Source: a bacterium 1XD21-70
Lineage (GTDB): Bacteria; Bacillota; Clostridia; Lachnospirales; Lachnospiraceae
Assembly: GCA_003669055.1 (NCBI GenBank)
Contig: RAYB01000030.1
Coordinates: forward strand, 1 to 61,993
Reading direction: 5' to 3'
Length of the DNA stretch: 61,993 nt
A program made the translations under genes and the position numbers. Below the pieces are notes generated by a model. The model did not search any database. It had not been told where the DNA came from and saw only the letters and a program-made list of their open reading frames with translations. Positions 1 through 61,993 of the stretch are shown here, piece after piece. Position 1 is the first letter of the stretch. Each line of letters begins with the position of its first letter.

Positions 1-28
1 TTGTCGCGATGAGTATTGCTGCTTTAAA

Positions 29-68
29 AAAGAACCTCTGCTGTGCTGCTGCATAACAGGGGTTCTTT
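29..68. terminator. Stem-loop, probable terminator
   Basis: A 12-bp inverted repeat (AAAGAACCTCTG and CAGGGGTTCTTT, one G-U pair) surrounds a 16-base loop. It lies beyond the 3' end of the minus-strand cassette and could end transcription from either side. The T-run is short, so this is a moderate call. Confidence 0.6.
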
Positions 69-77
69 GACAGTCTG

Positions 78-100
78 AGCCTGACAACGGTTGTCAGGCT
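78..100. terminator. Perfect inverted repeat downstream of the UDG-like gene
   Basis: AGCCTGACAA and TTGTCAGGCT flank a three-base loop, a perfect 10-bp stem. It sits 21 bases past the stop codon of the minus-strand gene and is its likely terminator, backed up by the stem-loop next to it. Confidence 0.6.
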
Positions 101-121
101 TTCAAAATCTTTATGTAGGCT

Positions 122-715
122 TTACTTGATGATTTTCAACATAGCTGCAATATCCTCGGTTGCCATTGTTACTTTTGATTTTTCGATTAGGATGTTTCCC
201 CCTGTCATTATGTAGGATGGCATTACCCGAATACCCTTATAATAGATTTCGCTACTACGCAATTTGTAGGTGGAAACGGCAGGAATAGCATTTTTCTTTG
301 TTGCCTTTTTCGTAATCATGTTAAAGGCTTTCTTTGCAACATCACCCATAAGCATAATAACCTTTATATTGGGGAATAAAGATAGTTCTGCTTCTAAATA
401 AGGTAAACTATTTTCAATACTGCTTTTATCAATGACATATTCTTTCTTAGGAGCTTTTACGGCATTCGTGATATAGATGCCCAGTTGTAATATGTCTTGT
501 ATGGAACTAACCGCTGTCCCTGCCCCTTGCAAAAGAGGAATCGTTGTTTTCAGATAATCAGTATCGGGGGCTCCATAAAAATCCTGCACAGGGTCAGAGG
601 GGACAACTTCATTTATCATAATTGCCTTGATCGTGAGCGGATCAATATCAATGTCGTTCAGATATATGTCGCTTGCTATACCGACTTTCGTTTCAAGTTC
701 TTTTTTAATATTCAT
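122..715 (-). CDS. Uracil-DNA glycosylase-like protein
   Basis: A 197-residue cytoplasmic protein. The N-terminal INEVVPSDPVQDFYG stretch resembles the active-site loop of the uracil-DNA glycosylase superfamily, and VIMLMGDVAKKAFN matches the central strand and helix that follow. By family it would recognise or excise uracil or another damaged base, but the catalytic residues cannot be assigned with certainty by eye. The ATG has a good ribosome binding site (AAGGAG) that overlaps the end of the upstream WYL regulator gene. The gap between the two genes is only 3 nt, so they are one transcript. The pairing suggests a damage- or stress-responsive cassette, possibly carried on mobile DNA. Divergent UDG-fold proteins without glycosylase activity exist, so the activity is open. 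Confidence 0.6.
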   Translation of the reverse strand: MNIKKELETKVGIASDIYLNDIDIDPLTIKAIMINEVVPSDPVQDFYGAPDTDYLKTTIPLLQGAGTAVSSIQDILQLGIYITNAVKAPKKEYVIDKSSIENSLPYLEAELSLFPNIKVIMLMGDVAKKAFNMITKKATKKNAIPAVSTYKLRSSEIYYKGIRVMPSYIMTGGNILIEKSKVTMATEDIAAMLKIIK

Positions 716-718
716 ATC

Positions 719-1636
719 CTAATCTCCTTTATGATGGTCTCTTGCAGCTTCGTGTTTTGCTTTCAATGCCTGACGAATAGATTTAGGCCGAATTATTGTT
801 ACTTTGTTTCCGAATGACATCAGGAAATCATAGAGCCAATCATTTTCTGGCAGAGTGAGTTTAACAGTATATCCGTTTTCATGCTGTGTAATAGCCGTAT
901 CGTCCAGCGTATCAAATAACCTGTACCCAACATCTAAAGTAAATTCCGATTCTAAATCTATTAAATCTCCAATTTCCTCCGGCATTGGGAAAACGGAATG
1001 ATATTGGCATATATCTGTTTTGTGTTCAAAATGTACTTCTGTCAAAATTAAGTTTTTTATTCTTGAAAGACGAAACAGTCTATTTTCATTTCTTGATAGA
1101 CAAAAGGCATATAAATACCATGCCTTATCTTTGTAAACCAACTTGTAAGGATATACATTTCGTTTGCCACTATCCCCGGCAGCATTGTGATAATCAAAGG
1201 CAATTTCACAATTTTGAAATATAGCCTGTTTTAGTTGTCTAAACAATTTATTTTCGCTTTCTGCAACACTACCCCAACGTGAAAAATCCACATCAATCCA
1301 ATCCGTTAAACTGGTTTGAAAAATTGCACCAAGTTTATTTAAAATGGTGTCTACCTCTGGATATTGAACGGCTGACAGGCTTTGCAAGCTGGATAATATC
1401 TCTAACTTTTCACTATCTGAAAAAAAGGATTTATTGAGGACATAATCATCAAGAAACTGTATGCCGCCGTTTCTTCCCGTTGTAACATAGATAGGAATGC
1501 CTGCACTGCTTATAGCGTCTACATCACGGTAAATTGTACGGACGGACACCTCAAATTTCTCTGCCAATTCGGGAGCAGTAGCATGTCCCTTATCTAATAA
1601 GTAATACAAAATTCTAAACAGTCTGCTTTCCTGCAA
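719..1636 (-). CDS. YafY-type HTH and WYL-domain transcriptional regulator
   Basis: A 305-residue regulator. Residues 1-60 form a winged HTH_11 (DeoR-like) domain with the typical KGHATAPELAEKFEVSVRTI stretch. The middle carries a WYL domain, seen in YKDKAWYLYAFC and then RLFRLSRI, and the C-terminal part is the usual WCX-like extension. WYL domains bind small ligands or nucleic acid and often control DNA-damage or defence genes. The start is TTG, chosen because GGAGGTGA lies 4 nt upstream and the protein begins as family members do. It is transcribed from a promoter embedded in a palindrome (1667-1698), which fits autoregulation, and is followed after 3 nt by the UDG-like gene it probably controls. 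Confidence 0.88.
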   Translation of the reverse strand: MQESRLFRILYYLLDKGHATAPELAEKFEVSVRTIYRDVDAISSAGIPIYVTTGRNGGIQFLDDYVLNKSFFSDSEKLEILSSLQSLSAVQYPEVDTILNKLGAIFQTSLTDWIDVDFSRWGSVAESENKLFRQLKQAIFQNCEIAFDYHNAAGDSGKRNVYPYKLVYKDKAWYLYAFCLSRNENRLFRLSRIKNLILTEVHFEHKTDICQYHSVFPMPEEIGDLIDLESEFTLDVGYRLFDTLDDTAITQHENGYTVKLTLPENDWLYDFLMSFGNKVTIIRPKSIRQALKAKHEAARDHHKGD

Positions 1637-1660
1637 GTCATCACCTCCATAGCTTAATTA

Positions 1661-1698
1661 TATCATAGTAACCTTGACAGCGCAATGTCAAGGTTACT
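1661..1698 (-). promoter_or_regulatory. Promoter and palindromic operator of the WYL cassette
   Basis: Read on the minus strand, TTGACA is followed after 18 nt by TATGAT, overlapping a possible TATAAT. A perfect 13-bp palindrome (1667-1679 with 1686-1698; half site AGTAACCTTGACA) covers the -35 and the spacer. This is a typical place for an autoregulatory operator. Which protein binds is inference; the adjacent WYL regulator is the obvious candidate. Confidence 0.7.
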
Positions 1699-1928
1699 TG
1701 TCGGTAAATTTGCGCATCCATTGTAAGGACATACGAAAAGCGGAACAAAACGGCAAGCAATGCAATCTTCCGTAAGATTGCGTATTTTGGCAGGAATACC
1801 GGAAACGGATTCCTGCCAAAATGCTTGTTGGTGACATGTCCCCAAACCCCTGAGATCATCACCTGCGGTGATGGCTGCGCGTTCCGTTGGAACGCTGAAA
1901 ATGGAAACCTAATATCTTGCAAAAATAA
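1699..1928. other. Gene-free stretch with four consecutive hairpins
   Basis: I do not accept a gene here. The stretch holds four perfect stems in a row: 1762-1769/1774-1781 (GCAATCTT), 1785-1797/1809-1821 (TTTTGGCAGGAAT), 1857-1863/1867-1873 (CATCACC) and 1879-1885/1889-1895 (GCGTTCC), right after the 1667-1698 palindrome. A 93-codon open frame (1641-1922, minus) spans it, but the palindromes and the overlap with the promoter argue against coding. It could be a structured RNA, a miniature palindromic element or a leftover of an insertion. Confidence 0.55.
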
Positions 1929-1968
1929 AAAATGCTATGCAATTAGTGAACCTTTTGCATAGCATTTT
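1929..1968. terminator. Bidirectional terminator beyond rpmB
   Basis: AAAATGCTATGCAA and TTGCATAGCATTTT form a perfect 14-bp stem with A-rich and T-rich flanks on either side, so it can work in both directions. It lies downstream of rpmB on the minus strand. The stretch from 1969 to 2058 shows nothing else. Confidence 0.85.
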
Positions 1969-2058
1969 CTATTTTTCCGTTTACCTGGCGTAAGTCATAA
2001 GTTTTGTAATGTTTCCTTATGGGCTACTGCCATTATGGACAGTCCTTCTTCATCTACC

Positions 2059-2244
2059 TTAAGCTCTCTCTACTAAGCCAGAACGCAGGCAGGAAGTACA
2101 TACGTACATCTTCTTAGCGCCGCCGTTGACTTTAACTTTGACAGATTTCACATTCGCTTTCCAGATCGCATTGGATCTTCTATGGGAATGACTCACGTTA
2201 TTGCCGAAGTGAGCAGCCTTTTGACAAATCGCACATTTCGCCAT
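2059..2244 (-). CDS. rpmB: 50S ribosomal protein L28
   Basis: A 61-residue basic protein that opens MAKCAICQKAAHFGNNVSHS and ends with a CTSC pair, so it is the zinc-ribbon (C+) form of L28 with two CxxC pairs. It binds 23S rRNA in the large subunit and is required for subunit assembly. Its length and full sequence pattern match Firmicute L28. The ATG follows GGAGGTG at the usual distance. It is a single-gene unit with its own promoter (2299-2327) and terminator (1929-1968), as is common for rpmB in Clostridia. Confidence 0.97.
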   Translation of the reverse strand: MAKCAICQKAAHFGNNVSHSHRRSNAIWKANVKSVKVKVNGGAKKMYVCTSCLRSGLVERA

Positions 2245-2298
2245 GATCGCACCTCCTTAACCATACGATTTTTCCAATATGGAAAACACAACATATGT

Positions 2299-2327
2299 AT
2301 CATAACAAATCCTTGGGGATTTGGCAA
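2299..2327 (-). promoter_or_regulatory. rpmB promoter
   Basis: On the minus strand TTGCCA (2322-2327) and TATGAT (2299-2304) are 17 nt apart, about 55 bases upstream of the rpmB start codon. Both boxes are close to the sigma-A consensus. Confidence 0.65.
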
Positions 2328-2408
2328 GCAAAATTTTGATTTTTTTGTATTTTATATACGATTTTTGCCCGGCAACCAATCAGCCCATGCCAGGCCATAA
2401 GAAAACGC

Positions 2409-2437
2409 TTGAAAAAAACAGAGACCTGTTGTAATAT
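2409..2437 (+). promoter_or_regulatory. Promoter of the ATP-grasp/transglutaminase operon
   Basis: TTGAAA (2409-2414), a 17-nt spacer and TAATAT (2432-2437) precede the operon by about 80 nt. The leader carries an imperfect GC-rich hairpin (about 2451-2484, AAAGGCGC paired with GCGCCCTTT with bulges) that could attenuate or stabilise the transcript. Confidence 0.55.
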
Positions 2438-2515
2438 TAATAGCAAGAAGTAAAGGCGCTCCGGTCATTTTCGGGCGCCCTTTGTTATATCTGCAGGGAG
2501 AGGGGGATACTGCCA

Positions 2516-3829
2516 ATGAGGGATATGGTAGAACATATGGAGGGGATCAACCGGCTGATGGCCAGATATGGGGTTAAGTTCGGGATATATAAGAACCGGG
2601 AGTTCCATGAACAATTGTTTCCGTTTGACCCGCTGCCACGGGTGATTGGTAGGGACGAATTTTTGTATCTGGAGAAGGGGCTGGCTCAGCGCGTGGATGC
2701 GCTGAACTGTTTTTTGGCTGATGTCTATGGCGAGAAAAAAATAGTAAAAGACGGGGTGATCCCGGAGGATTTTATTTTCTCCTCCAAGGGATATTTGCCG
2801 CAATGCGAAGGCATGGTGCCGCCAAAGCAGGTTTATAGCCATATTTCCGGGATTGATTTAGTACAGGCAAAGGATGGGGATTGGTACATATTGGAGGACA
2901 ACCTGCGCATACCTTCCGGGGCATCTTACCCGATGATTGCCAGGGAACTGACACGCCAGGCGTCGCCAAGGACTTTTATGAAAAACCATGTGGCAGACAA
3001 CCGGAACTATGCCGGCATGCTAAAGGAGGTCATGAACCATGTGAATACAGGCGGAATCAACGTGGTCCTGACGCCGGGGCGCTATAACGCGGCATTCTTT
3101 GAACACTCTTACCTGGCAGAACGTTCCGGGGCTATCCTGGCGATGCCGCAGGACCTGTATGTGGAGAATAACCGGCTGTATTACCGCCAATACCAGGGGA
3201 AACAGCTTCAGGTAGGGACGGTATACCGGAGGATTTCTGACGAATATCTGGATCCTTTGTGCTTTGAGCCAGGCTCCTTGATCGGTGTCCCGGGGATTAT
3301 GGATGTTTACCGAAGCGGCAATGTGGCGTTGGTCAATGCCCCCGGCAACGGGGTGGCAGACGACAAGGGGATTTACTATTTTGTGCCTCAGATGGTGAAA
3401 TATTATCTGGGGGAAGAAGCGATCCTTAAAAATGCCCCGACCTACCTGGCCTTTTACGAACAAGACCGAAAATATATACTGGAACATTTAGGGCGCCTGG
3501 TGGTAAAGGATGTCTCCGAGGCCGGCGGCTATGGCGTGGTGTTTGGAAGGGATTTGGAAAAGGAGAAGCTGGAAGAGTTAAAAAGGACCATCATCGGGGA
3601 TGCGAGGCGTTTCATCGCCCAGGAAGTTATCGATTTTATCGATTTGGATATCGTGGAAGGGGATGGGAGCGTCCCCCGCAAGGCTGATTTGCGGGCGTTT
3701 GTCCTTTGCGGGAAGGAGACAAAGATATGGCCCAGCGGCCTGACGCGTTTTTCCAGGAATCCGGATTCTTTTGTAGTAAACTCATCGCAGGGGGGAGGGT
3801 TTAAAGACACATGGGTATTATCTCAATAG
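2516..3829 (+). CDS. Circularly permuted ATP-grasp protein (DUF404/DUF407)
   Basis: A 437-residue enzyme of the circularly permuted ATP-grasp type 2 family. Diagnostic stretches are YILEDNLRIPSGASYP (metal and ATP-site strand), GTVYRRISDEYLDP, and the C-terminal VNSSQGGGFKDTWVL. ATP-grasp enzymes join a carboxylate to an amine through an acyl phosphate; members of this family are proposed peptide or amide ligases working with alpha-E and transglutaminase-like partners. The substrate is unknown. The start ATG follows a GGGAGAGGGGG site. The end overlaps the alpha-E gene by 19 nt, so the two are translationally coupled. Near full length for the family, with no sign of damage. Confidence 0.9.
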   Translation: MRDMVEHMEGINRLMARYGVKFGIYKNREFHEQLFPFDPLPRVIGRDEFLYLEKGLAQRVDALNCFLADVYGEKKIVKDGVIPEDFIFSSKGYLPQCEGMVPPKQVYSHISGIDLVQAKDGDWYILEDNLRIPSGASYPMIARELTRQASPRTFMKNHVADNRNYAGMLKEVMNHVNTGGINVVLTPGRYNAAFFEHSYLAERSGAILAMPQDLYVENNRLYYRQYQGKQLQVGTVYRRISDEYLDPLCFEPGSLIGVPGIMDVYRSGNVALVNAPGNGVADDKGIYYFVPQMVKYYLGEEAILKNAPTYLAFYEQDRKYILEHLGRLVVKDVSEAGGYGVVFGRDLEKEKLEELKRTIIGDARRFIAQEVIDFIDLDIVEGDGSVPRKADLRAFVLCGKETKIWPSGLTRFSRNPDSFVVNSSQGGGFKDTWVLSQ

Positions 3830-4485
3830 AAAAAGCGGACCACCTGTTCTGGCTGGGCAGGTATACAGAACGGGTATTTACCACATTGATGACATTTTTT
3901 AAATATTTTGACCAGATGTTAGATATGGATGACAAAGCCTATCAGGGTTTTTGTGAAAAGCTGGGGATTCCGGTAGTTTATGAGGATATGGATGACTTTA
4001 TTGCGAAGTACCTTTTTTCTCTGGAGGATCCCAATTCTGTCTACAGCAATATGGTGCGGGCTTTTAACAATGCGGTGATTTTGAGGGACGAACTGAGCAG
4101 CGACACCTTATCCTATATCCAGATGTCGTTGGACTGCATGGAACATGCGAAAGGCCATGCAAACGCACTGGCCTATGATTTACAGCCGGTGAAAGATTAC
4201 CTGTTTGCATTTTGGGGATGCCTGGATGATAACGTGGAAGATGAGGAGGGGCGCAATATCATCAAATGCGGCAAATACCTGGAACGGCTGGACCTGTATA
4301 TGAGGCTGGGTTTTTCTTACCCCTATATAGAGAAAGAGTTCAATAAGTTCATAAACCGCCTGCACAAAATCCGCATTGGCTACCACCTTACTGAGGTAGA
4401 CCGCCTTACTGAGGTGATAAGCCTGAAAGAGGGCTGGACGGCAAGGCAGCAAGAGGCGCTGAATGCCTTGTGGAATATTTTTTAA
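3811..4485 (+). CDS. Alpha-E domain protein (DUF403)
   Basis: A 224-residue, mostly helical protein opening with MGIISIEKADHLFWLGRYTE, the hallmark of the alpha-E family, in which ExxxxLFWxGRYxER recurs. About 30 percent shorter than many members (around 300 residues), with a relatively short middle. Its biochemical role is not established; it always travels with circularly permuted ATP-grasp and transglutaminase-like proteins and is thought to form part of the same peptide-making or peptide-modifying complex. It starts inside the upstream gene and is followed after 15 nt by the transglutaminase-like gene. Confidence 0.88.
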   Translation: MGIISIEKADHLFWLGRYTERVFTTLMTFFKYFDQMLDMDDKAYQGFCEKLGIPVVYEDMDDFIAKYLFSLEDPNSVYSNMVRAFNNAVILRDELSSDTLSYIQMSLDCMEHAKGHANALAYDLQPVKDYLFAFWGCLDDNVEDEEGRNIIKCGKYLERLDLYMRLGFSYPYIEKEFNKFINRLHKIRIGYHLTEVDRLTEVISLKEGWTARQQEALNALWNIF

Positions 4486-4500
4486 ATGAGGTGATAGGAG

Positions 4501-5301
4501 TTGAAGAGGCTGCGGTTCCGATATGAGATGCACTTAAAGCTGGATCAAGCCGTGTGGGACCATCATTTTTTGATCCGCTGCCGTCCGATGGAAAGTGCAC
4601 GGCAGCAAAAGGAGCACCTGTCTGTAAAGATTGAACCGGCAGATTTTATCTGGGAGGTGAAGGACGGTTTTGGCAATGAGGGCTATGCGGGCTCGGCAAA
4701 AAGGCCGCATAACAGCCTGCTGGCCGTGTCTGAGGGCGTGGTGCGGGTGGATATAACAAAAACCTCGGAGCCGCTGCATCCCATGTACCGGTTTTCGTCG
4801 GCTTATACCATGCCGGGAGAAGGGATCCGCCGGTTTTTGGGGGAAGCCTGTCTGGAGCAGGGCAGGGAAGGCGGCTTTTGGGGCCGGAATGTGGGGGAGA
4901 AGGAGTTAATGTATATGATGGACCGTCTGTATGGGCGGTTTGTTTATTCGCCTGGGGCAACCACCGTGGAGACTACGGCGGAAGAGGCGTTGGCCTTAGG
5001 GAGGGGGGTCTGCCAGGACTATGCCCATATTTTTATCAGTTTGTGCCGCTTAGCAGGCATACCGGCGCGCTATGTGGCCGGGCTGATGCTGGGGGAAGGC
5101 GTCAGCCATGCCTGGGTGGAGGCATGGACGGATGGCGGATGGCTGGGGATGGACCCGACCAACAACCGCCTGGCAGGCGATGGCTATATAAAGCTGACCC
5201 ATGGGCGGGATTTTAGGGACGGCAGCATTGACCGGGGGCGTTTTATGGGGTTTAGCGGCCAAAGCCAGGAAATCTTTGTAAAGGTGGAAGAAATCATATG
5301 A
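4501..5301 (+). CDS. Transglutaminase-like cysteine protease
   Basis: A 266-residue protein with the N-terminal beta-sandwich of bacterial transglutaminase-like proteins, followed by the papain-like core. The catalytic triad is visible: Cys171 in GRGVCQDYAHIF, His203 in GVSHAWVEAW and Asp218 in GMDPTNN. By family it cleaves or transfers at a peptide or isopeptide bond, probably on the product of the ATP-grasp partner. No signal peptide is present, so it works in the cytosol. The start is TTG; GAGGTGA lies 7 nt upstream. Its last codons overlap the next gene by ATGA. Confidence 0.88.
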   Translation: MKRLRFRYEMHLKLDQAVWDHHFLIRCRPMESARQQKEHLSVKIEPADFIWEVKDGFGNEGYAGSAKRPHNSLLAVSEGVVRVDITKTSEPLHPMYRFSSAYTMPGEGIRRFLGEACLEQGREGGFWGRNVGEKELMYMMDRLYGRFVYSPGATTVETTAEEALALGRGVCQDYAHIFISLCRLAGIPARYVAGLMLGEGVSHAWVEAWTDGGWLGMDPTNNRLAGDGYIKLTHGRDFRDGSIDRGRFMGFSGQSQEIFVKVEEII

Positions 5302-6236
5302 TAAAAGAGGTCGTTTCTGTCGGGTTGGCGGTGGACGAATGCCTCCGTGTAAAAAAGAATGTACTGCGGCCGGAGGGGACGGATGGGAGCGGGAAAAGGA
5401 TCTGTATCGTGACCGGGACGCATGGGGACGAACTGGAAGGGCAGTATGTCTGCTATGAACTGAACCAGATCATCCAAAAACAGAAGGAATGCCTGCATGG
5501 GGCTGTGGAGATTTACCCGGCGTTAAACCCCTTGGGCGTGGATTCCATTTCCCGGGGGATCCCTATGTTTGACCTGGACATGAACCGGATCTTCCCGGGG
5601 GATGAAAACGGCGCAGTGGCCGAGCATGTGGCATCACGGATTATCGGGGATATTGCAGGGGCAGACCTGTGCATTGATATCCATGCCAGCAATATTTTCT
5701 TAAGGGAGATCCCCCAGGCCAGGGTCAACGTCAATACCGCACAAAAGCTGCTGCCGTTTGCCAAGCGGCTGAACCTGGATTTTGTCTGGATCCATGCGGC
5801 GGCAACGGTGTTGGAGTCCACATTGGCCCATAGCCTAAACAGCATCGGGGTGCCCACGGTGGTAGTGGAAATGGGGGTGGGGATGCGGATCACGGAGGAA
5901 TTCTGCCATCAGCTGACGGACGGGATTTTTTGTGTGATGAAAGACATGGGGATCTGGAGCGGCGATGCCAGGGAGCCTAAGGTGCCGATTATCTCCCAGG
6001 ACGGGGAGGTTGGCTTTGTCAATGCGGAGGCCCCGGGTATTTTTGTCCCCTGCGTGGAGCATTGGAAAAATGTGCAGCAGGGGCAGCTGATCGGGCGGAT
6101 CCTCAATTCCCTGGACGGGACAGTGGAACAGGAGGTCCGTGCGCCGATCCACGGCATGCTCTTTACTTTGCGGGAATACCCGGTGGTTTCTTGCGGGTCG
6201 CTGATTGCCCGGGTGCTGGGAGGTGATTTTGAATGA
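5298..6236 (+). CDS. M14-family zinc hydrolase, AstE/aspartoacylase-like
   Basis: A 312-residue protein of the succinylglutamate desuccinylase/aspartoacylase branch of M14 metallopeptidases. Zinc ligands are His42 and Glu45 (GTHGDELEG) and His129 (DIHASN); Asn96-Arg97 (DMNRIFPG) would bind the substrate carboxylate, and Glu191 (VVVEMGVG) is the likely catalytic base. The C-terminal 90 residues form the usual beta-barrel. It probably removes an acyl group or amino acid from an amide made by the upstream ligase. It starts with ATGA overlap on the transglutaminase gene and overlaps the next gene by 4 nt, so all five genes are coupled. Confidence 0.85.
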   Translation: MIKEVVSVGLAVDECLRVKKNVLRPEGTDGSGKRICIVTGTHGDELEGQYVCYELNQIIQKQKECLHGAVEIYPALNPLGVDSISRGIPMFDLDMNRIFPGDENGAVAEHVASRIIGDIAGADLCIDIHASNIFLREIPQARVNVNTAQKLLPFAKRLNLDFVWIHAAATVLESTLAHSLNSIGVPTVVVEMGVGMRITEEFCHQLTDGIFCVMKDMGIWSGDAREPKVPIISQDGEVGFVNAEAPGIFVPCVEHWKNVQQGQLIGRILNSLDGTVEQEVRAPIHGMLFTLREYPVVSCGSLIARVLGGDFE

Positions 6237-7168
6237 GGAAGGACTGCATCTACACGCTGAAAAAACAGTACCGCGACGACCTGAATATCTATGGATACCG
6301 GTTCGGCCGCGGAGAAAAGGCAGCATGCATTGTCGGGAGCATCCGGGGCAATGAGGTCCAGCAGCTCTACATATGCTCCCAGCTGGTAAAAGCGTTAAAG
6401 CGCCTGGAGGAAAACGGGGCAATTGTGGGGGAAAATGAGATACTAATAATCCCGTCGGTCAACCACAGTTCCATGAATATCAGCAAGCGTTTCTGGGCCA
6501 CGGACAATACGGACATTAACCGGATGTTCCCGGGTTACCAAGCAGGGGAGACGACACAGCGGATCGCCGCCGGGCTGTTTGAAGCGATCCAGGGATACCA
6601 TTACGGGATCCAGTTCCCCAGCTTTTATCTTCCGGGTGATTTTGTGCCGCATGTGCGGATGATGGAGACCGGGTTCCAGAACCCGGGCCTGGCGGACCGG
6701 TTCGGGATGCCTTATGTGGTGATCCGGAAGCCGAAGCCGATTGATACCACCACTTTAAACTATAACTGGCAGATTTGGAATACGAATGCCTTTTCCTTGT
6801 ATACCAGTGCTACCGACCGTATCGATGAGGGGTCCGCGCGGCAGGCAGTGGCCTCGGTGCTTCGCTTCCTGACCAGGATGGGGATTTTGCGCTATACCAG
6901 CCACAGCGGTTATCTGGCCAGTGTGATCCGGGAGGAAGAACTAACCAATGTAAGGACAAAGTTCTCCGGCATTTACCAGCGCTATCAAAACCCGGGGGAG
7001 GAGGTCCACCGTGGGCAGATCCTGGCTTCGGTCATTGACCCGCTAGAGGGCGAGGTGCTGGCCAGAATCCAGTCCCCGGCGGACGGGATCCTGTTTTTTG
7101 CCCATAGTGCGCCGCTGGTGATGGAAGGGACAATCGTTTTTAAAATCATTGAGCGGCTGCATGAGTAA
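6233..7168 (+). CDS. M14-like paralogue lacking zinc ligands (probable pseudoenzyme)
   Basis: A 311-residue paralogue of the gene just upstream, alignable end to end. Asn96-Arg97 (DINRMFPG) are kept at identical positions, but the zinc site is broken: the first His is Arg38 (GSIRGNEVQQ), the third ligand is Gln127 (YGIQFPS), and the catalytic Glu of the VEMG motif is absent. Only Glu41 remains. It should not hydrolyse by the family mechanism. It may bind the same kind of substrate, or pair with its active neighbour as a regulatory or structural subunit. The start has GGAGGTGA 6 nt upstream and overlaps the previous stop by ATGA. Last gene of the operon; no clear terminator follows. Confidence 0.82.
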   Translation: MRKDCIYTLKKQYRDDLNIYGYRFGRGEKAACIVGSIRGNEVQQLYICSQLVKALKRLEENGAIVGENEILIIPSVNHSSMNISKRFWATDNTDINRMFPGYQAGETTQRIAAGLFEAIQGYHYGIQFPSFYLPGDFVPHVRMMETGFQNPGLADRFGMPYVVIRKPKPIDTTTLNYNWQIWNTNAFSLYTSATDRIDEGSARQAVASVLRFLTRMGILRYTSHSGYLASVIREEELTNVRTKFSGIYQRYQNPGEEVHRGQILASVIDPLEGEVLARIQSPADGILFFAHSAPLVMEGTIVFKIIERLHE

Positions 7169-7292
7169 AACAATTCCATATTGCATAAAAATATCGAGGA
7201 TAAGAAAGCGGATTTTGTGCAAATATTAGAAAACAAAATTAGGGATTCACAGAATTGGAAGGATGTGCTATAATAGCATTCGTGATTGACAT
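7169..7292 (+). promoter_or_regulatory. tRNA-Ala promoter region
   Basis: TTCACA (7246-7251), a 17-nt spacer and TATAAT (7269-7274), with TG one base before the -10, lie 18 nt upstream of the tRNA. The preceding 77 bases after the M14 gene show no gene. Confidence 0.75.
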
Positions 7293-7365
<73 letters not shown>

Positions 7366-7389
7366 TCCCAGTGTCTGAAGGCACATCGC

Positions 7390-7417
7390 AGAATACCGCA
7401 CAGAAGTGCGGTATTCT
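7390..7417 (+). terminator. Terminator after tRNA-Ala
   Basis: AGAATACCGCAC and GTGCGGTATTCT form a perfect 12-bp stem with a four-base loop followed by TGTTTGT. This closes the tRNA unit before luxS. The stretch from 7418 to 7554 is the luxS leader and shows no other clear signal. Confidence 0.85.
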
Positions 7418-7554
7418 TGTTTGTATGACAGAAAATATGCTCTGTTTCCTCCATGGTGGTTTCCCACTTTTTATTTAACTGAAATGATACCCTTGTCCAC
7501 TGAGGATAAATCCATTGGAAATAAAAATATATTAAGATGCGAAAGGAACAAGTT

Positions 7555-8037
7555 ATGGAAAAAATAACCAGCTTTACCATCAACCATTTGAAACTTCTTC
7601 CGGGAGTTTATGTGTCACGGAAAGATATGGCCGGGGATACGGCCGTCACTACTTTTGATATCCGGATGGCCAGGCCGAACTTTGAGCCTGTGATGAATAC
7701 AGCAGAGATGCATACCATCGAGCACCTTGGCGCTACCTACCTCCGGAACCGGGAAGACCTTTCGGGGAAGGTATTGTATTTTGGGCCGATGGGATGCCGG
7801 ACGGGCTTTTACCTTTTGCTGGTGGGGGATTATCAGTCACAAGATATCGTGCCGCTGATGACAGAGATGTTTACCTTTATCCGTGATTTTGAAGGGGAAG
7901 TGCCGGGGGCGGCGGCCAGGGACTGCGGCAATTACCTGGATATGAACCTCCCCATGGCAAAGTACCTGGCAGGGCGCTTCCTGGAGGGGACATTGCAGGG
8001 GATCGGCGAGGCACAGCTTTGCTATCCTGAGGGCTGA
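7555..8037 (+). CDS. luxS: S-ribosylhomocysteine lyase
   Basis: A 160-residue LuxS. It splits S-ribosylhomocysteine into homocysteine and DPD, the precursor of autoinducer 2, as part of the activated methyl cycle. Metal ligands are His53 and His57 (HTIEH) and the Cys of RDCGNY; the catalytic Cys is in GPMGCRTGFY. The family's usual H after GNYLD is Met here (LDMNLPMAK), a mild change. I place the start at 7555 (MEKITSF), because it matches the family N-terminus and AAAGGA lies 8 nt upstream; an in-frame ATG at 7537 lacks a site. Monocistronic unit after tRNA-Ala. Confidence 0.95.
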   Translation: MEKITSFTINHLKLLPGVYVSRKDMAGDTAVTTFDIRMARPNFEPVMNTAEMHTIEHLGATYLRNREDLSGKVLYFGPMGCRTGFYLLLVGDYQSQDIVPLMTEMFTFIRDFEGEVPGAAARDCGNYLDMNLPMAKYLAGRFLEGTLQGIGEAQLCYPEG

Positions 8038-8113
8038 AACCTGGCACTATAAAACCGTCCGCCCGAACCCCGGAGCCGGGGGCATATGGCAAAAATAAGG
8101 AGGGCATGCCGGA

Positions 8114-8635
8114 ATGAACGATGATATATATCAGATGTACCTAGACGAAGTCAAAAGGATCCCGGCCTGTACGCCCGAAGAGGAGCAGACACTCCCCGGG
8201 CTGGCAAAGGCCGGGGACAAGGCGGCAAGAGAAAGGCTTTTGGAAGGGATGCTGCATTATGCGGTAGAACTGGCAGGAAAGTACAAAAACCGCGGCCTGG
8301 CTGCCGGTGACCTGGTGCAGGAGGCTAATATGGCCATGCTGCTTGCCTTGGACGGCTATGCGGGAGGCGATTTCCGGGGGCAGGCAGAGGCCTTGGCAGC
8401 GGAGAGGATCCTGGATCTGATCGAACAGCAGAAAAGGGAGAAGCAGGCCGGCGAGGAGATCGCCGCCCGGGTCAACGTGTTAAAGGATATCTCCAAGATG
8501 ATGGCAGACGAACTGGGCCGGGAGGCTACCGTGGAAGAATTGGCGGCAAAGATGAAGATGACGGCTGAGGAGATCAAGGATATCATGAAGGTGACCCTGG
8601 ATGCAATGAGTGTCAGCCCGGGCATGGGATTTTAG
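8114..8635 (+). CDS. Truncated sigma-70-like protein (regions 1.2/2 and 3 only)
   Basis: A 173-residue protein related to sigma-70 factors. The N-terminus (DIYQMYLDEVKRIPACTPEEE) looks like region 1.2, and DLVQEANMAMLLALDGY matches region 2.1-2.2, the core-RNAP-binding helix. Regions 2.3-2.4, which melt and read the -10, are missing, as they are replaced by a short alanine-rich link. A region 3-like helix (LGREATVEELAAKMKMTAEE) follows and there is no region 4. It could bind core polymerase without selecting promoters, so it may act as a competitor or regulator rather than a true sigma factor. Strong AAGGAGGG site; proC follows after 18 nt. Confidence 0.7.
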   Translation: MNDDIYQMYLDEVKRIPACTPEEEQTLPGLAKAGDKAARERLLEGMLHYAVELAGKYKNRGLAAGDLVQEANMAMLLALDGYAGGDFRGQAEALAAERILDLIEQQKREKQAGEEIAARVNVLKDISKMMADELGREATVEELAAKMKMTAEEIKDIMKVTLDAMSVSPGMGF

Positions 8636-8653
8636 CAAAGGGGGAAGGACAAA

Positions 8654-9460
8654 GTGGGATTTGCTTATCAGTTTGGTTTTATCGGAGCCGGGAACATGGG
8701 CTTTGCGATTATGAAAGGGCTGCTGAAGGTATTTGCGGCAGAATCGGTTACCTTTTACGAGAAGGACATGCAGAGGGCAAAGGAGGTGTCAGCCGCCACC
8801 GGTGCGGTTTTGGCCGAGAGCGGCTTCGCGTGCGCCTCGTCATCGAAGTATGTGATTTTAGCAGTGAAGCCCCAGCACCTGCAGACGGCAGTGGCAGAAA
8901 TTGCAGGGGGGATATCCGCAGGGCAGGTCTTCATCTCCATCGCCCCCGGGATTTCGGCGGCAGACTTAAAGGGGATGCTTGGGGCAAGCTGCCGGGTGGT
9001 CCGCGCCATGCCCAACACCCCTGCCCTGGTGGGGGAAGGGATGACAGGCGTATGCTACGACCCGGCGCTTTTTTCCGGCGGGGAGCAGGAGACAATCCGG
9101 AGTCTGTTTGAGTCTTTCGGCAAGATGGTGCTTGTTGATGAGAAGCTGATCGACGCGGTAGTATGTGTCAGCGGAAGTTCCCCGGCATATGTGTATATGT
9201 TCATGGAGGCGTTGGCTGACAGCGGGGTAAAGTACGGGCTGCCCCGGGATATGGCCTATGAGATGGCGGCGCAGGCGGTGCTTGGGAGTGCAAAAATGCT
9301 CTTAAAGACCGGTGAGCACCCGGGGCGTTTGAAGGATCAGGTCTGTTCGCCGGGAGGGACGACGATTGCGGCGGTGGCAGCGTTAGAAGAGCATGGCCTG
9401 CGCAGTGCCGTGATGAAGGCCTGCGATGCCTGCTATGCCAAATGCAAAAATATCCGGTAA
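8654..9460 (+). CDS. proC: Pyrroline-5-carboxylate reductase
   Basis: A 268-residue NAD(P)H-dependent enzyme for the last step of proline synthesis. The N-terminal Rossmann motif is FIGAGNMGFAIMKG; VRAMPNTPALVGEGMTG and the C-terminal SPGGTTIAAVAALEEHGLR are family signatures of the dimer-forming active site. The start is GTG with AGGGGAAGG upstream. Cytoplasmic. It lies directly behind the sigma-like gene and 74 nt ahead of the Nudix gene; the link to them is positional only. Confidence 0.95.
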   Translation: MGFAYQFGFIGAGNMGFAIMKGLLKVFAAESVTFYEKDMQRAKEVSAATGAVLAESGFACASSSKYVILAVKPQHLQTAVAEIAGGISAGQVFISIAPGISAADLKGMLGASCRVVRAMPNTPALVGEGMTGVCYDPALFSGGEQETIRSLFESFGKMVLVDEKLIDAVVCVSGSSPAYVYMFMEALADSGVKYGLPRDMAYEMAAQAVLGSAKMLLKTGEHPGRLKDQVCSPGGTTIAAVAALEEHGLRSAVMKACDACYAKCKNIR

Positions 9461-9534
9461 AGCAAAACTATCCTTATTACATGCAATAAAATCTGCATGG
9501 GCAAAGCCATGCACCAGACAGAGAGGGTTCAAAA

Positions 9535-10110
9535 ATGGAGAACGAACAGAACAAAACACCAGAAAAGAAAGCGGTGGAGCCGGTGGTCCGCCTGGACCGG
9601 CAGCTGAAATATACGGGGACGATTTTAAAGATCTATGAAGATACGGTGATCGCCAACGGGCATGAAGCCCATTGGGATTTTATCCATCATGACGGGGCGG
9701 CAGCGGTGGTGCCGGTAACCGACGGAGGGAAGATCCTGATGGTACGCCAGTTCCGCAATGCCTTGAACCGGGAGACGCTGGAAATCCCGGCCGGAAAGCT
9801 GGATGACCCCAATGAGCCGAAGATCGAATGCGCTTACCGGGAATTGGAGGAGGAGACAGGGTACCGCTGCGACAACCTCGAATATCTGATGAGCATGAAC
9901 ACGACCGTGGCCTTCTGCGATGAAGCGATCGATATATTTGTGGCCAGGAACCTGATCCCTTCCCGCCAGCACCTGGATGAGGATGAGATCATCTATGTGG
10001 AGGAGTGGGATCTTGCCGACTTGGAGGAAATGATCTATACCGGCAAACTGACGGATGCCAAGACCACAGCGGCGATCCTCGCTTATGCCCGCAAATATGG
10101 GAAAGGCTGA
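9535..10110 (+). CDS. Nudix hydrolase, ADP-ribose pyrophosphatase type
   Basis: A 191-residue Nudix protein that by family splits ADP-ribose into AMP and ribose 5-phosphate. The Nudix box runs from GKLDDPNEPKIECAYRELEE to EETGY, with the metal-binding REXXEE glutamates intact; the preceding ETLEIPAGKLD is typical of the ADPRase branch. In Firmicutes this gene often stands just ahead of spoIIM and xerD, as it does here (nudF order). The start ATG follows GAGGG. Cytoplasmic. Confidence 0.9.
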   Translation: MENEQNKTPEKKAVEPVVRLDRQLKYTGTILKIYEDTVIANGHEAHWDFIHHDGAAAVVPVTDGGKILMVRQFRNALNRETLEIPAGKLDDPNEPKIECAYRELEEETGYRCDNLEYLMSMNTTVAFCDEAIDIFVARNLIPSRQHLDEDEIIYVEEWDLADLEEMIYTGKLTDAKTTAAILAYARKYGKG

Positions 10111-10185
10111 CAGGACGGCAGATAAAAGGGAAGAGTCATAACTGCCCTGCCCCGTGCGTAAACTGTAAAAAAACGGTGACTGCGC

Positions 10186-10719
10186 ATGAGGAGAAACCAG
10201 GGGATTTATCTGATTTTTTGGATCAGTGTAGGGATGGCATTGGCAACCGTTGCCGCCAACCGGGTGTTTGCTTCGGGTTTGGTGGATTATTGCATTCTGT
10301 ATCAGTATCTGCAGCGGGGGTGGCAGAGCCTGGCGCAAAAAGATTTTTCATGTGTGCTGCGCATTCTGCTGGTACGTATCCTGGAGACGGCTATGGTGGA
10401 ATTTTTGTGCCGAAACCGGCTGCACCGGATGTTTGTACCGTTGCTGCTGGTCTGGGCCGGCTGCAGTGCCGGTTTTTCCCTGGTATTGATGACTTGGTAC
10501 CAGGGTGCAGCGGGGCTTTTGCTGTTTTTGGCATCTAATTTCCCGCATCAGCTTTTTTACGGAGCGGCATGGGGGATCCTGATTTTTAAATGCCTGTCCG
10601 GCTACGAAGCCCGCCGCCGCCGGTTTTGGGGCGCAGTGGCGGCGCTGCTGCTGTTCGGCGTGCTGGCAGAGATACATGTGAATACCTTGTTGTTATCCTG
10701 CCTGATTAAACTTCAATAA
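10186..10719 (+). CDS. SpoIIM-like integral membrane protein
   Basis: A 177-residue protein with about five hydrophobic segments (roughly residues 7-30, 78-102, 105-125, 130-145, 150-172). Its sequence is divergent, but its size, topology and position between a Nudix gene and xerD match stage II sporulation protein M. SpoIIM works with SpoIID and SpoIIP in peptidoglycan remodelling during engulfment. The call rests more on gene order than on motifs. No strong ribosome binding site precedes the ATG. The 75 nt before it hold a weak repeat (GGCAG with CTGCC). Confidence 0.55.
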   Translation: MRRNQGIYLIFWISVGMALATVAANRVFASGLVDYCILYQYLQRGWQSLAQKDFSCVLRILLVRILETAMVEFLCRNRLHRMFVPLLLVWAGCSAGFSLVLMTWYQGAAGLLLFLASNFPHQLFYGAAWGILIFKCLSGYEARRRRFWGAVAALLLFGVLAEIHVNTLLLSCLIKLQ

Positions 10720-10740
10720 CGGAAAAAGGGGGGATGGATC

Positions 10741-11628
10741 ATGACGGAAGAGGTTGACGCCTTTACAGGCTACCTGCAAGATGTCAGAAGGTCATCCAAA
10801 AATACCGTGCTTTCCTACAGGAGGGACCTGATGCAGATGTTCTCTTATTTGGAAGGCCAGGGAATTACAGAATTATCAAGGATAACCCGGACGAGCCTGA
10901 ACTCTTATATTTTGTATTTGGAAGGGCAAGGGAAAGCGGCTGCCACCATATCCCGGGTAGTAGCTTCTATGAAAGCATTTTTCCATTACGAAATATGCAA
11001 AGGGAGGCTGCGCCAGGATCCATCCGAACAATTGAAAACACCCAGGATTGAAAAAAAGGCTCCTGCCATCCTGACGGTAGAAGAGGTGGAACGGCTGCTG
11101 AAGCAGCCGGAAGGGGGGACTCCCAAGGAATTAAGGGATAAGGCGATGCTGGAACTCCTGTACGCGACGGGGATCCGGGTATCTGAACTGATTGGCCTTA
11201 AGTTAGAGGATGTAAACCTCCAGGTAGGGTTTATCATCTGCCGGGACGGCCAGAAGGAACGGGTGATCCCTTTTGGGAAGGCGGCAGGCCGTGCCTTGCG
11301 TGATTACCTGAACCGGGCGAGGGATGAACTGTTAAGGGGACGGGAGTCTTCCTGGCTGTTTACAAACTGTAACGGTTCTTCCCTTTCCCGCCAGGGATTT
11401 TGGAAGATTGTGAAACATTATGGGGGGAAAGCAGGGATTTTACCGGATATCACGCCCCATATGCTAAGGCATTCGTTTGCCGTCCACCTGATACGGGGAG
11501 GGGCGGATTTGCAGTCTGTCAGGAATATGCTAGGGCATGCTGACCTGGCTACGACACAGATGTACGTAAGCTATATGGAAAAGGATGCGCTGCGCCTGGC
11601 ATACTCCGGGGCGCATCCTAGGGAATAA
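10741..11628 (+). CDS. xerD: Tyrosine recombinase XerD-like
   Basis: A 295-residue site-specific recombinase. An N-terminal SAM-like core-binding domain (about 1-100) precedes the catalytic domain. Catalytic residues are Arg146 (ATGIRVSEL), the HMLRHSFA His and Arg, the His of LGHADLATT, and the nucleophile Tyr in TQMYVSY. Such enzymes resolve chromosome dimers at dif. The position after the SpoIIM-like gene is that of housekeeping xerD in Firmicutes, so this is probably not an integrative-element integrase. AAAGGGGGG precedes the start; the topoisomerase gene follows after 2 nt. Confidence 0.9.
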   Translation: MTEEVDAFTGYLQDVRRSSKNTVLSYRRDLMQMFSYLEGQGITELSRITRTSLNSYILYLEGQGKAAATISRVVASMKAFFHYEICKGRLRQDPSEQLKTPRIEKKAPAILTVEEVERLLKQPEGGTPKELRDKAMLELLYATGIRVSELIGLKLEDVNLQVGFIICRDGQKERVIPFGKAAGRALRDYLNRARDELLRGRESSWLFTNCNGSSLSRQGFWKIVKHYGGKAGILPDITPHMLRHSFAVHLIRGGADLQSVRNMLGHADLATTQMYVSYMEKDALRLAYSGAHPRE

Positions 11629-11630
11629 AT

Positions 11631-13697
11631 ATGGGAAAATCATTATATATTGCGGAAAAGCCCAGTGTGGCCCAGCAATTTGCCACTGCCCTGAAGCTTG
11701 CCGGGAAACGGGCAGACGGCTATATAGAGTCAAAAGAAGCCATCGTAACCTGGTGCGTGGGGCATTTGGTGACGATGAGTTATCCAGAGGCTTATGATCC
11801 CAAGCTGAAGCGGTGGAGCCTTCAGACGCTGCCGTTTTTACCCAGGGAATTCAAATACCAGGTCATAGAAGGGGTGTCAAAGCAGTTTGCGATCGTCAAG
11901 GCTTTGCTGAACCGGGCGGATGTGGACGTGATTTACATTTGTACTGACTCCGGAAGGGAGGGGGAGTACATTTACCGCCTGGTAGACCAGATGGCAGAAG
12001 TCAAGGGAAAAACCCGCAAGAGGGTGTGGATCGATTCCCAGACAGAAGAGGAGATCCTGCGGGGCATCCGAAATGCCAAGGACTGGGGGGACTATGACAA
12101 CCTGGCGGCATCTGCCTATCTGCGCGCGAAGGAAGACTATTTGATGGGGATAAATTTCTCCAGGCTGCTGACTTTAAGGTATGGGCCGGCCATTTCCAGT
12201 TATATGAAGACAGACCGGACAGTCCTATCGGTAGGAAGGGTAATGACCTGTGTACTGGGTATGGCCGTGCGGCGGGAACGGGAAATCCGCAATTTCGTCA
12301 AGACGCCGTTTTACCGGGTGATCGGCAATTTTGAGGCGGGCGGGACGGATTTTGACGGAGAATGGAAGAGCGTGGAGGGTTCCCGCTATTTTCAGTCCCC
12401 TTACCTTTACAAAGATAACGGCTTTTTGGAGAGGAAGCATGCAGAGGCGCTGATCGGTGCCTTGCAGAAGAACCAGCCCTTGGAAGCAATCCTTAAAAAG
12501 GCCGAAAAGAAAAAAGAGACCAAAAACCCGCCGCTGCTCTACAATCTGGCGGAACTGCAAAATGACTGTTCACGCATCTTTAAGATCAGCCCGGATGAGA
12601 CACTCCGGATTGTCCAGGAATTATATGAAAAAAAACTGGTTACCTATCCGCGTACCGATGCCCGTGTGCTCTCCACTGCAGTGGCCAAGGAAATCCATAA
12701 AAATATCGGAGGCCTTAAAAATTTTGCCCCGTTACAGGGATTTGCGGCTGAGGTATTGGCACAGGAAACCTACAAAAACATTGCCAAAACCCGTTACGTC
12801 AATGACAAACAGATTACGGACCACTATGCGATTGTGCCTACCGGGCAGGGGCTGGGCGCCTTAAGGAGCCTGCCTCCCCTGGCCCTGAAAATTTATGAGC
12901 GGATTGCCAGGCGTTTCCTGAGCATTTTTTATCCTCCGGCAGCCTACCAGAAATACACGTTGGAACTGGAAGCCGACAGGGAGCATTTTTTTGCAGGGTT
13001 CAAGGTGTTAAAGGAGCCAGGGTATCTGAAGGTGGCAGGGATAAACCAGACGCAGAAAAAAGGCAAAGATGAGCCGCAGGAGGAGATTGTCCCGGAGAAC
13101 CCGGCATTTGTCGCCATGCTGGAGACATTAAAAAAAGGCATGTCCCTGCCGGTAAAAGCGTTATCGGTCAAGGAAGGGGAGACTTCCCCTCCGAAAAGGT
13201 ACTCCTCCGGCTCCATGATCCTGGCAATGGAGAATGCCGGGCAGCTGATCGAGGATGAGGAACTTCGCGCACAGATCAAAGGCAGCGGGATCGGCACCAG
13301 CGCGACCCGCGCGGAAATCCTCAAAAAGCTGGTGAATATCCACTACCTGGCATTGAACGGAAAGACGCAGGTCATTACGCCCACGCTCCTCGGGGAACTG
13401 GTGTTCGATGTAGTGAATGCCTCGATCCGCCAGCTTTTAAACCCGGAACTGACGGCCAGCTGGGAAAAGGGGCTTAACTATGTGGCAATGGGCAGCATCA
13501 CGCCGGAGGAATACATGCAGAAGCTGGAGCATTTTGTCGCCGGGCGCACGTATGGCGTACTCCGCCTGAATAACCAATGTGAACTCAGGGAATGTTTTGA
13601 AGAAACAGGAAAGAATTATCTGCCGTCCGGGGGCAAAGGGGCAAAGGCCGGCAAAACGGCCGCAAATCAGGGGAAAAATAAAAATCAGGAGAAATGA
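11631..13697 (+). CDS. topB: Type IA DNA topoisomerase (topoisomerase III)
   Basis: A 688-residue topoisomerase. The N-terminal Toprim domain begins KSLYIAEKPSVAQQFA, with CTDSGREGEYIYR holding the metal-binding Asp cluster. The nucleophile is Tyr339 in VTYPRTDARVL, and GIGTSATRAEIL is the conserved C-terminal gate motif. It passes single strands through a transient nick to relax or decatenate DNA. The last 40 residues are Lys/Gly-rich and lack zinc fingers, as in topoisomerase III. Cotranscribed with xerD, 2 nt apart, which makes sense for chromosome resolution. Confidence 0.93.
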   Translation: MGKSLYIAEKPSVAQQFATALKLAGKRADGYIESKEAIVTWCVGHLVTMSYPEAYDPKLKRWSLQTLPFLPREFKYQVIEGVSKQFAIVKALLNRADVDVIYICTDSGREGEYIYRLVDQMAEVKGKTRKRVWIDSQTEEEILRGIRNAKDWGDYDNLAASAYLRAKEDYLMGINFSRLLTLRYGPAISSYMKTDRTVLSVGRVMTCVLGMAVRREREIRNFVKTPFYRVIGNFEAGGTDFDGEWKSVEGSRYFQSPYLYKDNGFLERKHAEALIGALQKNQPLEAILKKAEKKKETKNPPLLYNLAELQNDCSRIFKISPDETLRIVQELYEKKLVTYPRTDARVLSTAVAKEIHKNIGGLKNFAPLQGFAAEVLAQETYKNIAKTRYVNDKQITDHYAIVPTGQGLGALRSLPPLALKIYERIARRFLSIFYPPAAYQKYTLELEADREHFFAGFKVLKEPGYLKVAGINQTQKKGKDEPQEEIVPENPAFVAMLETLKKGMSLPVKALSVKEGETSPPKRYSSGSMILAMENAGQLIEDEELRAQIKGSGIGTSATRAEILKKLVNIHYLALNGKTQVITPTLLGELVFDVVNASIRQLLNPELTASWEKGLNYVAMGSITPEEYMQKLEHFVAGRTYGVLRLNNQCELRECFEETGKNYLPSGGKGAKAGKTAANQGKNKNQEK

Positions 13698-13699
13698 CG

Positions 13700-14377
13700 A
13701 TGAAAAAAAATGAGATGAAGGTGCATGAATTGTATAGCCTGGAGCACACCATGGCGAAGCCGCTTTTGGAAGAACAGGAATATCCCTGGGAAGCTTTGCC
13801 GCATATCGGGGATTTTATCCGCAAGCTGGGGGAATCCCTGCCAAAGGGGGAATATGATAACCCGATGGAAGGGATATGGATCCACAAGACAGCCCGGGTG
13901 GCGCCGACCGCAGGCATTATTGCACCGGTTATCATCGGCCCGGCGGCAGAGATCCGCCACTGTGCCTATATCCGGGGGAAGGTGCTGATTGGCGCCGGGG
14001 CAGTCGTCGGCAATTCCAGCGAACTTAAGAATACGATCCTGTTCGACAATGTCCAGGTTCCTCATTATAACTATGTAGGGGATTCCATCCTGGGTTATAA
14101 GGCACATATGGGGGCCGGTTCCATCACCTCCAATGTAAAGTCAGACAAAAAGCCGGTCAAGATCCACGGGGAGGACGGCGATATTGAGACCGGCATGAAA
14201 AAGTTCGGAGCCATGATCGGGGATGGGGTAGAAGTAGGCTGCGGTTCCGTGCTGAACCCGGGGACAGTGATTGGGAAAAACAGCAATATTTACCCGCTGT
14301 CCAGCGTCCGCAGATGTGTGGATGCCGATTCCATTTATAAAAACCAGGGAGAGGTTGTGCAAAAGCAGGAACTCTAA
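13700..14377 (+). CDS. Left-handed beta-helix protein, UDP-GlcNAc pyrophosphorylase-like
   Basis: A 225-residue protein with a short helical lead (1-60) followed by hexapeptide repeats (IHKTARVAPTAGIIAPVIIG onward) forming a left-handed beta-helix, as in the acetyltransferase half of GlmU. There is no pyrophosphorylase nucleotidyl domain, so the common label UDP-N-acetylglucosamine pyrophosphorylase would be misleading. It may transfer an acetyl group to a sugar nucleotide or carry another acceptor. I choose the ATG at 13700 because AGGAG lies 7 nt upstream; an ATG at 13694 would sit almost on that site. It ends at a strong terminator. Confidence 0.78.
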   Translation: MKKNEMKVHELYSLEHTMAKPLLEEQEYPWEALPHIGDFIRKLGESLPKGEYDNPMEGIWIHKTARVAPTAGIIAPVIIGPAAEIRHCAYIRGKVLIGAGAVVGNSSELKNTILFDNVQVPHYNYVGDSILGYKAHMGAGSITSNVKSDKKPVKIHGEDGDIETGMKKFGAMIGDGVEVGCGSVLNPGTVIGKNSNIYPLSSVRRCVDADSIYKNQGEVVQKQEL

Positions 14378-14384
14378 AGCCAAA

Positions 14385-14424
14385 AGAACCCCGGCAGTCC
14401 GGTTAGTAAGACTGCCGGGGTTCT
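14385..14424. terminator. Bidirectional terminator between convergent genes
   Basis: AGAACCCCGGCAGTC (14385-14399) and GACTGCCGGGGTTCT (14410-14424) form a perfect 15-bp GC-rich stem with a 10-nt loop, between the beta-helix gene and upp, which converge. Confidence 0.88.
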
Positions 14425-14463
14425 CTGCCTCATCCTGCCAGGCAGGAGCCTTGCCGGGAAATG

Positions 14464-15093
14464 TCAGCGGGTACCGAATATGCGGTCACCGGCATCGCCC
14501 AGGCCCGGGCAGATATACGCGTTTTCGTTCAGGCAGCGATCCAGGTGGCCGATGTAAAGCTGGATGTCCGGATGCGCCTCCTGTAAGCGTTTTACCCCTT
14601 CCGGGGCGGCAATGATAGACATAAACTTAATATTCCTGCCGCCGTGCTGCTTGATAAAATCCACCGCTGCCACGGCGGAACCGCCGGTAGCAAGCATCGG
14701 ATCCGTAACCACGATTGTCCTCAACTCGATAGGGGTGGGGAGCTTGCAGTAATATTCGTGCGGTTCATGGGTCTCTTCATCCCGGTACAACCCAATATGC
14801 CCGACCTTGGCGCTTGGCACCAGGGCAAGGATGCCATTGACCATCCCTAAACCGGCACGGAGGATCGGGACTACAGCCAGCTTTTTCCCGGAAATCATAG
14901 GCGTCATGCAGGTCTCTATCGGGGTCTCTATCTCGACATCCTCAACCGGAAGATCCCGCAGGGCTTCATATCCCATCAGCATGGCGATTTCTTCAATCAG
15001 GGAACGGAATTCATTGGTGCCGGTTTTTTTATCACGAAGAATAGAGATCTTGTGCTGGATAAGAGGGTGATTGATAACGATTACGTTTTCCAT
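14464..15093 (-). CDS. upp: Uracil phosphoribosyltransferase
   Basis: A 209-residue salvage enzyme converting uracil and PRPP to UMP. The PRPP loop is [13 protein letters not shown] and the uracil pocket [16 protein letters not shown] lies at the C-terminus, both as in the family. [14 protein letters not shown] is also diagnostic. Full length, cytoplasmic. It is a single-gene unit on the minus strand with its own promoter (15135-15163). Confidence 0.97.
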
Positions 15094-15134
15094 AGACGGT
15101 ATCCTTTCTTGTGTTTGAATGTGTTACTGGCTCT

Positions 15135-15163
15135 ATTATACATTGCTTAGGGAAAAATGTCAT
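15135..15163 (-). promoter_or_regulatory. upp promoter
   Basis: On the minus strand ATGACA (15158-15163), a 17-nt spacer and TATAAT (15135-15140), about 42 nt before the upp start. The -10 is perfect. Confidence 0.75.
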
Positions 15164-15176
15164 CGGTTTTGTGGGA

Positions 15177-16028
15177 TTATTTGGAGTCTGGTGCAAACAT
15201 GACAACCGCATAATCGCCGAGGGCATGGGGAACCGGAACCGTGAAATAGATCACCCCCTGATGTTCATAGCTGAAGGATTGCGGAAAAGTCCCCTCAAAG
15301 GGGAAATCTGCGTTGGTGAACATTTCCGTATAGGCTTCAAGGCTGGTATCATTCTTGACACCCATCAGTTCGGACTTTAAGGCATCGCTTGCGTTGTAAA
15401 AGGTGCAGTCCCCGGACAGCACATAGCCTGCCATGGTGTAAGGGTCGGCAAAATGGTCAAAACCGATATCCGAGGCATTGGGGACGTCTACCGTGTTGCT
15501 GTACATGACCTTAGTCGGGTAGGCTGCCCCTTTCTTAGCCAGTTCGCCGGTGTAAACGACCGTGACCCGGTTGCGGTCGGCAGACAGTACCTGGCAGGAA
15601 ATGTCCAAAGAATCCTCCGTATCGTTGATTTCCCAGGCCTCCAGTACAGACAGGGCGTTCTTTTTTAAAAGTTCGTTGACGGCAGAGGCTTTCTCTGCAT
15701 CCTCCAGGTTGACGATGCCAGGATAGGTGATGGAAACCTTACCTGAGGAATAGGTATTGTTCCGGGTGGATATCTTTTTGCTGCCAGCCTGGCCTTTTTC
15801 TGTTTCCTGCGGCTGGGAGTCCTCGGGAGCCTGGGCTTTTGTGGCATCCGTCTCTTTAGAAGTCTCTTCCTGGGAGGCCATGGTTTCGGCAGCAGTGGTG
15901 TGGGTGCTGGTAAGGTCAACCTTTTCCGGGGATTTTTTGCATCCGGCGGCCAGGGCTGCGGTTAAGAGTGCCAGCGCACATAGGGCAGCTGTTTTGTGGG
16001 AATGGCTGCCGGGAAATGGTTTCATCAT
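15177..16028 (-). CDS. Surface lipoprotein with a DUF3298-like C-terminal domain
   Basis: A 283-residue predicted lipoprotein. The signal peptide covers the first 29 residues and ends in a lipobox (LAAGC, Cys30), so it should be anchored to the outer face of the membrane. Residues 31-85 are a low-complexity Thr/Glu/Gln linker. The rest has the strand-rich pattern of DUF4163/DUF3298 domains, as in the extracytoplasmic part of RsiV: YPTKVMYSNTVDV and VIYFTVPVPHALGDYAVVMF. Its ligand is unknown. It is transcribed alone, between upp and tRNA-Leu, and is separated from the tRNA by a terminator. Confidence 0.75.
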   Translation of the reverse strand: MMKPFPGSHSHKTAALCALALLTAALAAGCKKSPEKVDLTSTHTTAAETMASQEETSKETDATKAQAPEDSQPQETEKGQAGSKKISTRNNTYSSGKVSITYPGIVNLEDAEKASAVNELLKKNALSVLEAWEINDTEDSLDISCQVLSADRNRVTVVYTGELAKKGAAYPTKVMYSNTVDVPNASDIGFDHFADPYTMAGYVLSGDCTFYNASDALKSELMGVKNDTSLEAYTEMFTNADFPFEGTFPQSFSYEHQGVIYFTVPVPHALGDYAVVMFAPDSK

Positions 16029-16111
16029 CAGTGTATCCTCCTTTTTTCATCTTTTCGTCTGGTCTTGGTATTATCGATGCGGTACCCGGCCGGAGGGCAG
16101 CAGGTAAAGGA

Positions 16112-16154
16112 AAAGCCTCAGAATCCCTGGATACCCAAGAGATTCTGAGGCTTT
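16112..16154 (-). terminator. Terminator of tRNA-Leu
   Basis: AAAGCCTCAGAATC (16112-16125) and GATTCTGAGGCTTT (16141-16154) form a perfect 14-bp stem. On the minus strand it lies just beyond the tRNA and is followed by TTCC and TTTACC. Confidence 0.85.
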
Positions 16155-16170
16155 CTGCCCCTGCCAAGGA

Positions 16171-16253
16171 TGCCGGCAGCCGGACTCGAACCGGCACGAG
16201 GTTGCCCCCGTCAGATTTTGAGTCTGATGCGTCTGCCATTCCGCCACGCCGGC
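16171..16253 (-). tRNA. tRNA-Leu (anticodon CAA)
   Basis: An 83-nt class II tRNA. The acceptor stem GCCGGCG pairs with TGCCGGC, the anticodon stem TCAGA/TCTGA holds CAA, a long variable arm (ACGGGGGCAACCTCGT) follows, and the T-loop is GGTTCGAGTCC. The discriminator is A and CCA is not encoded. It reads TTG leucine codons. Confidence 0.95.
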
Positions 16254-16272
16254 TTACTTCCGCAACGAACTT

Positions 16273-16301
16273 ATTGTAGCATAGGAAGAAGAATTTGGCA
16301 A
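16273..16301 (-). promoter_or_regulatory. tRNA-Leu promoter
   Basis: On the minus strand TTGCCA (16296-16301) and TACAAT (16273-16278) are 17 nt apart and 20 nt upstream of the tRNA 5' end. Confidence 0.7.
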
Positions 16302-16348
16302 GTGGTTTTTGTCAAATAAAGGGTATCTTTTTTATCCGGCCATCCCGC

Positions 16349-17551
16349 TTAGACGGCGATTAACCGTTCCAGCCGTTCCATAGCCTTTTTGGTGTTTTCG
16401 TGGCTGCCAAAAGCAGTCAGCCGGAAATAGTAGCGGCCATTTTCGCCAAAACCGGCTCCTGGGGTGCCGACTATCTGGGCATGCCCTAACAGGTAGTCAA
16501 AGAATTGCCAGGATTCCATGCCGCCCGGGCATTCAAACCAAATATAAGGAGAATGGACCCCGCCGAAGAAGCGGATGTTTTTGCGGGTCAGGGTGTCGGC
16601 AATGAGGCGTGCATTCTCCTGGTAGTAGCGGATGTTTTCCCGGCACTGTGCCATCCCCTCCAAAGAAAAGACGGCCTCGGCACCTTTCTGGATGATGTAG
16701 GAGGTGCCGTTGAATTTGGTGGACTGGCGCCGGTTCCACATGGCATGCAGGGAAAGTTCCCTCCCGTCAGAGGCCGTGAATTTAAGTTCCCTGGGGACAA
16801 CCGTATAACCGCAGCGGGTGCCGGTAAAGCCCGCGGTTTTCGACAGGGAGCAGAATTCGACGGCACATTTTTTGGCTCCTTCGATTGCATAGATGCTGCG
16901 GGGGAGCCCCGGGTCGCAGATAAATGCTTCATAGGCCGAATCAAAAAGGATCACCGCCTCATTTTCCAGGGCATAGTCCACCCATTCCTTCAGCTGGACT
17001 TTGTTATAGACCGCGCCGGTCGGGTTATTGGGGGAGCACAGATAGATAATATCGGCATGGACATTCCTATCCGGCATGGGGAGGAATCCGTTTTCGGCAT
17101 TGCCGGACATATAGGTGATGGTTTTGCCGCACATCAGGTTGGAATCCACATAGACCGGGTACACAGGATCCGGGATCAGGATCGTGTTCTCTTTTGCAAA
17201 GAGTTCACTGATATTTCCGGTATCGCTTTTGGCACCGTCCGAGATAAAGATATCTTCCGGGTCAACACATACGCCGTTTCGGGCATAATAAGCGGAGATG
17301 GCATTTTGCAGGAAGGGATATCCCTGTTCAGGGCCGTATCCCTTAAAGGTGCCCGGGTCAGCCATGGCATCGACCCCTTCATGGAGCCCCTGGATGGCCA
17401 TGCCGCAAAGGGGCAGTGTCACATCGCCGATCCCCAGGCGGATAACCTCCTTATCCGGATGGGAGGCGGTATAAGCCCTGACACGGCGTGCAATCTCAGA
17501 GAACAGATAGCTTTCATTTAGGTTCTGGTAGTTTTCATTTAGTTTTGGCAT
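16349..17551 (-). CDS. dapL: LL-diaminopimelate aminotransferase
   Basis: A 400-residue PLP-dependent class I aminotransferase. It turns tetrahydrodipicolinate straight into LL-diaminopimelate, bypassing the succinylase and acetylase routes to lysine and peptidoglycan. Diagnostic are IRLGIGDVTLPLC, FISDGAKSDTGNI, YLCSPNNPTGAVYN and the PLP-lysine segment SLSKTAGFTGTRCGYT. The length is right for DapL. Single-gene unit with its own promoter; the start ATG follows AAAGGA. Confidence 0.95.
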   Translation of the reverse strand: MPKLNENYQNLNESYLFSEIARRVRAYTASHPDKEVIRLGIGDVTLPLCGMAIQGLHEGVDAMADPGTFKGYGPEQGYPFLQNAISAYYARNGVCVDPEDIFISDGAKSDTGNISELFAKENTILIPDPVYPVYVDSNLMCGKTITYMSGNAENGFLPMPDRNVHADIIYLCSPNNPTGAVYNKVQLKEWVDYALENEAVILFDSAYEAFICDPGLPRSIYAIEGAKKCAVEFCSLSKTAGFTGTRCGYTVVPRELKFTASDGRELSLHAMWNRRQSTKFNGTSYIIQKGAEAVFSLEGMAQCRENIRYYQENARLIADTLTRKNIRFFGGVHSPYIWFECPGGMESWQFFDYLLGHAQIVGTPGAGFGENGRYYFRLTAFGSHENTKKAMERLERLIAV

Positions 17552-17586
17552 AGGGAAGTCCTTTCTGCATTTTTATTCAATGGTTG

Positions 17587-17615
17587 ATTCTAGCAGAGAA
17601 TCTGCCAGTCGTCAA
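17587..17615 (-). promoter_or_regulatory. dapL promoter
   Basis: On the minus strand TTGACG (17610-17615), 17 nt and TAGAAT (17587-17592), about 36 nt upstream of the dapL ATG. It is back to back with the promoter of the next operon. Confidence 0.7.
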
Positions 17616-17641
17616 GAAAAGTCTTTCATGCCAGAAACTCC

Positions 17642-17670
17642 TTGAATCCGGGTAGGCATATGTGTATAAT
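17642..17670 (+). promoter_or_regulatory. Promoter of the zf-HC2/polA operon
   Basis: TTGAAT (17642-17647), a 17-nt spacer and a perfect TATAAT (17665-17670) precede the small zinc-finger gene by about 55 nt. Confidence 0.72.
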
Positions 17671-17725
17671 AGTATTCACATGAAAAGAAAAGGCGCCAGC
17701 GGTGGCAAGGATTGAGGTGAAGGTT

Positions 17726-18085
17726 ATGCTGACTTGCAAAGAAGCAGAAAAGATGGTGATGCCTTATATTAACGAAGAACTGAGTGAAGAAATGCTGGAT
17801 GAATTCCTGGAGCATATTGAGGGCTGCCGTTTGTGCCGGGAAGAACTGGAGATTTACTATACGGTTTTTGTTGGCCTCAGGCAGTTGGATTCCGGTACCG
17901 GGGTTTATGATATTGCCGGGGCACTGGAGGAGAGCATGGATCTTGCATGGCTGAAGGTGCGGGCTGCCCGGCTGCGGAAGGTGATCTGTTATGCAGTTGG
18001 TACCCTGTGTTTTACCGGGGTGGTGACAACGCTGATTCTGCAGCTGCGGATCTGGTGGCAGGCAGGGCTGCTGGGCAGCATTTGA
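17726..18085 (+). CDS. Small membrane zf-HC2 protein, anti-sigma-like
   Basis: A 119-residue protein. The N-terminus carries the zinc-binding pattern of anti-sigma factors: Cys4, then HIEGCRLC with His30, Cys34 and Cys37. A single transmembrane helix follows near residues 88-110 (YAVGTLCFTGVVTTLILQL) with a very short outside tail. Such proteins normally hold an ECF sigma factor at the membrane, but no sigma gene lies beside it; the nearest sigma-like protein is at 8.1 kb. I start at 17726, because GAGGTGA lies 6 nt upstream; a GTG at 17702 has no site. polA follows after 19 nt. Confidence 0.75.
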   Translation: MLTCKEAEKMVMPYINEELSEEMLDEFLEHIEGCRLCREELEIYYTVFVGLRQLDSGTGVYDIAGALEESMDLAWLKVRAARLRKVICYAVGTLCFTGVVTTLILQLRIWWQAGLLGSI

Positions 18086-18104
18086 ACAATAGAAGGAGAC
18101 TGAG

Positions 18105-21100
18105 ATGGAAAAGCTGGTTTTGATTGACGGCCACAGTATTTTAAGCAGGGCTTTTTACGGAATCCCGGAACTGACCAATCCCGAAGGGCTCCACACCAAT
18201 GCGGTGTACGGATTCCTCAATATTATGTTCCGGATCCTGGAGGAGGAGAAAGCGGATCACTTAGCAGTCGCTTTCGACCGGCATGAGCCGACCTTCCGCC
18301 ATCAGATGTATGCAGAATATAAAGGAACCCGCAAGCCGATGCCGGAGGAGCTGATGGAACAGGTGCCGCTGATGAAGGAGGTTCTCTCCTCAATGGGGGT
18401 GCCGGTTATGGAGATGGCCGGGTATGAGGCAGATGATATCTTAGGAACCCTGGCCAAACGCATGGCCGGGGAAGAAGTGGAGGTATCGGTAGTGTCGGGG
18501 GACCGCGACCTTTTGCAGTTAGCAGATACCCACATCAAGATCCGGATCCCCAAGACCAACCGGAACGGCACAGAGGTAAAAGACTATTACCCGGAAGACG
18601 TAAAGCGGGAATACCAGGTGACCCCGCTGGAATATATCGATGTCAAGGCACTGATGGGGGATGCCTCCGACAATATCCCCGGCGTGCCCTCCATTGGGGA
18701 GAAGACGGCTACCAGCCTGATTGCGGCATATGGAAGCATCGAAAATGCCTATGCACATTTGGAGGAGATCAAGCCGCCGAGGGCGAAGAAAGCACTGGCG
18801 GAGCATTATGACATGGCAGTGATGAGCAAGGAACTGGCTACGATCTGCCTGGAATGCCCGGTTGAGTTTTCTTATGAGGAGGCGAAAATCGAAAACCTTT
18901 ATACCCCTGAGGCATACCAGTATATGAAACGCCTGAATTTTAAGTCCATCCTCTCACGGTTCGACGAGCAGCAGTCAGGAAGCAACCCGGCAGAAGAACA
19001 TTTCTGGCTGGTGGAGGAATACGCGGGCGTGGAACAGATTTTTGAGAAAGCAAAAAAAGCAGAACATGTCGGTTTCCAGCTGGTCACAGGGATGGACGGG
19101 GTCGAGGGGATGGGGATCTGCTTCGGTGAGGAGGATTGCTATGCAGTGCCGGTCTCCGGTTTTGTGAGCGGGGCTTATCTGTGCGGCAGGCTGGAAGAAC
19201 TGGTTCAGGAAATGGACGGCCGAAACAAGGCGGACGGGGCAGTAAAAGAAGATGCCCTGCCGAAATCCTATGTGGCGGTGCTGGACCTGAAATCCCAGCT
19301 GAAATATCTGAAGCTGGATTATGGCTGCCCGGCCATGGATGCCGGGGTGGCCGGTTACCTGCTGAACCCGTTAAACGAATCCTACGATTACGATGACTTG
19401 GCCAGGGACTGTTTGGGAACCACGGTGCCCTCCAGGGAAGCGCTGCTTGGCAAGGAAAAGCTGGGGGCGGCCTTGGCCCGCGGGGAAGAAAACGCTGTGA
19501 TTTGTGCCTGTTATCTGGGGTATACCGCGTGGAAGGCAATGCCGCTTTTGGCGCAGAAATTATCCGGGCAGGGGATGATGGCATTATACCGGACGATGGA
19601 GATGCCGCTTATCTACAGCCTGCACCATATGGAGGCGGCCGGCATCCGGGCAGACAAGGGGCAGCTGAAAAAATATGGGGAAAGCCTTAAGGGAAAGATC
19701 AGCCAGCTGGAGCAGGAGATTTACAGCCTGGCAGGAGAAACCTTCAACATCAATTCTCCCAAGCAGCTGGGCGAGGTATTGTTTGACCATATGCAGCTCC
19801 CCCATGGGAAGAAGACCAAAACCGGGTATTCCACCAAAGCAGATGTTTTGGAAAAGCTGGCGCCGGAATATCCGTTCGTACAAAAGATCCTGGATTACCG
19901 GCAGCTTGCGAAGCTGAATTCTACCTATGCGGAGGGGCTTGCCGTCTATATCGGTGAAGACGGGCGGATCCATGGCAAGTTCAACCAGACGATCACGGCC
20001 ACCGGGCGCATCAGCAGCACGGAGCCAAACCTGCAGAACATCCCGGTGCGCATGGAACTGGGGCGGGAGATCCGCAAGGTGTTTGTGCCGGAAGATGGTT
20101 ATGTGTTTGTGGATGCGGATTACTCCCAGATTGAATTGCGGATCCTTGCCCATATGTCTGGGGATGAACGCCTGATCCAGGCATATGGGGAGGCACAGGA
20201 TATCCACGCCATCACCGCCTCGGAGGTGTTCCATACACCGTTAGCGGAGGTAACCCCCATACAGAGGCGCAATGCCAAGGCAGTGAACTTCGGGATTGTT
20301 TATGGGATCAGTGCCTTTGGGCTCAGTGAGGACCTGAGTATTTCCCGGCAGGAGGCCATGGAATACATTAACAAGTATTTCGAGACCTATCCGGGCATCA
20401 AGGCATTTTTAGACCGGCAGGTTAAAGACGGCAGGGAGCAGGGGTTTGTAACCACCATGTTTGGCCGGAGGCGCCCGGTACCGGAGTTAACGTCCGGCAA
20501 TTTTATGCAGCGTGCCTTCGGGGAACGGGTTGCCATGAATTCCCCGATCCAGGGCTCGGCGGCGGATATCATGAAGCTGGCGATGGTTGCCGTGGACCAG
20601 GAACTGCGCAGAAGGAACATGAAATCCCGGATTGTGCTGCAGATCCATGACGAACTTCTGGTGGAAGCTGCGAAAGAAGAGGCAGACGAGGTGATACAGA
20701 TTCTGGAGGACAAGATGAAGCATGCGGCTTCCCTGCGTGTCCCCCTGGAGGTGGAAGCGCACTGTGGGGACAGCTGGTTTAGTTCTAAAGAAGAGCATGG
20801 GGGCGCCATAACAGGGTTTTCTTTCCGCCGGGCAGAGGACTCAGATGTGGATGCTGTCATGGCCGTGATGGAAGAGGCAAAGCATTCGCTCGAAAACCCG
20901 GACTGGTTTGTGGCAGACGGCCGTGGGTGGGTCGAGTCCCACATAAAAGACAAGGGCTTTACCATGGTGGCAGAGACAGTGGGAGGGAAGCAGCCGGAGG
21001 TTGCGGCATTTTTCATTGTGGCGTTTCCCGGGGATGGGGAAGGCAACCTAGGCGAAGAACTGGGCTTTGGCAGCAGCCAGCTGCAGCTGACGGCCCATAT

Positions 21101-21788
21101 GGATTCTGCCGCTGTCAAAAAGGAGTACCGCGGAAACCACCTGCAGGGAAAACTCTTGTCCGAAGCAGAAAAGGAATTGTGCAGTTATCCGCATAAGCAC
21201 CTGCTCTGCACAGTCCACCCGGACAACCAGGCAAGCCTAAAGACCATGCTGGACCATGGGTATGAGATTGTGGCCACAAAGGAAAAATACCATGGGCGCA
21301 TGCGCCACATTTTATATAAAAAGAGAGAAAAGAAAAATGTCCTGGCCAGTTCGTGCCTTTTGGGGGTGCACTGCCGTTATAACGGAGAAGGGGGGATGGA
21401 GCCGGAACTGAAAAAGCTGATGGAACAAGTGCATCTGATCCCGGTATGCCCGGAGACGATGGGCGGGCTGGAAACGCCCAGGGAACCGGCGGAACGGACA
21501 AACGGCAGGGTAATGACGGTTTCCGGGCGGGATGTGACCAGCCAGTATAAGAAAGGGGCAGAGGAAACCCTGGCCTTGGCCCTGGCATACGGCTGCTGCT
21601 TTGCCATATTAAAGGAAAGGAGCCCTTCCTGCGGCAAAGGGATGGTATATGACGGCAGCCATTCGGGTACCTTAACCAAAGGAGACGGAGTGACGGCAGA
21701 ACTCTTAGAGGCCTATGGAATCCGGGTATTCGGAGAAAGTGAGGCCGGAAAAATAAAAAAATGGTTGGATGATGCCGGGAATTTATGA
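18105..21788 (+). CDS. polA: DNA polymerase I fused to GNAT and DUF523 domains
   Basis: A 1227-residue protein with three parts. Residues 1-895 are DNA polymerase I: 5' nuclease (LIDGHSILSRAFYG, GYEADDILG, GDASDNIPGVPSIG), a degenerate 3'-5' exonuclease (the DxE site reads Gln325 and Val327, so no proofreading), and the polymerase with DADYSQIELRILAHM, RRNAKAVNFGIVYG and QIHDELLVE. Pol I normally ends here. Residues 905-1075 are a GNAT acyltransferase with the CoA loop VKKEYRGNHLQGKLL. Residues 1078-1227 are a complete DUF523 domain (VLASSCLLGVHCRYNGEGG, PVCPETMGGLETPREPAE, KERSPSCGKGMVYDG). All three read in one frame without a stop. The second junction is A-rich (21320-21337), so an indel should be excluded. 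The start follows AGAAGGAG. Confidence 0.9.
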   Translation: MEKLVLIDGHSILSRAFYGIPELTNPEGLHTNAVYGFLNIMFRILEEEKADHLAVAFDRHEPTFRHQMYAEYKGTRKPMPEELMEQVPLMKEVLSSMGVPVMEMAGYEADDILGTLAKRMAGEEVEVSVVSGDRDLLQLADTHIKIRIPKTNRNGTEVKDYYPEDVKREYQVTPLEYIDVKALMGDASDNIPGVPSIGEKTATSLIAAYGSIENAYAHLEEIKPPRAKKALAEHYDMAVMSKELATICLECPVEFSYEEAKIENLYTPEAYQYMKRLNFKSILSRFDEQQSGSNPAEEHFWLVEEYAGVEQIFEKAKKAEHVGFQLVTGMDGVEGMGICFGEEDCYAVPVSGFVSGAYLCGRLEELVQEMDGRNKADGAVKEDALPKSYVAVLDLKSQLKYLKLDYGCPAMDAGVAGYLLNPLNESYDYDDLARDCLGTTVPSREALLGKEKLGAALARGEENAVICACYLGYTAWKAMPLLAQKLSGQGMMALYRTMEMPLIYSLHHMEAAGIRADKGQLKKYGESLKGKISQLEQEIYSLAGETFNINSPKQLGEVLFDHMQLPHGKKTKTGYSTKADVLEKLAPEYPFVQKILDYRQLAKLNSTYAEGLAVYIGEDGRIHGKFNQTITATGRISSTEPNLQNIPVRMELGREIRKVFVPEDGYVFVDADYSQIELRILAHMSGDERLIQAYGEAQDIHAITASEVFHTPLAEVTPIQRRNAKAVNFGIVYGISAFGLSEDLSISRQEAMEYINKYFETYPGIKAFLDRQVKDGREQGFVTTMFGRRRPVPELTSGNFMQRAFGERVAMNSPIQGSAADIMKLAMVAVDQELRRRNMKSRIVLQIHDELLVEAAKEEADEVIQILEDKMKHAASLRVPLEVEAHCGDSWFSSKEEHGGAITGFSFRRAEDSDVDAVMAVMEEAKHSLENPDWFVADGRGWVESHIKDKGFTMVAETVGGKQPEVAAFFIVAFPGDGEGNLGEELGFGSSQLQLTAHMDSAAVKKEYRGNHLQGKLLSEAEKELCSYPHKHLLCTVHPDNQASLKTMLDHGYEIVATKEKYHGRMRHILYKKREKKNVLASSCLLGVHCRYNGEGGMEPELKKLMEQVHLIPVCPETMGGLETPREPAERTNGRVMTVSGRDVTSQYKKGAEETLALALAYGCCFAILKERSPSCGKGMVYDGSHSGTLTKGDGVTAELLEAYGIRVFGESEAGKIKKWLDDAGNL

Positions 21789-21839
21789 TATGATAAAACG
21801 AACATGCATTTTATTGAAAAAGAAAGAAGGTTTATGGAT

Positions 21840-22298
21840 ATGATGAATCAGACATCAGAAGAGATCCGGAATCCCAGGCTGATAGAGGCCATGCGGGCGA
21901 TGCTCCGGCATGACAACGCAAAGACACGCGGGCACATGGCAGAGGAACTTATGGCTTCCCGCCTGCTTGCGCCGGTTCAGAGGCAGACGATACTGACAGA
22001 ACGGGAAGGCCCCTCGACGCGGGTACGGTTTGAGGATATCCAGAACTCAGAAGGGGACAAATATTACCTCGCCTTTACAGATATAGAAGAATACAACAAG
22101 TGGAATGAGGACGGAACCCACGACCAGGCGCTGATTATGACCATGGAGGACTTTGGAAACATCTTAATCCGCAACATCAACGACCTCAAGGGGTTTGTAA
22201 TCAACCCGTTCGGGGAGAACATCAGCATCTCCAAGAGCCTGCTTTTATCCCTCTTAAAGCAGAAAGAGGCGAGAGAACATGCGTCACTTGAGAACTGA
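21840..22298 (+). CDS. SseB-like N-terminal domain protein
   Basis: A protein of about 152 residues with the SseB N-terminal fold pattern: a helix pair followed by YYLAFTDIEEYNKW and ALIMTMEDFGNILI, then FVINPFGENISI. The family is found in secretion-linked and hypothetical proteins; the function here is unknown. Start choice is uncertain: GAAGG at 21826-21830 favours the ATG at 21840, but 21834 and 21804 are in frame. It ends inside coaE, overlapping it by 20 nt, so the two are coupled. Confidence 0.7.
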   Translation: MMNQTSEEIRNPRLIEAMRAMLRHDNAKTRGHMAEELMASRLLAPVQRQTILTEREGPSTRVRFEDIQNSEGDKYYLAFTDIEEYNKWNEDGTHDQALIMTMEDFGNILIRNINDLKGFVINPFGENISISKSLLLSLLKQKEAREHASLEN

Positions 22299-22962
22299 CC
22301 GGCCAGGGAACGCGTGGGTGGTCGGGATAACCGGCGGCGTAGGTGCCGGGAAAAGCCGGGTGATAAAGCTTCTTAAAGAAGAATACGGCGCCCATGTCCT
22401 GTTGGCAGATGAGGTGGCGGCAGAACTGGAAATGCCTGGCCGGGAAGGGCTTAAACGCCTGGTAGGGCATTTTGGGGAGGGGATTTTATCTGCGGACGGC
22501 ACCCTGGACCGGGCTGCGTTTGCTGAGAGGATCTTTAAGGATCCCAAGGAACTGGCCGCAGTGAATGCCATGATCCATCCCCTGGCCTGGCAGGAGTTAA
22601 AAAGGCAGGTAACGGCGATTGCCGGTTCTGCCGAAGAAGGGCAGGATATGCTGATTGCAGTGGAGGCGGCATTGTTTGACGAACAAAGCCGCCGGTTTTG
22701 TGATACGCTGTGGTATGTAGATGCTTCCGAGGAAAACCGCATTGCACGCCTGATGGAAAACAGAGGGTATACCCGGGAAAAATGCCAGGATATCATCCGC
22801 AGGCAGCCGTCTAAGGAGGACTTCCTGGCATTTTCCGATGTGGTGATTGACAACAACGGCACAGTGGAGGATACCCGAAAGCAGCTTGGCAGGGTTCTTG
22901 GAAGCAGCAGGCACCATTTGGCGGACAGCAGGGGATTATGGGCTGCCGGCAGGGAAAGGTAG
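22279..22962 (+). CDS. coaE: Dephospho-CoA kinase
   Basis: A 227-residue kinase for the last step of coenzyme A synthesis (phosphorylation of the 3'-hydroxyl of dephospho-CoA). The P-loop is GITGGVGAGKSRV; LLADEVAAEL, IHPLAWQELK and a C-terminal VIDNNGTVEDTRKQLGRVL are family signatures. The last 18 residues are a non-conserved tail. coaE after polA is the usual Firmicute order; here the SseB-like gene is wedged between them, and overlaps the start. Confidence 0.93.
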   Translation: MRHLRTDRPGNAWVVGITGGVGAGKSRVIKLLKEEYGAHVLLADEVAAELEMPGREGLKRLVGHFGEGILSADGTLDRAAFAERIFKDPKELAAVNAMIHPLAWQELKRQVTAIAGSAEEGQDMLIAVEAALFDEQSRRFCDTLWYVDASEENRIARLMENRGYTREKCQDIIRRQPSKEDFLAFSDVVIDNNGTVEDTRKQLGRVLGSSRHHLADSRGLWAAGRER

Positions 22963-22980
22963 GAAAGCAGGGCAACGGTT

Positions 22981-23778
22981 ATGAGATTAGTCAGTATTGC
23001 AAGCGGAAGCAGCGGCAATTGTACCTACATAGGATCCGAAGGAACCCATCTTCTGGTGGATGCGGGGATCAGCAACAAGAGGATTGAACAGGGATTGAAT
23101 GAGATCGGGATCAAAGGCAGCGAACTAAGCGGGATCCTGATCACCCATGAGCATTCGGACCATATCCGCGGGCTCGGCATCCTGGCAAGGAAATACGGGA
23201 TCCCGATATACGGCACCCGGGAGACCTTAGATGAGATTGCTGCCAAGAAATGCTTGGGGGAATACCCGAAGGAGCTTCTGGAAGGGATCTTGCCGGACCG
23301 GGAGTTTGAAGTGGGGGATTTGACGCTGCTGCCTTTTTCCATCGACCATGATGCTGCCAACCCGGTGGCATACCGGATCCGGCACGGGCACAAGAATGTG
23401 GCAGTGGCTACGGACATGGGCCATTACGACTCTTATATTATCGACCATCTGCAGGGGCTTGATGCCCTGTTAGTCGAATCCAACCATGACGTGAACATGC
23501 TGCAGGCAGGGCCATATCCTTATTATCTGAAGCGGAGGATCCTAGGAGACCATGGGCATCTCTCCAACGAGAATGCCGGGAGGCTTTTGAACCATCTGCT
23601 CCATGACCATTTAAAGTATATTATATTGGGGCACCTCAGCAAGGAGAACAATTATGAGGCTCTGGCTTATGAGACCGTAAAGCTGGAGATTGACGAGGGC
23701 GACACCCCTTACCATGCGTCGGATTTTTCTATTTCGGTGGCCAGGCGCGATGAGATGTCACAGATTTTGTATGTATAA
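22981..23778 (+). CDS. Metallo-beta-lactamase fold hydrolase, WalJ (YycJ)-like
   Basis: A 265-residue hydrolase opening MRLVSIASGSSGNCTYIG, the signature of the WalJ/YycJ group. The metal site is THEHSDHIRG, with further ligands in DMGHYDS and LGHLSKENN. YycJ family members are 5' exonucleases or phosphodiesterases connected to DNA repair and cell-wall signalling. Cytoplasmic. It lies 18 nt after coaE in the same direction. Confidence 0.88.
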   Translation: MRLVSIASGSSGNCTYIGSEGTHLLVDAGISNKRIEQGLNEIGIKGSELSGILITHEHSDHIRGLGILARKYGIPIYGTRETLDEIAAKKCLGEYPKELLEGILPDREFEVGDLTLLPFSIDHDAANPVAYRIRHGHKNVAVATDMGHYDSYIIDHLQGLDALLVESNHDVNMLQAGPYPYYLKRRILGDHGHLSNENAGRLLNHLLHDHLKYIILGHLSKENNYEALAYETVKLEIDEGDTPYHASDFSISVARRDEMSQILYV

Positions 23779-23838
23779 GAAGCTGGCAGCCCAGGCCGCT
23801 TAAACCGTTATATATTAAAAAAAGTGAGGACAGGTCAA

Positions 23839-24111
23839 ATGAATAAAGTTATTATAACCGTAGTGGGTAAGGATACCGTGGGAATTATCGCAAAGGTATG
23901 TACTTATCTGTCAGAGAAAAATGTCAATGTGCTGGACATTTCCCAGACGATCGTGCAGGAATATTTCAACATGATGATGATTGCCGACATCAACCAGGCA
24001 TCGGTTCCTTTTGAGGAGATCTATACCCGGTTAGGGCAGTTAGGGGAGGAGATCGGTGTGAAGATCCATTGCCAGCGCGAGGAAATTTTTACCAAAATGC
24101 ACCGGATCTAA
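23839..24111 (+). CDS. ACT domain protein (UPF0237)
   Basis: A 90-residue single ACT domain: [20 protein letters not shown], followed by the second half ending [18 protein letters not shown] domains bind amino acids and switch enzymes. This family is almost always next to UPF0210, which follows after 37 nt, so it probably senses the ligand for that partner. I start at 23839, the conserved MNKVIITV; the frame stays open back to 23824, without a site. Confidence 0.9.
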
Positions 24112-24148
24112 AATAACAGGAGAACGAAGAGTAAAGGCGGGAAACAGA

Positions 24149-25513
24149 ATGCTAAATATGTTTGAAGTGATTGAAACCAATAATATGATCGAACATGAGC
24201 GGCTGGATGTGCGTACGATCACGATGGGAATCAGCCTGCTCGACTGTTGTGACAGCGATCTGGGTGCGGTCAACGAAAAAATATACAATAAGATTGTACA
24301 GTATGCCAAAAACCTGGTCTCTGTAGGAGATGAGATTGCCAGGGATTTCGGCGTGCCGATTGTCAATAAGAGGATATCGGTGACCCCGGCTGCGTTGGTA
24401 GGCGGCTGTGCCTGCAAAAGCCCGGAGGATTTCGTGTCCCTTGCACACACATTGGACCGTGCTGCCCATGAGGTGGGGGTGAACTTTATCGGCGGCTATT
24501 CGGCATTGGTCTCCAAAGGGATGACAACGGCTGATGAGAACCTGATCCGTTCGATCCCCCAGGCCCTGGCCTGCACATCGAGGGTATGCAGTTCCGTCAA
24601 TGTCGGTTCCACGCGGACAGGGCTTAATATGGACGCCGTCCGGCTGATGGGAGAGACCGTGCTGGAAACCGCCAAAGCCACGAGGGAGCAGGATTCCCTC
24701 GGCTGTGCAAAGCTGGTGGTATTTTGCAATGCCCCGGATGACAACCCCTTTATGGCAGGGGCATTCCACGGCGTGACAGAAGCGGATGCCATCATCAATG
24801 TGGGGGTCAGCGGCCCCGGCGTGGTGAAAGTGGCGCTGGAAAAAGCCAGGGGCGAGAATTTTGAAGTGCTCTGTGAGACCATCAAAAGGACAGCCTTTAA
24901 GATCACCCGCGTGGGGCAACTGGTAGCCCAGGAGGCGTCCAGGCGCCTGGGAGTGCCGTTTGGCATCATTGATTTGTCCCTGGCGCCTACACCGGCAGTC
25001 GGGGACAGCGTGGCGGAGATTTTGGAGGAGATCGGCCTGGAACGCGTGGGCGCACCAGGTACCACGGCTGCCCTGGCCATGCTCAATGACCAGGTAAAGA
25101 AGGGAGGCGTCATGGCTTCCTCCTATGTAGGGGGGTTGAGCGGCGCTTTCATCCCGGTCAGCGAGGACCAGGGGATGATCGATGCCGTGACCGAGGGGGC
25201 ACTGACCTTGGAGAAGCTGGAGGCCATGACTTGTGTCTGTTCCGTAGGCCTGGATATGATCGCCATCCCTGGCGACACCTCATCCGCCACGATTGCAGGC
25301 ATCATTGCCGATGAGGCAGCGATCGGCATGATCAACCAGAAGACCACGGCAGTGCGCGTGATCCCGGTGATCGGGAAAACGGTCGGGGATACCGTGGAGT
25401 TCGGCGGCCTTCTGGGCTATGCGCCTGTCATGCCGGTAAATAAATATTCCTGTGAGAAATTTGTGAACCGGGGCGGGAGAATCCCGGCTCCGATCCACAG
25501 CTTCAAGAACTGA
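24149..25513 (+). CDS. UPF0210/PFL-family protein (DUF711)
   Basis: A 454-residue protein of the UPF0210 group, related in fold to pyruvate formate-lyase-like proteins but without a glycyl radical loop. Signatures are [35 protein letters not shown] and the Gly-rich [18 protein letters not shown]. The reaction is not known. The fixed pairing with the ACT protein suggests amino-acid-linked metabolism or regulation. Full length, cytoplasmic. Confidence 0.9.
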
Positions 25514-25536
25514 AATGAAGGAAACGGAGAAGAGAG

Positions 25537-26691
25537 ATGGTAAAGGAAACCCTGGAATCCATGTTGGATTTCTTCCTGGACGAGCATTTGCAGCAATTGG
25601 TTTTCAGCAACCCGGCAGGAAAGGACGGGCTCTCTAAGGTAAAAGTCCGCCCGGTGATGCTTAAGGGCGAGTTGAAATTCCAGGCAGAGGAACTGTCGGG
25701 AAAGCAGGCCTTCCACCATAACCTTTCCGGCGAAGAAGCAAAGGAATATGCAAAAGGCCTGCTGACAGGGAAATTCCGGCAGGCTGAGGCATCTTCCCAA
25801 TTGGGAAGCGCCACGGTATTGGTGGCAAAAAAAGGCAGCATGACCGTCAAGGTAAAGCGCGCGGCGCAGCCATGTGGAAAGGAGGCCGCGCTTTTCCACA
25901 ACCGGCAGAAACAGTATGTTTTAAAAGAGGGGATCCCGGTTCCCTTTTTGGTGGACCTGGGGGTGATGACCGCCGAGGGAGAGGTAGTCCGCGCCCGTTA
26001 CGCCAAGTTCCGCCAGGTCAACCGTTTCCTGGAATTTATCGAGGACGTCCTGCCGAAACTCAGCAAAACGAAGGAAAATACTATCCTTGATTTCGGGTGC
26101 GGGAAATCGTATCTGACCTTTGCCATGTACCACTACCTAAACCAGGTGAAAGGGTACCCGGTCCGGATCATCGGCCTGGATTTGAAAAAGGATGTGGTTG
26201 CCCGCTGCAACCTCCTGGCAGAAAAGTACGGATACGGCAGCTTGGCTTTTTACCATGGAGATATTGCAGATTATGAAGAGGCAGGCCAGGTGGATATGGT
26301 GGTAACCCTCCATGCCTGCGATACGGCTACCGATTATGCGCTGGCAAAGGCAGTCCGCTGGAAGGCAAAGGTGATCCTGTCTGTGCCCTGCTGCCAGCAT
26401 GAACTGAACCGGCAGATGGCAAATGACCTGATGAAGCCCGTATTCTCTTATGGCGTCATCAAGGAGCGGATGGCGGCGCTCTATACGGATGCGCTGCGGG
26501 CAGAATTCCTGGAGGGGGAAGGCTACCGGACCCAGATCCTGGAATTCATTGATATGGAGCATACCCCCAAAAACCTCCTCATCCGTGCGGTAAGGGAAGG
26601 GAAAAGAAAGGAAAACCAGGAGCAGATCCGGCAGCTGACAGACTTCTTGCAGGTGGAACCCATGTTGGGAAAACTCCTGGGATTTAAATGA
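25537..26691 (+). CDS. SAM-dependent methyltransferase
   Basis: A 384-residue class I methyltransferase. The SAM motif I is ILDFGCGKSYLTFAMY (about residues 188-203), GLDLKKDVVARC is motif II, and VTLHACDTATDYAL with SVPCCQHELN near residues 255-290 resembles the catalytic section of the GSTCD-like branch, which is assigned to RNA or unknown substrates. The N-terminal 170 residues are a separate domain of unknown role. The gene ends 8 nt inside tmcAL, which runs the other way, so the two 3' ends overlap. Confidence 0.8.
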   Translation: MVKETLESMLDFFLDEHLQQLVFSNPAGKDGLSKVKVRPVMLKGELKFQAEELSGKQAFHHNLSGEEAKEYAKGLLTGKFRQAEASSQLGSATVLVAKKGSMTVKVKRAAQPCGKEAALFHNRQKQYVLKEGIPVPFLVDLGVMTAEGEVVRARYAKFRQVNRFLEFIEDVLPKLSKTKENTILDFGCGKSYLTFAMYHYLNQVKGYPVRIIGLDLKKDVVARCNLLAEKYGYGSLAFYHGDIADYEEAGQVDMVVTLHACDTATDYALAKAVRWKAKVILSVPCCQHELNRQMANDLMKPVFSYGVIKERMAALYTDALRAEFLEGEGYRTQILEFIDMEHTPKNLLIRAVREGKRKENQEQIRQLTDFLQVEPMLGKLLGFK

Positions 26692-27913
26692 CCACCACGG
26701 AACTGGTATACTCGTTTGGCAGCCCCTGCCCGCTCTTGGCAAAGACTACCGACTGGTATAAATGGGAAGCATGAAAATCCATCTGTAGCATGGCAAGGCC
26801 GTCGGCGTCCAGGATTTTATGGGCGTCGGCGGTCTTTGTCACCAGCGGAAGATGCGACCTGCGTTTTAACTGCTTTAAGAGCACAGCAGACTGGCGGCGG
26901 AAACCAAGGACTCGGGCGTAACGGACATAGTCCTGGTCTTTGTAATGCAGAGCCTGGCCTGAGGTGATGCCAAGCATCAGATGCAGCAAAGCCCGGCTGA
27001 TGCGGGTATAGGTGTAGCTGCGCGTTTTTAGCTGCATCACCCGGCCGGAAAAGGTTGACCAGTTAAGCACTTGACGCCCTAACCGGGAGGCAAGTTCCGG
27101 CGACATGTCCGCATAGCAGGCAAAAACATCTTCCTTTCCGTTTTTAGACAGTTCCAGGAGGCGGGCATTCAGCAGTGCAGTAAAGTCATCCGAAAAGATA
27201 GGCACCGAATCCGCAAGGATCCGGGAAACGGCTGTGGGAACCTGGGACTTTGCCATGGAGAAATTGTTTTCCCGGATAGCCTTTCGTATGGCAGAAGCGG
27301 AAGCGGCAACCCCCACGCCTGCCGGGCCGGTCTCATGGTATCCCTGCCCGGTACGGCGGACGGCGACAGGGGTGATGGCGCTGCCGCGCCGCTTTAATGC
27401 TTTCAGGTATTCGATTGCCAGGATGTTGTTCGGGGCGGACAGAGACAGCCCTTGCTGCGGGAAATACGGCTTTAAGGCGGCGGCACGGGCTTTGGGGAAG
27501 GGCATCCCCTCCCTTAAGCACTCCTGCAGGCGGCGGGAAAAATCCTCTGGTTCCTCCTTTAGCAGGTCAGCGGCCCGGGAAAGTTCCCCGCAGTCTCCGG
27601 ATTCGCTCCCAAACCCCAGCATGTCTACCACCCCCAGGCGGTCAAACAAAGCCACCCCGCAGGAGGCGAAGTCCTCGGCGCTGCTGGTGGCAAAGCAGAC
27701 AGGAAGTTCTAATACCAGGTCCACGCCAGCGGACAGAGCCATCCGGGCACGGGTATATTTGTCATAGATTGCGGGCTTGCCCCGCTGGACAAAATCTCCG
27801 CTCATGGCGGCAATGATAAAGCTGTCCCCTGCCTGGGCACGGAGTTTTTGAAGCTGGTATAGATGGCCGTTGTGAAACGGGTTGTATTCTGCGATGATAC
27901 CGATCGTTTTCAT
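26684..27913 (-). CDS. tmcAL: tRNA(Met) cytidine acetate ligase
   Basis: A 409-residue nucleotidyltransferase-fold enzyme (formerly YlbM). It makes N4-acetylcytidine at the wobble base of elongator tRNA-Met from acetate and ATP. Signatures: GIIAEYNPFHNGHLYQL (ATP site HxGH), MSGDFVQRGKPAIYDK and LGFGSESGD. Full length. Read from its own promoter (27970-27998), divergent from the acetate operon, which would supply or remove acetate; whether this is meaningful is inference. Confidence 0.93.
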   Translation of the reverse strand: MKTIGIIAEYNPFHNGHLYQLQKLRAQAGDSFIIAAMSGDFVQRGKPAIYDKYTRARMALSAGVDLVLELPVCFATSSAEDFASCGVALFDRLGVVDMLGFGSESGDCGELSRAADLLKEEPEDFSRRLQECLREGMPFPKARAAALKPYFPQQGLSLSAPNNILAIEYLKALKRRGSAITPVAVRRTGQGYHETGPAGVGVAASASAIRKAIRENNFSMAKSQVPTAVSRILADSVPIFSDDFTALLNARLLELSKNGKEDVFACYADMSPELASRLGRQVLNWSTFSGRVMQLKTRSYTYTRISRALLHLMLGITSGQALHYKDQDYVRYARVLGFRRQSAVLLKQLKRRSHLPLVTKTADAHKILDADGLAMLQMDFHASHLYQSVVFAKSGQGLPNEYTSSVVVI

Positions 27914-27969
27914 GGGAAATCCCTTTCCATGGCATTAAATTAGCGGCAAAAATATTCCATAATAAAAGT

Positions 27970-27998
27970 ATTATACCTATGTTTACCAAAAAATGCAA
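27970..27998 (-). promoter_or_regulatory. tmcAL promoter
   Basis: On the minus strand TTGCAT (27993-27998), a 17-nt spacer and TATAAT (27970-27975), about 57 nt before the start codon. Confidence 0.7.
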
Positions 27999-28017
27999 AT
28001 TTGTACCAGGGAAAGGC

Positions 28018-28046
28018 TTGAAAAATTTGTGTAAAACCAATAGAAT
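28018..28046 (+). promoter_or_regulatory. pduL-ackA promoter
   Basis: TTGAAA (28018-28023), 17 nt and TAGAAT (28041-28046). It lies 63 nt ahead of the pduL start, facing away from tmcAL. Confidence 0.65.
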
Positions 28047-28108
28047 ATGTGTAAGATCGTTTTATGGGTCTAAATTTTTGTAAGAACAAAGATAGGAGAA
28101 GAAAACGT

Positions 28109-28678
28109 ATGAAATTCATGGTAGAAACATCCGCACGTCATGTACATCTGAGCACAGCAGATTTAGCAACCCTGTTTGGTGACGGGTATGAACTGACCAA
28201 GAAAAAAGATTTGTCCCAGCCAGGGCAGTTTGCCTGTGAGGAACGCGTGACGATTGTCGGGCCGAAGAAGGAACTGAAAGGGGTATCCGTGTTAGGGCCG
28301 GTCAGGAAGCAGACACAGGTAGAACTTTCCATGACGGATGCCCGTTCCATCGGCATCGCGGCACCGATCCGTGAGTCCGGGGTATTGGAGGGCAGCGGCG
28401 CCTGCAAGATCGTCGGGCCGAATGGCGAGATCGAGATCAGCGAGGGCGTGATCGTCGCCCAGCGCCACATCCATGCAACGGTGGCTGACGGCGAGGCGTT
28501 AGGCGTAAAGAACGGCGATATTGTATCCGTCAAGATTGACAGTGACGGAAGAAGCTTAGTCTTCGGCGATGTAGTGGTCCGTGTCAGCGATTCCTATGCC
28601 CTTGCCATGCACATCGATACCGATGAGTCCAACGCTGCGGCCTGCCCGAGGGATGCCCAGGGCAAGATCGTAAAATAA
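28109..28678 (+). CDS. pduL: Phosphate acyltransferase, PduL type
   Basis: A 189-residue PduL. It exchanges CoA and phosphate on acetyl or propionyl groups and replaces Pta, to which it is unrelated. The zinc-binding signatures are SARHVHLS near the N-terminus and VIVAQRHIHA in the second half; LGPVRKQTQVELSMTDARSI is also typical. I start at 28109, preceded by AGGAGA; the frame is open back to 28064. No encapsulation peptide or shell-protein gene is nearby, so it works in the cytosol with the acetate kinase 56 nt downstream. Confidence 0.92.
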   Translation: MKFMVETSARHVHLSTADLATLFGDGYELTKKKDLSQPGQFACEERVTIVGPKKELKGVSVLGPVRKQTQVELSMTDARSIGIAAPIRESGVLEGSGACKIVGPNGEIEISEGVIVAQRHIHATVADGEALGVKNGDIVSVKIDSDGRSLVFGDVVVRVSDSYALAMHIDTDESNAAACPRDAQGKIVK

Positions 28679-28733
28679 AGAGAGGCTCTTTGCCATCAAA
28701 ATATTTATAGCAAATGAAGGAGAACGCAAAACC

Positions 28734-29930
28734 ATGAAAATTTTAGTAGTAAACTGTGGCAGTTCATCTTTAAAGTATCAGCTGATTGACATGGACAATG
28801 AGAGCGTGATTGCCAAGGGCCTGTGCGAGCGGATCGGAATCGAAGGCTCCAAGCTTACCCATCAGCCCGCAGATAAGGACAAGTATGTGGTGGAAAGCCC
28901 CATGCCTGACCATAAGGTTGCCATCCAGCTTGTCATGGATGCCCTGCAGGACAAGGAGCATGGCGTGATTGCCAGCGTGGATGAGATCTCGGCGATCGGG
29001 CACCGGGTGCTGCATGGCGGAACCACCTATAGTGAATCGATCGTGGTGGACGAGGATGTAAAGCGGGTGATCCGTGAGTGCTTTGACTTAGGGCCTTTGC
29101 ACAACCCGGCCAACCTGATGGGGATCGAAGCCTGCGAGGCTGCCATGCCCGGCAAGGCCAACGTGGCAGTATGGGATACCGGATTTGGCATGGCCATGCC
29201 GGAGAAAGCCTACCTGTATGCGATTCCCCACGAGTATTATGAGAAATACGGCGTCCGCCGCTACGGCTTCCACGGGACGAGCCATATGTTCGTATCTGGA
29301 GAAGCGATCAAGTTCGGCAATTTAGATCCTAAGAATGCCAAGGTGATCGTCTGCCATTTGGGCAACGGGGCAAGCATCTCTGCTTCCATCGGCGGCAAGT
29401 GCGTGGACACCAGCATGGGCCTGACCCCTCTGGAGGGACTGATCATGGGCACCAGGAGCGGTGACATCGACCCGGCAGTCGTGCAGTACATCTGCAACAA
29501 GGAGAACCGGGATGTCAATGATGTCTTGAATATCCTCAACAAAAAATCCGGTGTGCTTGGTATGAGCGGCGGGGTTTCCAGCGATTTCCGCGACATCGGG
29601 GCAGCCAAGGACGGGGGCAACCACCTGGCTGAGGTGGCATTGGAAGCGTTTATTTACCGGGTTGCCAAATACATTGGTGCTTACACAGCTGCCATGAACG
29701 GTGTCGATGCCATCGCCTTCACTGCCGGTGTCGGCGAGAACGACAAGGCGGCAAGAAAAGAAATCTGCGATTACCTGGGATACCTGGGTGTGAAGATCGA
29801 TGACCAAGCCAATGACGTGAGGGGGAAGAATGCCGTGATCTCTGCCCCGGACTCCAAGGTGAAAGTAATGCTCCTTCCCACCAACGAGGAACTTGCCATT
29901 GCGAGGGAAACCAAGAGGCTGACCGAGTAA
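28734..29930 (+). CDS. ackA: Acetate kinase
   Basis: A 398-residue kinase that makes acetate and ATP from acetyl phosphate, the second half of the fermentative route started by PduL. Signatures: MKILVVNCGSSSLKYQL, RYGFHGTSHMFVS, HLGNGASISA and TAGVGEND. Full length. It follows pduL after 55 nt and shares its promoter. Confidence 0.97.
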   Translation: MKILVVNCGSSSLKYQLIDMDNESVIAKGLCERIGIEGSKLTHQPADKDKYVVESPMPDHKVAIQLVMDALQDKEHGVIASVDEISAIGHRVLHGGTTYSESIVVDEDVKRVIRECFDLGPLHNPANLMGIEACEAAMPGKANVAVWDTGFGMAMPEKAYLYAIPHEYYEKYGVRRYGFHGTSHMFVSGEAIKFGNLDPKNAKVIVCHLGNGASISASIGGKCVDTSMGLTPLEGLIMGTRSGDIDPAVVQYICNKENRDVNDVLNILNKKSGVLGMSGGVSSDFRDIGAAKDGGNHLAEVALEAFIYRVAKYIGAYTAAMNGVDAIAFTAGVGENDKAARKEICDYLGYLGVKIDDQANDVRGKNAVISAPDSKVKVMLLPTNEELAIARETKRLTE

Positions 29931-29950
29931 ACGATACCATAAAAAGGCAC

Positions 29951-29991
29951 GCCTGCCTTGCCGGCGGGGATTCCCCCAAAGCAAGGCAGGC
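29951..29991 (+). terminator. Stem-loop after ackA
   Basis: GCCTGCCTTGC (29951-29961) and GCAAGGCAGGC (29981-29991) form a perfect 11-bp stem. No T-run follows, so it may be a weak terminator, or a processing or stability element ahead of the transpeptidase gene. Confidence 0.55.
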
Positions 29992-30033
29992 TGTCTGCCT
30001 GTTGGGAACATGCCAAAAGGCAGGAGAAAAAAT

Positions 30034-30837
30034 ATGAGAAAAGGACTGTTATGGCTGTCAGCCATATTGCTGGCCTGCAGCGCGCCCCAAATGGCTGTCC
30101 CTGCCATGGCGTCCCAGGTGGTTACTGCGGGTTCGGCAAGCGGCGGCAAAACAGAATCAGGGCCTCACCAGAAAAAACGGGAGCCCTTTGAGGCGGATCG
30201 TTTCGTGCTGCCCCCAACAGCACGGGTATTGGTTGTGGTAGAAGGGACAGAAGGCAGCAGCTGCCGGGTCTATGCCTATGAGAAAATACCGGAAAGCGGA
30301 CCCGGGTGGATCCCAAGGGTAGATACTGCCGGTATTTTAGGGCATAACGGGATGAGCAACCACCGGACTGCCGGAGACAAGACAACACCGATCGGAGTAT
30401 TCCAGATGAATACGCCGTTTGGGCAGGATGAGCCGTTAGAGGGATTTCCGGGCAATTATATTCAGGTAACGGAAAACCATGTCTGGGAATCAGAGACGAA
30501 CCGTTTGCAGGCTGGCAGCATGAAGGACGGGGAACGCGTAGGAACCAAGGCTTATGCAGGATATTATGATTATGTCCTGGATGCGGGCTACAATATCCAT
30601 GCCGTCCCGGCAAAAGGGGCCGCATTGTTCCTCCATTGCCAGGCAGAGGGGGCTGCCGGGACTGCCGGCTGCGTGGCAATACCTAAGGACCAGATGGCAG
30701 TTATTATGCTTTTGTACGGAAAATACGGCGATGGTGCCTGTTATATCGCCCAGGCGCCGGAAGGGACTTTTCCCCTGATTTACGATTCCTATGGGACGAA
30801 TAACGGGCTTTCGCCGGAAGGAGATTTTGGGATTTGA
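30034..30837 (+). CDS. Secreted L,D-transpeptidase-like protein
   Basis: A 267-residue protein with a signal peptide (RKGLLWLSAILLACSA, cleavage near AMA-SQ, about residue 26). The YkuD-type catalytic block is HCQAEG followed by GTAGCVAIP, with His and Cys as in the HXnGC active site, though the usual SHGCVR reads TAGCVA. The family makes 3-3 cross-links in peptidoglycan or attaches proteins to it. Outside the membrane. I start at 30034, because AGGAG lies 9 nt upstream; an ATG at 30010 lacks a site. Confidence 0.82.
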   Translation: MRKGLLWLSAILLACSAPQMAVPAMASQVVTAGSASGGKTESGPHQKKREPFEADRFVLPPTARVLVVVEGTEGSSCRVYAYEKIPESGPGWIPRVDTAGILGHNGMSNHRTAGDKTTPIGVFQMNTPFGQDEPLEGFPGNYIQVTENHVWESETNRLQAGSMKDGERVGTKAYAGYYDYVLDAGYNIHAVPAKGAALFLHCQAEGAAGTAGCVAIPKDQMAVIMLLYGKYGDGACYIAQAPEGTFPLIYDSYGTNNGLSPEGDFGI

Positions 30838-30875
30838 GCATATTTGAAAAAATTCCTGAAAATCCCGAAAATTTG

Positions 30876-30904
30876 TTGACAAAATGAATTTGCCTATGTA
30901 TAAT
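30876..30904 (+). promoter_or_regulatory. yceD-rpmF promoter
   Basis: A perfect TTGACA (30876-30881), 17-nt spacer and perfect TATAAT (30899-30904), one of the strongest promoters in the window, 27 nt before the yceD start. Confidence 0.9.
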
Positions 30905-30931
30905 ATTTTAGGTGCGTATTAGGAGAATAAT

Positions 30932-31459
30932 ATGCAGATTAATTTAACAGAGCTGTTTTCCGTAGAAGGAAAAGAGAAGGCCTACACGGCAGAGATTGAG
31001 ATGGATCATTTCCAGGCTCCCGGTGGAGTCCTGGCAGTGGTTTCTAAGGAACCGGCAGTTTTCCGGATCCGGAACCTGGGAGGTAAGAAGCTTTTGTTGG
31101 AGGGGAGTGCGTCACTTGTGCTCCGGATTCCCTGCAGCAGATGCTTGGAGCCGGTTGATGTACCTTTTAAGCTGGACATCATGCAGGAACTGGATATGGA
31201 AGCATCGGACGCAGAACGTGTGGAAGAACTCGACGAACAGCCCTATGTGAGCGGTTATTATCTGGATGTAGACCAGTTGATCAGCAATGAACTGATGCTT
31301 AGCCTGCCTATGAAGGTATTGTGCAGGGAAGAATGCAGGGGGATTTGCAATCGGTGTGGCATGAACTTAAACCATGGGAATTGCTCCTGTGAGGAAGGTT
31401 CACCGGATCCGAGGATGTCGGTAATCCAGGATATATTTCAACAGTTTAAGGAGGTGTAA
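30932..31459 (+). CDS. yceD: YceD family protein (DUF177)
   Basis: A 175-residue protein of DUF177. Family members help large-subunit rRNA accumulation and are nearly always directly ahead of rpmF. Two Cys pairs are seen (RIPCSRCLEPVDV, CREECRGICNRCGMNLN), the second typical of the Firmicute and actinobacterial forms. Preceded by AGGAG. It leads into rpmF after 3 nt. Confidence 0.9.
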   Translation: MQINLTELFSVEGKEKAYTAEIEMDHFQAPGGVLAVVSKEPAVFRIRNLGGKKLLLEGSASLVLRIPCSRCLEPVDVPFKLDIMQELDMEASDAERVEELDEQPYVSGYYLDVDQLISNELMLSLPMKVLCREECRGICNRCGMNLNHGNCSCEEGSPDPRMSVIQDIFQQFKEV

Positions 31460-31462
31460 GCC

Positions 31463-31645
31463 ATGTCGATCTGTCCGAAGAACCGGTCTTCCAAAGCCAG
31501 AAGGGATAAGCGCAGAGCCAATTGGAAAATGGGCGCTGTGAACCTGGTGAAGTGTAGCAAGTGCGGTGCTTTAATGATGCCCCACAGGGTGTGCAAGGCC
31601 TGCGGCAGCTACAACAAGAAAGAAATCGTCAGCGTTGAAGATTAA
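31463..31645 (+). CDS. rpmF: 50S ribosomal protein L32
   Basis: A 60-residue zinc-ribbon ribosomal protein: CPKNRSSKARRDKRRAN at the start, then CSKCGALMMPHRVCKAC with the two CxxC pairs. Part of the large subunit near the peptidyl-transferase region. Very strong AAGGAGGTG site. In related genomes plsX usually follows; here it is about 19.7 kb away. Confidence 0.97.
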   Translation: MSICPKNRSSKARRDKRRANWKMGAVNLVKCSKCGALMMPHRVCKACGSYNKKEIVSVED

Positions 31646-31683
31646 GATCTGAAAGATCATCAAAACTGAAAAAGTTAAGGACA

Positions 31684-31716
31684 AGGGGCTTCTGGGGATT
31701 TTCCTCAGGAGCTTTT
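31684..31716 (+). terminator. Terminator after rpmF
   Basis: A 15-bp stem (31684-31698 with 31702-31716) with several G-U pairs and a TTT loop, followed by GTTTACA. It ends the yceD-rpmF unit and marks the left side of the insertion. Confidence 0.75.
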
Positions 31717-31918
31717 GTTTACATAAAATGACAAAAGCCTAAAATTACAAAATATTTTGTGAAGAACATAAGAAAGGCTTTCCTGGAAAGGCAGGGGAAA
31801 AACAGTGAAATTTTATAAACTACAATCCTTCCGAAAACCCCGCAGGAAATTGAGAGGGCACTTATTTACGTGGCCTTAATGATTGCAGAAGAACCGTTGG
31901 CAGAGTTTGCCGACCTTT

Positions 31919-31949
31919 TGGAATTCCCAAAAAGTGTACTTTTTGGGAA
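31919..31949. repeat. Palindromic repeat, copy 1
   Basis: TTCCCAAAAAGT (31924-31935) and ACTTTTTGGGAA (31938-31949) form a perfect 12-bp stem with only two bases between. The stretch starting TGGAATTCCCAAAAAGT recurs 127 nt downstream. Confidence 0.75.
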
Positions 31950-32045
31950 TCCTGCAATTACTACAAATGACATCTTACTTTAACATAATATCGTCAGATT
32001 TTCAAGAATCTTAATCACTTTTCTTATGGATTTTTACCCATTATC

Positions 32046-32072
32046 TGGAATTCCCAAAAAGTACACTTTTTG
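32046..32072. repeat. Palindromic repeat, copy 2
   Basis: Repeats TGGAATTCCCAAAAAGT and then ACTTTTTG, differing from copy 1 only in the central two bases (AC in place of GT) within the shared stretch. Here the outer arm has decayed, leaving CAAAAAGT paired with ACTTTTTG. Confidence 0.75.
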
Positions 32073-32131
32073 AAAATAACAGGGAAAAACCTGCAAAATA
32101 GAGAGAACCAGGCCAAAGGAAAGGAGAACAG

Positions 32132-33466
32132 GTGGCGCCAGATACCATATGCAAAACGGTTCACCAGTACAGCAAAGAGCCGATTCCTGATGAACAGATG
32201 GAAAAGCTTATAGCGATTGCAAAAGACTGCTGCACGGTGAAAAATTATGTATATACCCGTTATGGAGGAAAAGGGAGCCTGTCCAAACTCTACCCTGGTT
32301 ACACTGTACAAAACGAGATGACAAAATGCGGGCTGCGCATGCAGCTGGGATTGCCATCCGTATATTTTTATCTGGCCGTATTTGACGCATTGGCAGATAT
32401 TAAAAGCCAATGGACAAGAACCAAGGCCAAGGTAACGGAACTGGCAGGTAAGAATGAAGGGCTTTCTGAGCCGGAGAAGCATTATCTCCGATTTGTACTA
32501 AAGGTCAGCGGGGCTTTTGAGGCTGTTTTGAATGAGGAGCCGGTTCATCTGGATACGGAAATGCAGCAGCAGTATGAGAAGCTGGCCAGAGAAATAGACA
32601 AGGAACATCTGAACCGCTATCTGTGCCGGCAGGTACGCAAATACCACAAGCGGCAGCATACAGAAATGGCAGAGGGATTTTCCCTGTCTTTTAAAGCTTA
32701 CCGCTACAAAGACCATGGAATCTATCTTGCCACAAAAGAAAAGCGCAAACGGATCTTTGTACCATTGACCGATCATAACCAGTATGATTCTCAGATTTAT
32801 ATTAAGCTTTTTCCAGAAGAGAAACGCTTGGAGATTCGGGTGCCGGTGAAGGTGGCAGTCAGGGTTCATGATGATTACACCAGGCAGATAGGGATGTCGG
32901 TCGGACTTCTTACCATGCTGACAACGCACGAAGGCCACAGATATGGAGAAAAGCTGGGGGAATATCAGCTGGAATATTCTGACTGGATTCGGGAACAGAC
33001 CAGAAGCTATAACCATAACCGGCAGAACAATCCGGGACGGAAAAAGTACCATGCCAGGAAGAGACGGTATGAGGAAGGCCTGCACAGCTATATCAACCAG
33101 GAACTGAACCGTTTCCTGAAGACAGAGAAGCCGGAGATTATCTGGATCCCAAAGCTTCCTAGGCCGCAGGCAGGCGGCGCCAGCAGCAGGCTGAATCACA
33201 TGGCCGCCCTCTGGCAGCGGGGGTATATCCGAAAACGATTGCTGCAGAAATGTCAGGAGCAGTCCATAACCATTGTGGAAGTATTTGGCAGGAATGTCAG
33301 CAGAGAATGCAGCTATTGCGGGACTATGGGAAAGAAGGAGAAAGGGCAATTCATCTGTCCCTCCTGCGGATATCAGACCGATGACAGGATCAATGCGGCA
33401 CAGAATGCCCGGAAACGGGGGATTCTTTTAGCGAACAGAGATTACAATACGGAATTGGAAAAATAA
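32132..33466 (+). CDS. TnpB-family protein with replaced RuvC catalytic residues
   Basis: A 444-residue IS605 OrfB/TnpB homologue. The C-terminal zinc ribbon is intact (CSYC at 393-396, CPSC at 409-412). The RuvC sites are not. Site I, normally GIDLG, reads GMSVG, with Ser256 for Asp. Site II, normally IEDL, reads IPKL, with Pro340 for Glu. Site III, normally DRDxNAA, reads DDRINAA, so Arg419 stands at the usual Asp and the acidic residues are shifted. It should not cut DNA, but could still bind a guide RNA and target, as in TnpB-derived repressors. The GTG start follows AAGGAG 5 nt upstream and the frame is complete, so the gene appears maintained. No TnpA gene is nearby. First gene of the island. 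Confidence 0.85.
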   Translation: MAPDTICKTVHQYSKEPIPDEQMEKLIAIAKDCCTVKNYVYTRYGGKGSLSKLYPGYTVQNEMTKCGLRMQLGLPSVYFYLAVFDALADIKSQWTRTKAKVTELAGKNEGLSEPEKHYLRFVLKVSGAFEAVLNEEPVHLDTEMQQQYEKLAREIDKEHLNRYLCRQVRKYHKRQHTEMAEGFSLSFKAYRYKDHGIYLATKEKRKRIFVPLTDHNQYDSQIYIKLFPEEKRLEIRVPVKVAVRVHDDYTRQIGMSVGLLTMLTTHEGHRYGEKLGEYQLEYSDWIREQTRSYNHNRQNNPGRKKYHARKRRYEEGLHSYINQELNRFLKTEKPEIIWIPKLPRPQAGGASSRLNHMAALWQRGYIRKRLLQKCQEQSITIVEVFGRNVSRECSYCGTMGKKEKGQFICPSCGYQTDDRINAAQNARKRGILLANRDYNTELEK

Positions 33467-33702
33467 TCATAAGAATTGCCTCTTAGCTGAGTTCTGGTGA
33501 TGAGCCGGGATTTTACCGCAAGGACTGAGAGACCAATCATGATAAACCAGTTTAAAGAGCAGCTGGTGATAGAAAAACAACAGTCGGCATTAGAAGGCAG
33601 ATTATGTCTGCGCATTGGATAGGCCAGGACCCTGTGAACAGAAGGACTCCGCGGAGTCTTCTGATGTAGCAGGGAGCGAAGTGGAGAGATCCACATCATC
33701 AA
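33467..33702 (+). ncRNA. Candidate omega-RNA-like scaffold behind the TnpB homologue
   Basis: A 236-nt gene-free stretch directly after the TnpB-like stop codon. It holds a strong hairpin (33640-33662, core GACTCCGCGGAGTC) and a terminal stem GTGGA-GAGA-TCCAC (33681-33694) nested between GAT and ATC, ending CATCATCAA near 33702. TnpB guide RNAs come from just this place, with the guide read from sequence right after the conserved end. The guide would then be about 33703-33722, starting AAGATGACC. The boundaries are inference from structure alone. Confidence 0.5.
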
Positions 33703-33822
33703 AAGATGACCAATATGCCTTATTTAAAATGGATTGAGCACTTGTGGCAGATGGAAATTCAGGCAAGCTATTTGGAGGAATACCATTATGTCCGTATAAC
33801 GGAGTGCGAAAGGACGGAAAAC

Positions 33823-36432
33823 ATGAGAAAGGCACAGAAACAACAGGCAGAGGACTTTGTAAAGCTTCTGGACCGTGCGCACAATGAAATAAAAAAAGCA
33901 ATCGAACGAAAAGACGGGACAACTGCCGCAGATCTTCTGGAGCAGTGCCAGGACGGTGCGATTGAGCTGGGCAATATGATTGAGGCTGAGGAGGGGGAGG
34001 GCTTTGCCACTGTTTCTTTGCTGGAGGAATATTGCGAACTGGTTTACCAGATTCATGAGGCGATTTGGCATAAGATTCCTCTGAATGGGAATAAGACAGG
34101 CAAAATCCTGCGCAGGATACTGATTCGGATCGAGAATAGTATCCGTGAAGATATCAAAGTACGCCTGGAAGCCGTGTTTCTTCCGTATAAGGCATCCATG
34201 TGGGATTCCCTGGAGAGTGTGTGGAAAGCCGCAGAGGAAGACCCGGACTGTGACGCCTATGTTGTGCCGATTCCTTATTATGATAAGAACCCGGACGGGG
34301 GTTTTAAAGAAATGCACTACGAAGGGGAGGAATACCCGGATTATGTACCGGTTACCTGGTATGAGGATTATGATTTTGCAAAGCAATGTCCGGATATGAT
34401 ATTTATCCATAATCCATATGATGAATGTAACTGTGTGACCAGTGTACATCCGTTTTTTTATGCGAAAAATTTGAAACAGTTTACGGAAAAATTAATCTAT
34501 ATACCCTATTTCCTATTGGGGGAACCTGATCCGAAAAATGAGAAATCCGTTGAAGGAATCGCCCATTTTTGCACGGTTCCCGGGGTGATCTATGCAGATA
34601 AGGTGATCGTGCAGTCAGAGGCGATGAGGCAGGTTTATATCAAGGTGATGACCAGATTCACTGTGGGAAACAGGAGGAATTTGGAAGCAAGCCCGAAAGC
34701 AAGAGAAAAAGGGAATACCGGAACGGGAGTGAATGAAACAGCATGCCGGCAATACTGGGAGGAGAAGATCTTAGGCCTGGGATCCCCAAAGGTGGATAAG
34801 GTTCTTGGTACAAGGAAAGAGGATTTGCAGATTCCTGAGGAATGGCTGAGAGTGATCCGGAAAGAAGATGGGAGCTGGAAGAAGATCATTTTCTATAATA
34901 CCAGCGTGACGGCTTTGCTGGAGCACGAGGAGAAAATGCTGGCCAAGATGCGGGATGTGTTCCGGGTGTTTCGGGAGAATCAGGACGAGGTTGTATTGCT
35001 GTGGCGGCCGCATCCGCTGATAAAGGCAACGATTGAGAGTATGAGGCCAGGGCTTTGGAAGGAGTATGGGGGGATAGTAAGGGAGTATAAGAAGGCCGGG
35101 TGGGGGATATATGATGATACGGCGGATGTGGGTCGGGCGGTGGCGTTATCTGACGGGTATTATGGGGATCCGAGCAGTGTGGTCGAACTGTGCAGGAACC
35201 GAGGCCTTTGTACAATGATTCAAAATATTGATATAAGATCGGATAAAGACAGTGCCATATCAAACGACGGAATGTTTATGGAAAATGACAAGACATGGTT
35301 TGTAGGGAATTTAGATGGCATCATTTATCAGATGAATCTGTCGGATATGCTGGTACGGGCGGAAGCGGTGATTCCGGAGAATATAGGGAGTACCTATCGG
35401 ATTTCAACAGGAGTTATTAAAAAAGATCAAAAACTCTATTGCCTGCCTGATCAGGGGAGATTTATCTGGGTCTTTGATACAGAAAAGAGAAACTTCAGGA
35501 AAATAGAAATCAAGAACACGTATTTTCTGCGTATCAGTATTTTTGACAAATGGATAGTAAATGAGACGCTCTGGTGTGTATCCTATGGCATGAATCAGAT
35601 AATCGAAGTGGATTTGCAGACAGAACAGATAGCGGGTTATTATGATATATTTTCTGATCCGGAGGATTCCGTAGGATATCTGTCAGCATTCGTCGGGAAG
35701 ACTATTTATTGCGTGTCACGGACTTCAAAAAGAATATGCGCTTTTGATATTGGAACAAAAAGAGCAGAATACTATGAACTTGATATAAAAAGCAAAGGGT
35801 TTAACACCATTGCCTTTGACGGAAAAAGATTTTGGCTAAGCGGATATGCGGGAGAGGTATATTGCTGGGACAAGGAAAAGGAAAATATCCTCATTTCAGA
35901 TCCATTTCCTGATGATTATCGGATAACTGGTGACAGGGATGAGAACGGCTGCTTTACAGCGCCTTTGTTCTATCAATGTGCAGTGATGAAAGAATATGTT
36001 ATCTTTATTCCGTGGAATTCTGAAGGTGCGGTAAGTGAATCTCTGATATCGGTAAATCGGGAAAATATGGAAATCCGTATAGTGCCTTCGGAAAAAATGA
36101 CAAAGCCCGGAGAAAATTTTGCCATAGAATATCAGAAAGATGAGCGATCCCTGGTGCTGTATAACACGAGGGAGAAGTGTCTGGAAGAGTTGGATTTTGA
36201 AAAGCAAAAAATAGTCATCAAAAAAATCAAGACCGACCAGGCGTGCCCTGGGAAATTCTGGGAGGAGAATTATAATCCAGGTGATATGATTTTGGAGAAC
36301 AGCAGAAATTCAATTCGGGAATTTTATTCTGTCTTATGCGGCCGTCATAAGGATAAATCACCAGAGAAAGCAAGAACAGGAAGACAGATATTTGATTGTC
36401 TGTATGAAAAAAGCCGGAGGGGAAACCATTGA
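33823..36432 (+). CDS. Large glycerophosphotransferase-like and beta-propeller protein
   Basis: An 869-residue protein. Residues 1-110 are helical (KQQAEDFVKLLDRAHNEIKK). About 110-480 resemble the GT-B fold of CDP-glycerol glycerophosphotransferases, with VVPIPYYDKNPDG, VLLWRPHPLIKAT and GYYGDPSSVVELCR. From about 500 to 820 strand-rich repeats read like a beta-propeller (KWIVNETLWCVSYGMNQIIE, FWLSGYAGEVYCWDKE). It probably transfers a polyol phosphate or sugar to a surface or protein glycan. The frame is open back to 33706, but that part runs through the RNA-like end and lacks homology; AAAGGA precedes 33823. No signal peptide. Confidence 0.55.
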   Translation: MRKAQKQQAEDFVKLLDRAHNEIKKAIERKDGTTAADLLEQCQDGAIELGNMIEAEEGEGFATVSLLEEYCELVYQIHEAIWHKIPLNGNKTGKILRRILIRIENSIREDIKVRLEAVFLPYKASMWDSLESVWKAAEEDPDCDAYVVPIPYYDKNPDGGFKEMHYEGEEYPDYVPVTWYEDYDFAKQCPDMIFIHNPYDECNCVTSVHPFFYAKNLKQFTEKLIYIPYFLLGEPDPKNEKSVEGIAHFCTVPGVIYADKVIVQSEAMRQVYIKVMTRFTVGNRRNLEASPKAREKGNTGTGVNETACRQYWEEKILGLGSPKVDKVLGTRKEDLQIPEEWLRVIRKEDGSWKKIIFYNTSVTALLEHEEKMLAKMRDVFRVFRENQDEVVLLWRPHPLIKATIESMRPGLWKEYGGIVREYKKAGWGIYDDTADVGRAVALSDGYYGDPSSVVELCRNRGLCTMIQNIDIRSDKDSAISNDGMFMENDKTWFVGNLDGIIYQMNLSDMLVRAEAVIPENIGSTYRISTGVIKKDQKLYCLPDQGRFIWVFDTEKRNFRKIEIKNTYFLRISIFDKWIVNETLWCVSYGMNQIIEVDLQTEQIAGYYDIFSDPEDSVGYLSAFVGKTIYCVSRTSKRICAFDIGTKRAEYYELDIKSKGFNTIAFDGKRFWLSGYAGEVYCWDKEKENILISDPFPDDYRITGDRDENGCFTAPLFYQCAVMKEYVIFIPWNSEGAVSESLISVNRENMEIRIVPSEKMTKPGENFAIEYQKDERSLVLYNTREKCLEELDFEKQKIVIKKIKTDQACPGKFWEENYNPGDMILENSRNSIREFYSVLCGRHKDKSPEKARTGRQIFDCLYEKSRRGNH

Positions 36433-37964
36433 CAGAGGTTGTGATTTTTGGGACAGCACAAAGAGGAGAGGAAGCATATGAGATATTAACCTGTATTTCC
36501 GGGTACAAAGTGGCTGCATTCTCGGATAACGAGGTATCGAAATGGAATACGAAAAAAAGAGGGTTAGATATTATTCCTCCGGAAAAAATCAGAGAGGAAT
36601 ATCCGGAGGCTGTTCTGGTGATAGCCAGTTCCTTTTATGTGCCGATCCGGAGGCAGCTGGATGGAAATGGCTGGATTCCCCGGGGAGGCTGTTTTGACAG
36701 TGTAACTCAGATTGTCGGTGGTTTGACGGAAGGAGAAAAGGACTTTTTGAGTCTTTTTGTGAAAAGAAAGACTCGATTTTATAATCTGCGTTATACGGAG
36801 AGAGAGGTTGCCAATACCGAGGATTACTGCATGGAGAGGTATCTGGTTATTTGCAACGGAGGATATCCGAAAAAAGGCAATCCCCGGTGCGCTTTTGTAC
36901 ACCGGAGGGTTTTGGAATATATAAAATCAGGGCTCAGAGTTGAGGCTTTCGGATTGATACCGGATACTTCTTTGGAAAGCTATGAATATCAAGGGGTGAG
37001 GGTATGGGAAGGGGGAGTAACAGAATTACAGAAGGTATTGAAAGCAGGTAATTACAAAAAGATTTTAATACATTTTGTGGATGAGTACATAATGGATTCC
37101 GTATGGAAGGCAGGATATATCGATAAACCTATGCTGATCTGGGGGCATGGATATGAGATGCAGCCATGGACGCGCACCTGGTTTAATTATACAGAAGCAG
37201 AAATACAGGCGCAGAGACAGAATTGGAAGCAAAGGGATGATTTCCGGAAAAAATTCCTGAAAGAACTTTTTCACAGAGAGAATATTTTATTTATTTTTGT
37301 ATCTGACTGGCTGAAAAACAGAACAAAGAAATTTGTTGGATGTTGTCCTGCTGATTATACAGTAATACCGAATTTTATTGATTGCGGCTTTTATCAATCG
37401 CCGGAAAGAAAGGAAGAGGACAGGCTCCATATTTTATCCATAAAAAATCATAATGCACGTACCTATGCGAATGACCTGACAGCGAAAGCTATTTTGGAAT
37501 TGTCGGAGAAAGAATTTTTCAATGAACTTTCCTTTGAATTATATGGGGACGGAGTGCTGTTTGAAGAGAATTTTGGTGAGTTAATAAACAGAGATTTTTC
37601 TAATGTCCATATCCACAGGGGGTTTGTAAGCCAGGAGCAGATGAGGGATCTTTATAAAGAAAACGGGATTTTCTTATCTCCCACCAGGATGGATTCTCAT
37701 CAGGTTACGGCAGGCGAAGCCATGTCAGCGGAAATGGCAGTGGTAACCAGCAGTATCGGGCCAATGAATGAATTTATGGATGAGGATAGTGCATCACTGT
37801 TTGAATCTGAAAATTATAGGATGATGGCAGAGGAGATAGAATATTTATATGATCATCCGGAAGAATTTTTGGAAAAGTGTAAAAATGCAAAAAAGAGGGT
37901 GGAGCGGCAATGCGGTTATAACAGCACAGTGAAAAGAGAAATCGCTCTGATTTTGAAAACCTGA
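36429..37964 (+). CDS. GT4 glycosyltransferase with N-terminal Rossmann-like module
   Basis: A 511-residue protein. Residues 1-100 are a Rossmann-like module (VVIFGTAQRGEEAYEIL, then AAFSDNE). The remainder is a GT-B transferase of the GT4 type: YLVICNGGYPKKGNPRCAFV near residue 135, and the nucleotide-sugar site around FLSPTRMDSHQVTAGEAMSA with the E of the EX7E pattern. The donor and acceptor are unknown. The TTG start overlaps the previous stop and has GGAGGGG upstream. Cytosolic or membrane-attached. Confidence 0.75.
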   Translation: MTEVVIFGTAQRGEEAYEILTCISGYKVAAFSDNEVSKWNTKKRGLDIIPPEKIREEYPEAVLVIASSFYVPIRRQLDGNGWIPRGGCFDSVTQIVGGLTEGEKDFLSLFVKRKTRFYNLRYTEREVANTEDYCMERYLVICNGGYPKKGNPRCAFVHRRVLEYIKSGLRVEAFGLIPDTSLESYEYQGVRVWEGGVTELQKVLKAGNYKKILIHFVDEYIMDSVWKAGYIDKPMLIWGHGYEMQPWTRTWFNYTEAEIQAQRQNWKQRDDFRKKFLKELFHRENILFIFVSDWLKNRTKKFVGCCPADYTVIPNFIDCGFYQSPERKEEDRLHILSIKNHNARTYANDLTAKAILELSEKEFFNELSFELYGDGVLFEENFGELINRDFSNVHIHRGFVSQEQMRDLYKENGIFLSPTRMDSHQVTAGEAMSAEMAVVTSSIGPMNEFMDEDSASLFESENYRMMAEEIEYLYDHPEEFLEKCKNAKKRVERQCGYNSTVKREIALILKT

Positions 37965-37978
37965 CGAGGAGGAATTCC

Positions 37979-38677
37979 ATGAAATTCACAGAAGAGGATT
38001 ATGAATATTTAAGAGGTGAAAAATTTTCCAGCGGTTATCATTTGAAATTAAAAAATAATGCAGGCTTTAGCAGACAGGAACTTTTGATAAATCTTGTACA
38101 GGGAAAGAACTGTATCCATGTTGGCTGCTGTGACCATATTGCTTTGATTCAGGATAAGGCAGCAAATAGGAATTGGCTGCATGGAGAACTGGAGAATTGC
38201 TGTACGGATGTATTGGGAATTGATATCAATCAACAGGCTGTGGATTTTGTCAATGAAAAAGGATTCAGCAAACGGAGAGTATATTGTGCGGATGTTACAT
38301 CCCCGGATTTTCTGAAAAAAGTTCCCCATAAAAATTATGATTATATTTTACTCGGGGAGATTATCGAACATGTAGATAATCCGGTTTGGTTTTTGGCAAA
38401 AATGAGAACAGTGCTCAACGAATACGGTTTTATGGGCAAGTATATTATAACCGTTCCCAATGCGTTCTGCTTTTTAAAAACATCTGTTTACCAAGAGGGA
38501 ATAGAATTTATAAACAGTGATCATCGATATTGGTTTACTCCCTATACTATCGCTAAAATTATGATAGAGGCTAAGATTGTGCCGGAGGAATTATTTTTTG
38601 CAAATTATGGAAGAATGGGTAATGAGGATATTGAAAAAAGCTATCAAGGCGACCAGATAGTGATTATGGGGCATTAA
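37979..38677 (+). CDS. Class I SAM-dependent methyltransferase
   Basis: A 232-residue methyltransferase. SAM motif I is CIHVGCCDHIAL, LGIDINQQAVDFV is the ribose-binding acidic loop, and YILLGEIIEHVDNP is motif post-II. It probably methylates a sugar or glycan end of the island product. GAGGAGG precedes the ATG, 14 nt after the preceding stop. Confidence 0.8.
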   Translation: MKFTEEDYEYLRGEKFSSGYHLKLKNNAGFSRQELLINLVQGKNCIHVGCCDHIALIQDKAANRNWLHGELENCCTDVLGIDINQQAVDFVNEKGFSKRRVYCADVTSPDFLKKVPHKNYDYILLGEIIEHVDNPVWFLAKMRTVLNEYGFMGKYIITVPNAFCFLKTSVYQEGIEFINSDHRYWFTPYTIAKIMIEAKIVPEELFFANYGRMGNEDIEKSYQGDQIVIMGH

Positions 38678-38702
38678 AATTATTTTGACAGAGGGAAAAT
38701 GT

Positions 38703-39779
38703 ATGAAATATGCATTGATCGGCTGCGGCAGAATTTCTCCAAACCATGTAGCAGCTGCCGGGAAAAGCGGACTGAATATCGTTGCCCTTGTAGATGTGGA
38801 CGAGAATAGGGTGCATGATTTGCTTGTAAAAATGAACATGCAGAAATATGGCATTCATATCTACACTGATTATAAAGAAATGCTGGGCAAAGAAAAGCCG
38901 GAACTTGTGGCAATTGCCACAGAAAGCGGAAAGCATGCTCAGATTGCACTGGATTGCCTGGAATATCACTGTAATTTAATTATTGAAAAGCCAATAGCAC
39001 TTTCTCTTGAGGATGCGGATGCAATTATAGAAAAAGGTAAGGAAAAGAGGGTAAAAATCTGTGCCTGCCATCAAAATCGATTTAATAAATCAATCCAAAA
39101 AATAAGAAGTGCAATAGAAGAAAACCAATTTGGACGGCTTTTATACGGGACGGCTCATGTGCGCTGGAACAGGGGATATCAGTATTATGCGGATGCAAAA
39201 TGGCGGGGGACATGGGAAATGGACGGAGGTGCCTTGATGAATCAATGTATCCATAACCTTGACCTGCTGCGCTGGATGATGGGGGATGAAATCGATACTG
39301 TATTTGGGATGACGGATCGGTTAACGCACCCTTATATAGAAGCAGAGGATATGGGGATAGCCCTGATTAAATTTAAAAACGGAAGCTATGGAATAGCCGA
39401 AGGAACTACTGATATTTATCCTGAAAATCTGGAAGAAACTTTGTATATCTTTGGAGAAAGAGGAACAGCAAAGGCAGGGGGGAAATCAGTTAACACTATT
39501 GAGGAATGGAAGGTTTCAGGAGATTTGCAGGAGTCAGAGCAGATCAAGAAAGAATATAGTGAATATCCGCCAAATGTATATGGGTATGGCCACTTAAAGC
39601 TGTATCAGGATGTTATATGTTCACTCAGAGGCGAAAAAGAACTATTGGTTGATGCAGAAGCAGGAAAACGAGCCTTGGAACTGGTTCTTGCAATCTACCA
39701 ATCAGCGTTTGAAGGAAGACCGGTAAAATTGCCTTTAGATAAATGTTCGTCGGTTGATTTTAAAGGAAGGTTTCAGTGA
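38703..39779 (+). CDS. Gfo/Idh/MocA oxidoreductase, WlbA/WbpB-like
   Basis: A 358-residue NAD-dependent dehydrogenase. The Rossmann motif is YALIGCGRISPNHVAA, LIIEKPIALSLEDAD carries the conserved EKP lysine, and GALMNQCIHNLDLLRWMMGD the catalytic His. In the WbpB/WlbA branch it oxidises C3 of UDP-N-acetylglucosaminuronic acid, preparing it for amination. The 6-dehydrogenase, aminotransferase, acyltransferase and 2-epimerase of that route are all encoded in the same island, which supports this assignment. I start at 38703 (MKYALIG). Confidence 0.85.
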   Translation: MKYALIGCGRISPNHVAAAGKSGLNIVALVDVDENRVHDLLVKMNMQKYGIHIYTDYKEMLGKEKPELVAIATESGKHAQIALDCLEYHCNLIIEKPIALSLEDADAIIEKGKEKRVKICACHQNRFNKSIQKIRSAIEENQFGRLLYGTAHVRWNRGYQYYADAKWRGTWEMDGGALMNQCIHNLDLLRWMMGDEIDTVFGMTDRLTHPYIEAEDMGIALIKFKNGSYGIAEGTTDIYPENLEETLYIFGERGTAKAGGKSVNTIEEWKVSGDLQESEQIKKEYSEYPPNVYGYGHLKLYQDVICSLRGEKELLVDAEAGKRALELVLAIYQSAFEGRPVKLPLDKCSSVDFKGRFQ

Positions 39780-39781
39780 CA

Positions 39782-40210
39782 ATGAGAGGTGCAATGGACG
39801 AGAAAACAGAAGAATTGTTGAGCCTTTATGCAGATGAAACAGATGTTATAACCGCCTGCTACGAAATGATGGGAAAGCTTTTGAATCGGGATCGGGTTAC
39901 ATCCCGTGTGAAAGAATTAGAGATCAGGGATTTGTATATTTATGGGGGCGGATATTTAGGAATTCAATTATACCGCGCATTGGAAGGGCAGGCAAAAGTG
40001 CTATCTGTTGTGGATAAAAGCGGCGGGCTTATACTTGGCATTCCTGATATACCAGTTATAAACAGTAAGCAGTTCCAAGCTGAATACAGGAATGAATGGG
40101 TTATTATTACGCCAATTAAACATTACCGTTCGATATACGATGAATTGATACCATTTGTATCGGCAGATAAAATCCTTTTTTTAGGAGAATTTTATGGGGG
40201 AAAAGGATGA
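39782..40210 (+). CDS. Small Rossmann-like protein of unknown function
   Basis: A 142-residue protein. After a helical lead it has one Rossmann-like module: LYIYGGGYLGIQLYRAL, SVVDKSGG and EWVIITPIKHY. The same module is fused to four larger island proteins. It may be a partner of the neighbouring transferases or bind a nucleotide sugar. The start is uncertain: ATG at 39782 has AAGGAAGG upstream, but 39794 has GAGGTG. ATGA overlap with the next gene. Confidence 0.6.
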   Translation: MRGAMDEKTEELLSLYADETDVITACYEMMGKLLNRDRVTSRVKELEIRDLYIYGGGYLGIQLYRALEGQAKVLSVVDKSGGLILGIPDIPVINSKQFQAEYRNEWVIITPIKHYRSIYDELIPFVSADKILFLGEFYGGKG

Positions 40211-41301
40211 TATTTTATATTACCTTTAAGGATCTGTACAGTACCGGATATGCAGGAATACGAAAAAAAGTAATTGCGCAAACAAAGGCTCTTGAAAATA
40301 AACTGGGGAAATTATGCGTTGCATTTTGGTGTAATCAGATGGCTTTTTTGATGCAGGAAGAAAATGTCATTGAAAAAAGAGTAGCAGTAACGAGAAAAGA
40401 GTATGGCAATGTGCTGTTGTCCTGGATAGAGAAATACGATGTTGACAGAACCTATGTCAGATATCCCCTGTCAGACAAATTTTTCCTTGAATTTTTGAAT
40501 TTTCAGAAAGAAAAAGGAATTCGGACAGTTCTGGAGATTCCGACATATCCCTACGATGCAGAACTTCCTTTTGGAAGGTTAAAAGGAGAGGACGCTTATT
40601 ACAGAGAAATGGTTGGGGAATATGTAGATGTTATTTCAACATATTCCAATGATTCAGAAATCTGGGGAAAGAGATGTATCAGATTGGTAAACGGAGTGGA
40701 TGTGGAAAAGATACCTTTTTTTCATGGAAAAAAAGAAAATAATAAAATCATCCTGATCGCGGTCGGGTGTATGGAGCCATGGCATGGTTTTGAGCGAATT
40801 CTGGAAGGAATGGGGAATTATTATCATGCAGGAGGAAAAAGACAGGTTTATTTCCGATTAGTGGGAGAAGGAGTTGAACTGAATCGATACAGAAGAGAAG
40901 CCGAACGTTTGGAAGTACAGGATTATGTGGAGATTCTGGGACAAAAAGAAGGAGAGGACTTGACAAAATGCTTTTATGATACGGATATCGCCATAGGGTC
41001 TTTGGGGTATTATAAAAATGGCATACAGGAAGGAAGCCCGATAAAAGGAGCAGAGTATTGTGCAAGAGGATTACCGATGGTGCTTGGGTATGATGATATG
41101 CGTTTCCCGGAAAAAACTCCTTTTGTTTTTCGGGTGCCGAATGACAGTTCTGCTATACCTATAGACGATATCATAAAATTTCACGATCATATTGCCGCAC
41201 AGGAAAATTACAGGGAAAAAATACGAAGCTATGCGGTAAAGTATTTATCCTGGGATACTGTAATGGAGCCGGTGGCAGAATATTTCAGAGAAAGAAGTTA
41301 A
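40207..41301 (+). CDS. GT4-type glycosyltransferase
   Basis: A 364-residue GT-B enzyme. IRLVNGVDVEKIPF is the typical linker motif, IILIAVGCMEPWHGFERILEG starts the donor domain, YFRLVGEGVELNRYRREAE and SPIKGAEYCARGLPMVLG match the family end. It joins a sugar from a nucleotide donor to the growing glycan; no specificity can be read. Overlaps the small upstream gene by 4 nt, so they are coupled. Confidence 0.8.
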   Translation: MIFYITFKDLYSTGYAGIRKKVIAQTKALENKLGKLCVAFWCNQMAFLMQEENVIEKRVAVTRKEYGNVLLSWIEKYDVDRTYVRYPLSDKFFLEFLNFQKEKGIRTVLEIPTYPYDAELPFGRLKGEDAYYREMVGEYVDVISTYSNDSEIWGKRCIRLVNGVDVEKIPFFHGKKENNKIILIAVGCMEPWHGFERILEGMGNYYHAGGKRQVYFRLVGEGVELNRYRREAERLEVQDYVEILGQKEGEDLTKCFYDTDIAIGSLGYYKNGIQEGSPIKGAEYCARGLPMVLGYDDMRFPEKTPFVFRVPNDSSAIPIDDIIKFHDHIAAQENYREKIRSYAVKYLSWDTVMEPVAEYFRERS

Positions 41302-41307
41302 ACGTTG

Positions 41308-42624
41308 ATGAAAGAAAAGCTGCTCAAAAAAATTCAACAAAAAGAAATTACAGTCGGGGTTATCGGACTGGGTTATGTAGGGCTTCCTCTTGCGGTAGAA
41401 AAGGCAAAGGCAGGATTTTGCACGATTGGTTTTGATGTTCAGACGGGGAAGGTCGATCTCGTAAATCAGGGGAAGAATTATATTGGCGATGTTGTAGACC
41501 AGGATCTGGCTTTCCTGGTGAACCAGGGACAGTTATCAGCAACAACAGATTTTGCCTTTATTCAGGATGTTGATTTTATAGCAATCTGCGTCCCGACACC
41601 ATTGGATGCTCATCAGGAGCCGGATATCCGGTATGTAAAGCAGTCGGCGGAAAATATTGCAAAATATCTGACGCCAGAAACAGTAGTTGTGCTGGAATCC
41701 ACGACATATCCGGGAACAACAGAGGAACTGGTAAAACCCATATTAGAAAATGGTTCCGGTCTGGAATGCGGAAAGGATTTTTATCTGGGTTTTTCACCGG
41801 AGAGAGTCGATCCGGGAAATCTGATCTATAAAACGAAAAACACTCCGAAAGTAGTCGGAGCAATTGGCAAGGATGCGGCAGAAGTGATTTCTGCCATGTA
41901 TACCGCAGTTTTGGACAGCGAAGTATATACGGTATCCAGCCCGGCAGTGGCGGAAATGGAAAAAATACTGGAGAATACTTATCGCAACGTTAATATTGGC
42001 TTGATTAATGAAATGGGCAGGCTGTGTCATGAAATGGGAATTTCCGTTTGGGAAGTGATTGATGCAGCTAAAACGAAGCCCTATGGTTTTCAGGCATTCT
42101 ATCCGGGGCCGGGACTTGGAGGGCATTGTATTCCTTTGGATCCCTATTATTTATCATGGAAAGCAAGAGAGTATGGATTTCATACAACATTAATTGAAAG
42201 CAGCATGGTAATTAATGATGGACAACCGGAATATTGTGTAGACCGTGCCATGCATCTTTTAAACCGCTGCCAGAAGGCAATCAACGGGGCGAAAGTATTG
42301 TTATTGGGAATTTCCTATAAGCAGGATATTGATGATTATCGTGAAAGTCCGGCCATTCGTGTTTACTACAAATTAAAAGAGTTGGGTGCAGCGGTAAATT
42401 ATTTCGATCCCTGGGTGCCAGAATTTAAAGACAAATTTGGAAACAATATAAAAGGAATTCCAGAACTTGCGCCAGAGATACTGGAAGCAGGCGATCTTGT
42501 TATGATTACCTGTGCACATACAGGAATTGATTATGAAATGGTGCAGCAGCATGCAAGACTTATATTCGATACGAAGAATGCGATGAAGCATATCAGGGTA
42601 AGAGATAATATTGAGGTGTTATAA
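41308..42624 (+). CDS. UDP-N-acetylhexosamine 6-dehydrogenase (WbpA/WecC-like)
   Basis: A 438-residue NAD-dependent enzyme that oxidises C6 of a UDP-N-acetyl-hexosamine to the uronic acid. Signatures: VGVIGLGYVGLPLAVEKAKA, ESTTYPGTTEELV, and the catalytic-Cys block GPGLGGHCIPLDPYYLSW. In the WbpA route it makes UDP-GlcNAcA; in a WecC route UDP-ManNAcA. The presence of a 3-dehydrogenase and aminotransferase favours the first. ATG at 41308 is preferred over TTG at 41305. It ends directly against the epimerase gene. Confidence 0.9.
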   Translation: MKEKLLKKIQQKEITVGVIGLGYVGLPLAVEKAKAGFCTIGFDVQTGKVDLVNQGKNYIGDVVDQDLAFLVNQGQLSATTDFAFIQDVDFIAICVPTPLDAHQEPDIRYVKQSAENIAKYLTPETVVVLESTTYPGTTEELVKPILENGSGLECGKDFYLGFSPERVDPGNLIYKTKNTPKVVGAIGKDAAEVISAMYTAVLDSEVYTVSSPAVAEMEKILENTYRNVNIGLINEMGRLCHEMGISVWEVIDAAKTKPYGFQAFYPGPGLGGHCIPLDPYYLSWKAREYGFHTTLIESSMVINDGQPEYCVDRAMHLLNRCQKAINGAKVLLLGISYKQDIDDYRESPAIRVYYKLKELGAAVNYFDPWVPEFKDKFGNNIKGIPELAPEILEAGDLVMITCAHTGIDYEMVQQHARLIFDTKNAMKHIRVRDNIEVL

Positions 42625-43716
42625 ATGAAAATCGTTTCTGTTGTAGGTGCGCGCCCGCAATTTATAAAGGCAGCTATGGTTTCCCATGTTTTACGAAAAG
42701 GACATAAAGAAATTTTGGTACATACAGGGCAGCATTATGATTATAATATGTCAGAACGCTTTTTTGAAGAGTTGTCGATTCCAAAGCCGGACTATAATCT
42801 TGGCATTTGCGGCGGAAGCCATGCACAGATGACAGGGAAAATGATGATGGCGTTGGAAGAGGTGTTGATGAAGGAGGAGCCGGATTGGCTCCTGGTATAT
42901 GGAGATACCAATTCAACACTGGCAGCAGCGCTGGCAGCAGTAAAATTGCATATTCCTATTTGCCATGTGGAGGCCGGGGCGAGGGTACATAGTATGGAGA
43001 ATCCGGAAGAAATAAACCGTATCTGTACCGACCATGTATCGTCTCTGCTGCTCGCAAGCACTGTCAGCGGACTCGAGGAAATGAAAAGGGAAGGGTTATA
43101 TGAAAGAACCATGCTTGTGGGAGATATCATGCTTGATGCTTTTCAGAAATACAGCCAGGAGATTCCAGCAGGCGCTATGGTAATTCCGTCATTAGATGGG
43201 AACGTGATAAGCATACCAGAGGATTTTTATTATTTAACCTGTCACCGTGAAGAAAACACAAATCGTGATAATTTATATGAAATATTCAGGGCAATGGAAA
43301 GTCTGGATAAAAAAGTGGTTTATCCGGTTCATCCCCGTAATCAGTTAAGCGCCCTGCGCCTGCAAAAAGAATACCGATTGCAGAATTTGATTCTTGTGGA
43401 ACCCGTGGGATATTTGGAAAGCATTTATCTGGTGAATCATTCAAAAAAGATAATCACGGACTCTGGCGGTTTGCAGCGGGAGGCCTTTTTTGCGGAAAAA
43501 AAGTGTGTCACAATCTTTGACCATGTCATATGGCCGGAAACCATGGTGGATAACAGAAATCTGCTTGCAAAGCCTCAAAAGGAAGATATTCTTGCCAAGT
43601 TAAGGATTCCGCAAAAGATAAATGACAGTTACCAGCCCTTCGGAGATGGGAATGCTGCGGGGAAAATCCTGTCTGCGCTTGAAAAGAGCCAAAGGGAGAG
43701 GGAGATAAAAAAGTAA
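42625..43716 (+). CDS. UDP-N-acetylglucosamine 2-epimerase family (WecB/WbpI-like)
   Basis: A 363-residue non-hydrolysing 2-epimerase. Signatures: SVVGARPQFIKAAMV, LVYGDTNSTLAAALAA, HVEAGARV and ITDSGGLQREAFF. It inverts C2 of the sugar nucleotide, giving the manno form; in this setting probably UDP-GlcNAc3NAcA to UDP-ManNAc3NAcA, as WbpI does. GAGGTG lies 7 nt ahead of the ATG. It shares its operon with the 6-dehydrogenase directly upstream. Confidence 0.88.
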   Translation: MKIVSVVGARPQFIKAAMVSHVLRKGHKEILVHTGQHYDYNMSERFFEELSIPKPDYNLGICGGSHAQMTGKMMMALEEVLMKEEPDWLLVYGDTNSTLAAALAAVKLHIPICHVEAGARVHSMENPEEINRICTDHVSSLLLASTVSGLEEMKREGLYERTMLVGDIMLDAFQKYSQEIPAGAMVIPSLDGNVISIPEDFYYLTCHREENTNRDNLYEIFRAMESLDKKVVYPVHPRNQLSALRLQKEYRLQNLILVEPVGYLESIYLVNHSKKIITDSGGLQREAFFAEKKCVTIFDHVIWPETMVDNRNLLAKPQKEDILAKLRIPQKINDSYQPFGDGNAAGKILSALEKSQREREIKK

Positions 43717-43717
43717 A

Positions 43718-44623
43718 ATGTTCCTTTTTAGCGAGATGGGAAAAAAGAAGGATTTCAAAGCGGAATACCGGATAATAAGGGAAAGCCCTTTTGAAGTTCT
43801 TGCTTTATGTGATATGGCGATTCCAAAGAAAACCTGCACGTTTCTTGAGGATGAAAAATATATTCCTTTTTTAAAAGACAACATATCCATGGTGATTACA
43901 ACTGGCCAGATTGCAGCAAAGCTGGAGTTAAAACAGGAAGGAATCATAGTTACAGAACATCCAAGAATACTGTTTTTCCAGATTCACAACTTTCTTGCCG
44001 ATGATGAAAAATACAAAAGAAAAGAAAATAAAAATTTTATCTCAAATAAAGCAAACATCAGTGAAATGGCATGGATAGCAGGGCATGATGTGCGGATTGA
44101 AGAAAATGTATTGATAGAACCCTTTGTAACCATATACCCTCATGTGCATATAGGAAAAAATACGGTTATTCGGTCAGGTGCACGGATAGGTGGGGAAGGA
44201 TTTGAATTTAAAAGATTTGCAGAAAAGATAATCCCGGTAAAGCATCTGGGAGGAGTAGAAATAGGCTCTGATGTAGAGATCCAGAACAATTCCTGTATAG
44301 ATAAGGCGGTTTATCCCTGGGATAATACTGTGATAGGAGATGATACGAAAGTCGATAATCTGGTATATATTGCCCATGGGGTAAAGGTAGAACCCAATGT
44401 TTTGATTGCCGGAAACAGTGGGATAGGCGGAAGGACGGTTATCGGCAGGGATACATGGATTGGACTTGGCTCGGAGGTCAGGAACGGTCTGAATATCGGG
44501 AAGAGCGCAAGGATAAATATGGGAGCTGTTGTGACAAAGCCGGTTATGGATGGCCAGTCGGTATCCGGGAATTTTGCTGTGGAGCATCATGAATTTTTGA
44601 AATTCATGAAAAAACAGAGATAA
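43718..44623 (+). CDS. LpxD-like beta-helix acyltransferase
   Basis: A 301-residue protein. The first 100 residues are an alpha/beta domain, then come hexapeptide repeats of a left-handed beta-helix (IEENVLIEPFVTIYPHVHIG). The order GGVEIGSDVEIQNNSCIDKA, VDNLVYIAHGVKVEPNVLIA and GRDTWIG matches LpxD more than the short WbpD acetyltransferases. Since the organism appears Gram-positive, lipid A is unlikely. It may supply the N-acyl group at C3 of the diamino uronic acid. The start is 1 nt after the preceding stop. Confidence 0.75.
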   Translation: MFLFSEMGKKKDFKAEYRIIRESPFEVLALCDMAIPKKTCTFLEDEKYIPFLKDNISMVITTGQIAAKLELKQEGIIVTEHPRILFFQIHNFLADDEKYKRKENKNFISNKANISEMAWIAGHDVRIEENVLIEPFVTIYPHVHIGKNTVIRSGARIGGEGFEFKRFAEKIIPVKHLGGVEIGSDVEIQNNSCIDKAVYPWDNTVIGDDTKVDNLVYIAHGVKVEPNVLIAGNSGIGGRTVIGRDTWIGLGSEVRNGLNIGKSARINMGAVVTKPVMDGQSVSGNFAVEHHEFLKFMKKQR

Positions 44624-44659
44624 ATTTTCAAAATCGGCAGAATATGAAGAGGAACTGTT

Positions 44660-45799
44660 ATGGAATTCAGGGATTTAAGACAGCAATACTGTCATTTAAA
44701 GGCTGATATAGACAAGGCAATTCAGCAGGTGCTGCTATCGTCGAATTTTATTGGCGGAGCAGAAGTGAGGCAATTAGAAGAAAGATTAGAAAGGTATACA
44801 GGAAGTAAATTTTGTATTACCTGTGCGAACGGAACAGATGCATTGACGTTAGCGCTTAAGGCATGGAATGTAGGAGCAGGGGATGCTGTTTTTGTGCCGG
44901 ATTTTACCTTTTTTTCTTCTGGTGAGGCTCCAGCCTGTGAGAAGGCAACCCCTGTTTTTGTAGACGTAGATGAATTTACATACAATCTGAATCCTATCTG
45001 TTTGGAAAAAACAGTTTTGCAGGTGCTGGCAGAAGGCAAATATACCCCAAAGGCAGTAATTGCTGTGGATTTATTCGGTCAGCCGGCAGAATACAAAGAA
45101 ATCAGAAGGATTTGCCAGAAATACGGATTATATTTGCTGGAGGATGGAGCACAAGGCTTTGGAGGGGCTATCGAAGAAAAAAGGGCATGTAGTTTTGGGG
45201 ATATTTCAATTACGAGTTTTTTTCCGGCAAAGCCATTGGGATGCTATGGGGATGGAGGTGCAGTCTTTACAGATAATCGCGAGTGGGCGGATTTAATTCG
45301 CAGTATGGCCGTACATGGGAAAAATGCGGAAGATAAGTATGATAATGTCCGTATTGGTATGAACAGCCGCCTGGATACAGTGCAGGCAGCTGTTTTGAGG
45401 GTGAAATTAGAGGCCTTTCAGAGATATGAATTGCAGGCAGTGAATCAGGTGGCAAGCTGGTATTATGAGTTGCTGGAAGATACAGATATCGGGCTTCCAA
45501 CAATAAAGGAAAGATATTCTAGCAGCTGGGCCCAGTTTACAATTCGCCTTCCAAAAAGAACAGATCGATATGAATTGCAAAGATACTTAAACGCACAGGG
45601 CATACCGACCATGATATATTATCCTAAGCCCATGCACAGGCAAGGGGCTTTTCTGGAAGAAAATATCGAAAAAAGAGACTGTCCGGTCACAGAAAAGTTA
45701 TGCTGCGAGGTCTTAAGCCTGCCAATCCATCCCTATATGAAGAAGGCGGATGTGGAAAAAGTTGTCTGCGGGATAAAAGAACACATTATAAAATTTTAA
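44660..45799 (+). CDS. DegT/DnrJ/EryC1 sugar aminotransferase (WbpE-like)
   Basis: A 379-residue PLP enzyme that transfers an amino group to a keto-sugar nucleotide. Signatures: SSNFIGGAEVRQLEERLERY, TCANGTDALTLALKA, DLFGQPAEY and the PLP-lysine segment SFFPAKPLGCYGDGG. With the WbpB-like dehydrogenase it would aminate C3 of UDP-3-keto-GlcNAcA. AGAGGAAC precedes the ATG. Confidence 0.9.
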   Translation: MEFRDLRQQYCHLKADIDKAIQQVLLSSNFIGGAEVRQLEERLERYTGSKFCITCANGTDALTLALKAWNVGAGDAVFVPDFTFFSSGEAPACEKATPVFVDVDEFTYNLNPICLEKTVLQVLAEGKYTPKAVIAVDLFGQPAEYKEIRRICQKYGLYLLEDGAQGFGGAIEEKRACSFGDISITSFFPAKPLGCYGDGGAVFTDNREWADLIRSMAVHGKNAEDKYDNVRIGMNSRLDTVQAAVLRVKLEAFQRYELQAVNQVASWYYELLEDTDIGLPTIKERYSSSWAQFTIRLPKRTDRYELQRYLNAQGIPTMIYYPKPMHRQGAFLEENIEKRDCPVTEKLCCEVLSLPIHPYMKKADVEKVVCGIKEHIIKF

Positions 45800-45839
45800 T
45801 CTCTGAAAAGGGAACCTGTTATAAGTTAAAGGAGAAAGT

Positions 45840-46769
45840 ATGCCAAAAGTATCTGTTATTATGCCTTCTTATAATAAAGAAAAATATATAGGAAAAGCAA
45901 TGGAATCGATTATTAGACAGACCTATTCTGATTGGGAATTGATTATTATTGATGATTGCTCTTCAGATAACAGCGTTAAGGTTATTCACTCCTTTCAGGA
46001 TAAAAGAATCCGTTTTTACGAAAACACCTGTAATATTGGAATTGCAGAAAACCGGAATAGAGGGATTGAACTTGCAAACGGGAAATATATTGCTCTTTTA
46101 GATGCAGATGATATCAGCTTGCCGCGACGTCTGGAAAAAGAAGTAGATTATTTGGAACAGCATCCGGAGATCGATGTTGTTTTTGGCGGATTTAATGAGA
46201 TAGATGACCAGGATATGGTTCGGGAAACCTATTTTTCTCCGTTAAGAAATCCAAAGTATGTCAGGGCAAATCTGATGATTATGGATGTGATTCCTAATAG
46301 TTCCTGTATGTATAGAAAAAGCTTTATTAATCAATATAAGATTCGCTATCGGGACGGATATTTAGGAATGGATGATTATCTGTTTTGGATTGAATGTTCA
46401 TTGCATGGAAATATTTCCGGGATACCGGATTTGTTTTTATATTGGAGGAATACATCAGACAATGGAACAAACAGGTATAAATACAGTCCTCAATACAGGG
46501 AAATCAGAGAGAAAAAATACAGTGAAATATTAAAATTTGCATTGCAGGAAAATGGTTTTGAACTTAATGAAAAAGAAACAGAATTATATTGTAAAATACT
46601 ATCTGAATATAAGTATAAGATCATAAATAAGAATGAAATTCTCGATTGGTATCATTTGGTTAGAAAAATTTGCCGTCAGGCAGAACGAAGAGACAATTGT
46701 TGGGAAATCCAGAAAGTATTTAAAAAACAGTTTGGCATATGCCTGGAAAATTCATATCTTTGGGACTGA
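45840..46769 (+). CDS. GT2 glycosyltransferase
   Basis: A 309-residue GT-A family transferase. The N-terminus PKVSVIMPSYNKEKYIGKAM and the metal-binding LLDADDISLPRR (DxD-like) are typical; VIPNSSCMYRK and GMDDYLFWIECS complete the donor and acceptor sites. It has no membrane segment. Sugar unknown. AAAGGAG lies 6 nt ahead of the ATG. Confidence 0.88.
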   Translation: MPKVSVIMPSYNKEKYIGKAMESIIRQTYSDWELIIIDDCSSDNSVKVIHSFQDKRIRFYENTCNIGIAENRNRGIELANGKYIALLDADDISLPRRLEKEVDYLEQHPEIDVVFGGFNEIDDQDMVRETYFSPLRNPKYVRANLMIMDVIPNSSCMYRKSFINQYKIRYRDGYLGMDDYLFWIECSLHGNISGIPDLFLYWRNTSDNGTNRYKYSPQYREIREKKYSEILKFALQENGFELNEKETELYCKILSEYKYKIINKNEILDWYHLVRKICRQAERRDNCWEIQKVFKKQFGICLENSYLWD

Positions 46770-46783
46770 ATGAGGTGAGATTC

Positions 46784-48013
46784 ATGAAAGTGTTGCTATT
46801 TGGCGCCGGGATTAACGGAAAGAAGGTGCTGTCCTTTTTAAAAGAAGGTATTGAGATTATCGCTATATTGGACAATGACAAACAGAGGTGGGGAAACCTA
46901 TATGAGGGAATTTCTGTCATATCTCCAGAAAAGGGAATAAGATATGATTTTGATTATTTGATTGTAACTGTCCGAAAAGGATACGAAGCAATTTCCGAGC
47001 AAATGATAAATTGCGGGGTGCAAGAAGAACAAATCGTGATTCCTTTTTCTTTTGATCATGATAAGTATCATGAATGGAGAGCAATTTTTAATATTGAAGA
47101 ATTAATATATATGGAAATGCAGCAAAAGATGGAAAACTTGTCCTATCATCTTGAAAATCTGGAATATGAAATAGCAGCAAAGATAAAAAATGGACATATG
47201 GTGTTTCCTAAGGTTCTCAGTGCAGAGGCGGCGATAGATGAGATTATAAAAAACAAAAAGTCCATGAGCAGGTATGGCGATGGTGAATGGGATCTTGCTC
47301 TGGGAAGGGATAATTCTTTTCAAAAATCAGATGGAAAGCTAAGAAGGCGGTTGAAGGAAATTCTTGTAAGCAACTTAGAGAATCATATTGTGGCAATTCC
47401 GGATATTTATGGTGAGTTGCCCAACCGCACAGAAGAGTTTAAAGAATGCTTCCGCCGCCATCTGGGTTCGGGGAGAAGGCTGCAGGAGTACGGGATGCTT
47501 GATATGGAAAAGGAATATTATGATTCTTTTATTACACGGCCATATAAGGACTTTGTGGATCGAACTGATGCGAGGGAAAAATTTGACAGGATAAAAAGTA
47601 TCTGGGAAAACCGGCAATTAACCATTGTGGAGGGAGAAAAGACAAGGCTGGGAATGGGGAATGATCTGTTTTCGAATGCCGGATCCTGTATTCGTATTTT
47701 GTGTCCCCCGGTTAATGCCTTTGATCATTATGATAAGATTCTTGCGGCTGTGAAGGAAACTGACAGGGAAAGCCTGGTATTGATTGCATTGGGGGCAACG
47801 GCAACTGTATTATCCTATGATTTGGCCAGAGAAGGCTATCAGGCTATTGATATCGGTCATATTGACATTGAATATGAGTGGTTTTTACGGAATGCAAAAG
47901 ACAGCATTCCAATAGACGGAAAATATGTCAATGAGGCAGCCGGAGGAAGAATGGTTACGGATGAGAAGGTTGATGATCAATATAAAAATGAAATATGGAA
48001 AGTAATAAGGTAA
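46784..48013 (+). CDS. GT-D fold glycosyltransferase (DUF1792/SP_1767-like) with Rossmann module
   Basis: A 409-residue protein. Residues 1-90 are the Rossmann-like module found in other island genes (KVLLFGAGINGKKVLSFL, AILDNDKQRWG). From about 150 onward it matches the SP_1767 GT-D family, known from the glycosylation island of pneumococcal serine-rich repeat adhesins: SMSRYGDGEWDLALGRDNSF holds the acidic metal site and SLVLIALGATATVLSYDLA the C-terminal strand. I start at 46784, because GAGGTGA lies 6 nt upstream; the frame stays open back to 46739 inside the preceding gene. Confidence 0.82.
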   Translation: MKVLLFGAGINGKKVLSFLKEGIEIIAILDNDKQRWGNLYEGISVISPEKGIRYDFDYLIVTVRKGYEAISEQMINCGVQEEQIVIPFSFDHDKYHEWRAIFNIEELIYMEMQQKMENLSYHLENLEYEIAAKIKNGHMVFPKVLSAEAAIDEIIKNKKSMSRYGDGEWDLALGRDNSFQKSDGKLRRRLKEILVSNLENHIVAIPDIYGELPNRTEEFKECFRRHLGSGRRLQEYGMLDMEKEYYDSFITRPYKDFVDRTDAREKFDRIKSIWENRQLTIVEGEKTRLGMGNDLFSNAGSCIRILCPPVNAFDHYDKILAAVKETDRESLVLIALGATATVLSYDLAREGYQAIDIGHIDIEYEWFLRNAKDSIPIDGKYVNEAAGGRMVTDEKVDDQYKNEIWKVIR

Positions 48014-48021
48014 AAGCTGTG

Positions 48022-49182
48022 ATGAAACAATTGTTAAGTATAATAGTACCTATCTATAATGCGGAACAATATTTGGTTCAATGCATTGAAAGCATTATAA
48101 ACCAGACATATGATAACTTACAAATTATTTTTGTAGATGATGGCTCAACGGATTCATCTTTGGAAATCTGCAATTTCTATGCTCAAAAGGATAAGAGGAT
48201 TGTTATTGTCCAAAAGGAAAATGGAGGTGTGGTTTCTGCAAGAAAAGCAGGGGTAAAAGCAGCAAATGGAAAAATGATAGGATTCGTAGATGCAGATGAC
48301 TGGATTGAACCAGATTATTTTGAAAATATGATGGCAATTTTTATGGAGACCAATGCAGATATTGTTGCTGGAGGACATTTTCATGATATCGGGGAATCTT
48401 CTGTAAAAGTGTTGAATCATGTATCTGTCGGATTGCATGAAACAAGGGCTATTTTGGATCAGCTCATTTATAGTGGTGAATTTTATGAATATGGGATTAC
48501 CCCGCAGTTATATACAAAGATTATTCGGTCTGACATTTTAAAAGCAACGCAGGAAAGTGTAGATGAAAGGATACAATGTGGTGAGGATGCAGCAGTGACA
48601 TATCCAAGCGTGCTGAAAGCAAAAAGACTCTATGTAACAGATTTTTGCGGATATCATTATGTTCAGCACCAGGGAAGTATGACAAAAACGGAGAATAGAG
48701 AAGAGTCTGTTTTAATTCAGGTATTGATAAAATTCTTGGAGGAATCTATTGGAAACCTGGTATCAGATATTGTATTGAGAGACGGATTGCGGGAACAATT
48801 AAGGATCTATAACAACTATATGTTATCACTACGCGAAATAGGAATTTTTGATAAAAAGTTATTACTTCCTTTTGGAGGAATTTCATATGGCAGTAAAGTG
48901 GTGATTTATGGAGCAGGAGTTCTGGGACAGAAAATTTATCAATATTTATTGAAATCAGAACAAATAGAAATTGTTGAATGGGTTGATCAGAATTTTAGTT
49001 ATTATAGAGAAAAGGGATTAGATGTAAACGAACCGGGGCGGATATCTTCGCTTACATATGATTATATTCTTATTGCGAATATTTCACATGGAGTTTTTGT
49101 TAAGATAAAAAAATATTTGACAGAAGAATTGGAGGTTGAAGATAAAAAAATTCGTTGGTTTTCTGATGATTTTGTGAATTGA
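48022..49182 (+). CDS. GT2 glycosyltransferase with C-terminal Rossmann-like module
   Basis: A 386-residue protein. The N-terminal GT-A domain opens LLSIIVPIYNAEQYLVQCIE, with FVDDGSTDSS and GFVDADDWIEPDYFE as donor and metal sites. The last 95 residues are the Rossmann-like module (KVVIYGAGVLGQKIYQYLL, WVDQNF). I prefer the ATG at 48022 because it gives the family N-terminus; 47995 would overlap the preceding gene without a site. AT-rich. Followed by the DUF4422 gene after 53 nt. Confidence 0.85.
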   Translation: MKQLLSIIVPIYNAEQYLVQCIESIINQTYDNLQIIFVDDGSTDSSLEICNFYAQKDKRIVIVQKENGGVVSARKAGVKAANGKMIGFVDADDWIEPDYFENMMAIFMETNADIVAGGHFHDIGESSVKVLNHVSVGLHETRAILDQLIYSGEFYEYGITPQLYTKIIRSDILKATQESVDERIQCGEDAAVTYPSVLKAKRLYVTDFCGYHYVQHQGSMTKTENREESVLIQVLIKFLEESIGNLVSDIVLRDGLREQLRIYNNYMLSLREIGIFDKKLLLPFGGISYGSKVVIYGAGVLGQKIYQYLLKSEQIEIVEWVDQNFSYYREKGLDVNEPGRISSLTYDYILIANISHGVFVKIKKYLTEELEVEDKKIRWFSDDFVN

Positions 49183-49235
49183 ATTTCATTTCTAAATGTT
49201 GATTTGTGCACAGGCGAAAGGAGCCCAACCCCACT

Positions 49236-50315
49236 ATGAAACTGGCAATATACGGCGCCAGGTCGCTGGCCCTTGGAACTTATTTGGCAATCAAGGATTT
49301 ATATCCGGAGTATCCGGTCGTATGCTTCCTGGTCACCTCCAGGCAAGGAAATCCTGCCTCTTTAGCGAATCTGCCGGTCAGGGAGGCGGAGGCTTTTTTC
49401 CGGGAATCAGGAACAGAAGGCATCCATGTTCTGATCGGAATTCCGGAGGATGTTCATGAGGAGATCATCCTTCAATTGGAAAAGAAGGGATTATTCCATT
49501 ATACCTGCATGGACTCCCGCAGGCAGGCCGTATTGATGGAAAGATATTTCCTGAAAAGGGGAGAGTTTTTATCCATACATAGCCTGGAATATCCGCAAAA
49601 TGCCCAAAAGGCGGATCTGCAGGTGGCTGTTGCCCGGTTTTATAAGGACAGGCAGTTAAGGAAAGCATATGATTTACCTTCCTGGACGTATTCGCTTCAG
49701 GCCGGTGCAGTGCTGACAGATGTCCGGGTGGCGGATTTCACGGATCATACCGGAGAGAATATTTCAGAAAAAAACGGGAATTACTGTGAACTGACTGCCC
49801 TTTACTGGATATGGAAGAACCGACTGGAAGCAATGAAAGGAAAGGCTTCCGGATACCTGGGACTTTTTCAATACCGCCGCATTCTGGACCTGACAGAGGA
49901 AGATCAGAAGCGGATGCGGGCAAATGATGTGGATGTTATCCTTCCCTTTCCCACCCTGCATGAGCCGGATATGCAGGAACACCATGCCAGGTATGTAAAG
50001 GAGCCAGACTGGGAAGCCATGCTGCAGGCATTGCAGGAACTACAGCCGGAATATGCAAAGGCATTTTGGGAGATAGCAAAGAAGCCTTATCTGTATAACT
50101 ATAATGTGCTGATAGCAAAGCATCAGGTACTGTCGGATTATTGTGCGTGGCTGTTTCCGATTCTGAAGCGGACGGAAGAACTAAGCCAGCCGAAAGGGTG
50201 GGGGCGATCAGACCGGTATATTGGGTATCTGGGGGAGAACCTGATGACTTTATATTTTTTGTTTCATCAGAAGGATCTCAAAATCTATCATACGGGCTGC
50301 CGGATGCTGATTTAG
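49236..50315 (+). CDS. DUF4422 glycosyltransferase with N-terminal Rossmann-like module
   Basis: A 359-residue protein. Residues 1-90 are the Rossmann-like module (KLAIYGARSLALGTYLAI). From about 150 it matches DUF4422, found in capsule loci: GAVLTDVRV, NYCELTALYWIWKN, GLFQYRR and the end WGRSDRYIGYLGENLMTLYF. Activity is assumed to be glycosyl transfer. Base composition here turns back toward that of the flanking genome. AAGGAG lies 12 nt ahead of the chosen ATG. Confidence 0.75.
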   Translation: MKLAIYGARSLALGTYLAIKDLYPEYPVVCFLVTSRQGNPASLANLPVREAEAFFRESGTEGIHVLIGIPEDVHEEIILQLEKKGLFHYTCMDSRRQAVLMERYFLKRGEFLSIHSLEYPQNAQKADLQVAVARFYKDRQLRKAYDLPSWTYSLQAGAVLTDVRVADFTDHTGENISEKNGNYCELTALYWIWKNRLEAMKGKASGYLGLFQYRRILDLTEEDQKRMRANDVDVILPFPTLHEPDMQEHHARYVKEPDWEAMLQALQELQPEYAKAFWEIAKKPYLYNYNVLIAKHQVLSDYCAWLFPILKRTEELSQPKGWGRSDRYIGYLGENLMTLYFLFHQKDLKIYHTGCRMLI

Positions 50316-50422
50316 AGAGAGAAATCCATGAGCCGGAAATGATTGCGGCAATGAGGCAGGACAGAGAGACTAAAGAGCATTCTGAAGAACAGCCAGGACA
50401 ACAGGAAGAGGAGAGAACAGAA

Positions 50423-51085
50423 ATGGATTTTGAACTGACAGCTTCCATGATGTGTGCCAATTATGGCAATCTGGAAAGAGAAGTGCAGGACTTAGAGGAA
50501 GGAGGAGTGGATTCCTTCCATATTGATATTATGGATGGGCGGTATGTGCCTAATTTTGCCATGTCATTAAATGATATGCGCTACATAGCAGGAGCCACAA
50601 AGAAGCCAATGGATGTGCATTTGATGATTGAGCATCCGAATAATTGTATCGGGCTGTTTTTGTCCGGCCTGCGGAAGGGGGATACGGTGTATATCCATCC
50701 GGAGGCGGAATATCATCCCTCCACAACGCTGCAGAGTATCATCCATGCGGGGATGGTTCCCGGAATCGCGATCAATCCGGGAACCTCCGTGGAGACGGTG
50801 ATGGAGATGCTGCGGATCGTGAAGAAGGTGCTGGTTATGTCCGTTAACCCGGGCAATGCAGGGCAGATGTATCTGCCTTATGTGGGGAAAAAGATCACCA
50901 AGCTTTTGGCTTTGAAGGAGGATATGGATTTTGAGATTTATTGGGACGGAGCCTGCAGTGCGGATAAAATTCTGGAATATGCCCCCAAAGGGGTGAAGGG
51001 ATTTGTGCTGGGGACAACTCTGCTGTTTGGCAAGGGGAGACCATATGGGGAGACCTTGCAGAACATCCGGGAACTGAAATTTTGA
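50423..51085 (+). CDS. Ribulose-phosphate 3-epimerase-like protein
   Basis: A 220-residue TIM-barrel protein of the Rpe/AlsE family. The metal-binding and catalytic Asp lie in SFHIDIMDGRYVPNF; MDVHLMIEHP and MSVNPGNAGQMY (usual form VNPGFGGQ) are further signatures. The usual second catalytic Asp motif VDGG is WDGACS here. It may turn a pentulose or ketohexose phosphate into a rare sugar for the island. Start 50423 follows GGAAGAGGAGAG; an open frame back to 50141 overlaps the DUF4422 gene in another phase and is not credible. Last gene of the island. Confidence 0.78.
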   Translation: MDFELTASMMCANYGNLEREVQDLEEGGVDSFHIDIMDGRYVPNFAMSLNDMRYIAGATKKPMDVHLMIEHPNNCIGLFLSGLRKGDTVYIHPEAEYHPSTTLQSIIHAGMVPGIAINPGTSVETVMEMLRIVKKVLVMSVNPGNAGQMYLPYVGKKITKLLALKEDMDFEIYWDGACSADKILEYAPKGVKGFVLGTTLLFGKGRPYGETLQNIRELKF

Positions 51086-51167
51086 CAGTCTCAGCAAAAC
51101 AGGAAGGGTGGATGCCAGCCTTTAACTTGCCCTGACGGACGGGGAAAATAATGCTGCCATATGTGAG

Positions 51168-51195
51168 GCCGGGAATCTGCTCTTGGATTCCCGGC
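51168..51195 (+). terminator. Terminator at the right end of the island
   Basis: GCCGGGAATC (51168-51177) and GATTCCCGGC (51186-51195) form a perfect 10-bp stem with an eight-base loop, followed by TTTTGGCTTT. Confidence 0.88.
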
Positions 51196-51232
51196 TTTTG
51201 GCTTTGGCATTTTCAAATTCATCAAATTCTTA

Positions 51233-51261
51233 TTGATTTATAAAACATTATTTAGTATAGT
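51233..51261 (+). promoter_or_regulatory. plsX operon promoter
   Basis: TTGATT (51233-51238), a 17-nt spacer and TATAGT (51256-51261), 45 nt ahead of the plsX start. With this the fatty-acid and chromosome genes do not depend on transcription through the island. Confidence 0.65.
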
Positions 51262-51306
51262 AATTAAGGAATGGAAAGGTCGGTAAGAACCGGAGAGGAG
51301 TACGGT

Positions 51307-52305
51307 ATGATTAAAGTGGCGGTCGATGCAATGGGCGGTGACAATGCACCAGGTGAGATTGTAAAGGGTGTGGTGGATGCGGTATCCCACAGGGAAGACA
51401 TCCAGGTTTTGCTGGTGGGGAAGGAAGAGCCGGTGAAAAAGGAGCTTTCCCGGTATACCTATCCGAAAAAACAGGTGCTGCTGGTCCCGGCATCAGAGGT
51501 GATCGAGACGGATGAGCCGCCGGTGAATGCCGTGCGCCGGAAGAAAGATTCTTCCATTGTGGTGGGCATGAACCTGGTGAAGGCAGGGGAAGCAGATGCG
51601 TTCGTCTCGGCGGGAAGTTCAGGGGCGATCCTGGTAGGCGGACAAGTGATTGTCGGCCGGTTAAAAGGGGTGGAACGGCCGCCCTTTGGGGCTTTGATCC
51701 CCACGGAGAAAGGGGTATCCCTGCTTTTGGACAGCGGAGCCAATGTGGATGCCCGTCCGTCCCATCTGGTACAGTTTGCGAGGATGGGGTCAATCTATAT
51801 GGAACATGTGATCGGGATAGACCGGCCACGGGTGGGGATTGTCAACATTGGAGCGGAAGAAGAGAAGGGCAATGCATTGGTAAAGGAAACGTTCCCGCTG
51901 TTAAAGGAATGCCATGATATTCATTTTACCGGCAGCATCGAGGCCAGGGAGATTCCCCACGGCGGGGCGGATGTGATTGTATGTGAAGCTTTTACGGGTA
52001 ATGTGATCTTAAAATTGTATGAAGGAACCGGGGCAACCTTGATTTCCATGGTCAAGAAGGGGATGATGGGCAGCCTGCGCAGCAAAGTGGGGGCCTTGCT
52101 GGTAAAACCCGCCCTCAAGGAGACCTTGAAGGCATTTGATGCTTCCCGGTATGGCGGGGCTCCCCTTTTGGGGCTTAAGGGGCTGGTGGTGAAGACGCAC
52201 GGAAGCGCCGGTGCACGGGAGGTAAGCAATTCCATTATCCAATGTGTCACCTTCAAGGAACAGAAGATCAACGAAAAAATCAAGGACATCCTGGAGGCCA
52301 AATAA
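51307..52305 (+). CDS. plsX: Phosphate acyltransferase PlsX
   Basis: A 332-residue enzyme that makes acyl phosphate from acyl-ACP for phospholipid synthesis. Signatures: KVAVDAMGGDNAPGEIVKG, SAGSSGAILVG and CEAFTGNVILKLYEG. Full length. Start 51307, because GGAGAGGAG precedes it; the frame is open back to 51271. Followed after 41 nt by acpP. In other genomes it sits directly behind rpmF. Confidence 0.95.
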   Translation: MIKVAVDAMGGDNAPGEIVKGVVDAVSHREDIQVLLVGKEEPVKKELSRYTYPKKQVLLVPASEVIETDEPPVNAVRRKKDSSIVVGMNLVKAGEADAFVSAGSSGAILVGGQVIVGRLKGVERPPFGALIPTEKGVSLLLDSGANVDARPSHLVQFARMGSIYMEHVIGIDRPRVGIVNIGAEEEKGNALVKETFPLLKECHDIHFTGSIEAREIPHGGADVIVCEAFTGNVILKLYEGTGATLISMVKKGMMGSLRSKVGALLVKPALKETLKAFDASRYGGAPLLGLKGLVVKTHGSAGAREVSNSIIQCVTFKEQKINEKIKDILEAK

Positions 52306-52346
52306 CAGGCCGTAAAAATATAGAGGAACGGAAAGGAGGGGAGAAT

Positions 52347-52577
52347 ATGGAATTCGAGAAGTTGCAGGGCATCATTTCTGAAGTGCTGAATGTGGACGCT
52401 GGAGAGATTACCATGGACACTACTTTTGTAGAAGACTTGGGCGCAGATTCGCTGGATATTTTCCAGATTGTCATGGGAATTGAAGAGGAGTTTGATATTG
52501 AGATTCCTACGGATGCGGCAGAACAGATCGTCACGGTGGGGGATGCAGTAGAACAGATTAAAAATGCATTGAATTAA
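52347..52577 (+). CDS. acpP: Acyl carrier protein
   Basis: A 76-residue acidic protein that carries growing fatty acids on a phosphopantetheine arm. The arm attaches to the Ser in EDLGADSLDIFQIV. The start is 52347, preceded by AAAGGAGGGG; a longer open frame from 52242 reads through the end of plsX in another phase and is rejected. PlsX uses its acylated form. Confidence 0.96.
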   Translation: MEFEKLQGIISEVLNVDAGEITMDTTFVEDLGADSLDIFQIVMGIEEEFDIEIPTDAAEQIVTVGDAVEQIKNALN

Positions 52578-52597
52578 GGGAACTCACGAATAGAAGA

Positions 52598-52638
52598 GAA
52601 AGGGCGCATCGCAGGAGAGCCTGGGGTAGCGCCCTTTC
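52598..52638 (+). promoter_or_regulatory. Stem-loop between acpP and rnc
   Basis: GAAAGGGCGC (52598-52607) and GCGCCCTTTC (52629-52638) form a perfect 10-bp stem with a 21-nt loop, 35 nt before rnc. No T-run follows, so read-through seems likely. It could be a terminator of partial strength or a processing site, including for RNase III itself. Confidence 0.6.
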
Positions 52639-52672
52639 CCTGTAAAAATTATGGATCAGGAAGGAGGCAATT

Positions 52673-53371
52673 ATGAACCGTGACTTAAATGAGTTAGAAA
52701 AAAAGATTGGCTATTCATTCTGCGAGAAAAAGCTGCTGCGCCAGGCAATGATCCATAGTTCATTTGCCAATGAGCACCATATTGACAAGACCGGCTGCAA
52801 TGAACGGCTGGAATTTTTGGGGGATGCGGTATTGGAAGTGGTATCCAGTGATTTTTTGTTCCGGGAATACCCGGATAAGCCGGAAGGGGAACTGACAAAG
52901 ATCCGCGCCAGCGTGGTCTGCGAGCCGACATTGGCTTTCTGTGCCTCGGAGATTGGGCTTGGCGGCTATCTCTTTTTGGGAAAGGGAGAAGAGGCCACCG
53001 GCGGGAGAAACCGGGATTCCGTAGTGTCTGACGCGATGGAAGCATTGATTGGGGCGATTTACCTGGATGGTGGTTTTGCTAATGCAAAAGAGTTCGTTCA
53101 CCGGTTTGTACTGAACGATTTGGAGCATAAGCAGCTCTTTTATGATAGCAAGACTATCCTGCAGGAGATCATACAGGCCAGGGAGCCTGGGCAGGTCCTG
53201 GAGTATGGGATATTGAAGGAAGAAGGGCCTGACCACCACAAATCCTTCGAGGTGCAGGCGCTCCTTAACGGGCAGGAAATCGGCCGGGGAAACGGCAGGA
53301 CAAAAAAAGCGGCGGAGCAAGTAGCGGCATACCGGGGAATACTGAAGCTAAGGGAGCGTATATGTACTTAA
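52673..53371 (+). CDS. rnc: Ribonuclease III
   Basis: A 232-residue double-strand-specific RNase used in rRNA maturation and mRNA decay. The signature NERLEFLGDAVLEVVSSDFL and the second acidic pair near DAMEALIGAIYLDGG give the metal sites; the C-terminal double-strand-binding domain runs from about 160 (GRGNGRTKKAAEQVAA). The end overlaps smc by 10 nt. GGAGG precedes the ATG. Confidence 0.96.
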   Translation: MNRDLNELEKKIGYSFCEKKLLRQAMIHSSFANEHHIDKTGCNERLEFLGDAVLEVVSSDFLFREYPDKPEGELTKIRASVVCEPTLAFCASEIGLGGYLFLGKGEEATGGRNRDSVVSDAMEALIGAIYLDGGFANAKEFVHRFVLNDLEHKQLFYDSKTILQEIIQAREPGQVLEYGILKEEGPDHHKSFEVQALLNGQEIGRGNGRTKKAAEQVAAYRGILKLRERICT

Positions 53372-56300
53372 AGAGTATCGAAATACAAGGTTTCAAATCA
53401 TTTGCCAATAAGATTATCTTTGAATTCCATAACGGCATCACCGGGATTGTAGGGCCGAACGGCAGCGGGAAGAGCAATGTGGCAGACGCCGTACGCTGGG
53501 TGCTGGGGGAACAGAGGATCAAGCAGCTGAGGGGAGCCAGCATGCAGGATGTCATTTTTGCAGGCACCGAGATGCGCAAGCCCCAAGGGTTTGCCTATGT
53601 GGCTATTACCCTGGATAATTCTGACCACCAGCTGGCTATTGATTATGACGAGGTCACGGTAGCCCGCCGGCTCTACCGTTCCGGGGAGAGCGAATACCGC
53701 ATTAACGGCAGCGCATGCCGCCTGAAGGATATCAATGAACTGTTTTACGATACCGGAATCGGCAAGGAAGGCTACTCCATTATCGGGCAGGGGCAGATTG
53801 ATAAGATCTTAAGCGGGAAGCCGGAGGAACGGAGGGAGTTGTTTGACGAGGCAGCCGGCATCGTCAAATTCAAACGCCGCAAATCCATAGCACAGAAGAA
53901 ACTGGAAGACGAGAAGCAGAACCTTGTCCGGGTCAGCGACATTTTGTCGGAACTGGAAAAACAGGTTGGTCCACTGGCCAGGCAATCCGAGGCCGCCAAG
54001 GCTTATCTGAACTTAAAAGACCAGTTAAAAACCTATGATGTAAACCTCTTTTTGATGGAATCCGAAGGGATCCGCACCCAGTTAGGGGAGGTTGGGAAAA
54101 GAGAGTCGATCGTATCCTTGGATATGGAGGAAGCTTCCTCCCAGACAGAAAAAGAGAAAAACTCCTATGACCGCCTGGAGCAGGAAATCAGCGACCTGGA
54201 ATCAGAGATTGCCGCCAAGCGGGAAAACCTAAGCCGGGCAGAGATGGAGAAGGGAAGCTTGGAAGGCCAGGTCAATGTCCTCCATGAGCAGATCAATACG
54301 GAGAAGATGAACGCAGACCATATCCATGCCCGGATGGAGGCAATCCAAAAAGAGAGGGAAGAGAAGACGAGGCAGGCGGCGGAATATGAGGGCAACAGTG
54401 CCGGGATCCGCAGCCAGGCAGAAGTAAGCAGCCAGAAGCTGCTGGCCGCGGAAGAACGGCTGCGCACGGAAGACGAACGCATTATGCTGCTTGACCAGCG
54501 GATTGAGGCAGGCAAGGGCAATATTATTGACGGGTTAAATGAAAAGGCTTCGCTGGCCGCTAAAGGGCAGCGCTATGAGGCGATGCTGGAGCAGGTACAG
54601 ATGCGGCGCTCAGAGGTATGCCAGAAACTTCTGCGCCATAAGAGCGATGAATCTGCACAGGAGGAACTGCTGGGCCAGGAACAGCAGAAGCTGGCTCTTT
54701 CCGGGCAGAGGATGGAAGGGCTGCTGGCCAGGCAGACGGAGTGCGAGGCAGAGATCGAACGATGCGGGCAGGAGGTAAGGCGGCTGACCCGGGGGCTGAA
54801 CGAGAGGCAGCAGGAATACCAGACTGCGACCGCCCGCCTGGAATCCCTCCAAAACCTGGCGGAACGGTATGAAGGGTACGGCAACAGTATCCGCAAGGTG
54901 ATGGAAGTCCGGGACAGGGTCCATGGTATCCGCGGTGTCGTGGCAGATCTGGTCACGACAGACCGGCAGTATGAGACAGCGATTGAGACAGCCTTGGGCG
55001 GCAGCATCCAAAATGTGGTCACGGACTCCGAACAGACCGCAAAGCAGCTGATCGAATACTTAAAAAAGAATAAATACGGCCGGGTGACGTTTTTGCCACT
55101 GACCAGCATCGGGCAACGGGGCGGGTTTTCCCAGCCGGAGGTGCTGAAAGAGCCGGGGGTGATCGGCCTGGCAAGCGACTTGGTACATGTAAAGCCGGAA
55201 TACCAGGTGCTGGCAAAATATCTGTTAGGGCGGGTAGTGGTGGCTTCGACCATCGACCATGCAATCACAGTGGCAAAAAAGTACAAGTATTCTTTACGGA
55301 TTGTGACGCTGGAAGGCGAACTGCTAAGTGCAGGAGGTTCCATGACCGGCGGTGCCTTTAAAAATTCCAGCAACCTCCTGGGAAGGAAGCGGGAGATTGA
55401 GGAGTTGGAGGCAGTGTGCAAAAAAGCACTGGCACAGGCAGAACGCATGCAGGAAGAATTGTCCATGAACGAAGGGATGCTGGCTGAAAAGAGGGAGGAA
55501 CTGGATAAGGCCAGGAATGAACTCCACCAGGAATCCCTGAACCAGAATACCTTGCAGCTGAATGTCAGCCAGTTCCAGGATAAGCGGGATGAGATCCGGG
55601 ACCAGTCAGAAGACTTGGTGTTGGAAAACCGCCAGCTGGAAGAGCAGATCAAAGAGATTGAGCAGAGCCGCCAGGCGGTTGCCCGGGATTCCGAACATCT
55701 GCTTACCCAGAACGAACAGGCAAACCGGGAGGTGGAAAAGCTTTCCTTGCAGATGGAGCAGGAAAAGCAGGCCAGGGATGTGCTGGCCCACGAATTGGAG
55801 GAGATACGCTTACAGGCAGCAGGGCTGAAGCAGCAGGCTGATTTTGCGGTGGAAAATATCCGCCGGGTAAAGGACGAGATCCGGAGGCTGGAAGAAGAAT
55901 TAGAGAACTTAGAGGAAGGCACCGGGAGTTCCGAGCAGGTGATTGCTTCCAAGAGGCAGGAGATTGAAGGGTTAAAGGCACGGATCGAGGAGGCCGTCCG
56001 CCAAAGAGAAAGCCTGTCCGGGGAACTGGAAGATATGGGGATCCGACGGGAGGATATGGTCCGTGAGCAAAAGAATATATTTGCAAAGCGGGAGGAACTT
56101 GCAGCAAGGATCAGCCGCTTAGATAAGGACCTGTTCCGCCTGCAAAGCCAGAAGGAGAAGCTGGAGGAAAAACTGGAGAGCCATGTAAACTATATGTGGA
56201 GTGAGTATGAACTGACTTTTACGACAGCAAAAACCCTCCGGGATCCCAGCCTGACGGCAATTTCACAAGTGCGGGCAAAAATAGAGGAATTGAAGAATTC

Positions 56301-56922
56301 CATCCGTGCGCTGGGCAATGTCAATGTCAATGCCATTGAGGATTATAAAGAGATTTCCCAGCGCTATGAGTTTATGAAGACCCAGCACGACGACCTGGTA
56401 GAGGCGGAACAGACACTATTGCAGATCATTGAGGAGTTAGACACCGGGATGCGCCGTCAGTTCGAGGAGAAATTCAGAGAAATCCGTCATGAATTTGACC
56501 GCGTTTTCAAGGAACTGTTTGGAGGGGGGCACGGAACCCTGGAACTGATTGAAGGGGAGGATATCCTCGAGGCCGGCATCCAGATTATTGCCCAGCCCCC
56601 GGGGAAAAAGCTGCAGAATATGATGCAGCTGTCCGGCGGGGAAAAGGCTCTGACCGCCATTTCACTGCTGTTTGCCATCCAGAACTTAAAGCCGTCCCCG
56701 TTTTGCCTGCTCGATGAGATCGAGGCGGCGCTGGATGATTCCAACGTTGACCGGTTCGCCGGATATTTGCATAAACTGATTAAAAATACGCAGTTTATAG
56801 TAATCACCCACCGCCGCGGCACGATGGTGGCTTCCGACCGCCTTTACGGAATTACCATGCAGGAAAAGGGAGTCTCCACGCTGGTGTCGGTAAACCTGAT
56901 TGAGGACCAGCTGGGGGCATAG
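53362..56922 (+). CDS. smc: Chromosome partition protein SMC
   Basis: A 1186-residue ATPase that organises and segregates the chromosome with ScpA and ScpB. Walker A is GPNGSGKSNVADAVRW near residue 32. Two long coiled coils (about 170-505 and 670-1015) flank the hinge around 520-660 (GIRGVVADLVTT, GGSMTGGAFKN). The C-terminal head holds the LSGGEKALTAISLLFA signature and CLLDEIEAALDDSN Walker B. Full length. It starts 10 nt inside rnc. Very long antisense open frames across the coiled coil are shadows. Confidence 0.97.
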   Translation: MYLKSIEIQGFKSFANKIIFEFHNGITGIVGPNGSGKSNVADAVRWVLGEQRIKQLRGASMQDVIFAGTEMRKPQGFAYVAITLDNSDHQLAIDYDEVTVARRLYRSGESEYRINGSACRLKDINELFYDTGIGKEGYSIIGQGQIDKILSGKPEERRELFDEAAGIVKFKRRKSIAQKKLEDEKQNLVRVSDILSELEKQVGPLARQSEAAKAYLNLKDQLKTYDVNLFLMESEGIRTQLGEVGKRESIVSLDMEEASSQTEKEKNSYDRLEQEISDLESEIAAKRENLSRAEMEKGSLEGQVNVLHEQINTEKMNADHIHARMEAIQKEREEKTRQAAEYEGNSAGIRSQAEVSSQKLLAAEERLRTEDERIMLLDQRIEAGKGNIIDGLNEKASLAAKGQRYEAMLEQVQMRRSEVCQKLLRHKSDESAQEELLGQEQQKLALSGQRMEGLLARQTECEAEIERCGQEVRRLTRGLNERQQEYQTATARLESLQNLAERYEGYGNSIRKVMEVRDRVHGIRGVVADLVTTDRQYETAIETALGGSIQNVVTDSEQTAKQLIEYLKKNKYGRVTFLPLTSIGQRGGFSQPEVLKEPGVIGLASDLVHVKPEYQVLAKYLLGRVVVASTIDHAITVAKKYKYSLRIVTLEGELLSAGGSMTGGAFKNSSNLLGRKREIEELEAVCKKALAQAERMQEELSMNEGMLAEKREELDKARNELHQESLNQNTLQLNVSQFQDKRDEIRDQSEDLVLENRQLEEQIKEIEQSRQAVARDSEHLLTQNEQANREVEKLSLQMEQEKQARDVLAHELEEIRLQAAGLKQQADFAVENIRRVKDEIRRLEEELENLEEGTGSSEQVIASKRQEIEGLKARIEEAVRQRESLSGELEDMGIRREDMVREQKNIFAKREELAARISRLDKDLFRLQSQKEKLEEKLESHVNYMWSEYELTFTTAKTLRDPSLTAISQVRAKIEELKNSIRALGNVNVNAIEDYKEISQRYEFMKTQHDDLVEAEQTLLQIIEELDTGMRRQFEEKFREIRHEFDRVFKELFGGGHGTLELIEGEDILEAGIQIIAQPPGKKLQNMMQLSGGEKALTAISLLFAIQNLKPSPFCLLDEIEAALDDSNVDRFAGYLHKLIKNTQFIVITHRRGTMVASDRLYGITMQEKGVSTLVSVNLIEDQLGA

Positions 56923-56962
56923 GATGGCTGTCGGAAAAACAAAAAGGAGGTAGCAGCTGGCT

Positions 56963-57898
56963 ATGGAAGAGAAGAAAAAAGGTTTTTTTGGCCGCCTTGT
57001 AGACGGCCTTGCCAAAACCAGGGATAATATCGTATCCGGGATGGATTCGATTTTCAGCGGTTTTTCCGCAATTGACGAGGATTTCTATGAAGAATTGGAA
57101 GAGACGCTGATCATGGGCGACTTAGGGATGAAAACAACGATGTCAATCATGGAAGACCTGCGCAAAAGAGTGAAAGAACAGCATATTAAAGAGCCGGGGG
57201 AATGCCGGCAGCTGCTGATCGACTCGATCAAGGATCAGATGAACCTGGGGGAAAATGCCTATGAATTTGAAAACAGGACCTCCGTCGTGTTGGTGATCGG
57301 AGTTAACGGGGTGGGGAAAACCACCTCCGTAGGCAAACTGGCCGGCCAGCTGAAAGACAGCAAAAAACGGGTCATCTTAGCAGCGGCAGATACCTTCCGG
57401 GCGGCGGCAATCGAACAGCTGACCGAATGGTCCAACCGGGCAGGGGTGGAAATCATCGCCCAGCAGGAAGGCTCTGACCCGGCTGCAGTTATTTATGACG
57501 CCGTGGCGGCTGCCAAATCCCGCAAGGCGGATGTGCTGATCTGCGATACGGCCGGGCGGCTCCACAACAAGAAAAACCTGATGGAAGAACTAAAAAAGAT
57601 TAACCGGATTATCGATAAGGAATACCCTGGGGCTTACCGGGAAACCCTGGTCGTCTTGGACGGGACAACAGGGCAAAATGCCTTATCGCAGGCAAGGCAG
57701 TTTATGGAGGTAGCCGACATTACCGGAATCATCCTGACAAAGCTGGACGGGACGGCAAAAGGCGGGATTGCGGTTGCCATCCAGTCGGAACTGGGGATCC
57801 CGGTAAAATATGTAGGGGTGGGTGAGAAGATCGACGACCTCCAGAAATTCAGTTCCGAAGATTTTGTCAACGCGTTGTTTCAAATCCGGAAGGAATAA
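56963..57898 (+). CDS. ftsY: Signal recognition particle receptor FtsY
   Basis: A 311-residue GTPase that docks ribosomes carrying membrane proteins at the translocon. The N-terminal A domain is very short; the N domain is helical, and the G domain has VIGVNGVGKTTSVGKLAG (G1), CDTAGRLHNKKNL (G3), TKLDGTAKGG (G4). Behind smc, as in many Firmicutes. An AAGGAGG site lies 14 nt ahead of the ATG, a long distance. Confidence 0.96.
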   Translation: MEEKKKGFFGRLVDGLAKTRDNIVSGMDSIFSGFSAIDEDFYEELEETLIMGDLGMKTTMSIMEDLRKRVKEQHIKEPGECRQLLIDSIKDQMNLGENAYEFENRTSVVLVIGVNGVGKTTSVGKLAGQLKDSKKRVILAAADTFRAAAIEQLTEWSNRAGVEIIAQQEGSDPAAVIYDAVAAAKSRKADVLICDTAGRLHNKKNLMEELKKINRIIDKEYPGAYRETLVVLDGTTGQNALSQARQFMEVADITGIILTKLDGTAKGGIAVAIQSELGIPVKYVGVGEKIDDLQKFSSEDFVNALFQIRKE

Positions 57899-57934
57899 AG
57901 CAGCAGAAAATTTGCAGAAAAGAGGGCAGCTAAG

Positions 57935-59155
57935 ATGGACGAACTGACATTGGAAAAATTTGAAGAAGCATCAGAGGAGATACAGAAGGTTACTCAGGAG
58001 ACAAAACTGGTCTACAGCGAATATTTCTCGGCACAGACGGGAAACAAGGTCTATTTCAAACCAGAAAACATGCAGGTCACCGGAGCATATAAAGTCCGTG
58101 GGGCTTTTTACAAAATCAGCACTTTAAGCCCGGAGGAAAAGGAACGCGGCCTGATTACGGCATCAGCAGGCAACCATGCCCAGGGGGTGGCTTACGCTGC
58201 TAAGCTTGCCGGTATCCGGGCAGTGATCGTGATGCCGACCATCACCCCCTTAATCAAGATAAACCGTACCAGGAATTACGGTGCCGAGGTGGTGCTGTAC
58301 GGCAACGATTTTGATGAGGCATGCGAACACGCTTACCGGCTGGCGGATGAGAAGGGGTATACGTTTGTCCACCCCTTTGACGATTTGGACGTGGCAGCAG
58401 GGCAGGGAAGCATTGCGATGGAAATCATCAAGGAACTGCCAACCATCGACTATATTTTAGTCCCGGTGGGAGGGGGCGGGCTCTGCACGGGTGTATCTAC
58501 CCTGGCCAAGCTGCTCAACCCCAAGATCAAAGTGGTTGCCGTGGAGCCTTCCGGGGCAAACTGCCTGCAGGCGTCCCTAAAGGCTGGGAAAGTGATGACG
58601 CTCCCCACGGTAAGCACGATTGCCGACGGCACGGCAGTCCACCGCCCCGGGGAAAAACTGTTTCCCTACCTGCAGGAGAACGTGGATGATGTAATCACGA
58701 TTGAGGATTCCGAATTGATTGTGTCATTTTTGGATATGGTGGAAAACCATAAGATGATCGTGGAGAATTCCGGCCTGCTGACCGTGGCGGCATTAAAGCA
58801 TATGGATGTAAAGAAAAAGAAAATCGTGTCCATCTTAAGCGGCGGCAATATGGATGTGATCACCATGTCCTCCGTGGTCCAGCACGGGCTGATCCAGAGG
58901 GACCGGATCTTTACGGTCTCCGTGCTTCTCCCGGATAAGCCCGGTGAACTGGCAAAGGTATCTGCTTTGCTTGCAGACCAGAAGGGCAATGTCATCAAGC
59001 TGGAACATAACCAGTTTATCAGCATTAACCGGAATGCTGCCGTGGAACTGCGGATTACGCTCGAAGCCGAAGGGACAGCCCACAAAAACCAGATCGTACA
59101 GATGCTAAACGATGAGGGATACCGTCCAAAACTGGTAAAATCCAAGGGAATGTAA
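57935..59155 (+). CDS. ilvA: Threonine ammonia-lyase with ACT domain
   Basis: A 406-residue PLP enzyme that turns threonine into 2-oxobutanoate and ammonia, feeding isoleucine or propionate formation. The PLP lysine lies in VTGAYKVRGAFYKI; SAGNHAQGVAYAAKLAGI and VPVGGGGLCTGVSTLAK bind substrate and phosphate. The last 75 residues are an ACT-like regulatory domain (FTVSVLLPDKPGELAKVSAL). This short two-domain form is often catabolic or weakly regulated; the symbol is by convention. It follows ftsY in the same direction. Confidence 0.9.
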   Translation: MDELTLEKFEEASEEIQKVTQETKLVYSEYFSAQTGNKVYFKPENMQVTGAYKVRGAFYKISTLSPEEKERGLITASAGNHAQGVAYAAKLAGIRAVIVMPTITPLIKINRTRNYGAEVVLYGNDFDEACEHAYRLADEKGYTFVHPFDDLDVAAGQGSIAMEIIKELPTIDYILVPVGGGGLCTGVSTLAKLLNPKIKVVAVEPSGANCLQASLKAGKVMTLPTVSTIADGTAVHRPGEKLFPYLQENVDDVITIEDSELIVSFLDMVENHKMIVENSGLLTVAALKHMDVKKKKIVSILSGGNMDVITMSSVVQHGLIQRDRIFTVSVLLPDKPGELAKVSALLADQKGNVIKLEHNQFISINRNAAVELRITLEAEGTAHKNQIVQMLNDEGYRPKLVKSKGM

Positions 59156-59201
59156 AAATCAAAAAAGGGAAACTGCAAAAAAGCTGCCTGGGGAGGGCCA
59201 T

Positions 59202-60500
59202 ATGGGAGAAGAGCATAAAAAAGAAGAGAGCCAGGAAGAATCCACAAAAACCAAACGGCGGAAAACACCTTTGGCGCAAAATATCCATTATTTTATCAAA
59301 TGGACATTCATATCCGTGGTGGTGGGCATCATAGTCGGCATTATCGGCGCGGCATTTGGGCATGGGGTGGTGTGGGCGACAAAAATATGGCAGCACTACC
59401 ATTGGACCGTCTTTTTGATGCCGGCGGCCGGGCTTTTGATCATCTGGCTCTACCAGATGGGACATGAGGAAAAAAACAGGGGGACCGACCTTGTCCTGGA
59501 ATCCGTATCCGCCCATGAGGAGATTCCGGTGATAACGGCACCGTTGATTTTTGTATCCTCGGTCTTAAGCCATGTGGTCAGTGCTTCCGCCGGGCGGGAA
59601 GGCGCTGCCTTACAGTTGGGGGGCGCCCTGGGCAACCTGGCCGCTAAGGTGATGCGGCTGGACGAGAAAGACCGGAAGATTGCCATTATGTGTGGGATGA
59701 GCGCGTGTTTCTCGGCCTTGTTCGGGACGCCGTTAGCCGCCGGTATTTTTTCCCTTGAGGTGGTCAGCATCGGGATCATGTATTACGCGGCATTGGTTCC
59801 CTGCCTGTTTTCCTCATTTATCGGTGCAGCGGTGGCCGGGAGGCTGGGATTGGCCGCAGAGTATTATGAAATCGGCCTGTTGCCGGTCTTTGACGCCCAG
59901 GGGGCGGCGCTGACCGTGCTGTTAGGGATGCTGTGTGCAGTGGTAGGGATCCTTTTGTGCCAATCCATGCACCAGGCCGGTTCCTTATACCGGAAATATT
60001 TCAAAAGCCCTTACCGGAGGATCCTGGCAGGCAGTGCGGTCTATATTGGGCTGACCCTGATATTTCGCAGCCGGCTTTATAACGGCGGCGGGCTGCATCT
60101 GATCGAACTCTGTTTTGAAGGGGAGACGGTTCCTTACTACGCCTTTGCCGTCAAAATCCTGTTCACGGCAGTGGCGTTAGGATCCGGCTTTAAGGGCGGT
60201 GAGATTGTCCCGACCCTGTGCGTGGGCGCTACCTTCGGCTATACCATGGCTGCTCTCTTGGGGATGCCGCCGGGGCTGTGTACAGCAGTGGGGATGGTCT
60301 GCCTGTTTGTCAGCGTCACAAACTGCCCGATTTCAACCATGTTTATGGCATTTGAACTGTTTGGCTTTGAGGCAATGCCGTTTTTCACCTTAGGAGTGGC
60401 AATCAGCTTTACCCTGTCGGGATATTATGGGCTGTACCATAGCCAAAGGTTTGTGTATTCCAAGATCCGGACAGAATATATTGACCGCAAACCGAACTGA
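59202..60500 (+). CDS. ClC-type chloride channel or transporter
   Basis: A 432-residue membrane protein with about ten hydrophobic segments. The ion-path motif SAGREGAALQLGGALGN carries the gating Glu, and GSGFKGGEIVPTLCVGATFG is the third conserved selectivity region; the usual GSGIP motif of region one is not evident. CLC proteins of this size exchange chloride or fluoride for protons. A charged, Lys-rich N-terminus (about 30 residues) faces the cytosol. No cytoplasmic CBS domains. GGGGAGG precedes the ATG. Confidence 0.85.
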   Translation: MGEEHKKEESQEESTKTKRRKTPLAQNIHYFIKWTFISVVVGIIVGIIGAAFGHGVVWATKIWQHYHWTVFLMPAAGLLIIWLYQMGHEEKNRGTDLVLESVSAHEEIPVITAPLIFVSSVLSHVVSASAGREGAALQLGGALGNLAAKVMRLDEKDRKIAIMCGMSACFSALFGTPLAAGIFSLEVVSIGIMYYAALVPCLFSSFIGAAVAGRLGLAAEYYEIGLLPVFDAQGAALTVLLGMLCAVVGILLCQSMHQAGSLYRKYFKSPYRRILAGSAVYIGLTLIFRSRLYNGGGLHLIELCFEGETVPYYAFAVKILFTAVALGSGFKGGEIVPTLCVGATFGYTMAALLGMPPGLCTAVGMVCLFVSVTNCPISTMFMAFELFGFEAMPFFTLGVAISFTLSGYYGLYHSQRFVYSKIRTEYIDRKPN

Positions 60501-60522
60501 GGGGAATAAGGGGATATTGATT

Positions 60523-61839
60523 ATGAGGACTTTGATTGAAAATGCAATGGTACTGACGATGGACGGCAAAGGGCAGGTATTCCCGCAAGGCTATGTCCTG
60601 TTCGGGGAGGAAGGCATCCTAGAGGCCGGGGACGGGATCTGCCGCCAGGACGCGGACATCCGTATTGACGGCAAAGGGGGCATCCTGATGCCGGGGATGG
60701 TAAATGTCCATAGCCATATCCCGATGATCCCCTTCCGTACCATGGGGGATGACTGCCCAGACCGTCTGCGGCGCTTTTTGTTTCCCCTGGAACTTGAAGC
60801 CATGACCCCCGGGCTGGTGTATGCAGCCGCCCGGTATGCCGCCTGCGAACTTTTGCTCTCCGGGGTGACATCGGTACTGGATATGTATTATTTTGAGGAC
60901 CAGGCCGCCCGCGCCTGCGAGGAAATAGGAATCCGTGCATGGCTTGGCGAGACCGTGATCGGCCAGGAGACCTGCGACAGCAAGGTGCCCTATGGCGGGC
61001 TTAAGATCTGCGAGGAACTGATCCAAAAATGGCAGGGGCACAGCAGGATCCACCCGTTAGTGGCTCCCCATGCCGCAAACACCAGTTCTCCCGAAATGCT
61101 GCAGGCAGCGTACCGTTTGTCCGAAAAATACCAGGTTCCCTATACGCTCCACGCCAGTGAGATGGATTATGAAATGGAATATTTTAAGGAGAAATACGGA
61201 CAGACCCCGATTGCTTTTCTGCACGGCCTGGGGGTTTTAGGCGAGAGGACAATCGCCGTCCATTGTATCCATATGTCAGATTCGGATATCCGGCTTTTGG
61301 CGGAAACAAACACAAAGGTGGCGCATTGTGCTGGCTCCAACACCAAAGCCGGGAAAGGGGTCTGCCCGGTGCTGGACATGAGGAAAGCCGGGGTGGAGGT
61401 AGGATTGGGCACAGACGGCCCCTCGTCCGGGAACACCCTGGATCTCTTTACCCAGTTTAAGATGGCTGCCTCCTTCCAGAAAACAAAATACCATGACCGC
61501 AGTGCGTTCCCGGCAAAAGAAATTGTAGAACTGGGGACAATGGGCGGGGCACGGGTGCTGGGTGCACAAGATGAGATCGGCTCCATTGAGGCTGCAAAGC
61601 AAGCGGACCTGGTGCTCTTAGAAACCAAGTCAGCCAATATGTTCCCGCTTTATAACCCCTATTCGGCCATTGTCTATTCCGCAAATGCCTCCAATGTGGA
61701 CAGCGTGTGGGTTGGGGGGCGGCAGCTGGTGCGCGGCCGCCGCCTGGTGGAAACAAGCCTCCAAAAGGAGCGGAGCCGCCTGCAGGCAGAAATGCCGGAG
61801 TTTGAGCGGCGTGCAAAAAAATATCACGATATGATTTGA
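60523..61839 (+). CDS. Amidohydrolase, adenosylhomocysteine/methylthioadenosine deaminase-like
   Basis: A 438-residue amidohydrolase. The metal site has NVHSHIPMIP (HxH), later His in LHASEMDYEME and VHCIHMSD, and the catalytic Asp in GLGTDGPSSGNTLD. It falls near the S-adenosylhomocysteine and methylthioadenosine deaminase group (MtaD-like). If so it would remove an amino group from a nucleoside product of SAM use, but substrates in this family vary widely. The ATG at 60523 gives the family N-terminus; a longer frame from 60427 overlaps the ClC gene. Confidence 0.8.
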   Translation: MRTLIENAMVLTMDGKGQVFPQGYVLFGEEGILEAGDGICRQDADIRIDGKGGILMPGMVNVHSHIPMIPFRTMGDDCPDRLRRFLFPLELEAMTPGLVYAAARYAACELLLSGVTSVLDMYYFEDQAARACEEIGIRAWLGETVIGQETCDSKVPYGGLKICEELIQKWQGHSRIHPLVAPHAANTSSPEMLQAAYRLSEKYQVPYTLHASEMDYEMEYFKEKYGQTPIAFLHGLGVLGERTIAVHCIHMSDSDIRLLAETNTKVAHCAGSNTKAGKGVCPVLDMRKAGVEVGLGTDGPSSGNTLDLFTQFKMAASFQKTKYHDRSAFPAKEIVELGTMGGARVLGAQDEIGSIEAAKQADLVLLETKSANMFPLYNPYSAIVYSANASNVDSVWVGGRQLVRGRRLVETSLQKERSRLQAEMPEFERRAKKYHDMI

Positions 61840-61859
61840 CCAGATATGACAAAACCCCG

Positions 61860-61993
61860 TTGACATTTTCTGACAGGAATGATATCTTATTTTTATCAAA
61901 TTCGTTAAAATGTATCTAGGTAATTGCGAAACAAGTTCAAAATCTTGATTCCAATAGGGCAAAGGCCCGGTTGAGCCGGACTTACAGGAGGTG
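61860..61993 (+). promoter_or_regulatory. Promoter, leader and ribosome binding site of the next gene
   Basis: TTGACA (61860-61865), 17 nt and TATCTT (61883-61888), followed by a leader of about 100 nt with a short GC stem around 61966-61980 and an AGGAGGTG ribosome binding site at the very end of the window. The gene lies outside. Confidence 0.65.

What the first reader, a model, noticed from the sequence alone, without database searches (positions are those of the whole stretch)
32132..33466. TnpB homologue with dead RuvC sites: a candidate guide-RNA-directed binder
Seen: the zinc ribbon is intact, but RuvC I is GMSVG (Ser256), RuvC II is IPKL (Pro340) and RuvC III is DDRINAA (Arg419 at the usual Asp). 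The frame is complete, with a good ribosome binding site and no TnpA partner. Known: TnpB proteins that lost these residues (TldR-type) have been domesticated as RNA-guided repressors. Inference: this protein may bind DNA through a guide and control genes, perhaps the island it heads or a surface structure it competes with.
Basis: partly seen in the sequence, partly recalled or inferred. Interest (0 to 1): 0.85.

Follow-up and report, generated by a model that had tools for sequence, protein, structure and literature searches.

The report
RNA-guided switchboard for surface-sugar islands
A gut bacterium carries a relative of a DNA-cutting enzyme that has lost its blade but keeps a guide RNA, placed behind a flippable promoter at the head of a cluster of sugar-coat genes; guides of this family match rival sugar-coat clusters in the same genomes, so it probably helps choose which coat the cell wears.

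Summary
In detail: 32132-33466 encodes an intact TnpB/Cas12f-fold protein with its zinc ribbon kept and all three RuvC acids lost. In 97 aligned copies no acid occurs at those three positions. It is under purifying selection and belongs to a Lachnospiraceae family (219 relatives), often several per genome.

Three further features make it more than a dead transposase. (1) A conserved structured RNA with strong covariation follows the stop codon and ends in a guide at 33715. (2) A promoter inverton lies upstream (arms 31929-31944, 32056-32071); its inner 111 bp is inverted in a near-identical locus. (3) Guides match sites in other glycan islands of the same genome: 9 of 47 guides have an exact 11-nt non-self match, against 2.8 by shuffling (P=0.0006), and all 11 exact guide-site pairs share AGTATAT before the site.

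Best reading: a TldR-type repressor family cross-silencing competing phase-variable glycan islands, functionally like UpxY/UpxZ of Bacteroides. Against: the window's own guide has no perfect target in its genome (best: one G.U wobble), 38 of 47 guides lack an exact match, and repression is untested.

The parts
31929..31944 (+). left inverted arm of the promoter inverton (AAAAAGTGTACTTTTT)
   Evidence: the only pair of such sites with this spacing in the own genome
31945..32055 (.). invertible 111-bp segment
   Evidence: 108 of 111 identical to the reverse complement of the segment in the near-identical locus of G022, against 67 of 122 aligned columns in the same orientation
31977..32005 (-). 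sigma-70-like promoter inside the inverton: -35 TTGAAA at 32000-32005, -10 TAAAGT at 31977-31982, spacer 17; in this assembly it points away from the gene (read as OFF)
   Evidence: ad hoc consensus score; same promoter forward in G022
32056..32071 (-). right inverted arm of the inverton
32132..33466 (+). nuclease-dead TnpB homologue (TldR-like), 444 aa
32897..32899 (+). codon of Ser256, the RuvC-I position
33149..33151 (+). codon of Pro340, the RuvC-II position
33386..33388 (+). codon of Arg419, the RuvC-III position
33308..33367 (+). zinc ribbon, Cys393 to Cys412
33586..33714 (+). guide-RNA scaffold (conserved core); the RNA may begin further 5', near 33508
33614..33618 (+). 5' arm of the proposed pseudoknot (ATTGG); its partner is CCAAT at 33710-33714
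   Evidence: present in 32 of 32 rows but invariant, so no covariation
33715..33730 (+). guide; first 11 nt ATGCCTTATTT are the part compared
33823..36432 (+). first island gene ('c1'), GT-B-like glycan enzyme (869 aa); its family is also the main coding target in other islands
34501..34511 (+). site in its own c1 equivalent to the target; differs from the own guide at nt 3 and 6 and lacks the AGTATAT before it
36429..51085 (+). rest of the glycan island (glycosyltransferases, UDP-sugar dehydrogenase, UDP-GlcNAc 2-epimerase, DegT aminotransferase and others)

Best explanation
It is a TldR-type, nuclease-dead TnpB that works as an RNA-guided repressor in a phase-variation circuit for surface glycans. 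Shown from sequence: the protein keeps the TnpB fold and zinc ribbon but lacks the RuvC acids; its 3' flank encodes a structured RNA ending in a guide; an invertible promoter precedes it; it heads a glycan gene island. Inferred: when the promoter points toward the gene, one transcript makes the protein, the guide RNA and the island enzymes. The complex then binds AGTATAT-flanked sites, either in the leader or in the first gene (c1) of other glycan islands, and blocks RNA polymerase there. Because each target lies downstream of the victim's own tldR and guide, chains of the kind A silences B silences C can form, so the top active island is the one expressed. In this genome the likely chain is: window island, then the paralogue's island on contig C80, then the island on contig C55.
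For: Dead but conserved protein: (dN 0.024, dS 0.184 against the nearest copy). Guide RNA: 96.7% of cells paired, 16 of 32 pairs with changes on both sides against 7.7 in shuffles, 0 of 500 shuffles as high; 19 of 32 pairs in the free prediction. Inverton: paired arms in 58 of 93 loci with at least 250 nt upstream (54 of 88 without the five loci held twice); inversion between near-identical loci; two contigs of the own genome, C64 and C80, both end exactly at the paralogue's arm, as expected where reads carry both orientations. Targets: the guide of the paralogue on C80 matches c1 on C55 over 17 nt including the two bases before the guide; 9 of 47 guides have an exact 11-nt non-self match (shuffle mean 2.8, P 0.0006; shuffling whole genomes as blocks 2.3, P 0.0026), 26 of 47 with at most one mismatch (15.0, P 0.0002; block shuffle 18.0, P 0.016). 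All 11 exact pairs (7 distinct sites) carry AGTATAT; 29 of 56 sites do. Sporofaciens musculi, one 5.4-Mb contig: L114 and L168 guides match the leaders of L162 and L165, whose guides match the leader of L122. Site pattern: 22 sites against 10 for the reversed pattern in 11 genomes with the gene, 14 against 38 in 25 genomes without it.
Against: No transcript, binding or repression data. The window's guide has no exact target in its own genome; the best is c1 on C80 with a G.U wobble at nt 3. 38 of 47 guides lack an exact match, though most genomes are draft. Avoidance of the own site is not significant in the full set (2 of 35 pairs with at most one mismatch, shuffle 4.7, P 0.09), only for AGTATAT sites (0 of 14, shuffle 2.6, P 0.034); one guide (G022, L025) reaches its own c1 with a single wobble. 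35 of 93 loci lack a recognised inverton. The pseudoknot pairs never vary. Sites in the ten named genomes were partly found with the site pattern itself, which favours intact sites.
Confidence: 0.68

Rival explanations
1. The protein and RNA act on the island they head (auto-regulation): the complex binds the leader or c1 just downstream and tunes its own operon.
For: Guide and site lie within 40 to 1000 nt of each other in many loci; G022 L025 reaches its own c1 with one wobble; G072 L284 matches its own leader with two wobbles.
Against: 0 of 35 own pairs match exactly over 11 nt, while 9 of 47 guides match a non-self site exactly. In an unbiased c1 set, islands with the gene carry a GTNTAT-flanked TTATT-type site in 3 of 14 cases against 7 of 11 in islands without it (Fisher P 0.049; strict AGTATAT form 2 of 14 against 5 of 11, P 0.18).
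Confidence: 0.1
2. A remnant of a TnpB element hitch-hiking with mobile glycan islands, with no present function in regulation.
For: TnpB genes are transposon genes; fragments of the gene exist; the same island with its gene lies at a different chromosomal place in G022.
Against: dN/dS about 0.13, 17 full-length open copies in 11 genomes, covarying RNA, fixed arrangement inverton - gene - RNA - island.
Confidence: 0.07
3. RNA-guided activator or anti-terminator, or a guide that steers the inversion or the transfer of islands, rather than a repressor.
For: The binding outcome is not readable from sequence; a tyrosine recombinase gene lies next to the dead TnpB in G036 and, by clustering, in one G013 locus.
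Against: Target sites lie inside the first coding gene or its leader in competitor islands, where a bound complex would be expected to block polymerase; described TldRs are repressors (PMC13418256, passages and section 11).
Confidence: 0.1
4. The guide-site matches are by-products of shared ancestry: guide and site regions are both AT-rich pieces related to c1, without functional pairing.
For: Guide starts and c1 sites resemble each other across the family, and guides within a genome are related.
Against: Block shuffles that keep each genome's guides together still give P 0.0026 for exact matches; all 11 exact pairs share AGTATAT; leaders without c1 carry the site too.
Confidence: 0.1

Closest known systems
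TldR (TnpB-like nuclease-dead repressors), csrA/fliC-associated clade of Oscillibacter and Flavonifractor (PMC13418256; passages, section 11)
   Same: Dead RuvC, guide RNA downstream of the gene, targets inside open reading frames of competitor genes, several loci per genome with predicted cross-targeting, ~120-bp promoter inversions upstream.
   Different: Here the partners and targets are surface-glycan islands, not flagellin; no CsrA or Hin in the loci examined; dedicated non-coding leader target sites; host family Lachnospiraceae; inverton arms of a different kind. Whether the two clades share ancestry was not tested.
Phage-borne fliC-TldR of Enterobacter (PMC13418256; passages)
   Same: RNA-guided silencing of a rival surface structure while the own version is expressed; a 6-nt seed suffices there.
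   Different: Prophage-encoded, flagellin partner, enterobacteria.
UpxY/UpxZ control of capsule loci in Bacteroides (PMC7315117; passages)
   Same: Regulator genes at the start of capsule operons; UpxZ represses non-adjacent capsule operons; the outcome would be one coat at a time.
   Different: UpxY/UpxZ are proteins acting on transcription anti-termination; here an RNA guide would choose the target.
TnpB of IS200/IS605 elements (recalled; intact example L289)
   Same: Fold, zinc ribbon, RNA at the 3' end of the gene.
   Different: All three catalytic acids lost, no TnpA found nearby, guide conserved and matched to host gene islands.

Membership tests
TldR (nuclease-dead TnpB repressors) | Homology and fold of TnpB | tested here: met
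TldR (nuclease-dead TnpB repressors) | Loss of the RuvC catalytic residues in an intact, conserved frame | tested here: met
   RuvC-II register rests on the model and the family alignment, not on a superposition
TldR (nuclease-dead TnpB repressors) | Guide RNA encoded with the gene | tested here: met
   structure with covariation in 32 loci; expression not tested
TldR (nuclease-dead TnpB repressors) | Guide complementary to a host target beside a target-adjacent motif | tested here: met
   for the family: 11 exact pairs, all AGTATAT, P 0.0006; for the window's own guide only one near match
TldR (nuclease-dead TnpB repressors) | Stable association with non-transposon genes, no TnpA | tested here: met
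   c1 family in 15 of 19 loci and in 30 of 80 named loci by motif; no TnpA among 27 window proteins
TldR (nuclease-dead TnpB repressors) | RNA-guided DNA binding and transcriptional repression | not testable with these tools
   needs RIP-seq, ChIP-seq, reporter
Described TldR clades (fliC, oppF, csrA; oppF recalled) | Common ancestry with one of these clades | not tested
   their sequences were not on hand
Active TnpB nuclease | RuvC D/E/D triad | tested here: not met
Phase-variable promoter (inverton) | Inverted repeats around a promoter, found in both orientations | tested here: met
   inversion within one population not observed directly, only contig ends at an arm
UpxY/UpxZ capsule regulators | NusG-like anti-terminator and its inhibitor | tested here: not met
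   no such Pfam match to the window protein or to the window neighbours scanned

The most novel reading that the evidence does not exclude
Gut Lachnospiraceae run an RNA-programmed hierarchy of phase-variable glycan islands: each island has its own flippable promoter, dead TnpB and guide; the guides point down the hierarchy at other islands; and c1 genes of islands that carry a guide have drifted away from the targetable codons by synonymous changes, giving self-protection while the protein motif LVYIPYF stays.
Probability: 0.45. Interest if true: 0.92.

Novelty: new variant of a known kind. Interest (0 to 1): 0.84.

Why it matters
It would extend RNA-guided transcription control from flagellin to the surface polysaccharides of gut commensals, explain how Gram-positive gut bacteria with many glycan islands could show one at a time, and offer compact natural dCas-like repressors whose guide is only about 11 nt. 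Sporofaciens musculi, with seven full-length copies on one contig, makes the prediction directly testable.

Tried and rejected
First I took the variable sequence after CTTATT as the guide; the covarying hairpin and the ATTGG/CCAAT pairing moved the start to 33715. A long perfect target of the window's guide was sought in the whole own genome with up to 3 mismatches: 8 matches, one being the guide itself, against 9 for the reversed pattern, none with more than 16 of 18. Own-site avoidance as a general rule: not significant in the full set. Excess of decayed sites in c1 of guide-bearing islands: strong in a set partly built with the site pattern (2 of 19 against 9 of 13, P 0.0016), weaker in the unbiased set, so kept only as a suggestion. 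Cycles: among 21 exact or one-wobble edges one self-loop, no other cycle. Rows dropped: three pattern hits that were not guides (L025 18371, L125 11321, L288 12398); one search counted one guide twice, corrected (49 guides, 56 sites, 21 genomes). Guides were extracted from 70 of 80 named loci. RNA: 74 of 97 loci gave a complete core, 50 were kept as non-redundant, 32 aligned. The site control used 25 of 26 genomes of the same genus or family without the gene (G029 left out). Paper searches that gave nothing on dead TnpB with glycan islands; PMC13418256 has no occurrence of glycosyl, polysaccharide, capsul or Lachnospir in the main text. The original TldR paper of 2024 was not in the listings and is recalled only. 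Most of the named relatives are drafts or MAGs, so missing targets may be missing contigs.

Full report
What is there. The frame at 32132-33466 is complete, starts with GTG behind AGGAG, and encodes 444 aa. The only Pfam match is the Cas12f1-like/TnpB zinc ribbon; NCBIfam's guided_TnpB model matches at E 2.9e-11, below its curated cut-off. An AlphaFold model from 41 sequences (mean pLDDT 86) resembles AsCas12f and TnpB structures best. In 97 aligned copies the RuvC-I Asp position is Ala or Ser, the RuvC-II Glu position is V, P, A, I, M or T, and the RuvC-III Asp position is Lys or Arg apart from one Gly and one gap, while the zinc-ribbon cysteines are kept. Against the nearest copy dN is 0.024 and dS 0.184. 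So the gene is maintained without its nuclease.

Family. Among 61 related genomes 11 have the gene, with 17 full-length copies free of internal stops and 4 fragments. A scan of GTDB representative genomes found 219 relatives, of which the best 80 were kept; where the record title gives a group it is mostly Lachnospiraceae, with names such as Sporofaciens musculi, Schaedlerella arabinosiphila, Acetatifactor muris and Dorea sp. 5-2. In an even sample of 250 genomes of the family, 16 match at E <= 0.001 but only 6 have a full-length relative of 44% identity or more, so it is patchy. Ten genomes searched in full hold 2 to 8 matches each; Sporofaciens musculi has seven full-length copies. One relative (49% identity) lies on a viral contig.

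Neighbourhood. In the window the gene sits between a YceD gene with a short ORF that I recognise as ribosomal protein L32 (recalled, not tested) and a PF02504 gene (plsX by recall), at the head of a glycan island from 33823 to 51085 with several glycosyltransferases, a UDP-sugar dehydrogenase, UDP-GlcNAc 2-epimerase and DegT aminotransferase. The next gene on the same strand follows in 70 of 77 named loci. The first gene's family, here called c1, occurs in 15 of 19 loci; it has a weak match to CDP-glycerol glycerophosphotransferases (E 0.015), and its model resembles UDP-GlcNAc 2-epimerases and capsule-synthesis multienzymes. In six other loci sampled the next genes include sugar nucleotidyltransferases and glycosyltransferases. 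The same chromosomal neighbours flank a different copy and island in G017, and the near-identical locus of G022 lies elsewhere.

Guide RNA. Between the stop codon and the next gene lies a strongly conserved non-coding stretch. With 32 loci aligned, seven helices pair in 96.7% of cells; 16 of 32 pairs show changes on both sides against 7.7 in shuffles, with 0 of 500 shuffles as high on any of the five measures. A free consensus fold gives 19 of 32 such pairs. The pairing of ATTGG with CCAAT is present in all 32 rows but never varies, so it is plausible and not proven. The RNA ends ...GATGACCAAT and the guide follows, at 33715 in the window. Guides mostly begin [AG]T[GAT][CT][CT]TTATT and then diverge; L166 and L170 carry a different one.

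Promoter inverton. Upstream lie two inverted arms (AAAAAGTGTACTTTTT and its reverse complement) 127 bp apart. Similar pairs occur in 58 of 93 loci with enough upstream sequence, or 54 of 88 if loci held under two names count once. By an ad hoc score the inner promoter points away from the gene in 40, toward it in 8, and ties in 10. The window's inner 111 bp match the reverse complement of the G022 segment at 108 of 111 positions against 67 of 122 columns in the same orientation. Two contigs of the own genome, C64 and C80, end exactly at the paralogue's arm. This indicates inversion; the recombinase is unknown, although a tyrosine recombinase gene lies beside one locus.

Targets. A genome-wide search of the own genome for the shared start of the guides led to a 17-nt exact match of the paralogue's guide in a c1 gene on contig C55, in an island where no copy of the dead TnpB was found. 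Sites then appeared in two places: in c1, at the codons of LVYIPYF, and in non-coding leaders 40-140 nt after the guide. Over 21 genomes, 49 guides and 56 sites, 9 of 47 guides have an exact 11-nt non-self match, against 2.8 when guides are shuffled (P 0.0006) and 2.3 when genomes are shuffled as blocks (P 0.0026); with one mismatch allowed it is 26 against 15.0 and 18.0. All 11 exact pairs, at 7 distinct sites, have AGTATAT before the site, which 29 of 56 sites have; this suggests a TAM. In Sporofaciens musculi the exact pairs form a chain: L114 and L168 to L162 and L165, then to L122. Ten further pairs differ by one G.U-type wobble, among them the window's guide with c1 of the paralogue's island on C80, and one self-pair in G022. 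The site pattern exceeds its reversed control in genomes with the gene (22 against 10) but not in genomes without it (14 against 38).

Interpretation. The simplest reading is an RNA-guided cross-silencing circuit among phase-variable glycan islands. Steps shown by sequence: dead protein, structured RNA, inverton, statistical guide-site matching. Steps inferred: expression, complex formation, binding with AGTATAT as TAM, blocking of transcription, and the resulting order of islands. Suggestive only: self-protection by drift of the c1 codons (3 of 14 against 7 of 11 relaxed sites, P 0.049; strict P 0.18).

Known and new. TldRs are known; a paper of 2026 (PMC13418256: passages and section 11 seen) describes a csrA-associated clade in Oscillibacter and Flavonifractor that targets flagellin reading frames, shows predicted cross-targeting and has promoter inversions upstream. 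The present family has the same logic for another surface structure, in another bacterial family, with its own leader targets. The outcome resembles UpxY/UpxZ in Bacteroides (PMC7315117: passages seen), by a different mechanism. My searches showed no report of a glycan-linked dead TnpB, but the library lacks most subscription papers and the original TldR paper was not seen.

Noticed in passing
L024 (G022:C33), oriented -957 to -262 before the gene: Two inverted N-terminal fragments of the same dead TnpB lie upstream of the intact copy, with long inverted repeats of 79-83 bp; a duplication, or an assembly of both inverton states.
   Followed up: partly
L029:7283-8443 (G036) and, by clustering, the G013 C5 locus: A tyrosine recombinase (Phage_integrase, E 1.1e-25 for G036) lies directly upstream of the dead TnpB in loci where no inverton arms were recognised.
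   Followed up: partly
G000:C64:33902-33919 and G000:C80:186494-186511: Two contigs of the own genome end exactly at the inverton arm of the paralogue.
   Followed up: yes
L166 and L170 (CAJTFE): Guides begin ATATCGGTTATAAAAA, unlike the rest of the family; their targets were not sought.
   Followed up: no
L103, L104, L120, L129 leaders: Two target-like sites in tandem behind one guide.
   Followed up: no
L035 (G017:C21): The same chromosomal neighbours as in the window flank a different dead TnpB and a different island, suggesting an exchange hotspot.
   Followed up: partly
L181 (viral contig): One relative, 49% identical, on an IMG/VR contig; its surroundings were not examined.
   Followed up: no
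L110 and L129 upstream regions: Inverted repeats of 135 and 166 bp around the inverton, possibly both orientations assembled in one contig.
   Followed up: no
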